Made by a program: the position numbers and the translations under genes. A model generated the notes under the pieces. It ran no database searches, was not told the origin of the DNA, and worked only from the letters and a program-made list of their open reading frames with translations. Below are positions 1 through 33,277 of a stretch of DNA of 33,277 nt, piece after piece; position 1 is the stretch's first letter, and each line of letters begins with the position of its first letter. This DNA comes from Candidatus Saccharimonadota bacterium (lineage in GTDB: Bacteria > Patescibacteriota > Saccharimonadia > Saccharimonadales > UBA4665). The stretch spans positions 1-33,277 of the forward strand of contig JAICKC010000016.1 in the NCBI GenBank assembly GCA_025928155.1, written 5' to 3'.

Positions 1-1
1 G

Positions 2-622
2 CTCGATCCGACGATCAAGGTCCCCACGACCTACATCGCCGTCAAGGGCAAGAACATGCGCGATCTGAGCGACCTGGCCGCCAACCCGCCGGCCCACGTC
101 AGGCAGCCTGCCAAGGCAGTTGTCTGGATAGCCATCTGGACACTGTTCACCGCTGGCGCGGCAACCTACGTCGCCCTCGGCAACCCCGGCGTCTGGGGCC
201 AGATCATCTTCACCGCCTTGTCCCTGGTCTTCTTCATTGACCTCACCGAACTCCGGAAGCGTATCCGCAACGTTCCCCGCGCGCGACGGTTCGCCCAGGC
301 CCGTACGAACAACGACATCGTGGTGGTGTCACCGCATATCATGCAGGCTCTCATCAAGAAGGCGCGGTCACTGGGTATCACGCTCAGTACCAGGGATTAC
401 CGGCAGATGGTCCAGGCCCAATTCGGAGTCGTTCAGAACCTCCAGGACCGTGTCATCCCGACCTTCGAGCTGAGGGCTGACCCCGACGTCGAGGTCGTCG
501 TGGCCGGCAGGGCAAGGTTCGCCGAAGATGTCGACACCATCTTCTTCAACGGCACCAAGGACGAGCGCATGGCCCGGAACGCCGGCAACCTCCAGTTCCT
601 GCGGGACGGCACTGAGAGCTAA
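2..622 (+). CDS. Hypothetical membrane protein, 5' end outside the window
   Basis: The reading frame is open from base 2, so the gene probably starts upstream; the first in-window Met (56) has no convincing Shine-Dalgarno before it. About 207 codons are visible. Two adjacent hydrophobic segments (about residues 40-60 and 65-83 counted from base 2) are followed by a basic stretch (LRKRIRNVPRARR) and a soluble C-terminal region of about 110 residues, so it looks like a short hairpin-type membrane anchor with a cytoplasmic domain. I do not recognise the family. Codons end mostly in C or G, like the 26-29 kb cluster and unlike the cyo genes next to it, so it may be acquired. It converges on cyoE, with a small hairpin (639-665) between them. 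Confidence 0.6.
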   Translation, partial: LDPTIKVPTTYIAVKGKNMRDLSDLAANPPAHVRQPAKAVVWIAIWTLFTAGAATYVALGNPGVWGQIIFTALSLVFFIDLTELRKRIRNVPRARRFAQARTNNDIVVVSPHIMQALIKKARSLGITLSTRDYRQMVQAQFGVVQNLQDRVIPTFELRADPDVEVVVAGRARFAEDVDTIFFNGTKDERMARNAGNLQFLRDGTES

Positions 623-638
623 TCCCCACTACCCGGCA

Positions 639-665
639 CCGAGCCCCGGAAGCACTACGGCTCGG
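639..665. repeat. Hairpin between convergent genes
   Basis: Seven-base perfect arms CCGAGCC (639-645) and GGCTCGG (659-665) enclose a 13-nt loop just after the stop of the first gene. There is no T-run on either side, so it is only a possible terminator. The rest of 623-767 shows no gene. Confidence 0.4.
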
Positions 666-767
666 ACGCAGAGAGGGAACGTTCGGCGACGCCGGCACGA
701 TGTACGCTACCCGCGTGCACTGCCGGCTGTCGCCAACGTCCCCCTCTCTTCTCTCATTTATTTTATA

Positions 768-1622
768 CTACGGCAACAGGGGTGATAGGGTGACTCCAGC
801 TGCCAACAGCAGCAAGGTAATAAGCGAAAAGCCGAACATACGGTGAGCCCACTTTTCGGGTGCCTGCGAGCGAACACCCGTTACACCCAGCCACAGCCAA
901 TACAAGCCGAGCCAGATCATACTCCAAAAGAATACCGTGCCCATATTGCCGGCAATGCCTAGCCAACCGACTGCAAGCACATACAGCAATACGTACGCGA
1001 GTATCCATCGTTGCGTATTTTTAACACCGTACCGGGCAGGCCAGATGGGCAGGCCGCCGGCTTTGTAGTCTTTGAGCCGGTAGATACCGATGGAATAGAA
1101 ATGCGCCATCTGCCAGAAGACCATCACGAGCGCCAACGCCCAAGCAACTGCATCAAATCGGCCCGCTACAGCCGTGTAGCCGGCCACTAATGGCAATGCG
1201 CCGGCGGGGGTGCCAGCCAGCGTACTCCACGGCGTTGTGCGCTTGGTCCAGGCATACAGCACCACATAGTCCAAGTAGGCCAGCACGCCAAGCAGGGCGG
1301 TGAGCCAATTGACCCAGGCAAGCAACACTCCCAGCCCGATGCCGCCAAGCAGCACCGCTAAGCCAGCAAGGTTGCGCGCCGGCACTACGCCCGTGGCGCT
1401 CGCGCGTTTTCGGGTACGAGGCATACGCGTATCCAGCTGTGAATCAGTGGCGTTATTGGCCAGACACCCCGACATCACGAGTAGGCTGGTGCCGACCATC
1501 GCCGCCAAGAAAAGCCACCAATCCACGCGACGCCACTGCGACGCCAAAAAGAAGCCGGCGGCCGCCATCATGACGTTAAAGAACGTTCGTTCGGGCTTTA
1601 GCGCCTCAAAGTAATCCTTCAA
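768..1622 (-). CDS. cyoE: Heme o synthase (protoheme IX farnesyltransferase) CyoE
   Basis: This membrane prenyltransferase attaches a farnesyl group to heme b to make heme o for the bo3 oxidase. It is 284 aa long, normal for the UbiA-type family, with about eight to nine hydrophobic segments. The first Asp-rich substrate motif is clear: NNATDSQLDTRMPRTRKR (about residues 56-73), the expected N-x3-D-x3-D-x2-M-x-RT-x2-R. The second loop motif is visible as YRLKDYKAGGLPIWPARYG. It is the last gene of the operon, starting 1 nt after the cyoD stop. Its presence fits a heme o-containing quinol oxidase made in the same transcript. Confidence 0.95.
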   Translation of the reverse strand: MKDYFEALKPERTFFNVMMAAAGFFLASQWRRVDWWLFLAAMVGTSLLVMSGCLANNATDSQLDTRMPRTRKRASATGVVPARNLAGLAVLLGGIGLGVLLAWVNWLTALLGVLAYLDYVVLYAWTKRTTPWSTLAGTPAGALPLVAGYTAVAGRFDAVAWALALVMVFWQMAHFYSIGIYRLKDYKAGGLPIWPARYGVKNTQRWILAYVLLYVLAVGWLGIAGNMGTVFFWSMIWLGLYWLWLGVTGVRSQAPEKWAHRMFGFSLITLLLLAAGVTLSPLLP

Positions 1623-1623
1623 C

Positions 1624-1989
1624 CTACAAGCTATCCTGTGATTTCAAATACTGGTCCATCTGCTGCGGCGTCATGCGGGTATTGAGATTGTTCATAATCC
1701 AGACGCTGCCGCCCACCAATATAAGTATCACAACCAGCATCATGCCGGCCATACCAAGCTTCCAGCGCGGCCCGCGCTCTTCGCCGACGTGCAGAAACAG
1801 CAGCATTTGCACGGCGAACTGGACAATTGCCAACACGCCCAATACGATAGCTAATGTGTTACCACTGGCTGTGCCGTGCGTTGCCAACCAGTACGCCGTC
1901 AACGTCAGCACTACCGATCCGACAAACCCGGCGGTGTACTTGCTGTACGTCAGCTTCTGGTCACCGTGCTCGGACACTACGGAATTCAT
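1624..1989 (-). CDS. cyoD: Cytochrome bo3 quinol oxidase subunit IV (CyoD)
   Basis: Small accessory subunit of the bo3 oxidase, 121 aa, slightly longer than the E. coli protein. Three transmembrane segments lie at about residues 18-38, 45-67 and 77-98, with the family-typical stretch AIVQFAVQMLLFLH before the HVGEERGPRWK loop. The frame is open to 2307, but the correct start is the ATG at 1987-1989 (MNSVVSEHGDQK): it overlaps the cyoC stop in an ATGA arrangement, and the longer reading lies entirely inside cyoC. CyoD is thought to help Cu(B) site assembly in subunit I. Confidence 0.93.
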   Translation of the reverse strand: MNSVVSEHGDQKLTYSKYTAGFVGSVVLTLTAYWLATHGTASGNTLAIVLGVLAIVQFAVQMLLFLHVGEERGPRWKLGMAGMMLVVILILVGGSVWIMNNLNTRMTPQQMDQYLKSQDSL

Positions 1990-2588
1990 ACGTTCAGACT
2001 CCCATACAGATAGACGATTGTGAATATGAAAATCCAGATCACATCCAAAAAGTGCCAGAACAAGCTCAGCAGGATCAGCCGCTTGCGCACACTGTCGGTC
2101 AGCCCACGGCTCCGCACGTACAACCCCATGACCGCCATCCAGGTGAGGCCGATGGTGATGTGCGCCCCGTGCGTACCTACCAGTGTAAAGTAGCTGCTCA
2201 GGAACCCACTGCGCCGCCAGCTGTTGCCCTCGGCAGCCATTTTGCTGAACTCGTGCAGCTCGAGGCCTAAGAACAGCGCACCAAGCAGAAACGTTACACC
2301 CAGCCAAAATAATACCTCATGTTTAGCCTTGCGCTGCGCTGCCAGCATGGCCAAACCGCAGGTAAAGCTGCTGGTGAGCAGCGCAAACGTCTCGACCAGC
2401 ACGTAGGGCAGACTAAACAGCTCACGCCCATTCGGCCCACCAAAGGTGTTATGGCGCAGCACCGTGTACACGGCAAACAGGCTCGCGAACAGTACGCAGT
2501 CGGTCATCAGGTAGAGCCAGAATCCGAAAATGGTTTTCTCGGTGGCCTCATGCTCGCGCCGTAGCTCTAGTGCCACTTCCTGGTTCAT
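1986..2588 (-). CDS. cyoC: Cytochrome bo3 quinol oxidase subunit III (CyoC)
   Basis: Subunit III of the heme-copper quinol oxidase, 200 aa, with five hydrophobic segments as usual for the quinol-oxidase form. Recognisable family stretches are FGFWLYLMTDCVLFASLFA near the N-terminus, LLTSSFTCGLAM, and GTHGAHITIGLTW near residues 136-148. The acidic residue in the loop LFLGLELHEF corresponds to the conserved subunit III glutamate region. It overlaps cyoB upstream (ATGA) and cyoD downstream (ATGA), so the block is translationally coupled. Confidence 0.95.
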   Translation of the reverse strand: MNQEVALELRREHEATEKTIFGFWLYLMTDCVLFASLFAVYTVLRHNTFGGPNGRELFSLPYVLVETFALLTSSFTCGLAMLAAQRKAKHEVLFWLGVTFLLGALFLGLELHEFSKMAAEGNSWRRSGFLSSYFTLVGTHGAHITIGLTWMAVMGLYVRSRGLTDSVRKRLILLSLFWHFLDVIWIFIFTIVYLYGSLNV

Positions 2589-4591
2589 GACTGTATGGCC
2601 TCGTACTCTTTCACCTTCCGGGCTTGCGCCTGATCTAGTTTTTCAACCTCGCGTGCAGTCAGTACATACTCGGGTTCGTCATTCATGCTGCGTACAACCA
2701 GCGTTACCACCACGCCCACGAACGCCAGCGGCAACACCCAATACATGTGCCATACCAGGCAAAAAGCAAACGTAAACGCCAACGCGCCAACGGCTACACT
2801 CCAGCCGCTATTTTTGGGCAGCAGCACGTCTTCATACTCTTTATGGCTCTTTTTGGCCTGCTTGTCAGCCCAGAATTGGTCACGTACCTGCACGACCGGC
2901 TGCTTGGTAAAGCTATAAAAGGGAGCCGGCGAGGGCACCGACCACTCTAGTGTGCGACCGTTCCACGGGTCGCCTGTCAGGTCACGGTTGCTGTCGCGCA
3001 GCAAAATACTTACCACCAGCTGCGCCACCTGGGCCGCCACTCCGAACCCTATCAGCGCTGCACCGATACCAGCCACAATAAACAGCGGCTGCCAGCCGAG
3101 CGACGCATCGTAGTGGTCGAGCCGGCGCGTTGCGCCCATCAAGCCCAAGACGTACAGCGGCGTGAAGGCCACGATAAAGCCAACGCTCCAGAACCAGAAC
3201 GCAACCTTGCCGAGACCCTCGTGCAAACGGAAACCGAAAATCTTGGGAAACCAGTAGGAGAGGCCGCTAAAGAATGCAAATACCACGCCACCGATAATCA
3301 TCATGTGGAAGTGCGCTATCAGGAATAGGCTGTTGTGCACCTGATAGTCAATAGCCGGTACGCTCATCATCACGCCCGCCACGCCACCTATTGTAAATAT
3401 TACGACGAACCCCATGAACCACAGCATTGGCGACCTAAAGCTGATTCGCCCGCGGTACATTGTGAACAGCCAGTTAAATATTTTGACGCCCGTGGGCACG
3501 GCGATAACCGCGGTCGTAATACCAAAGAACGCGTTTACATCCGCTCCAGCGCCCATAGTAAAGAAGTGATGCAGCCAGACAGTGTAGCTTAAGATCACGA
3601 TAGCCCATATCGCCCAGACCATGCTAGTGTAGCCAAACAGTGCTTTGCGGCTAAATGTTGCGACTACTTCGCTCCAGATCCCAAAGGCTGGCAGCACTAA
3701 TATATACACTTCGGGGTGGCCCCACGCCCAGATAAGGTTCACGTACATCATAGCGTTACCGCCACCACCGGCTGTGAAGAAGTGCGTGCCGATGGTTCGG
3801 TCGAGCGCCAGCAGTGTTAATGTGACTGTCAGGATAGGGAAGGCGAAGGCTACTAGTGCCATACTGCCCATGACCGACCAGGCGAACATCGGCATTTTCA
3901 TAAGACTCATGCCGGGCGCGCGCATCTTAATAATGGTCACCATGAAATTAATGCCCGAGAGCAGACTGCCAATGCCGCTGATTTGTAGCGCCCATATCCA
4001 GTAGTCCACGCCGACGGTCGGGCTGTATTTGAGTTCGCTTAAAGGTGGGTACGCCAGCCAACCGGCTGCCGAAAAATCACCCAGTACCAGGCTCGCCATC
4101 ACTAACGCCATACCCGCAAAAAACAGCCAGAAACTAGAAGCGTTCATGAATGGAAAGGCTACGTCGCGGGCCCCCAGCTGCAAGGGCAAAACTAGGTTAA
4201 TAAGTCCGAACATCAAGCCCATCGCTACAAAGAAAATCATAATGGTACCGTGCGCGCTCACGATTTGCTGGAAGTGACTGGCGTCGAGAAACCCCTGGTT
4301 GCTACCAACACTAACCGACTGCTGAGCGCGCATTAAAAAGGCGTCGGCCGCACCGCGCAGCAGCATGATCAGCGCTACAATCACATACATTACGCCGATG
4401 CGCTTCGGATCCTGCGTCGTCAGCCATTCTTTCCAGAGCCATTTCCAACGATGCAGGTAGGTTATGAGCCCCGCCACCGCCAGCAAACCGCCAACCACCA
4501 TGGCGGCTCCGCCATAAGCAATCGCGTTCGGTGGTAACTGGTTCCAGCCGAGCCGACCGAGCAGTGCAAAAGCTACGTGACCTAACAGCAT
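2585..4591 (-). CDS. cyoB: Cytochrome bo3 quinol oxidase subunit I (CyoB)
   Basis: Catalytic heme-copper subunit, 668 aa, close to the E. coli length of 663. It binds low-spin heme b, the heme o3/Cu(B) oxygen-reducing centre and quinol. Visible residues: SAHG (heme b His); WGHPEVYI (Cu(B) His and cross-linked Tyr); VWLHHFF (two Cu(B) His); HFHMMIIGG (heme o3 and heme b His); RDVAFPF (D-channel Asp); GVKIFNW (K-channel Lys). The quinol-site residues known from E. coli are also present: Arg and Asp in RGAADAFLMR, then His and Gln in SHFQQ. The C-terminal part keeps NRDLTGDPW(N)GRTLEW, typical of quinol rather than cytochrome c oxidases. It starts within the cyoA stop (TGATG). Confidence 0.97.
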   Translation of the reverse strand: MLLGHVAFALLGRLGWNQLPPNAIAYGGAAMVVGGLLAVAGLITYLHRWKWLWKEWLTTQDPKRIGVMYVIVALIMLLRGAADAFLMRAQQSVSVGSNQGFLDASHFQQIVSAHGTIMIFFVAMGLMFGLINLVLPLQLGARDVAFPFMNASSFWLFFAGMALVMASLVLGDFSAAGWLAYPPLSELKYSPTVGVDYWIWALQISGIGSLLSGINFMVTIIKMRAPGMSLMKMPMFAWSVMGSMALVAFAFPILTVTLTLLALDRTIGTHFFTAGGGGNAMMYVNLIWAWGHPEVYILVLPAFGIWSEVVATFSRKALFGYTSMVWAIWAIVILSYTVWLHHFFTMGAGADVNAFFGITTAVIAVPTGVKIFNWLFTMYRGRISFRSPMLWFMGFVVIFTIGGVAGVMMSVPAIDYQVHNSLFLIAHFHMMIIGGVVFAFFSGLSYWFPKIFGFRLHEGLGKVAFWFWSVGFIVAFTPLYVLGLMGATRRLDHYDASLGWQPLFIVAGIGAALIGFGVAAQVAQLVVSILLRDSNRDLTGDPWNGRTLEWSVPSPAPFYSFTKQPVVQVRDQFWADKQAKKSHKEYEDVLLPKNSGWSVAVGALAFTFAFCLVWHMYWVLPLAFVGVVVTLVVRSMNDEPEYVLTAREVEKLDQAQARKVKEYEAIQS

Positions 4592-5487
4592 CAGAAACTC
4601 ACCCCCACTGCGTCCACGCTATCACCCCCGTCTGTCGGCATCATGTACTTCATAATAATCGTATCATACAAGTCCGGCTGCACGGCCGCGTAATAGGCGG
4701 CCTTATTGTTGCTGCTCGGACGCGCCAGGTTCATGTAGGTAAAATCGGTGAGCTTGCTGCCGGAGTGCTGAGCTGCTCCTACCCAAGCCTTAAAATCGCT
4801 CTGCGACTGCGACTTAACGGTGAAACTCATACCGGCAAAGCCGCTGCCGCTGATGTTAGCCGCCACACCCCGAAAGTCGCCAGTTTTAGCAGCCATGAGG
4901 TTCTCCTGCGTATTCATGCCGGGCATAGCGTACATTTGGCCGCCGAGCTGCGGCGCCCAAAAGCTGGTCATCACGGTATCGCTGGTAATCTCAAAATCCA
5001 CGGGAGTACCCACCGGTATGGCTGCCTCATTCACACTCGCCACGCCTTGCTCAGGGTAGATAAACAGCCACTTCCAGTCCAACGCCACGACCTGGATATG
5101 CAGCGGCTTGTTGCCTTGGAGCGGCTTGAACGGATCAAGCGCGTAGCTGCTATTCCAGGTAATCACGCCGATAATCGTAATAAAGATTGCCGGTATCGCC
5201 CACCAGACGGCTTCGAGCCTGCCGTTACCTTCAAACTTGGGATCATAGCGGCCACGCGGATTGCCTTCGCGGTAGCGCCAGGCAAACATACCCAGCATAA
5301 CAAACACCGGCACAACCACAATGAGCGATATGCTGGCAGTAAAGATCATGAGATTGCGCTCTTTGGTGCCAACTTGGCCGGCTGGCTGGAGCACTGCGAT
5401 AGGGTGGCTGTGGAGATAACTGCCGGCTAGCACCACTACCGCCAGTAGCAGCGTTGCTACTACAAGAATCTTTCCCCGCGTTTTCAT
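4591..5487 (-). CDS. cyoA: Cytochrome bo3 quinol oxidase subunit II (CyoA)
   Basis: Subunit II, 298 aa. The frame is open further upstream, but that part lies antisense to nothing sensible and inside the preceding gene; the ATG at 5485-5487 (MKTRGKILVV) gives a normal N-terminus. An N-terminal hydrophobic segment (about 7-25) and a second (about 48-70) precede a periplasmic cupredoxin domain. The Cu(A) ligands of cytochrome c oxidases are absent: the region reads SFWAPQLGGQMYAMPGM and ISGSGFAGMSF, as in quinol oxidases. Unusually, the lipobox of E. coli CyoA is not present: VVLAGSYLH has Ser where the lipidated Cys would be. A TGCTACAAT box lies 10 nt before the ATG, so this unit may have its own leaderless transcript. 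Confidence 0.95.
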   Translation of the reverse strand: MKTRGKILVVATLLLAVVVLAGSYLHSHPIAVLQPAGQVGTKERNLMIFTASISLIVVVPVFVMLGMFAWRYREGNPRGRYDPKFEGNGRLEAVWWAIPAIFITIIGVITWNSSYALDPFKPLQGNKPLHIQVVALDWKWLFIYPEQGVASVNEAAIPVGTPVDFEITSDTVMTSFWAPQLGGQMYAMPGMNTQENLMAAKTGDFRGVAANISGSGFAGMSFTVKSQSQSDFKAWVGAAQHSGSKLTDFTYMNLARPSSNNKAAYYAAVQPDLYDTIIMKYMMPTDGGDSVDAVGVSF

Positions 5488-5497
5488 CCTTATGCTT

Positions 5498-5506
5498 ATT
5501 GTAGCA
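5498..5506 (-). promoter_or_regulatory. Extended -10 element before cyoA
   Basis: TGCTACAAT on the minus strand ends 10 nt before the cyoA ATG. Transcription would begin at or within a few bases of the start codon. No good -35 is visible, as expected for an extended -10 promoter. It lies in the 22-nt gap between the FAD-oxidase stop and cyoA. Confidence 0.55.
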
Positions 5507-5509
5507 CGC

Positions 5510-7174
5510 CTAGAAGTGGTCGCGGATGTGGGAGTAGCTGTAGTCCCAGTCAGCGTCGGACTTTTTGTGTGGGTTGAAGATGTTCTCGGGATCAAAAATA
5601 TGCTTAACGTCGCGGAACAGCCCAACGATCTGCTTACCAAACTGTGCTTCCAGCCACGGGCCGCGCACCAGGCCGTCGTTGTGTTCGCCACTTAAAGTGC
5701 CTTCATAGTGCAGCACCAGATCGTTGACTTCCTTTTGGCTCGGCTCAATTTTCTTGCGCTCCTTGGGATCCTCAATCTTCATGAGCGGAATCACGTGGAA
5801 ATTGCCGTCACCCATGTGCCCGGCGATGGTTGCAAACAAGTGATATTTTTTGATGATTTTCTGTAGCCGCGGTAGGAACTCTTCCAGATGCGTTGGTGGC
5901 ACAGCGAAGTCATCGATATACGGTGCAGTGTGCTTGTCCTTGACCTTGCTCCGGAGCAGCTGGAAACTATTGCGGCGCATAATCCAGAATTTCTCGCTTT
6001 TGCCCTCGGTGGGGTCTTCTTCGAATCCATTGATTTCGTAGCGGGCGCGCAGATGTTTAAGCTCGCGGTGCAGGGCTTTGACTTTCTGGCGCACTTCGTC
6101 CTCGGTTTCCCCGTTGAACTCGACCATCAGAATGAGCTTGGGGATGCCACGCAGCAATTGCAGACCGTCCGGTATGAGCGTGATAAGTAGATGGATGAAC
6201 CGTCTCCAGCCCAACATTTTAAGGAAGCTCGGCATAAAACGAATACTGAGCCAGAGCGTTTGGTCATCGAAACTCTCGAATGTGGCAGGCTTATGCTCTA
6301 GCACCTTTGGAATAAGTTCGCCCAGGTCGTTGATGTTGCGCATAAACAACACGAGCAGGCCAGAATGCGGGCGGTGCGGCACCAAGCGGTATTTGATATC
6401 GGTAACAAAACCGAGCGTGCCCTCACTGCCGACAATTAACTTCGTGAGGTCAAACACGCCGGTTTCACGGTCCCAGACCTCCCACAACGTATAGCCCATG
6501 CTGTTTTTGCTGACGTGCGGTTTGGCCGCTTTGATGGCGTCGTAATGGGCTTCACACAGGTCGTAAACCTGCTTGTAGATACTGCCTTCGTAGTCCTTTT
6601 GCGCCAACTTTTTCTTAAGCGCCTCACCTTTAAGCGGCTTCACTGCATACTCATTGCCATCAGCAAATACCACTTGCAGCTCATTCACGAAGTCTTTGAC
6701 CTTGCCGTATTCCAACGATTTTTCACCGCCGGAGTTGTTCGCGACCATGCCGCCGACCGTACAGAGTTCGCGACTGGCGGGGTAGGAGGGCATGAGTGCG
6801 CCGTGCTTCAGCGTTTCACGTTCGAAGTCGCGGTAAAATACGCCGGGCTGGGTTTGCGCTTCTTCGGGCGTGACCTCTTCGATAGCGGTAAAATGTTTGT
6901 TGAAATCAACGATGACTGATTCATTGATGGCACCGCCGGCCATATCGGTGCCAGCACTTCGAGCCGTGACCGACAAGTCGGGCATCGATTTCTTTTTCTC
7001 GGACACCAGCTTCACCAGTGCCTGGACATCTTTGCTATCCTGCGGCATTACCACGAGCTTGGGCCGCAATTCAAACATGCTGGCGTCGTGACTATATTTT
7101 TCTTTAGCCTCTGCCGAGTCCTCGAACTCGCCCTTAAAGCCACGTTTTTTCAGCTCGGTTTTGATATCTTCCAT
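5510..7174 (-). CDS. FAD-linked 2-hydroxyacid oxidase/dehydrogenase (GlcD / D-lactate dehydrogenase-like)
   Basis: A flavoprotein of about 554 aa likely to oxidise D-lactate, glycolate or a similar 2-hydroxyacid and pass electrons to quinone. The N-terminal FAD-binding domain (PCMH type) shows RPKLVVMPQDSKDVQALV, RSAGTDMAGGAI, PASRELCTVGGMVANNSGG and VGSEGTLGFVTDI. The C-terminal FAD-oxidase domain shows IAGHMGDGNFHV near residue 480 and a GEHNDGLVR motif where many relatives have GEHGIG. There is no C-terminal Fe-S domain. It sits directly before cyoA on the same strand, which suggests it feeds the bo3 oxidase. Start: ATG at 7172-7174 is preferred because TGCTAAGCT lies 8 nt upstream; ATG at 7190-7192 is the alternative. 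Exact substrate is not determinable from sequence. Confidence 0.88.
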   Translation of the reverse strand: MEDIKTELKKRGFKGEFEDSAEAKEKYSHDASMFELRPKLVVMPQDSKDVQALVKLVSEKKKSMPDLSVTARSAGTDMAGGAINESVIVDFNKHFTAIEEVTPEEAQTQPGVFYRDFERETLKHGALMPSYPASRELCTVGGMVANNSGGEKSLEYGKVKDFVNELQVVFADGNEYAVKPLKGEALKKKLAQKDYEGSIYKQVYDLCEAHYDAIKAAKPHVSKNSMGYTLWEVWDRETGVFDLTKLIVGSEGTLGFVTDIKYRLVPHRPHSGLLVLFMRNINDLGELIPKVLEHKPATFESFDDQTLWLSIRFMPSFLKMLGWRRFIHLLITLIPDGLQLLRGIPKLILMVEFNGETEDEVRQKVKALHRELKHLRARYEINGFEEDPTEGKSEKFWIMRRNSFQLLRSKVKDKHTAPYIDDFAVPPTHLEEFLPRLQKIIKKYHLFATIAGHMGDGNFHVIPLMKIEDPKERKKIEPSQKEVNDLVLHYEGTLSGEHNDGLVRGPWLEAQFGKQIVGLFRDVKHIFDPENIFNPHKKSDADWDYSYSHIRDHF

Positions 7175-7182
7175 GCTACTTA

Positions 7183-7191
7183 AGCTTAGCA
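7183..7191 (-). promoter_or_regulatory. Possible extended -10 before the FAD oxidase
   Basis: TGCTAAGCT on the minus strand lies 8 nt before the ATG at 7174, the same geometry as at cyoA, ndh and the atp operon. The match to TATAAT is weaker, and the box would fall inside the coding region if the ATG at 7192 were used. Confidence 0.35.
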
Positions 7192-7340
7192 TGGTTTTTC
7201 GCCTTTTCGTCCTTTTGGGACTCCTACCCCTCGGGAGGGATACGAGTCGCTGTACTCGGAAAGTCAAATGTCTGGAGCAAACTCCAAAGTTTGCTTTCCC
7301 TCCGTACAGCACTCATCAGCACAAATACACATCTGTGAAA

Positions 7341-7438
7341 GACGAACATAACAAGCAAACAACGGATGGGGAAACAAGGGGATACGGAATGGACCGTAAC
7401 ACCCCTACCACAGCCGTTGTTTCCTCATTATGTTCGTC
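7341..7438. repeat. 98-nt nested inverted repeat in a 345-nt gene-free stretch (7193-7537)
   Basis: The only structure in the gap between the FAD oxidase and the 60-aa gene is a multi-tier stem. Arms, outside in: GACGAACATAA (7341-7351)/TTATGTTCGTC (7428-7438), 11 bp; AAACAACGG (7357-7365)/CCGTTGTTT (7414-7422), 9 bp; AGGGG (7377-7381)/CCCCT (7402-7406), 5 bp; TACGG (7383-7387)/CCGTA (7394-7398), 5 bp with a 6-nt loop. All tiers are perfect and in register. There is no T-run, so it is not a simple terminator; it could be a structured RNA, a small non-autonomous repeat or a DNA cruciform site. The ORF across it on the plus strand shows no protein-like features. Confidence 0.7.
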
Positions 7439-7537
7439 AGCGGCGTTGCCGCTTTCGTGCAGCTTGAGGGTTGGTTGTGGCCAGGGTGGATTAGGTGGTT
7501 CCTCGACCGAGGTCGAAGAGCTTGGTAACTATGGTAA

Positions 7538-7720
7538 CTACCGCTTGCAGCAGCTGTAGGCCAGCATGACTACGGCCAGCAGCACCGACAGGTAGACGAA
7601 CGCCGGGTTGATGAAGATAGCCATCATGGCGATCAGCATCCAGCCAGCGCCGAAACTGATGAGTTCCTTGGTCGAGAATAGCTCGCGGAGCGGAACGCTT
7701 CCCTCACGATAGTTCGACAT
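7538..7720 (-). CDS. Small two-helix membrane protein, unknown
   Basis: A 60-aa protein starting MSNYREGSVPLREL with two hydrophobic segments (about residues 21-37 and 39-55) and a C-terminal SCCKR. A purine-rich site (AAGGGGAG, 7726-7734 region) precedes the ATG, which supports real translation. I do not recognise it. It lies between two long inverted repeats (7341-7438 and 7751-7809) and is divergent from ndh. The stop codon falls inside a 9-bp tandem direct repeat (TGGTAACTA twice, 7523-7540). Confidence 0.6.
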   Translation of the reverse strand: MSNYREGSVPLRELFSTKELISFGAGWMLIAMMAIFINPAFVYLSVLLAVVMLAYSCCKR

Positions 7721-7750
7721 CGACTCCCCTTACTTTGATCCGATTTTTAA

Positions 7751-7809
7751 GAAGACAAATAGGAGACAGGTACACCGCTAGTAGGTGTACACATTTCCTA
7801 TTTGTCTTC
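7751..7809. repeat. Nested hairpin between divergent genes
   Basis: Outer arms of 14 perfect bases (7751-7764 GAAGACAAATAGGA, 7796-7809 its complement) enclose an inner stem GTACACC (7770-7776)/GGTGTAC (7784-7790) with a 7-nt loop. A further small palindrome GAGTACGTGTACTC lies at 7834-7847. The region is upstream of both the 60-aa membrane gene and ndh, so it could act as an operator, a leader structure or a transcription barrier. Confidence 0.65.
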
Positions 7810-7934
7810 CCGTTTGCTTGTTAATGTACCTCGGAGTACGTGTACTCAACGAAGTATACTACATTATACCACAAGCATGTTGTTTGTCAACTTTCACCCC
7901 TGGCGCATGCCGTTTGCATATCGCTTATCGTTAT

Positions 7935-7943
7935 TGTTACAAT
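7935..7943 (+). promoter_or_regulatory. Extended -10 element before ndh
   Basis: TGTTACAAT ends 9 nt before the ATG at 7953; no Shine-Dalgarno precedes the start. It has nearly the same sequence and the same spacing as the cyoA element, which suggests joint leaderless expression of the respiratory genes. Confidence 0.55.
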
Positions 7944-7952
7944 GAGTTTGAA

Positions 7953-9164
7953 ATGGCAGAAAAACAACAAAAACAGCGTATCGTCATCGTAGGTGGGGGC
8001 TTTGGCGGTATAAAGACCGCTCTAGAGCTTGCCAAGTACACTGACAAATTTGATATCACCCTGATAAGCGAGCGATCGGATTTCTGGTACTTTCCCACGC
8101 TCTACCACACGGCCACTGGTGGCACACGGCACGAGAGCAGCATCACTATTAAGCACCTACTGCACGGCAAGGATGTCAAGTTTGTAGAGGGCACGGCTGA
8201 GAGCGTTGACCGCGCTGCTAAAAACCTTATCCTGAAGGGCAAAGACAAGCCGGCTGTTCCATACGACAAACTAGTGCTGGCACTTGGATCAGTCACTAAC
8301 TACTTTAATATTCCGGGCTTGCCGGAGTTCAGCTACGGCGTAAAGTCCATCGGCGAAGCCGAGGAGCTCAAACGCCACCTGCACCAACAGATTATCGACG
8401 ATGGCAAGCCGGACCTGAACTACGTAATTGTGGGTGGTGGTCCGACCGGCATTGAGCTGGCCGGCAATCTAGGACGCTATATGCAAGAGACGCTGAAGCG
8501 CCACGGTATCGACGGCCGACCCGTGCACGTCGACCTTGTGGAAGGTGCTAAGCACCTTATGCCACGCATGCCGAAAAGTGTCGGCCGCGCCATTGAGCGC
8601 CAACTGCGTTCACTCGGCGTCAAGCTCTACCTAGGCAAGGCGGTACAGGGCGAGACTGCTGACGAGCTCACTGTAGACGGCAAACCCATTCGCAGCCACA
8701 CAGTTATCTGGACGGCCGGGCAAGCTAATAATCCTTTCTTTACAGCCAATAGCTTCACGCTTAGCCCGCGTAAGAAAGCGCTAGTGGATGAATTTTTACG
8801 CTCGTACGACGACCGCAGCATTTTCATCATTGGCGACAATGCCGAAACCCAATACAGCGGCATGGCCCAGACCGCCGTGTACGATGCTGAATTTGTCGCA
8901 GCCAATTTTGTACACGAACTGACCGGCGACCCCAAACTGGCATACAAGCCCAAAAAACCAGTGTACGTTACGCCGGCCGGCCATCGTTGGGCAGCAGTGG
9001 AGTGGGGGAACTTCCACTTCTACGGCCTGCTCGGTTGGTGGTTGCGCGAAGCCGCCGACTTTGTTGCCTTTGACGGCTTGGAAGGTCCGGTTGGTGCTGC
9101 AGAGCAACTGACGCAAAGCCTTGGCCGACAAGATCTGTGCTCGGTCTGTGGTAGTGTTTCTTGA
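7953..9164 (+). CDS. ndh: Type II NADH:quinone oxidoreductase (NDH-2)
   Basis: Single-subunit, non-proton-pumping NADH dehydrogenase, 403 aa from the chosen start, normal for the family. The FAD site is at the N-terminus (IVIVGGGFGGIKTALEL, about residues 10-26) and the NADH site in the middle (YVIVGGGPTGIELAGNLG, about 157-174). Other family marks are LVLALGSVTNYFNIPG, TVIWTAGQANN and SIFIIGDNA. The C-terminus is short and ends with a Cys-x2-Cys (LCSVCGSVS), which is unusual; no obvious C-terminal transmembrane helix is present, so attachment would be through an amphipathic segment. The frame extends upstream to 7785, but that part is not protein-like and the TGTTACAAT box fixes the start at 7953. 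It would reduce quinone used by Cyo. Confidence 0.92.
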   Translation: MAEKQQKQRIVIVGGGFGGIKTALELAKYTDKFDITLISERSDFWYFPTLYHTATGGTRHESSITIKHLLHGKDVKFVEGTAESVDRAAKNLILKGKDKPAVPYDKLVLALGSVTNYFNIPGLPEFSYGVKSIGEAEELKRHLHQQIIDDGKPDLNYVIVGGGPTGIELAGNLGRYMQETLKRHGIDGRPVHVDLVEGAKHLMPRMPKSVGRAIERQLRSLGVKLYLGKAVQGETADELTVDGKPIRSHTVIWTAGQANNPFFTANSFTLSPRKKALVDEFLRSYDDRSIFIIGDNAETQYSGMAQTAVYDAEFVAANFVHELTGDPKLAYKPKKPVYVTPAGHRWAAVEWGNFHFYGLLGWWLREAADFVAFDGLEGPVGAAEQLTQSLGRQDLCSVCGSVS

Positions 9165-9237
9165 GTGGTTATGCAGCCAACTAAATAAGTAAGAATCCTT
9201 ACAGAAACAATCCATGCCCGGCCTTTATGCTAGGCCG

Positions 9238-9735
9238 ATGCATTACGATTTAGACGCACTGTCACAACCTACTGAAGTACCTAGAGACCTTACCTACGAG
9301 GCCGGGGCGGAGCCATCCGACGATACGCTCCGCAAACTCGCGCGACTTGCTCTCTCTCCCGAAAGAACCCTCGAAGTAGCTGATGCTGACAAGCTCCAGC
9401 AAGCCGCCGCCGATGTCGCTCACATCAGCTTAAAAGCTGCCGGGGTTGAGGTAGAAGGGGTACGAAGAGCGAAAAAAAAGACGGGGAGTCCCGGCGATCC
9501 AGGGAAAGGACCTAGACGAACGAGGATTCCTAAACCTAAGACCCCTATCACGAAACCCATAACGCCCAGAAGGCAGCCCGTTCGACCAGGACGAAAACCA
9601 CAAGCGCCAAGCGGACCCGTAACACCAGAAAATCCACCGGGCCGCCCCTGGGTGCCTGGAAGAAGAAAGCCGGCACTTCCAGCTAAGCAGCCCCTGGTAA
9701 AACCAGTGAAGCAACCACGCAGAAAGCGCCACTAG
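9238..9735 (+). CDS. Small protein with GatC-like N-terminus and disordered basic Pro-rich tail
   Basis: About 165 aa. Residues around 20-65 read DDTLRKLARLALSPER, then LQQAAADVAHISLK and GVEVEGV, a pattern similar to GatC (the small subunit of the tRNA amidotransferase GatCAB): LA-x-LAL at the start of the first helix and a D/E-x-GV at the end. From about residue 75 onward it is a Lys/Arg/Pro-rich, low-complexity tail (KPKTPITKPITPRRQPVRP and similar), probably disordered and nucleic-acid- or membrane-binding. Start: ATG at 9238, with TATGCT 6 nt upstream; ATG at 9214 is the alternative. No gatA or gatB is nearby, so the GatC link is only a resemblance. Confidence 0.55.
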   Translation: MHYDLDALSQPTEVPRDLTYEAGAEPSDDTLRKLARLALSPERTLEVADADKLQQAAADVAHISLKAAGVEVEGVRRAKKKTGSPGDPGKGPRRTRIPKPKTPITKPITPRRQPVRPGRKPQAPSGPVTPENPPGRPWVPGRRKPALPAKQPLVKPVKQPRRKRH

Positions 9736-9784
9736 TCCCCACGCGTAGTCCCAGCCTGCCCACTATGAGATACTGTAGGGGCGA

Positions 9785-10375
9785 ATGAAAAAGGACGAAG
9801 GGAAGCAGAAGAAGACAGGCCTGAACGCAGCTCAAACAGCTGCGGTACATGTCAACGAAGGACCGGTACTGGTAGTGGCTGGGGCGGGTACGGGTAAAAC
9901 CCGGGTGATCACCGAACGAGTTCTTCGGCTTATCCAGGATGGTACAGCCCCGGAGAGTATCCTGGCGCTTACCTTCACGGAAAAGGCAGCTGGTGAGATG
10001 CGTGACCGGGTAAGCGACACGTCTTTAAGCGCGGCGCTCGATACTGCCATTGCCACCTACAATGGCTTCGGCAACGACTTGCTCAAACAATACGGGAGCG
10101 AGTGGGGACTCGGCGAGCTGCATCTGCTGGGCGACACCGGACAGCTAGTGTTTCTGCGTGAACACTTCGACGAGTTCGCGTTGGAATATTTCGCGCCCAT
10201 TAGCAATCCGGACGGTCAGCTGGAGAATCTGCGCGGCTATGTGTCGCAACTCAAGCAACAGCTCGTCCAGCCCGAAGCATATCTAGAATACGCTAACGAG
10301 CTGCCGGTAGCCGACCCGGCCGACGCGCTTGAAAAAAGCAAGCATCGAGAGCAAGCTCACAACTACCACACCTAA
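9785..10375 (+). CDS. UvrD/PcrA-type helicase, N-terminal fragment before an in-frame TAA
   Basis: N-terminal 196 codons of a superfamily 1A DNA helicase. It contains the Q-motif region (LNAAQTAAV), Walker A (VVAGAGTGKTRVITERV) and motif Ia (LALTFTEKAAGEMRDRV). The frame stops at TAA (10373-10375) in the middle of the 1B region, but translation of the same frame after the stop continues the helicase without gap: LRLCREHQAIDYDDQIYL and then motif II. Relatives often have Tyr in this region, so TAC or TAT to TAA is the simplest change. The two pieces are therefore one gene of about 944 codons with a single nonsense codon: a recent mutation, a base-call error or, less likely, readthrough. Confidence 0.85.
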   Translation: MKKDEGKQKKTGLNAAQTAAVHVNEGPVLVVAGAGTGKTRVITERVLRLIQDGTAPESILALTFTEKAAGEMRDRVSDTSLSAALDTAIATYNGFGNDLLKQYGSEWGLGELHLLGDTGQLVFLREHFDEFALEYFAPISNPDGQLENLRGYVSQLKQQLVQPEAYLEYANELPVADPADALEKSKHREQAHNYHT

Positions 10376-10471
10376 CTGCGCCTCTGCCGCGAACATCAGG
10401 CTATCGACTACGATGACCAAATATATCTAACGATTGAGCTGCTCAAAGCCCGTCCAAATATCCTGCGCGAA

Positions 10472-12619
10472 TTGCGGGACCGATACCACTATATTTTGGT
10501 CGATGAATTTCAGGATACCAACCCCATGCAATCGGCGCTCGTCGATTTGCTAGCCGGTGAGCACCAGAACCTCATGGTCGTGGGTGACGACGACCAGAGT
10601 ATCTACGGCTGGCGCGGTGCCACGCTCGCCAACATTTTGGATTTCAAAAACCGCTACCCGGCAGCTCAGGATGTGACCCTCATCGAGAACTACCGCTCCA
10701 CTCAGAGCATTCTCGACGCCGCTTACCGCCTGATCCAAAATAACAATCCGGAGCGGCTAGAGGTAATCAACAAATTGGATAAGCGCCTGCATGCGCAGAC
10801 AAACAACGGATCGGCGCCCATCGCACGGCATTTTTATACATTGGAAGCCGAATTGACCTGGATCAGTGATGACATTGCAGCACGCCTGCAACACGGCCAA
10901 GACCCGGGCAGCATTGCAGTGCTGGCCCGTAGTAACCCCATCGTGGAACGCGTCCACCAGAGTCTGGAGCTGCACGACATTCCGCATATCATGGCCGGGC
11001 TCAAAAACGATCTATACGACCAGCCGGCGGTACGCCAGTTGCTCGAGGCCCTCAAAGCTGTGAGCGACCCGTTGGACGATTTGGCATTATTCCACACTTT
11101 GAGCGGACCGCTGTTCGAGCTGCCGCAGGGCGAGCTGTCGCAATTTGCCGCAGCATCCCGGCGCGAGCATGCGCATTTGAGCCAGGTCATTGAGCAGTCC
11201 GACAATAGACCATTTAATGCCGCCCTGCAAACGATTGCCGCGTGGCGCGAACAAAGCAGTAGCCTGAACGTCGGCAACCTGGCATTCGCCATGCTGGACG
11301 AAAGCGGTTGGAAGCAGCGTTTGTACGACCAGGCGAACACAGCTGGCGAAACGTACATACAAGTGCAGGCCCTTAAAAAACTGTTCGACACCCTGAGGGA
11401 ATTCGAGCGCATTGCCGGCCTCGCCAGCGTACAGAGCTACCTCGTAAGCTTGCCCGTGCTACAAGCCGGCGGCGGCGAGTTCGAAGATGCGTCGCTCGAC
11501 ATATCCGACTCGCTCGTCAACTGCCTAAGCGTACACCGCAGCAAAGGTCTGGAATGGGACACGGTGTACGTCATCGACTGCACCGAAGGGTCGTTCCCAG
11601 CGCGTAATCACGGCGCGTCGCTCATGGTGCCACAAGAACTAAAGGCCGTTAAAAGCGTCGCAGACGAGCGCATAGCCGAAGAACGCCGTCTGATGTATGT
11701 GGCCGTGACCCGCGCCCGCCGTGAGCTTATCCTGACCTACGGCGACCGGCACGGCACCGGCACGCACCGCAAGCCTTCGCGTTTTCTCGCAGAAATGTTC
11801 GATGCGCCGGCCACCGATACCTTCGAGGCAGAGCGGCAAACCAGCCTAGAGCTATTCGCACCGCGCGAGCTGCCAAGCACTGTGCCGTTGCCGGAAAAAA
11901 TGCTGCAAGACGCTACCTATGCGCTCACCGCCAGCCAAATAGAATGCTGGCTCAAATGTCCGCTCGATTTCTACTACAAACATGTGCTCGGCATGCCCGA
12001 GCCGCAGAACCCGGTAGCCGCTTATGGCACAGCTATTCACACTGTTATCCAACGCATCTTTGAGGGCCGCCGCAAGGGCAATGTGCCACCGCTCGACGAG
12101 CTGCTTGCCGAGGCACAGCAAGCGCTGCCACAAGCCGGTTACCAATCGGCGGGCACCCGCGACCGGGCTCACATGCAGGCGCTGCAATCAGTCCGCACGG
12201 TTTACGACCGTTTTATCAAGGAGGAGCTGCCCATAGAAGTGGAGCGGTCCTTCGGCGTGAATATACCCGGCTTACCGCTCAAAATCATTGGCCGCATGGA
12301 TGCCGTATACCAGCACGGCAAAGGTGTCGAAATCCGCGATTTCAAAACCAGCAGCAGTGTAACCACGCCGCAAAAGGCAAAAGACCGCGCCACCGGCTCG
12401 CAGCAGCTCACCATCTATGCGCTCGCCTGGCAGATTATGCATGGCGAACTACCGTCACAGCTCACGCTCGATTTCGTCGAAACCGGGCAACTAGGCTCGG
12501 TGCGCAAGACTCAGCGGTCGCTCGACACCTTGCAAAGCAAGTTGACTGATCTGGTCGCCAAGCTGCGAGCAAGTGAGTACCCGCGGGGCCGCGATCATAC
12601 TTACTGCTCACACCCATAA
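10472..12619 (+). CDS. UvrD/PcrA-type helicase with C-terminal RecB-like nuclease domain (part after the TAA)
   Basis: Homology in this frame begins at 10376, directly after the stop; 10472 is the first ATG. Helicase motifs: II (ILVDEFQDTN), III (VVGDDDQSIYGWRGA), IV (LIENYRST), V (LSVHRSKGLEWDTVY), VI (EERRLMYVAVTRARREL). From about residue 470 a PD-(D/E)XK nuclease domain follows: TASQIECWLKCPLDFYYK, GTAIHTVIQ, IGRMDAVY, EIRDFKTS and QQLTIYALAW, as in AddB/AdnB-type fusions. Such enzymes process DNA ends. The C-terminus stops at YCSHP, where related nucleases have a Cys cluster (C-x2-C-x5-C) that holds 4Fe-4S with the first Cys of KCP; the cluster looks cut short. If the TAA is real, a product starting at 10472 lacks ATP-binding Walker A. 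Confidence 0.9.
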   Translation: MRDRYHYILVDEFQDTNPMQSALVDLLAGEHQNLMVVGDDDQSIYGWRGATLANILDFKNRYPAAQDVTLIENYRSTQSILDAAYRLIQNNNPERLEVINKLDKRLHAQTNNGSAPIARHFYTLEAELTWISDDIAARLQHGQDPGSIAVLARSNPIVERVHQSLELHDIPHIMAGLKNDLYDQPAVRQLLEALKAVSDPLDDLALFHTLSGPLFELPQGELSQFAAASRREHAHLSQVIEQSDNRPFNAALQTIAAWREQSSSLNVGNLAFAMLDESGWKQRLYDQANTAGETYIQVQALKKLFDTLREFERIAGLASVQSYLVSLPVLQAGGGEFEDASLDISDSLVNCLSVHRSKGLEWDTVYVIDCTEGSFPARNHGASLMVPQELKAVKSVADERIAEERRLMYVAVTRARRELILTYGDRHGTGTHRKPSRFLAEMFDAPATDTFEAERQTSLELFAPRELPSTVPLPEKMLQDATYALTASQIECWLKCPLDFYYKHVLGMPEPQNPVAAYGTAIHTVIQRIFEGRRKGNVPPLDELLAEAQQALPQAGYQSAGTRDRAHMQALQSVRTVYDRFIKEELPIEVERSFGVNIPGLPLKIIGRMDAVYQHGKGVEIRDFKTSSSVTTPQKAKDRATGSQQLTIYALAWQIMHGELPSQLTLDFVETGQLGSVRKTQRSLDTLQSKLTDLVAKLRASEYPRGRDHTYCSHP

Positions 12620-12638
12620 GCATAATCCGCATAGTTGC

Positions 12639-12647
12639 TGCTATAGT
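12639..12647 (+). promoter_or_regulatory. Extended -10 element
   Basis: TGCTATAGT, 39 nt before the TTG start at 12687. Here a short leader with a GGTGGTG-type ribosome site would be made, unlike the leaderless cases. Confidence 0.45.
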
Positions 12648-12686
12648 AGGCTGTGTCGTCCCCAAAGTCGAAGGGTGGTGATGTGA

Positions 12687-13154
12687 TTGAGCCAACTACG
12701 CAAATCACTAACCAAACGGCGCTACAGCCCACGAAGACACTGGCCGATATTCCTGACGGCTGGCGTCCTTGAGACGGGAATACTGGTGGCGCCATTCGTG
12801 GTAGCTCCATGGTGGTGGCTCGGGCTGGTAGTTCTGGCTGCTTCGTGGGCACTAGTGCCAGGCTGCTGGAAACACAAGGACTTCCTCGAGCCCATCCTGG
12901 ACCTGGTACTAGGCAAGAAGACGAAGTTTGACCGCCTGATGGTTGCCACGATGGTTCCCGCCGTCTCACTGGTGACCTTCGTCGTAGCCTCGGCTATTGC
13001 CGCTGCCGTGGGGATATTCGTCATACTGGCAGAATTCCTCATACTCATGGCGATAATCGTAGGTTATATGGCATGGGTTTTCGCGCCTGTGGTAATACCA
13101 GTACTCGTGGTCATCACCGTAGCGAAGCTGTACGGGTGGCCGAACAAGAGGTAG
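12687..13154 (+). CDS. Small membrane protein, unknown
   Basis: 155 aa with a basic N-terminus (LRKSLTKRRYSPRRHW) and four hydrophobic segments (about residues 20-40, 42-56, 90-112 and 116-145). I do not recognise the family. The start is TTG at 12687: a stop codon lies immediately upstream in frame (12684-12686), and GGTGGTG lies at a suitable distance. A long hairpin (13179-13228) and a strong terminator (13244-13271) follow. Confidence 0.6.
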   Translation: MSQLRKSLTKRRYSPRRHWPIFLTAGVLETGILVAPFVVAPWWWLGLVVLAASWALVPGCWKHKDFLEPILDLVLGKKTKFDRLMVATMVPAVSLVTFVVASAIAAAVGIFVILAEFLILMAIIVGYMAWVFAPVVIPVLVVITVAKLYGWPNKR

Positions 13155-13178
13155 CCCCATAGGAAGGGAGACGACGTG

Positions 13179-13228
13179 CGCAGCGCAGAACTTAGCCACC
13201 CGGCTATACAACAATTCTGCGCTGCGCC
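13179..13228. repeat. 13-bp inverted repeat with inner stem
   Basis: GCGCAGCGCAGAA (13179-13191) pairs perfectly with 13216-13228. Inside the loop a second stem TAGCC (13194-13198)/GGCTA (13203-13207) forms. It is 16 nt before a standard bidirectional terminator, so its role is probably not termination itself. Confidence 0.6.
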
Positions 13229-13243
13229 TCCCTATGCAACAGA

Positions 13244-13271
13244 AAAACGCCGGGCATTCCCGGCGATTTTC
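13244..13271. terminator. Bidirectional intrinsic terminator
   Basis: Perfect stem CGCCGGG (13249-13255)/CCCGGCG (13260-13266) with a 4-nt loop. On the plus strand it is followed by ATTTT, on the minus strand by TTTTT. It lies between the convergent membrane-protein and aquaporin genes and can serve both. Confidence 0.85.
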
Positions 13272-13294
13272 GTGACCCTATACGTCGTGGATAT

Positions 13295-14152
13295 TTACGC
13301 TGCGTTCGGATTACGCCGACGAGCCGTACTCGAACGGCCACCACGCTTCGCAGGAGCTTTCTTAGCAGCGGTACTGCGAGACTTGCCGGCAGCGCTGCGG
13401 CTACTACTGCGCTTCGCAGCAGGCCTTTCTTCCTCGTCGTCAGCAGCCGACTCAACTTCAGATTGCGTCAGCGTAGCATTCAGCTCGCTGGTCTTAGCAC
13501 GCTCACTCTTGCTGGTCGCCACCTCGGCGAGCTCAGTCTCTACGAACAATAGATTGTACATATTGAATCCAATGACCGCACCGAGCACCGGGCCAAGCAC
13601 GTATGTGCCCCAGCCCCATTGGTGTAAGCCCAAAGCCACGGCAGGGTTCAGGTAACCGGCCGAGCCGAGTGATGCGATCAGTGAACCGACAGTCAACGAG
13701 CCACCGATGGTTGCAGCCTTAGCCAGCAGGTCAAAGCGCTGGTAAATAGCAGCCGCCCAGCCGAATGAGAAGATGAACGTACCGACCACTTCAGCGACCA
13801 GGATTCGGGCATTGTAGGTGCCGGTGTTGTGTATACCGCTCACCTTAGTGAGGTAGATAAACAGCTCCCAGGCGACCCAACCACCGGCAAACTGCACAAC
13901 CAGGTAGCTCAGGGCCTGCAGAGTGCGTAGTTTGCGAACTGTCCATAAGCCAATTGTCATGGCTGGGTTAAATACCGCCCCGGAAATACCGGCTAACGAC
14001 ATCGTCAGCAGCGCCACGATCAAACCAGCGGCGCTGGAAATAAAGTAGCCCAAAGAAAGCTGTGAATGGGTAATAGCCAAGACAACCAGCGCCAGGGCCG
14101 CTGTACCCAAAAATTCACCCACGAGCATCGCGAGCTTGTTTTTACGAAACAT
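13295..14152 (-). CDS. MIP-family channel (aquaporin/glycerol facilitator-like) with basic C-terminal tail
   Basis: 285 aa. Six transmembrane segments and two half-helices with NPA boxes: SGAVFNPAMTIGLW (about residues 57-70) and SAGYLNPAVALGLHQW (about 163-178). The Arg that normally follows the second NPA (NPAR, part of the selectivity filter) is Val here, so selectivity may differ from classical water channels. After the last helix (about 210) comes a long cytoplasmic tail: an acidic stretch (ESAADDEEER) and then an Ala/Lys/Arg/Ser-rich, histone H1-like stretch to the end (AAKKAPAKRGGRSS and similar). A tail of this kind suggests nucleic-acid or anionic-partner binding, or phosphorylation. 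GGAGG lies 9 nt before the ATG. Confidence 0.9.
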   Translation of the reverse strand: MFRKNKLAMLVGEFLGTAALALVVLAITHSQLSLGYFISSAAGLIVALLTMSLAGISGAVFNPAMTIGLWTVRKLRTLQALSYLVVQFAGGWVAWELFIYLTKVSGIHNTGTYNARILVAEVVGTFIFSFGWAAAIYQRFDLLAKAATIGGSLTVGSLIASLGSAGYLNPAVALGLHQWGWGTYVLGPVLGAVIGFNMYNLLFVETELAEVATSKSERAKTSELNATLTQSEVESAADDEEERPAAKRSSSRSAAGKSRSTAAKKAPAKRGGRSSTARRRNPNAA

Positions 14153-14186
14153 ATAGTATAACCTCCGCTTTTTTGCTAATAACCCT

Positions 14187-14215
14187 AGCGTATCGTGAAC
14201 TTGCGTACTTGTAAA
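14187..14215 (-). promoter_or_regulatory. Promoter of the aquaporin-like gene
   Basis: Minus strand: TTTACA (14210-14215), 17-nt spacer, TACGCT (14187-14192). The -35 is close to consensus, the -10 is weak. It lies 34 nt or more upstream of the ATG, leaving room for the GGAGG site. Confidence 0.4.
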
Positions 14216-14227
14216 GCCTTTGACAGA

Positions 14228-15253
14228 CTAAGCCGCCGTGAGTTCTGGCTCGCGCTCGGGCGTACGTGCAGGTTCTTCGACCGGCCTCACCACGTACACT
14301 GGTAGCTTGCCGTTGGTAAGGATAGCCGCCACTGACAAGGTGTACACGACCATGCTTTGAAACGCGCGCTGCTGCTTAGTAATATCATCCGGATGAAGGC
14401 GCTCGGCCAAATCCTGCAGACGCCACACATCCACGGCAAATACATCGGCCTTGCCGTCGCTGACCTCATGCACCAGCCCCTGGTTTACCGTTGTGCCGCG
14501 TACGCAGTTCAGGATGATACGCGCCTCTAGATGGCCTCCTTCGAGGTCCTTGATAATCTTACCTTCGCCGGCGATTTGGTCCATTACGGTTTTGCCGCGG
14601 TATTCCTGTCCGGCAGTTTTGGCGCTGAACGCCTGGAAGTTTTTGAAAATATCGGAGAGGTGATTATCCGCAAGCAATGCGCCTAGGCCCGCTGCGGCAC
14701 CGTCTTGGCTTTTGCTGACTAGTTTGTCTTTCAGTAACTCAACAACACCTTCAATCTGCTCGGCATAGGTACCGACCGCGCCAACCATCGCGGGCGCCTT
14801 GTCAATCGCGCCACAGCCACAGCTGCCATCCTCAGCATGTCCGGTGTGCGCACCGAAGTCAATCTCACCATCCTCCAGTGCATCAATAGCCTTGCCGAAC
14901 GTTTCGCTCAGCGTACCCGCAGCCCGATCCGAACCGACCAGGTCAGCCATCGCCATGGTGCTGCCACCGCCAAAAACCTTGGCGCGATGCTTGTTCACGC
15001 TGTTGCGCAGCACGTTGCGGCCACGCTTGATGAGCGCGGTAACGCGCCCGTCACCGCAACCATCGTCATCGAGCATACGCCCTTCACTGTCAGTATCGAC
15101 ATCGACCAGGATAGCTGGCGATGTAATGAGCGTGTCAACTCTGCCCATTACCTCGAGCCCAGCAGCCTCCGCGATTTTGTCGCCGGCAATACCGTCTGCC
15201 TGTCCAAACGGAAGGTCGTCGGCAATTTTTTCTACTACAAACTCTGTGTCCAT
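14228..15253 (-). CDS. Soluble protein with carbonic-anhydrase-like zinc motifs, unassigned
   Basis: 341 aa, cytosolic, no signal peptide. Start at ATG 15251-15253 (MDTEFVVEKIAD), with AAAGGA 5 nt upstream; the frame is open further upstream without a better site. In the N-terminal half the protein has DDDGCGDGRV (a Cys-x-Asp-x-Arg motif, as in beta-type carbonic anhydrases), then GGGSTMAMADLVGSD, then DFGAHTGHAEDGSCGCGAID. From the first Cys to the first His is 70 residues, and from that His to the Cys of GCGAID is 11. From memory, the zinc ligands of the carboxysomal enzyme CsoSCA are Cys173, His242 and Cys253 with Asp175-Arg177, almost the same spacing. A degenerate second half may hold NCVRG. 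I infer a carbonic-anhydrase-like metalloprotein; activity is unproven. Confidence 0.6.
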   Translation of the reverse strand: MDTEFVVEKIADDLPFGQADGIAGDKIAEAAGLEVMGRVDTLITSPAILVDVDTDSEGRMLDDDGCGDGRVTALIKRGRNVLRNSVNKHRAKVFGGGSTMAMADLVGSDRAAGTLSETFGKAIDALEDGEIDFGAHTGHAEDGSCGCGAIDKAPAMVGAVGTYAEQIEGVVELLKDKLVSKSQDGAAAGLGALLADNHLSDIFKNFQAFSAKTAGQEYRGKTVMDQIAGEGKIIKDLEGGHLEARIILNCVRGTTVNQGLVHEVSDGKADVFAVDVWRLQDLAERLHPDDITKQQRAFQSMVVYTLSVAAILTNGKLPVYVVRPVEEPARTPEREPELTAA

Positions 15254-15479
15254 GTTATTCCTTTCGCCGCGAGGCACGCTTGCACTCGGATATGTACCCA
15301 CACCCACGTGCCCAAGGTCACGGTTACGTTGCTCTTGCGAACGTGATTCATCTTTTGGTGGTAGTTCCATGCGTAAGAAACGGCGCCATTTGCGCGCCGG
15401 TGTGTGAATTATCACTGTCGGAAAGCAGTGTACACCTTACTCTTAGAAGTATCAACCACTAACGCAGGGGAGCGCACGT

Positions 15480-15917
15480 ATGAAAAAACATCAACACATC
15501 CCACCGAGGAGCCAAGATGCAAAAACTATGGCCCGGCGACTTGATGCCGTGCCGGCCATAAATAAACTGTCAGACGTAGGGGAACTGGCTGCACTCACAG
15601 CCAGTTATCGTCTTAGGGCCAACAACCCGCAACTGCGAGAGCAAATTAGGATCCTTATAAACTCCCTCACCGACGAGATTATCGAACAACTCGACAAAGA
15701 CCCTGAAACCGATGATTTGATTGTCACCGAACTCGAGATAAAAGGTGTCGTAGCCAAGGTGTTCCACCGCGCCACTGCCGCTCTAGCGCTGGGCGTTGGC
15801 GACTCACTTCTAGAGGCTCATGCGCTGAGCGAGCAGTTCACTTTATCCGAGCTAGGAGGACTTGAGCCTGTGTCCGGCATCGTCAGGCCGCAGGTGCCTG
15901 AAGCGGAAGGACTGTAG
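15480..15917 (+). CDS. Hypothetical soluble protein
   Basis: 145 aa, mostly helical by composition, with no membrane segment and no motif I recognise. A good ribosome site (AGGGGAG, 7 nt before the ATG) supports the start. It is divergent from the carbonic-anhydrase-like gene (226-nt gap containing both upstream regions) and convergent with the end of the atp operon. Confidence 0.6.
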   Translation: MKKHQHIPPRSQDAKTMARRLDAVPAINKLSDVGELAALTASYRLRANNPQLREQIRILINSLTDEIIEQLDKDPETDDLIVTELEIKGVVAKVFHRATAALALGVGDSLLEAHALSEQFTLSELGGLEPVSGIVRPQVPEAEGL

Positions 15918-15945
15918 TACTCGGCCACGCCGTGCGGTTAGGTGA

Positions 15946-16371
15946 CTATTTCTGGTGACGACGCTTTAGACTAGCAACCTGCAGCCGTACAGCGTGACGA
16001 TCAACCAGCTGCTGGGCATGCTCCAGACTCACTTCGTCCTTAGCCTCTGCCTTGAGCTGCTTGGCGCGTTCGTGTGCCGCCTCGGCTTCGGCCTCGTTAA
16101 TGTCAGCAGCATTGTCGGCTTCGTCCACTAGCATGCGGAGTTTGTTACCGCTCACTTCGATAACGCCGCCGCTAATAGCAAAATATTCGCGGTCACGGTC
16201 GGCATCACGCGGCTCGCGGCGAACGGCAACCACACCAGTAGTTGCTACGCTGACAAGCGGCATATGGTCCTGCAGCACACCAATTTCGCCGTCCAGCGTC
16301 GGCAAAACAATTTCGTAGGCCTCGCCGTCGAACTTCGTACCAGTCAGTGCTACCAATTGAAAATGTATCAT
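15946..16371 (-). CDS. atpC: ATP synthase epsilon subunit
   Basis: Rotor stalk subunit that connects gamma to the c-ring and inhibits ATP hydrolysis; 141 aa. The N-terminal beta-sandwich is clear (IVLPTLDGEIGVLQDHMPLVS at its core, where the usual motif is DGE-IGVL-x-H-x-PL). A long charged helical C-terminal region follows (ADINEAEAEAAHERAKQLK and beyond). Its ATG overlaps the stop of the 81-aa ORF (ATGA), which couples the two. Confidence 0.93.
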   Translation of the reverse strand: MIHFQLVALTGTKFDGEAYEIVLPTLDGEIGVLQDHMPLVSVATTGVVAVRREPRDADRDREYFAISGGVIEVSGNKLRMLVDEADNAADINEAEAEAAHERAKQLKAEAKDEVSLEHAQQLVDRHAVRLQVASLKRRHQK

Positions 16372-16613
16372 CTCTTTTCCCCTCTAACCCATCTGGCGAG
16401 TGAGTCTAGGGCCATGCCAGCAACTTCTCGTGCCGACCACAGCATGCCGCCCCGCGTCTCTCCATTATCTACCACAGAAACTCCATCAACGTAGCCAGGG
16501 TGAGCGGGCCCTATAAGATCACGGCCGCGTATCGGCTGCGGACCACCGACCGGCGTATGTACCGTCGGACCGGGGTCGGCGTCGCGGGCTCTAATGCTTA
16601 GGTCACTCTCCAT
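16368..16613 (-). CDS. Novel 81-aa ORF between atpD and atpC
   Basis: MESDLSIRARDADPG to the C-terminal WSAREVAGMALDSLARWVRG. The N-terminal 55 residues are Pro/Gly-rich and probably extended; the C-terminal 25 form an amphipathic helix. It starts 4 nt after the atpD stop and ends in an ATGA overlap with atpC, so it is embedded in the operon and probably translated. I know no standard ATP synthase subunit of this kind. It could be a modulator of F1 (comparable in position, not in sequence, to small inhibitors such as the zeta subunit of alphaproteobacteria) or an unrelated insertion. Confidence 0.6.
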   Translation of the reverse strand: MESDLSIRARDADPGPTVHTPVGGPQPIRGRDLIGPAHPGYVDGVSVVDNGETRGGMLWSAREVAGMALDSLARWVRGEKR

Positions 16614-16617
16614 TTAG

Positions 16618-18228
<1,611 letters not shown>

Positions 18229-18236
<8 letters not shown>

Positions 18237-19098
18237 TGAGCGCCTCCGCACCACCGGTGATTTCGGCCAGCTCCTGGGTAATTGCCGCCTGGCGGGCGGT
18301 GTTCAGCTCTAGCGTGTAGTCGTCGATGAGGTCCTTGGCGTTATCGGTAGCGCTCTTCATGGCCATCATCCGCATGGCATGCTCGCTGGCGATACTTTCG
18401 AGCAGTGCCTGCCAGACCTGAGCTTCAATCAGCCGCGTCGCAATCTGGTCGATAACGGTTTCGACATCCGGCTCGAAGTTGCTGATAGCCGTACCCGTAG
18501 CCTGGCCGTCCTCAATCGGTTTGGAGGGTAGCAGTTGCTGTACCGACGCCACCTGGCTCACCATTGATTTGAACTGCGTAAACAATACATGTACATCGTC
18601 AACCTCACCATTTTTGTACTGCTCCACAATCGTGTTGAGCACTGGCCGCAAATCGTTGGCAGTCGGTTCGTCACCAAAACCCGGGTAAGCGGCCTCAAGG
18701 TCGATATCGCTGACGCGGCGAACAAACTGAGCGCCCTTGTTGCCGACAGCCAGCACGCAGCTCTTCACTTTTGCTTGCCGGTCAGCTTTAACCGAGGCTG
18801 TTAACAGCTTAAGCACATTAGCGTTGTACGCACCAGCCAGACCACTGTTACTCGTAATGAGAACATACAAACGGGACTTGACCGGACGTTTTTCGAACAA
18901 CGGTTGGCGCTCAACTTCGGCAATGCCGCTGAGGCGCGTAATCAGCTCGTTGGCAAGGTCAGCGTACGCACGTGAATGTTCAGCATATTCCTGCGCGCGG
19001 CGCAGCTTGCTTGCCGCCACCAATTGCTGAGCCTGTGTAATCTGCCGGGTGTTCTTGATGGACTTAATTCGTCGCCGAAGGGTGATAGTACTTGCCAT
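18229..19098 (-). CDS. atpG: ATP synthase gamma subunit
   Basis: Central rotor shaft, 289 aa. The N-terminal coiled-coil is typical (LRRRIKSIKNTRQITQAQQLVAASK), as is the C-terminal one ending TRQAAITQELAEITGGAEAL. The middle Rossmann-like domain includes YVLITSNSGLAGAYN. It starts 11 nt after the atpA stop. Confidence 0.96.
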
Positions 19099-19109
19099 AG
19101 TGGTTTAGC

Positions 19110-20651
<1,542 letters not shown>

Positions 20652-20667
20652 AAATAATTCCTAAAGA

Positions 20668-21072
20668 TTAATCCTTTCCGGCTCCAGTTAGCTGTTTGAA
20701 TTGTTTCAATTTACCCTCGACGCTCAGGTCAAGCTGGCGGTCCGCCAGTTGAATCTGGACGCCGCCGATGACGCTCGGATCGATTACCCCCGTTACCACC
20801 ACCTTGTCAGCTTGCGGGAACAAAGGCTTAACGCGCGCCGCAATGTCATGTTTAGTATCATCCGTCAGCGGGTGTGCGCTGCGGGCCAATACTTCTACAT
20901 AGCCGTGCAGGGCCCAGTCGGCCTGGATGTCGCGCAGGAGCGATTCCAGTTCGCCGACCCTGCCTTCGTCCAGCAAGAGCGCGGCAACCTGCCGAGCATA
21001 GTCCTTGGAAGCGCCCTCATAGTACGTGTGAGCAGCTACGACGGTAGCGATACGGACGCGCGAGGTCTTCAT
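20668..21072 (-). CDS. atpH: ATP synthase delta subunit, short form
   Basis: Peripheral stalk cap (OSCP), 134 aa, against about 175-180 in most bacteria. The C-terminal domain is clear (VVVTGVIDPSVIGGVQIQL, with the family I-GG-x2-I-x5 pattern). The N-terminal helical bundle that binds the alpha subunit N-termini appears shortened. Overlaps atpF upstream (4 nt). The missing part may be compensated by the b subunit, but no separate domain is visible. Confidence 0.88.
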   Translation of the reverse strand: MKTSRVRIATVVAAHTYYEGASKDYARQVAALLLDEGRVGELESLLRDIQADWALHGYVEVLARSAHPLTDDTKHDIAARVKPLFPQADKVVVTGVIDPSVIGGVQIQLADRQLDLSVEGKLKQFKQLTGAGKD

Positions 21073-21605
21073 AGGGCCCGTTGCTCCTTGATGGCGCGGT
21101 CGATAATGGCCGCGTCCTTGGTAGCATCAACTTTTTCGCCAATGATCGCTTCGGTCGCGTCGCTCACCCAGCCCACGATCTGGCTTTCGAGCTGCTTACG
21201 AGCCCGCTGCATTTCAGAAGCAGCTTTGTCCTGACCTTCTTTTACAATAGCGTCAGCCTTCTTGGCAGCATTTTCTTCAGCCTCGCGGATAGCGCTGCGA
21301 GCGGCTTCGTTAGCGTCAGCAATAATACCATCGGCCTCTTTGCGGGCCTTGGCCAGCTCATCGGCAACCTTAGCTTCGAGCGCAGCCTTGTCTTTCTTCA
21401 TCTGCTCACCGAGAGTCACACCGTCTTCGATGGTCTTGCGACGCTGTTCCATAATGTGCACAATCGGCTTGAACGCCCAGTGCTGCAATACCCAAAAGGC
21501 AAGTAGGAACGTGATGGCCTGGATGACAAGCGCTTTGCCGTCAATACCCAGCGCTCCGATGCCGGAGGTGCTGTCTGCAAAATTAGTTGTTATATTTGCA
21601 AGCAT
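21069..21605 (-). CDS. atpF: ATP synthase b subunit
   Basis: Peripheral stalk of Fo, 178 aa. One N-terminal membrane helix (about residues 22-45, DGKALVIQAITFLLAFWVL) and then a long, highly charged coiled-coil rich in Ala, Lys and Glu. Only one b-type gene is present, so the stalk is presumably a homodimer. Confidence 0.94.
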   Translation of the reverse strand: MLANITTNFADSTSGIGALGIDGKALVIQAITFLLAFWVLQHWAFKPIVHIMEQRRKTIEDGVTLGEQMKKDKAALEAKVADELAKARKEADGIIADANEAARSAIREAEENAAKKADAIVKEGQDKAASEMQRARKQLESQIVGWVSDATEAIIGEKVDATKDAAIIDRAIKEQRAL

Positions 21606-21615
21606 TCAATATTCC

Positions 21616-21870
21616 TTACTTGACGAAGAATGTAGAGGCAAAAGCGAGCAATCCGTAGACCTCAATCAGACCCACGAACACCAGGGCCTGGCCGAGGAAC
21701 TTGGAAGCCTCCGGGTTGCGGCCAACGGCGCTTAAGTAGTTAGCACCGACCAAGCCGATACCGATAGTTGGGCCAATAAAGCCGCCGCCGATCATGATAC
21801 CGTGAGCGATGGTCTGCATCGCTTCCGGGTTAGTCACAGTACTCGCTACGTGCATTGCAACTGGTAACAT
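21616..21870 (-). CDS. atpE: ATP synthase c subunit
   Basis: Proteolipid of the rotor ring, 84 aa, two membrane helices. The first has the Gly-rich packing motif (GGGFIGPTIGIGLVG); the second carries the ion-binding Glu in FVGLIEVYGLLAF. The residues around it do not match the Na+ signature, so proton coupling is expected. The strong GGAG site 6 nt before the ATG and the hairpin-bearing 105-nt spacer upstream are consistent with high expression of this multi-copy subunit. Confidence 0.96.
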   Translation of the reverse strand: MLPVAMHVASTVTNPEAMQTIAHGIMIGGGFIGPTIGIGLVGANYLSAVGRNPEASKFLGQALVFVGLIEVYGLLAFASTFFVK

Positions 21871-21893
21871 ATATTTCTCCTTATTAACTTTAC

Positions 21894-21914
21894 GTGATGT
21901 TTTTCTGCCATCAC
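21894..21914 (-). promoter_or_regulatory. Hairpin in the atpB-atpE spacer
   Basis: On the minus strand GTGATG and CATCAC arms (21894-21899 and 21909-21914) enclose a 9-nt A-rich loop, 23 nt before the atpE ATG. A second stem, ATCTTC-GGGA-GAAGAT, is at 21929-21944 or so. Such structures between atpB and atpE could stabilise the atpE message or affect its translation. Confidence 0.4.
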
Positions 21915-21975
21915 GATCGAAGTCGAGATATCTTCGGGAGAAGATCGCTCTGTCCGATCGCGACCAGCACGCGTT

Positions 21976-22857
21976 CTATCCTTTAACCCCTTGGGCCGCC
22001 GCTCCTATTCTCTCAACGGGCGCTTCAGCGGTCAAGCTACCTGGCTCGTCGTGGTCAGCGTGCTCGCTTGCACTATTGACCGAAATGGCCAGATAGTTGA
22101 CACCAAGGATAACGAAGATATAAGCCTGGAGCGCGCCCACGCCGAGCTCCAGTAGAGTAAATGGCAACGCTGTAATGGGCGCCAGGATGCTCACCGGAGC
22201 CAGCAGACCACCCAAGTACACGAACACCGCGATTACAATCTCACCGATGGTCACGTTCAAGAAAAGCCGAAGCGCCAAGCTCAGCGCCCGGGTAAGGTCG
22301 GTAATCATTTCAATCAGCCCAATCACCAGGTACAGTGGGTTGAGCGGACTGCCGATAAAGAAGTGGCGGATGTACTTGGCGAAGCCGCCAACTTCTTTAA
22401 TAGATGCGGTATAGACGACAATCATTGTCACGAGACCCATGGCCACCGTCATATTCAGGTCGCCGGTGATGGGGCGCAACAGCGGGTGGCCGTGAATCTG
22501 AATGCCGTCACCCACGCCCGGGATCAGTCCTGACCAGTTGTTGAGTAGTGTGAAGAAAAATAGTGTCACGAAGAAGGGCACGTACTTGCGGCCGATGGAT
22601 TTATCGGTAAACGCGCCTTCGACCAAATCAACCACAAAGCCCACGATCGCCTCGACATATTGGATAACACCGCCCTTGGGTTTTACGGTTGCCCGACGCG
22701 CCACTGTCGCCAGCCCAAGCGCGACAGCCAAACAGGTAATCCATCCCCATACCATCGAGTTCGTAATGTGCATACCGGCAACGGTAAAATCGGTGCCCGG
22801 CGCTACGTGAATGTCAGGGCCACCACTCGCAGCAAAGCGGCTCAGTAAACTAATCAT
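21976..22857 (-). CDS. atpB: ATP synthase a subunit
   Basis: Fo stator channel, 293 aa. The essential Arg is in ALSLALRLFLNVTIGE (about residue 200), with the conserved Asn three residues on. Several further membrane helices, and a His-rich, acidic C-terminal tail (ASEHADHDEPG). The start is ATG 22855-22857 (MISLLSRF), which overlaps the AtpI/Z-like gene by 8 nt; the upstream extension to 22893 lies inside that gene. Confidence 0.95.
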   Translation of the reverse strand: MISLLSRFAASGGPDIHVAPGTDFTVAGMHITNSMVWGWITCLAVALGLATVARRATVKPKGGVIQYVEAIVGFVVDLVEGAFTDKSIGRKYVPFFVTLFFFTLLNNWSGLIPGVGDGIQIHGHPLLRPITGDLNMTVAMGLVTMIVVYTASIKEVGGFAKYIRHFFIGSPLNPLYLVIGLIEMITDLTRALSLALRLFLNVTIGEIVIAVFVYLGGLLAPVSILAPITALPFTLLELGVGALQAYIFVILGVNYLAISVNSASEHADHDEPGSLTAEAPVERIGAAAQGVKG

Positions 22858-23227
22858 CTTCGTCCTCCCGCTCGTACTGCTTGCGAACAGCACGCCGCTG
22901 CGCGTCAGTCAGCTTAGGTACCGGCAGGCCGTTAGCTGTTTGTAGCGTCCGCCACATGACCACTATCGAACCCAGTACGGCGACAGCTAGACCAATCAGC
23001 GTGCCCGCAGATTCATGGCCCGCCTTCTTACCCAGTTCTACACCGGCAATGATCGGCACCAGCACAACAATGGCCAGCTGCCAGGTCATAGTCAGCGCCA
23101 TAGCCACAAATTGGTTACGCGCCACAGCTGATTTTTGGGGATCAACGGGTGCAGTACTAGAGAGTACCTTGCGACCACCCCTTAACGGAGTCCGCGCTAT
23201 CACCGCTGGCTCGTGTAACATGCTCAT
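22850..23227 (-). CDS. AtpI/AtpZ-like membrane protein
   Basis: 125 aa with two membrane helices (about residues 45-65 and 76-93). The sequence QLAIVVLVPIIAGVELGKKAG resembles the AtpI/AtpZ family encoded at the head of many atp operons, which help c-ring assembly or Mg2+ supply. The C-terminus is highly charged (RRAVRKQYEREDEDD). It is the first gene of the atp operon: TGCTATATT lies 9 nt before the ATG at 23227, with no Shine-Dalgarno. Confidence 0.8.
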   Translation of the reverse strand: MSMLHEPAVIARTPLRGGRKVLSSTAPVDPQKSAVARNQFVAMALTMTWQLAIVVLVPIIAGVELGKKAGHESAGTLIGLAVAVLGSIVVMWRTLQTANGLPVPKLTDAQRRAVRKQYEREDEDD

Positions 23228-23236
23228 TCACGGGGC

Positions 23237-23245
23237 AATATAGCA
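23237..23245 (-). promoter_or_regulatory. Extended -10 element of the ATP synthase operon
   Basis: TGCTATATT on the minus strand, 9 nt before the first ATG of the operon. Same layout as the elements before cyoA and ndh; the transcript is probably leaderless. Confidence 0.55.
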
Positions 23246-23286
23246 TATCTGTTAGTCCCCGACAAGCCAAGCGCTGCATGAACACC

Positions 23287-24168
23287 CTAGTCCACCAGTG
23301 CAAGTTGCGCCTGGTGATACTGCCCTGCAGAGATTGCAAATTCCGTAATGTCATAGGTTCCGCCGGCGGCACTTATCGGCACGGTCCCGAAATTGGCCGG
23401 CTGCTGACGCGCGTAGAGCAGATAGGGTGTGTGCGTAAGCGCCGCCAGTTCAGTATCAGCCATGGTATTCGCGAAGGTTTCATGGCCAAGACGGGTGATT
23501 TGGACTTGGCCATATGCCGGAGACGGCACAGCCGTTATAACGTCATCAAAAGCCTGGAGCATTTCTACTTCCATACCATCGCCGCCGGTTAAAAAGGAGC
23601 GGGGCCGGCCTATCGCATCCGTAGGTTGGTATACCACGCTGATAACTTGATCGCCGGCGGGGTCGCCAAAGTCGTGAAAGCTCGTCTCACTGCTCGAACT
23701 CATCGCCTGCGCTGGAGGTGTCGTGCCAGCCGGTAAAAGTACCAGATCGTAGACCGCCGCCCTGCGCAGAGCCACCTCTGCCGTGGTAATAATTTTTTGG
23801 TCTGAGCCATCACGGTTGTGGTAGTTGAGCGGGAGCTCCCAGCGGCTACCCGTATCCGCCAGACTGGTGTCATAGACTATAAGCCGCTCGACTGCGGTTG
23901 GCGCAACCGGCGTATCTGTGAAATTGAACACTTCAACGGTCTTGATGCCGGGAGATGACAGCGTCATGAGCTGGCGAAGCGTGAGCTTGCCCAACGCGCC
24001 GCCAAATCCATAAGCATGGTCAATCTGCCGCACCTGCTGCTCGGCTGAACCATGCACGTCCGGCGCCCAGTTTTCCGTGGCTGAGTCATGCGCCAACCCA
24101 AACGCCAGCAGACCCACGACGGTCGTACTCATAGCTCGTTGTCCTGCTCTAGCTAGCTGTCGTTTCAT
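23287..24168 (-). CDS. Exported protein of unknown function
   Basis: 293 aa from ATG 24166-24168 (MKRQLARAGQRAMSTTVVG). A basic N-terminus and one hydrophobic stretch (about residues 13-26) followed by ATENWAPD suggest a signal peptide or N-terminal anchor. The rest is beta-rich with no Cys and no motif I know. A TTG start at 24189 would add seven residues. Downstream is the atp promoter. No good ribosome site is visible. Confidence 0.55.
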   Translation of the reverse strand: MKRQLARAGQRAMSTTVVGLLAFGLAHDSATENWAPDVHGSAEQQVRQIDHAYGFGGALGKLTLRQLMTLSSPGIKTVEVFNFTDTPVAPTAVERLIVYDTSLADTGSRWELPLNYHNRDGSDQKIITTAEVALRRAAVYDLVLLPAGTTPPAQAMSSSSETSFHDFGDPAGDQVISVVYQPTDAIGRPRSFLTGGDGMEVEMLQAFDDVITAVPSPAYGQVQITRLGHETFANTMADTELAALTHTPYLLYARQQPANFGTVPISAAGGTYDITEFAISAGQYHQAQLALVD

Positions 24169-24217
24169 AATTGAAAAGCGGTACCTCAAACGAACCTACC
24201 ACACTGCCCCTCACGCC

Positions 24218-24345
24218 TCCGACTAGTCGGCAGCAAAAGGGACAGGACAAACGGACAATAGGAAACAAACAGGGGGAGGGGAGCACGCGGTGGGCGCAAC
24301 GATGCTATGAATGGAACGTCGCGCCCCCGGTGTTAATGCACGCCC
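24218..24345. repeat. 3' flank repeat, copy A
   Basis: 24228-24345 is 116/118 identical to 25211-25328; the differences are at 24306 and 24336. In the direction of the lipoprotein gene it can fold into a long stem with arms GGGCGCGACG and its near complement around a GAAT-type loop (about 24291-24325). It also contains GACAAACGGAC (24246-24256), the inverse complement of GTCCGTTTGTC in the leader of the same gene (25092-25102). Confidence 0.85.
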
Positions 24346-24359
24346 CAGACTAGAAGACT

Positions 24360-24983
24360 CTACCTTTGCACGTCGCTCGGCCAGTCGTAGCCGCTTCGCG
24401 CGATGATCGTTACCATGCGGCCGAGAAGGGGAAGCTGCGTGGTCCAGCTTGGGGCCATCTGATCGTAGTCCTTATCCGCCGATTGCACGAGGCCCAGCAG
24501 TTGCTTCTGCTGCGCGGTGGTCAGCGACCCGAAGTTCGCCTGGTAGGTGTCCGGGATAGTGACGTACACCACGAACGCGCTGTGCTCCTGATAGTGATCG
24601 TCGACGTAGTAGGGGATGATGCCCTGGAGGTACTTGAGCTTGCCGTTCAGCATGAAGACGTTGGGGTGCGTGCCGACGCCCTTCAGGTTAACATTCTTAC
24701 TGCAGTTAGTCAGGTCGGTAGTGACTCCTCCCGCGACCGTCTTGGTGGTCGGGCAGTGGGCCCAGATATAGCTATTTGAGCCCTTGAGGACGTACACGGG
24801 CAGGTAGCCGAGCTTCGCCAGCGCCTCCGCGGTCGGCGAAGACTGCTTTACGGCAGTGATATTCGCCGGCACCTTCGGTGTGACGCTATCCGGACCGGTG
24901 CTGATGCTCGAGCAGGCGGCGAGGGCAACGGCAGCCAGTGCGGCTCCCGTTACGGCCAACGCCAGCCGGCGGTTGATGTGCAT
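24360..24983 (-). CDS. Lipoprotein, paralog A
   Basis: 207 aa. Signal peptide with lipobox LAAC (Cys at about residue 23), preceded by NRR, so export by Sec or possibly Tat. Mature region: TPKVPANITAV, a stretch with two Cys (AHCPTT and LTNCSK, probably a disulfide), NVFMLNGKLKYLQG, VVYVTIP, FGSLTTAQQKQLLGL, and a C-terminal YDWPSD. The same framework occurs in the neighbour at 25316, so they are paralogs with moderate identity. Its C-terminus differs: the old stop position of the copy B gene is still visible at 24334-24336, but the frame here ends earlier. AGAGGAAGG lies 7 nt before the ATG. Confidence 0.75.
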   Translation of the reverse strand: MHINRRLALAVTGAALAAVALAACSSISTGPDSVTPKVPANITAVKQSSPTAEALAKLGYLPVYVLKGSNSYIWAHCPTTKTVAGGVTTDLTNCSKNVNLKGVGTHPNVFMLNGKLKYLQGIIPYYVDDHYQEHSAFVVYVTIPDTYQANFGSLTTAQQKQLLGLVQSADKDYDQMAPSWTTQLPLLGRMVTIIARSGYDWPSDVQR

Positions 24984-25152
24984 TGAAGTACCTTCCTCTA
25001 GTGAGGGGATTGATGGTTTCCTATACTCCTGGATGAGCGAAAGCTGCGTGGCGATAGCACGCTACGTATCCTTTGCTCATCCGAGAGCTTAGTCCGTTTG
25101 TCAATGGACGATTGCCGGAGCTTGTGGCTCGACGGAATCTAGATATATTATA
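24984..25152 (-). promoter_or_regulatory. Promoter and structured leader of lipoprotein A (332-nt gene-free stretch 24984-25315)
   Basis: TATAAT (25147-25152, minus) gives a start near 25140 and a leader of about 157 nt. The first 49 nt (25092-25140) are 48/49 identical to the other copy and can form a small stem (GAGC-CACAA-GCTC). Next comes a hairpin with arms GGATGAGC (25031-25038) and GCTCATCC (25075-25082). The ribosome site follows. The rest of the stretch is AT-rich spacer and the 3' repeat of copy B. Confidence 0.55.
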
Positions 25153-25200
25153 TAACTTTAGCTAAGCTAACGCAAATACTCCCTCTCTGTTCCTCACACT

Positions 25201-25328
25201 TCCGAATCATCGGCAGCAAAAGGGACAGGACAAACGGACAATAGGAAACAAACAGGGGGAGGGGAGCACGCGGTGGGCGCAACGATGCCATGAATGGAAC
25301 GTCGCGCCCCCGGTGTTAGTGCACGCCC
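25201..25328. repeat. 3' flank repeat, copy B
   Basis: Second copy of the element at 24218-24345. The last 13 bases overlap the 3' end of the copy B lipoprotein gene (stop at 25316-25318). The stem around 25274-25308 is better paired than in copy A (ATGCCAT against ATGCTAT). GACAAACGGAC is at 25229-25239. Confidence 0.85.
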
Positions 25329-25954
25329 TTGGGCCAGTTGTAGCCGATCAGGACTGACAGATGAAGCTGACCTCCCGTAAAGGTAAGGTCCAGCGCCATG
25401 TTGTTGGAGCCGAGCGGTGCATCGCCGTGGGCGTGGTCCAGAGCGACTCCAGCAAGGGCGAGAAACTGCTTCTGCTGCTTGACGGTCAACGCACCGAAGG
25501 CCTTCTGGTACTGGGCCGGCACGGTGACATAGACCACTCCAGAGGCAGCCTTTCCGGTGACGGTACCGTCAGGCTTGGCGTTGACGTACTGCTGGTACGC
25601 CTGGAGGTAGACGATGGCGCCGTCGAGCATAAACACGTTCGGCGTGCCGTTTTCCCCCTTGCGGTTGACGTCCTTGCTGCAGGCGGTCAGATTGCTAACC
25701 GTACCACCCACCTTCGGGCATACGGCCCAGATGTAGCCCGGCTTGGGCTGCGTCAGCTCGTAGATCGGCGTGTAGCCAAGACGAGTCAGGGACCGCGCGT
25801 TCGCCGATGAGTTCTCGACGGCAGTAATGTTGGCGGGGACCTTCGGTGTGATGGGGCTGGGATCGAGACCCTTGCCCGAGGAGCAGGCGGCGAGGGCCGC
25901 GGCAGCCAGTATGGCTCCCGTGGTGGCCAACGCCAGCCGGCGGCTCACATGCAT
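25316..25954 (-). CDS. Lipoprotein, paralog B
   Basis: 212 aa from ATG 25952-25954 (MHVSRRLALATTG), with AGAGGAAGG upstream as in paralog A. Lipobox LAAC at about residue 23; SRR before the hydrophobic stretch leaves Tat export possible. Conserved with paralog A: TPKVPANITAV, two Cys (AVCPKV and LTACSK), NVFMLDGAIVYLQ, VVYVTVP, FGALTVKQQKQFLAL and a terminal YNWPKG. Function unknown; surface or envelope location is likely. The frame extends upstream to 26059, but that part is the leader RNA. Confidence 0.75.
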   Translation of the reverse strand: MHVSRRLALATTGAILAAAALAACSSGKGLDPSPITPKVPANITAVENSSANARSLTRLGYTPIYELTQPKPGYIWAVCPKVGGTVSNLTACSKDVNRKGENGTPNVFMLDGAIVYLQAYQQYVNAKPDGTVTGKAASGVVYVTVPAQYQKAFGALTVKQQKQFLALAGVALDHAHGDAPLGSNNMALDLTFTGGQLHLSVLIGYNWPKGVH

Positions 25955-26108
25955 TAAAGCACCTTCCTCTGAGTTATGATTTCCTGTACTCCTGGATAAG
26001 CAGAGAGCACGAAAAAGTACGCGGCCTTTGCTTATCCGGGAGGGTTGTCCGTTTGTCAATGGGCGATTGCCGGAGCTTGTGGCTCGACGGAATCTACAAT
26101 ATATTATA
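25955..26108 (-). promoter_or_regulatory. Promoter and structured leader of lipoprotein B
   Basis: TATAAT (26103-26108, minus), leader of about 142 nt. Bases 26047-26095 match copy A at 48 of 49 positions. The leader hairpin has arms GGATAAGC (25994-26001) and GCTTATCC (26030-26037): compared with copy A one G-C pair is replaced by A-T on both sides, so the stem is kept while the bases change. Confidence 0.55.
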
Positions 26109-26390
26109 TAACCTTATTTAGCTTAAATCAAACGTTATTATATCTGTACCAGCCTATTGTTATAAACGCGACAATAGTATAAAATATATCTTAATTCTGA
26201 GCTCAATTGCCGCCAAAACACCCCCAGGGCAGTAGGTGGTTGACGGGGATTGAGTTCCCACACTAACGCACCCGTTAGCGTACCTTAACGTTTGAGAGGA
26301 GGATTCGAAAGAGTCCATCCAATGCACACCCAAGAAGTACTCGCGTAGCCAATACGCGAAGAAGGACCCACGTACCCTTAAGGAGGGACG
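26109..26390. other. Divergent intergenic region with AT-rich island and hairpins
   Basis: No gene seen. 26100-26205 is AT-rich and holds CTATTGT (26154-26160)/ACAATAG (26171-26177). A possible promoter for the plus-strand cluster is TTGACG (26240-26245) followed by TAACGC after 18 nt. Further stems are CTAACG-cacc-CGTTAG (26263-26278) and TCGCGTA-gccaa-TACGCGA (26341-26359), the latter about 30 nt before the next ATG. Together with 25955-26108 this makes a 436-nt stretch without a gene. Confidence 0.5.
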
Positions 26391-26864
26391 ATGGCTATCA
26401 AGGAAGGGACCGGTCATCAGCCGCTGAGGCTGACAGGGCTGACAGCCCTTGCAGCAGCCTTCATGGCGGCAGGTCTCGCCGGCTGTGGCAACAGCGGTAA
26501 CTCGGCCTACTACGCGAACTGCGTAGACCCGGTCACCGGCCAGGTTGTCAGCCAGCAGTGGTGCAACAACAACCCCGGCCTGTACTACTACTGGATGACG
26601 TCTCGGATTTACAACTCGGGATACTACGTACCGGTCAGCGCCCGCACAGGCCCCGGCTGGTTCCACGCGAACAACACCACCGCCCGCACGAATGCCGGCC
26701 TGCCCAAGACGGGGACCGTCCCACACGGATTCAAGGTCACATCCAGCAGCGGCGGCTTCGACGGCCATGCCGGAACTTCCGGCGGCGGCGAAGGCGGCCA
26801 CGGAAGTGGTGGTAGCGGGCACGGCTCAGCCGGTGCTGGCGGCCACGGAAGCGCAGGTGGCTGA
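26391..26864 (+). CDS. Gly/His-rich lipoprotein, YgiB/YjfM (DUF1190)-like
   Basis: 157 aa. Signal peptide with lipobox LAGC (Cys at about residue 32); AGGAGGG lies 4-5 nt before the ATG. The mature part has NCVDPVTGQVVSQQWCNNN, a Tyr-rich stretch, then KTGTVPHGFKVTSSSGGFDG and a Gly/Ser/His tail (GGHGSGGSGHGSAGAGGHGS). E. coli YgiB/YjfM lipoproteins also end with a valine-threonine-rich GGFG segment and a Gly/Ser tail, and sit next to a GSP-synthase-like gene. The match is by layout and short motifs, so moderate. Its stop overlaps the next gene (TGATG). Confidence 0.65.
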   Translation: MAIKEGTGHQPLRLTGLTALAAAFMAAGLAGCGNSGNSAYYANCVDPVTGQVVSQQWCNNNPGLYYYWMTSRIYNSGYYVPVSARTGPGWFHANNTTARTNAGLPKTGTVPHGFKVTSSSGGFDGHAGTSGGGEGGHGSGGSGHGSAGAGGHGSAGG

Positions 26865-28285
26865 TGCGCCGCGTCACCGGACTCCTGGAGCGCCCTAACT
26901 GGCACGACATAGTCACCGGGGAGGGCCTGGTCTACGTCGACACCGAGGTAGGCGGGCAAACCCTGTTCTACTGGCGTGAGGGCGTGGCCTACGAGCTCAC
27001 CGGGCTCGAGATCAAGTTCATCGAGGACGTGTCACGTCGTCTCGTCGAGATGCTAATCGAAGCGGGCGACTACGTCATCGAAAACGGCCTCTTCCACAAG
27101 CTCGGTATCCGACCCCTCGAGGCCAAGGCCATCAAGGAGCTGTGGAAGGACCCCAAGAACGACGAGAACCTCGACAAGCCTGAAGAGTGGGCCCGCCCCG
27201 GCTGGTACACTGCCATGCTCTACGGCAGATTTGACCTTTGCCCGGAGCTCGACGCGTTCGGGAACATCGTGGGGCTCAAGCTCCTCGAGTACAACGCAGA
27301 TACCCCAACCGGGCTCGTCGAGTCGGCCGTATGCCAGTACAACTACGCACTCGCGGCGGGACTCATCGGCGAAGGCACCGGACAATGTAACGAACTCTAC
27401 GAGAGCCTTGTCCTCGGATGGATGTACGAGATCCGTAACATCCGCCGGATCAACGGCCGCAATGTCTCCGTCGTCCACTTCGCGTACTCCTGCCAGGAAT
27501 CGTCTGGCGAGGACGCGTGTAATGTCGGCCTCATGATGGACGCCGCCCGCGAGGCGAGTGAAAACCTAGAAGAGGCCGGCGAACCGGGGTTCAGAGTCCG
27601 GTCCCTGTACATGGACCAGATTGTCCGAGCCGGGACAGTGGACAGCGACGGGAACTACGTCGGGGTACAGTACTTCAGCGCCCCGATCGACCAGAACGAC
27701 CCCGACGGCCCCAAGGAGCCCATCGAGGTCATCTTCAAGCTGTACCCATGGGAATGGCTCGTCCAAGACAAGTTCGGCCAGATAGCCATCGAGAACATGC
27801 TTGAACTCGACGGCACAATCTGGATCGAGCCAATCTGGAAGTTGCTGTGGAGCAACAAGGGGGTCCTCGCGATCCTCTGGGAGGTGTTCAAGGACACCGA
27901 CGACGCAAAGTGGCTGCTCCCAGCCTACTTCGCAGGGGAAGAGCCCGCCGGGTTCAACTCCTACGCCAGGAAGCCGCTTCATGGGCGCGAGGGCAACGGC
28001 ACGACTCTGGTTCGCAACGGCCAGGTGCTCGAGCAGGGACCCACAACGCCCTACAGCGGCGACACCGGCACGGACGGCCCGTACATCCTGCAGGATCTTT
28101 GTACCCTGCCGGAATTCCTGGACGACAACGGCCCGGCACTCCACCCGCTCCTCAGCGTCTGGACCGTGCAAAAGGACCCCGTCGGCCTCGCAATCCGCGA
28201 GAGCCCGAACTGCATCACGAACAACGAGTCATCGTTCGTGACCCACTACATAGTCGACCTACTCCCCGAGCAACAGGAGAGCTAG
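26864..28285 (+). CDS. Glutathionylspermidine-synthase-like ATP-grasp ligase (YgiC/YjfC family)
   Basis: 473 aa. The family ligates a carboxylate to an amine using ATP; in E. coli GspS this joins glutathione to spermidine, but the YgiC/YjfC branch has no proven substrate. Visible: RPNWHDIVTGEGLVY at the N-terminus; YGRFDLC and LLEYNADTPTGLVE, which carry the Arg-x-Asp and Glu-x-Asn residues that bind metal and substrate in GspS; IEVIFKLYPWEWL and a C-terminal NCITNNESSFVTHY. There is no amidase domain. CPR bacteria are not expected to make glutathione, so another small peptide or cell-surface amine is more likely. Very GC-rich third positions suggest acquisition. Confidence 0.85.
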   Translation: MRRVTGLLERPNWHDIVTGEGLVYVDTEVGGQTLFYWREGVAYELTGLEIKFIEDVSRRLVEMLIEAGDYVIENGLFHKLGIRPLEAKAIKELWKDPKNDENLDKPEEWARPGWYTAMLYGRFDLCPELDAFGNIVGLKLLEYNADTPTGLVESAVCQYNYALAAGLIGEGTGQCNELYESLVLGWMYEIRNIRRINGRNVSVVHFAYSCQESSGEDACNVGLMMDAAREASENLEEAGEPGFRVRSLYMDQIVRAGTVDSDGNYVGVQYFSAPIDQNDPDGPKEPIEVIFKLYPWEWLVQDKFGQIAIENMLELDGTIWIEPIWKLLWSNKGVLAILWEVFKDTDDAKWLLPAYFAGEEPAGFNSYARKPLHGREGNGTTLVRNGQVLEQGPTTPYSGDTGTDGPYILQDLCTLPEFLDDNGPALHPLLSVWTVQKDPVGLAIRESPNCITNNESSFVTHYIVDLLPEQQES

Positions 28286-28287
28286 CC

Positions 28288-29235
28288 ATGAACAACGTTC
28301 TCAGCGCCGGCAACGCCGTCGCAGCGGGAATTCACCCGTTCAAGAACCACTACACGCCCGGCGCATTCGCGGCGTTCGCGGTGGTGGCCGTAAGCATCGT
28401 GCTTGTCTGGGCCATGCTCAACCGCGTCACCTCGTACAACGACAACGACGAGATGTTCCAGCGGCAAAACATGGGGTACACCCTGGTCCGCGGCCTGCAG
28501 GTCGTCGGCCTGTGCTACGCCTTGGCCCCGGTCATCTCCTACTCCACCAACCACTGGTGGCAGCAGGCTCTCTGGGCCGCGGTCGACGTCGTCTGGGTCG
28601 TCCTGGCGCTGTTCCTCGTGTCGGAGGTCATCGTGTGGCTGGTCAACCGGACCCACGGCGGCATCGACGTCATCCGGAACCGCAGCGCGCACGTCGGCCT
28701 GGTGACCGGAATGTTCTACCTCGCGTTCGGGCTGGTGCTCGGCGCGACCCTGCCAGGTCCCAGCACGCTGGGTCTGGGGGAGACCTTCCTGGTCAGCTCG
28801 GTGTTCGGCCTGCTCGGCATGGCCTTCATCGCGGGTGTGTACGTCGCGCTGTCGCAGATCCGGTTCTTCCGGTACAGCCGCAACAGTGAGACCGTGCAGT
28901 CGTCGGACGTCCGGTACAACCTGACCAACTACATCATGGACCGTGACTGGGCAGCGACCATCCTGGCCGCAACGCTCGTCTGGGCCTTCGGTGTCGTGAC
29001 CAGCTCGGCGATCGCCGGCGACTTCAATGGCTGGGCCAATGGGATTGTCACCTTCATCGTGGCAGCGCTCATCATGGTCGCGCTGACCATCGGCACCATG
29101 TGGCTCGTGGACCGGTTCATCATCACCCAGGAGACCACCAAGTCCATGATCGAGAAGGGCCTGATTCACCCAGCCCTCGTGATGGCCTTCATCCTCGGTG
29201 GTATGGCCATCTGCGTGAGCTACGTCGTGTCTTAA
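28288..29235 (+). CDS. DUF350 (YjfL-like) membrane protein
   Basis: 315 aa with about eight membrane helices in two similar halves, each of four: one half contains MGYTLVRGLQVVGLCYALAP, the other the equivalent GLIHPALVMAFILGGMAICVS and ITQETTKSMIEKG. This internal duplication is typical of DUF350 proteins. GGAGA precedes the ATG by 8 nt, and the gene starts 2 nt after the ATP-grasp stop. E. coli has the same three families side by side (yjfL, yjfM, yjfC), near a PspA-like gene, pointing to an envelope-related role. Confidence 0.8.
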   Translation: MNNVLSAGNAVAAGIHPFKNHYTPGAFAAFAVVAVSIVLVWAMLNRVTSYNDNDEMFQRQNMGYTLVRGLQVVGLCYALAPVISYSTNHWWQQALWAAVDVVWVVLALFLVSEVIVWLVNRTHGGIDVIRNRSAHVGLVTGMFYLAFGLVLGATLPGPSTLGLGETFLVSSVFGLLGMAFIAGVYVALSQIRFFRYSRNSETVQSSDVRYNLTNYIMDRDWAATILAATLVWAFGVVTSSAIAGDFNGWANGIVTFIVAALIMVALTIGTMWLVDRFIITQETTKSMIEKGLIHPALVMAFILGGMAICVSYVVS

Positions 29236-29279
29236 GACCGACAGCGCCCGCGCGCACACCTCCTCTCAGTTACACTCCC

Positions 29280-29482
29280 CGTTCACGGAGCGCGCTGCTT
29301 TAAGCGCAAGTGAACGACGATAAGCGTCACCGTCCCACAATGACAACTGACGCAGCGGATCGGGAGGAGCCTGGATGGCCCACTTTGAGCTTCCAGCTCC
29401 TCCTCGATTCCGTTGCACCCACTATGAGTGTGACTCATACTGACGAGTGTCGTACGCAGTACGACGACCCATACCTATGGGT
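29280..29482. repeat. Dense stem-loop array in the 330-nt gap 29236-29565
   Basis: No gene seen. Consecutive stems: CGTTCAC/GTGAACG (29280-29316, with inner GCGC pairing); a long one with GGAGGAGC (29363-29370)/GCTCCTCC (29396-29403), extending to about 22 pairs over 29352-29416 with three bulges; ATGAGT-gtg-ACTCAT (29424-29438); GTCGTAC-gca-GTACGAC (29449-29465); ACCCATA-cc-TATGGGT (29467-29482). A sixth overlaps the next promoter. No T-run follows. It could be a structured RNA, a 3' end processing region or a protein-binding array. The plus-strand ORF across it (29310-29648) does not look protein-like. Confidence 0.65.
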
Positions 29483-29527
29483 TCCAAAAGGACGAATGGG
29501 TTTCAAATTACACGCAGCCAAGGGTTG

Positions 29528-29544
29528 TGCTATACTATGTATAG
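29528..29544 (+). promoter_or_regulatory. Extended -10 with overlapping palindrome, glutaredoxin promoter
   Basis: TGCTATACT (29528-29536); the palindrome CTATAC-tat-GTATAG (29530-29544) covers the -10 and the expected start site, so a repressor could block it. The ATG is 29 nt downstream. Confidence 0.5.
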
Positions 29545-29565
29545 TAAGAAAGGCCTACCTGAACC

Positions 29566-29814
29566 ATGGCTCAGAGCAATCCACAAGTTATCATTTACAG
29601 CGCCGCCTGGTGCGCGTTTTGCCACGCCGCCAAAGATTACTTGGATAAAAAGGGTGTGCAGTACACCGACAAAGATGTCGACAGCAGTCCCGCGATCGCC
29701 CAAGAGGCCATGAAAGTCAGCGGCCAGACTGGCATTCCGGTGTTGAACATCAACGGCCAAATCATTATTGGTTTTGACCGCCCACGCATCGACGCCGCGC
29801 TAGCGGCCGTATAA
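29566..29814 (+). CDS. Glutaredoxin-like protein
   Basis: 82 aa thioredoxin-fold disulfide reductase. Active site SAAWCAFCHAAK (Cys-Ala-Phe-Cys, about residues 16-19), and the cis-Pro loop TGIPVLNINGQIIIGF. Length and pattern fit small glutaredoxin/NrdH/mycoredoxin-like proteins; the reductant cannot be told from sequence. Glutathione is not expected in this type of organism, so thioredoxin reductase or another thiol is likely. AAAGG lies 12 nt before the ATG, a bit far. Confidence 0.88.
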   Translation: MAQSNPQVIIYSAAWCAFCHAAKDYLDKKGVQYTDKDVDSSPAIAQEAMKVSGQTGIPVLNINGQIIIGFDRPRIDAALAAV

Positions 29815-29911
29815 AGCTCGATTCTACGAGCCAGCGCCCGCACAGGCCCATGTGAGAAATACCACAGCCTTTCACCACAGCTTGAGCTATGGTAGGTACA
29901 GGAGGATGGCT

Positions 29912-30310
29912 ATGGCGGCCGCAGCACAGGAGCTTTTGGAACCGGAAATTATCCTTGACCCCCACGGAGAATCTTTTGCGGAAGATATTGCAGTTTTGGA
30001 TGTATACCGCGGGCTCGTCCTCGACAATCCAGAGGCGGCACTGCAAGGTTTGAGACGTTTCAAAGCCGGCCAGAGCTCCGACGTGGACACGATGTGGACA
30101 GACCTGACCGGCCGAAAATACGTCTTAGGATACGACTACGCATTCGACGAGCGAACCACCGCGGCCATCAACACCCGCGCCGACGCGGAAATGCCCGGCG
30201 AACAACGGCGAGGAGTGCGGTACCGCACTCTCGCCTGGGAAGTTTTTCTGGGGCTTACCCAGGGCTACCGCAAGCAACTTGCCCAGATTGCGCTGCGTGA
30301 AGCTAGTTAG
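29912..30310 (+). CDS. Hypothetical soluble protein
   Basis: 132 aa, no membrane segment, mixed charge, no motif recognised. Of three in-frame Met codons (29852, 29906, 29912), the last is best placed: AGGAGG lies 6 nt before it. The next gene, cobO-like, starts 24 nt after its stop with its own -10. Confidence 0.55.
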   Translation: MAAAAQELLEPEIILDPHGESFAEDIAVLDVYRGLVLDNPEAALQGLRRFKAGQSSDVDTMWTDLTGRKYVLGYDYAFDERTTAAINTRADAEMPGEQRRGVRYRTLAWEVFLGLTQGYRKQLAQIALREAS

Positions 30311-30319
30311 CACATAGCG

Positions 30320-30325
30320 TACAAT
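30320..30325 (+). promoter_or_regulatory. -10 box of the cobO-like gene
   Basis: TACAAT, 9 nt before the ATG at 30335, with no Shine-Dalgarno between. Leaderless transcript expected. Confidence 0.5.
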
Positions 30326-30334
30326 ACACGCATA

Positions 30335-30904
30335 ATGGCGTTTGAGGATTACCAGACCAAAGAATCGGTGGTAGTTGTATATACCGGCGAGGGCAAGGGC
30401 AAAACCAGTGGCAGTGTGGGCCTCATGGCACGCGCCCTCGGCAATCGTTGGAATGTGGCGTTTATCCAATTTATAAAATACTGGGGCGTGGGCGAGCACG
30501 CCTTCATCCGCGACATTATGCCCTTGTACGGCGACCAGCTGTATTTTTTTAAGGGCGGGAAGGGGTTTTACGACGCCGGCGACATCAGCGAAGCCAATGT
30601 AACGCCCGATCAGCACAAAGCGGCCGCTCTCGAAACCTACGGGCAGGCCCTGCAGTGCGCGACCAATGGCGAATATCGTCTGGTTATCTGCGACGAAATC
30701 AATAATGCCGTGCACGACGGCTTACTACCATTGAGCAAGCTGCGAGAACTCATCGACAAGCGCGCACCCGGCACCAGCCTCTGCCTGACTGGCCGCAATT
30801 TCCCTAAATCGCTTGAGAGTAGGGCCGACATCGTCACCAATATGACCAAAGTCAAACACCACTTCGACGACAAGTTTCTGGCTAACAAGGGGATAGATTT
30901 CTAG
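30335..30904 (+). CDS. cobO: Cob(I)yrinic acid a,c-diamide adenosyltransferase (CobO/BtuR family)
   Basis: 189 aa, near the usual length of about 196. It transfers the adenosyl group from ATP to reduced corrinoids. P-loop VVYTGEGKGKTSGSVGLMA (about residues 14-32), then ARALGNRWNVAFIQFIK, and Walker B LVICDEINNAVHDGLL (about 113-128). The terminal part includes LTGRNFPKSL, the family TGR motif. No other cobalamin gene is in the window. It ends in a CTAG shared with the stop of the WhiB remnant on the other strand. Confidence 0.88.
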   Translation: MAFEDYQTKESVVVVYTGEGKGKTSGSVGLMARALGNRWNVAFIQFIKYWGVGEHAFIRDIMPLYGDQLYFFKGGKGFYDAGDISEANVTPDQHKAAALETYGQALQCATNGEYRLVICDEINNAVHDGLLPLSKLRELIDKRAPGTSLCLTGRNFPKSLESRADIVTNMTKVKHHFDDKFLANKGIDF

Positions 30905-31160
30905 CTTTGCGGAGGCGCTTCAGCACGCATAGCTCGCCGCTGCTCAGTGGTGGTACCGGCCCAAAGCCCATATTCTCTATTCTGGACGGCAAAATCTAGG
31001 CACAGCGCCCGCAAAACTCTTGAGCAACTTGATCGGCTGCGGATTCGGTTTCCGATACAGGAAAGAAGACCTCGCCGTCGGCAGTCCTGCACTCTCCGTC
31101 ACGTATCCAACTACGCATGGGAGTCGCCGCCAATGCTTCGGTAGAAAAACCTTTAGGCAT
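30901..31160 (-). pseudogene. Frameshifted WhiB-like Fe-S regulator
   Basis: On the minus strand ATG 31158-31160 begins MPKGFSTEALAATPMRSWIR, followed by GECRTADGEVFFP and QEFCGRCA, then a TAG (30996-30998): 54 aa. This is the N-terminal half of a WhiB protein: a Trp-Ile, one Cys, the FFP motif, and Cys-x2-Cys. The C-terminal half is in another frame and ends at 30901: LCLDFAVQNREYGLWAGTT, then TEQRRAMRAEAP, which matches the last Cys, the G-x-W-x-G turn and the Arg-rich helix. A loss of about 16 nt between two copies of GCGCTGTGCC would give exactly this. Expected product about 88 aa. TATGAT is 11 nt before the ATG. Confidence 0.75.
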
Positions 31161-31230
31161 ACTCCATTGTTATCATACGGTTACACGTTAGGCAATCTAA
31201 GTAAGCGCCAGAACATCTATCCCGGTACGT

Positions 31231-31236
31231 TATACT
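31231..31236 (+). promoter_or_regulatory. -10 box of the thermonuclease gene
   Basis: TATACT, 7 nt before the ATG at 31244; leaderless transcript expected. It is divergent from the WhiB remnant. Confidence 0.5.
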
Positions 31237-31243
31237 GGCTTGT

Positions 31244-31843
31244 ATGGCACGGAGGCTGCAGCGCAAACACGGCATTAGTTTGCTAGGGCTACTGCTGGTA
31301 CTTGCTGTAGCGATTATGCAAAGCCGAGGTATGCTTGATAAGCCCGAAAACGGCGCGATGACCTCGCAGCCGGGGTTGTACGCTATCAATCATTACATCG
31401 ATGGCGACACCATTTCGGTGAACATAAATGGTGGGAAGCAGGAAGTGCGCTTTATCGGCATCGACACGCCGGAAACCCATAAACCCAACACGCCGGTACA
31501 GTGCTACGGCCCGGCAGCCGCCGCATATACGCAAAACCGCATCAAAGCCGCTGGCGGCAAGGTGCGGCTGGTGAGCGACAACTTAGGCACTGACCGCGAC
31601 CGTTACGACCGCTTGCTGCGCTACGTGTATTTGCCGGACGGCACTAACCTGAACCAGCAGCTCGTGGCGAACGGCTACGCATTTTACTACCCGTATTTTC
31701 CGTTCAGCAAATCGGACGGATTTAATAAAGATGAACAGGCAGCCATCGCCGCACGTAAAGGATTGTGGGGTGCCTGCCACCCTACGCCCAGCGACAACGG
31801 CGGCTACAAAATGGATGAGACCCAGGACAAAGCAAGTAGCTAG
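31244..31843 (+). CDS. Exported thermonuclease (SNase-like)
   Basis: 199 aa. N-terminal membrane anchor or signal (about residues 10-27, GISLLGLLLVLAVAIMQ), then a staphylococcal nuclease domain: YIDGDTISV, VRFIGIDTPETHKP (Arg, Asp and Glu of the catalytic site) and DRYDRLLRYVYL (second catalytic Arg). Two Cys (VQCYG and GACHP) may pair. Such nucleases in small-genome epibionts could degrade external DNA for nucleotides; that use is inference. The stop codon shares CTAG with the stop of the GT2 gene. Confidence 0.92.
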   Translation: MARRLQRKHGISLLGLLLVLAVAIMQSRGMLDKPENGAMTSQPGLYAINHYIDGDTISVNINGGKQEVRFIGIDTPETHKPNTPVQCYGPAAAAYTQNRIKAAGGKVRLVSDNLGTDRDRYDRLLRYVYLPDGTNLNQQLVANGYAFYYPYFPFSKSDGFNKDEQAAIAARKGLWGACHPTPSDNGGYKMDETQDKASS

Positions 31844-32718
31844 TCAACAAACGTCGCGGGATTAACACGGGCGACTAGGTCACCCCGTAGCAGCTGCATC
31901 CAGGAAAACCTTTGGCGAGTCCGGTCGTAACCCTGGTGTAAAACCCGCAGCAACGGATAAAGAGGCACGACGAGCGCCACCAGACACCACATCGAGCGCG
32001 TCCCCAAACCGTGCTGGCCGTAGCTACGTGGGTTGGCTGCGGCATACACATAAAAAGCCTGCCAATCCAGAGCACACTGGCGAGAACCGATGGTCACGTG
32101 TAACCGCTCGTCAAGTATCGCACTGCGCCCCATTTCCCCAAGGTGCACAGCCAGATCGAGATCCTCGTGCAAACCTGCTCGCGCGCACAGCACACTGCGC
32201 ACTCCCAGCCAGGTGCTACGCCGCACCGCCATGTTCGCCCCTTGCAGTGGTACCACGCCAGCATAGAGATGGGCAAAATAGCGCCGAATAAGCCGATCAA
32301 GGTAACTAATCAGTGGTGCCCAAGCGATGTCGCGGTAGCGCACAACGCCTGTCACAGCACTCGCGCCCGTTTCAGCGAAAACTTCTTGCACTGTTTGCAC
32401 CCAGTCTGCTGGTAGGTCAGTATCGGCATCAATACTGCCGATAATAGCGCCGCGCGCCTCGTCAAAGCCGCGCCGGCGGGCGTGCACTACACCTTGGCGA
32501 CCCTCGCGCACCAATCGCACAAATGGGAATTGCGCCGCAATAGCGGCCGTCGTGTCAGTCGAGTTATTATCCACCACAATAACTTCATACGGCCGGACTC
32601 TCTGCTGCGCAACCGCGCGCAAACAGTCTCCGATTCGTTCGGCTTCGTTGTACACTGGAATCACGATGCTGACGCGCAAATTGTTGCGCCCGGTCGTTAC
32701 AAAACTAGGATATGTCAA
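31840..32718 (-). CDS. Family 2 glycosyltransferase
   Basis: GT-A fold enzyme: VSIVIPVYNEAERIGDCL at the N-terminus, VIVVDNNSTDTT (nucleotide-sugar binding), IGSIDADTDLPADW (Asp-x-Asp metal site), QGANMAVRRSTW (acceptor loop) and GLHEDLDLAVHL (catalytic E-D). A hydrophobic segment near the C-terminus (about 235-255) suggests membrane association. The start is unresolved: TTG at 32718 (TATAAT 10 nt upstream) is used here; TTG at 32679 (beginning just before VSIVIP) and GTG at 32760 are alternatives. At 32718 it overlaps the divergent gene by 7 nt. Confidence 0.88.
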   Translation of the reverse strand: MTYPSFVTTGRNNLRVSIVIPVYNEAERIGDCLRAVAQQRVRPYEVIVVDNNSTDTTAAIAAQFPFVRLVREGRQGVVHARRRGFDEARGAIIGSIDADTDLPADWVQTVQEVFAETGASAVTGVVRYRDIAWAPLISYLDRLIRRYFAHLYAGVVPLQGANMAVRRSTWLGVRSVLCARAGLHEDLDLAVHLGEMGRSAILDERLHVTIGSRQCALDWQAFYVYAAANPRSYGQHGLGTRSMWCLVALVVPLYPLLRVLHQGYDRTRQRFSWMQLLRGDLVARVNPATFVD

Positions 32719-33277
32719 ACCACGATCAATTATATACCGTCCAGGGCAAGCGACTTGCACAGACCTTCAGTAAATGGCCAGGACGCTATTGGCGCTTAGG
32801 CTGGTGGCAGAAGGTTATAAGCTGTGTAGTTATTTTAACTACGATCTGTATCCTGGGGATGTATGGCATTGGGCTGTGGTACCAGCACACCCAAAAGAGC
32901 AAACCGCTCGTGCAAGGTGTAAGTTTCATTGCCGATTACGCCAGCTATCTCGGCACCGACCCCCATGCCAGCCTCAGCGCCATTCTGAATGATCTCCACG
33001 TCAAACACCTACGCTTAGTGAGCTACTGGAGCGATATTGAGCCTACGCAGGGGCAGTACGACTTCAGCGAGCTCGACTACGAAATGCAGCAGGCTCAGAC
33101 CCATGGCGTCAAAGTGACGCTGGCCGTTGGACTACGCCAACCGCGCTGGCCGGAGTGCCACCCGCCTACATGGGTTGACACGACCCGGCCGGAGAATACT
33201 TGGGAACCACAGCTTGAGGCCTATATGACCGCGGTTATTAATCGCTACAAAAAGAATCCGGTGCTGGAAAGCTACCA
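32712..33277 (+). CDS. Membrane-anchored glycoside hydrolase, TIM-barrel type, 3' end outside the window
   Basis: 188 codons visible from ATG 32712 (MSNHDQLYTVQGKRLAQ). A hydrophobic anchor lies at about residues 38-58 (ISCVVILTTICILGMYGIG), then an extracytoplasmic domain: GVSFIADYASYLG, LRLVSYWSDIEPTQGQYDF, LDYEMQQAQTHGVKVTLAVG, and RQPRWPECHPPTW. This is the N-terminal part of a (beta/alpha)8 hydrolase of the GH42/GH5/GH10 kind (clan GH-A); the acid/base and nucleophile Glu are beyond the edge, so the family cannot be fixed. TACAAA lies 8 nt before the ATG. With the GT2 gene next to it, it may act on surface or host glycans. Confidence 0.75.
   Translation, partial: MSNHDQLYTVQGKRLAQTFSKWPGRYWRLGWWQKVISCVVILTTICILGMYGIGLWYQHTQKSKPLVQGVSFIADYASYLGTDPHASLSAILNDLHVKHLRLVSYWSDIEPTQGQYDFSELDYEMQQAQTHGVKVTLAVGLRQPRWPECHPPTWVDTTRPENTWEPQLEAYMTAVINRYKKNPVLESY
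32729..32734 (-). promoter_or_regulatory. Consensus -10 for the GT2 gene
   Basis: TATAAT on the minus strand, located inside the 5' coding part of the divergent glycoside hydrolase gene. It supports a start at or downstream of 32718 rather than GTG 32760. Confidence 0.4.

Follow-up and report, generated by a model that had tools for sequence, protein, structure and literature searches.

The window analyzed here (33,277 nt; contig JAICKC010000016.1 of the Candidatus Saccharimonadota assembly GCA_025928155.1) contains a broken whiB gene on its minus strand. It is probably a wbl (WhiB-like) gene that a Saccharibacterial chromosome acquired laterally and that is now dead or dying, having been lost through a small deletion. 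The WhiB sequence, the net loss that breaks its frame, its occurrence as the sole copy in the genome and a conserved locus without WhiB in relatives were observed; from these we infer lateral arrival and subsequent loss by a small deletion. The gene and its surroundings were as follows.

29566-29814, plus strand: glutaredoxin (grx; PF00462, 63.7 bits), a conserved, syntenic neighbour.
30335-30904, plus strand: cobO/btuR-type corrinoid adenosyltransferase (PF02572, 153.9 bits), convergent with whiB.
30901-31002, minus strand: second, out-of-frame half of whiB (C half), with Cys4, the NREYGLWAG turn, the TTTEQRRAMR tail and TAG (Pfam Whib, 24.0 bits).
30996-31160, minus strand: first half of whiB (N half; 54 codons), carrying the first Cys, FFP and C-x2-C and closed by TAG (translation; Pfam Whib, 25.6 bits).
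30999-31008, minus strand: junction GCGCTGTGCC, read from the sequence, in which the Cys3 and Cys4 codons overlap, with a net loss of 16 bases relative to C-x2-C-x5-C.
31244-31843, plus strand: Staphylococcal-nuclease-like protein (SNase; PF00565, 78.9 bits), divergent from whiB and conserved beside cobO in family genomes.
31840-32760, minus strand: glycosyltransferase family 2 (PF00535), a conserved neighbour.

The WhiB profile matched two adjacent frames on the minus strand (31160-30901). Translation showed that the N-half ORF begins with ATG at 31160 and closes at 30996, right after MPKGFSTEALAATPMRSWIRDGECRTADGEVFFPVSETESAADQVAQEFCGRCA, with an in-frame TAG (30998-30996), and that the -1 frame continues as ...ALCLDFAVQNREYGLWAGTTTEQRRAMRAEAPPQS to a terminal TAG (30903-30901), ending at 30901. 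The stop codons of cobO and whiB share CTAG (30901-30904). Against PF02467, for which the gathering score is 23.6 bits, the N half covered profile positions 1-34 (E 1.8e-5), the C half covered positions 37-65 (E 5.6e-5), and the two halves joined by XX scored 54.7 bits (E 1.5e-14). Because the halves follow each other along a single profile, in the correct order and without overlap, chance is excluded, and the sequence is confirmed as a WhiB-family gene. The initial annotation had assigned both halves to WhiB and had proposed this profile search; its coordinates and strand were correct, and each half alone, as well as the joined form, passed the cut-off. The conceptual protein was about 91 aa from the ATG at 31160, not 88 aa as first estimated.

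The FFP motif, first Cys, C-x2-C and last Cys described earlier were all present, but the turn was GLWAG, not the G[I/V]WGG usual for the family (PMC6282962), and DGE was found where the family consensus is DPE. The aromatic pair FF and the Trp, which contact sigma region 4 (PMC10245118), were retained, but in different frames: FF lies in VFFP of the N half and the Trp in GLW of the C half. The cysteine pattern C-x(n)-C-x2-C-x5-C was likewise split, with three Cys in one frame and the fourth in the other. Since the fourth Cys is out of frame and overlaps Cys3, the window gene is a broken WhiB member and not a working one. No WhiB match other than the two halves was found in the whole source genome (a 1.30-Mb, 98%-complete draft of 33 contigs). 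Among solved structures, the best match of the window WhiB was WhiB1 of Mycobacterium tuberculosis (PDB 5oay, 6ono; E 7e-10), a class I Wbl protein with which it shares the FFPV motif, CxxC, the R-rich C-terminal tail and the order of elements. Unlike WhiB1, the window gene is broken, its Cys1-Cys2 spacing is shorter and GLWAG stands in place of GVWGG; identity was low, at about 40% to the nearest actinobacterial relatives. The window copy was less close to the class II Streptomyces WhiB/WhiB2 (PDB 8dy7; E 1.6e-7).

We analyzed the junction between the two halves. The Cys3 codon TGT (31004-31002) and the Cys4 codon TGC (31002-31000) have one base in common. The spacing between Cys3 and Cys4 was x5 in 60 of 60 Saccharibacterial WhiB sequences found with this spacing left free; because C-x5-C is fixed in these relatives, the window junction reflects a net loss equal to 16 bases, which supports the small deletion proposed earlier. 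That the deletion took place between two copies of GCGCTGTGCC was not borne out. This sequence is present once in the window, so a loss between two copies has to be supposed rather than seen and the repeat mechanism is conjecture; the same junction would also result from shorter microhomology. The ORF ends ahead of Cys4, so a normal [4Fe-4S] site is not possible. Compared with 90-codon windows taken from 16 neighbouring genes, whiB ranked in the lowest 1.1% for codon usage, a low score that may stem from the short length of the gene or from the unusual composition of WhiB. This score and the DGE and GLWAG departures are both compatible with a foreign origin or with weak constraint.

We favour a real deletion over a consensus or assembly error, under which living cells would still carry an unbroken whiB and the break would exist in the assembly alone. 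We consider such an error improbable, with evidence on both sides. The conserved residues were otherwise kept in both halves, and the source genome is a draft of many contigs. In addition, a UvrD/PD-(D/E)XK helicase-nuclease gene on the same contig (window 9785-12619, plus strand) has one in-frame TAA (10373-10375), past which its profile match continues; this second interrupted gene, whether through decay or consensus error, makes an error at whiB the more possible. However, a clean 16-base net loss is atypical of short-read or homopolymer errors, and the window WhiB also lacks the consensus DPE and G[I/V]WGG, as would be expected under weak constraint. A programmed -1 frameshift at the junction, yielding one full WhiB protein, is far less probable still. 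The C half is read in the -1 frame, which runs over the last bases of the N-half ORF, but a slip after TGT would set Cys4 directly beside Cys3 and give CxxCC, where C-x2-C-x5-C is invariant in 60 relatives, and no slippery heptamer was present in CGCTGTGCCTAG. Interrupted WhiB matches, with one TAA each, were also found in the relatives G022 and G137.

The source of the window copy was also investigated. The proteins nearest to it were actinobacterial (about 42% identical), with Saccharibacterial ones lower, and an alignment query with it gave 80 actinobacterial loci at 32-43% identity. Exact-peptide scans of viral and genome contigs showed no close homologue, and a DNA-level search of viral contigs found no WhiB DNA; at the protein level, 185 phage records matched. 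No WhiB was found within 1.5 kb on each side of 29 other cobO loci of relatives, or in the whole genomes of the genus sisters G001 and G002, so the intact gene that had been expected at the same cobO-SNase position in a related genome did not turn up. The window gene might instead be a diverged, relocated copy of an rpoD-side Saccharibacterial WhiB that needed no separate acquisition, a possible though doubtful origin that is compatible with a dying, laterally derived wbl gene. WhiBs are many in the family and order, often at rpoD-polA, some are as diverged as the window copy, and the tree, which does not firmly place the window WhiB, paired it with one of them (L084) at weak support (87). Against this origin, the genus members have no WhiB at the rpoD locus, and the window WhiB was most similar to actinobacterial WhiB1-type proteins, not to rpoD-linked copies, in a comparison whose actinobacterial set was itself collected by similarity to the window WhiB. 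WhiB has otherwise been reported from Actinobacteria only, which would favour actinobacterial contamination of the contig. The probability of contamination is minimal, because grx, cobO, SNase and the glycosyltransferase, on both sides of whiB, are syntenic with other Saccharibacteria and up to 84% identical to them.

The order grx-cobO-SNase-glycosyltransferase was kept in many genomes of the same family, and cobO was present in 86 of 93 family genomes (61-79% identity). The TM7-905 16S probe site matched exactly in 23 of the 92 family genomes searched, one genus sister among them, and was not found in the source genome itself. This probe is in use for TM7 (PMC3118805). The assignment to a Saccharibacterial (CPR) genome was thereby supported by synteny and by the probe sites in relatives; judged from these sequences, the contig belongs to a Saccharibacterial genome and did not come from a contaminating actinobacterium.

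According to the preferred reading, the wbl gene would have been gained laterally, whether the source was an actinobacterium, an actinobacterial phage or another Saccharibacterium, and a small deletion between Cys3 and Cys4 would then have inactivated it. An intact relative is predicted to carry an O2/NO-sensitive [4Fe-4S] cluster and to influence transcription together with the principal sigma factor. Cys4, the G-x-W-x-G turn and the basic tail are missing from the encoded 54-aa product, which is therefore predicted to bind neither cluster nor sigma factor and to provide no WhiB function in this lineage. More broadly, WhiB genes appear to have been gained and lost repeatedly within the class, the site beside rpoD being preferred.

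The distribution of WhiB was examined using the PF02467 profile. Matches above the cut-off were present in 47 of 93 family genomes and in about two fifths of the order (115 of 295 genomes). A phylum-wide sample of 380 genomes gave 18 WhiB matches, all in the Saccharibacterial class; the kinship-sorted genome list implies that about 37 of these genomes belong to this class and that the roughly 343 from other classes gave no match at all. All four Cys had normal spacing in 60 of 60 intact Saccharibacterial WhiBs, and G[I/V]WGG was present in 54 of the 60 (81 of 81 in the actinobacterial comparison set). The initial annotation had treated WhiB as typical of Actinobacteria and their phages and had overlooked how common it is in this class; the exchange with Actinobacteria that it implied was supported in general. 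Many of the intact proteins were of class II type, up to 81-84% identical to actinobacterial proteins of this group, and some copies on long contigs were 81-84% identical to actinobacterial proteins. In a tree with actinobacterial and phage proteins, the Saccharibacterial WhiBs were dispersed over class II, class I and separate groups, and a single Saccharibacterial clade was rejected (p-AU 1.8e-6). The tree was built from short sequences with some long branches and does not fix the number of origins, but several origins are needed. Repeated transfer is the simplest reading, its direction being suggested by the distribution. General wbl exchange with Actinobacteria is thus supported by the 81-85% identical copies and by the lack of a single clade; the transfer from a host first proposed for the window copy itself was not supported, the best match to that copy being about 42% identical. 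In L207 (G112:C3) and G137:C14, three to four WhiB genes were packed into about 3 kb. The 98-kb viral contig L107 (IMGVR_UViG_3300005537_000022) carried two WhiB genes, one of which grouped weakly (89) with the Saccharibacterial WhiB L093, making it a possible shuttle.

We also analyzed the neighbours of the Saccharibacterial WhiB genes. In 20 regions of 20 kb, selected before the rpoD pattern became known, whiB adjoined dnaG, rpoD or polA in 11; among 49 regions of about 3 kb, 12 showed the same. The full locus order was RNase T, yjbR, dnaG, rpoD, small kinase, whiB, polA, fpg, holA, and it was found again in several families of the order, with the type of WhiB varying at one site. The dnaG-rpoD-(kinase)-whiB-polA-fpg-holA arrangement was present in L196-L199, L201, L205, L206, L209 and L211-L213, all from other Saccharibacteria. 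At the corresponding locus in the window's genus, the kinase was present and WhiB absent. Other Saccharibacterial WhiBs adjoined gltX, nusA or a T2SSE-type ATPase. A phage or plasmid origin of the WhiB loci was rejected, as these neighbours (dnaG, rpoD, polA, fpg, holA, gltX, nusA and the T2SSE-type ATPase) are not phage genes. The window and the examined Saccharibacterial loci resemble actinobacteriophage WhiB-type regulators (PMC8612146) as small stand-alone genes moved between genomes, but unlike these they sit among housekeeping genes. Some rpoD-site WhiBs were C-terminal domains of proteins of 238-373 aa. Proteins of this build were L196:10394-11515, L198:9739-10749, L200:9911-10789, L206:9916-10890 and L211:9936-10652, and no Pfam match was found in their N-terminal parts. 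The N-terminal part of the L206 protein resembled helix-turn-helix repeats when judged by eye, and AlphaFold, with no alignment supplied, modelled this protein with a pLDDT of 34, and the model was set aside. A second sigma-70 factor (439 aa; L212:7771-9090, G274) lay beside whiB, between rpoD and polA.

Region 4 of actinobacterial sigmaA ends in a ...LRHPS... motif. Saccharibacterial RpoD lacked this partner site; its end was ...KLRKHKD(A/S)(K/R)KL..., which replaces LRHPS and is common to the RpoD of WhiB-bearing genomes and of the window's genus. WhiA (PF14527) was absent from 59 of 59 family genomes examined, using a search in which control genomes, including Corynebacterium glutamicum, were positive. 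Thus none of the 59 encodes the WhiA partner that marks Wbl class II, in contrast to Streptomyces. Saccharibacterial WhiBs retain the FF and W. In Actinobacteria, WhiB proteins carry an O2/NO-sensitive [4Fe-4S] cluster, and those of class II pair with WhiA (PMC6282962); several bind sigmaA region 4, and binding by WhiB3 is abolished by changing FF, W or sigmaA His516 (PMC10245118). With FF and W kept, the RpoD end altered and WhiA absent, intact Saccharibacterial WhiBs have probably retained cluster and sigma-factor binding, with an altered sigma contact, and the linkage to rpoD suggests that the sigma partner is the genome's own. The lack of both WhiA and the His-Pro-Ser sigma contact could point either to a rewired WhiB-sigma partnership at rpoD, with some members fused N-terminally, or to proteins aimed at the sigmaA of an actinobacterial host, the window representing a loss; we offer this broader proposal as speculative and rather unlikely.

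Reviews have described WhiB as exclusive to Actinobacteria (PMC6282962, PMC8612146), and a tree-wide survey described it as a clade-defining actinobacterial innovation (PMC6511854). The Saccharibacterial WhiBs contradict this exclusivity. We found no earlier report of WhiB in Saccharibacteria or Patescibacteria in the open literature; public annotations may already name Saccharibacterial WhiBs. We class the window gene as a broken representative of a known family, found in a setting that extends the range of WhiB. The presence of WhiB in about two fifths of one order and in no other sampled class matches Actinobacteria as the known hosts, so transfer of WhiB between host and epibiont is now directly testable. 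The rpoD link, the missing WhiA and the altered sigma tail raise the question of how WhiB acts outside its home phylum, and the broken window copy shows that Saccharibacterial WhiB genes can be lost again.

The retention of a cobO/BtuR-type gene in small epibiont genomes is puzzling. Terminal-oxidase genes, an FAD-linked oxidase and an NDH-2-like dehydrogenase were identified at window positions 768-9164 from ORF translations, of which the dehydrogenase was profile-scanned. F-type ATP synthase genes lie at 15946-22893, and together with the 768-9164 genes they make up an aerobic respiratory set in this Saccharibacterium.
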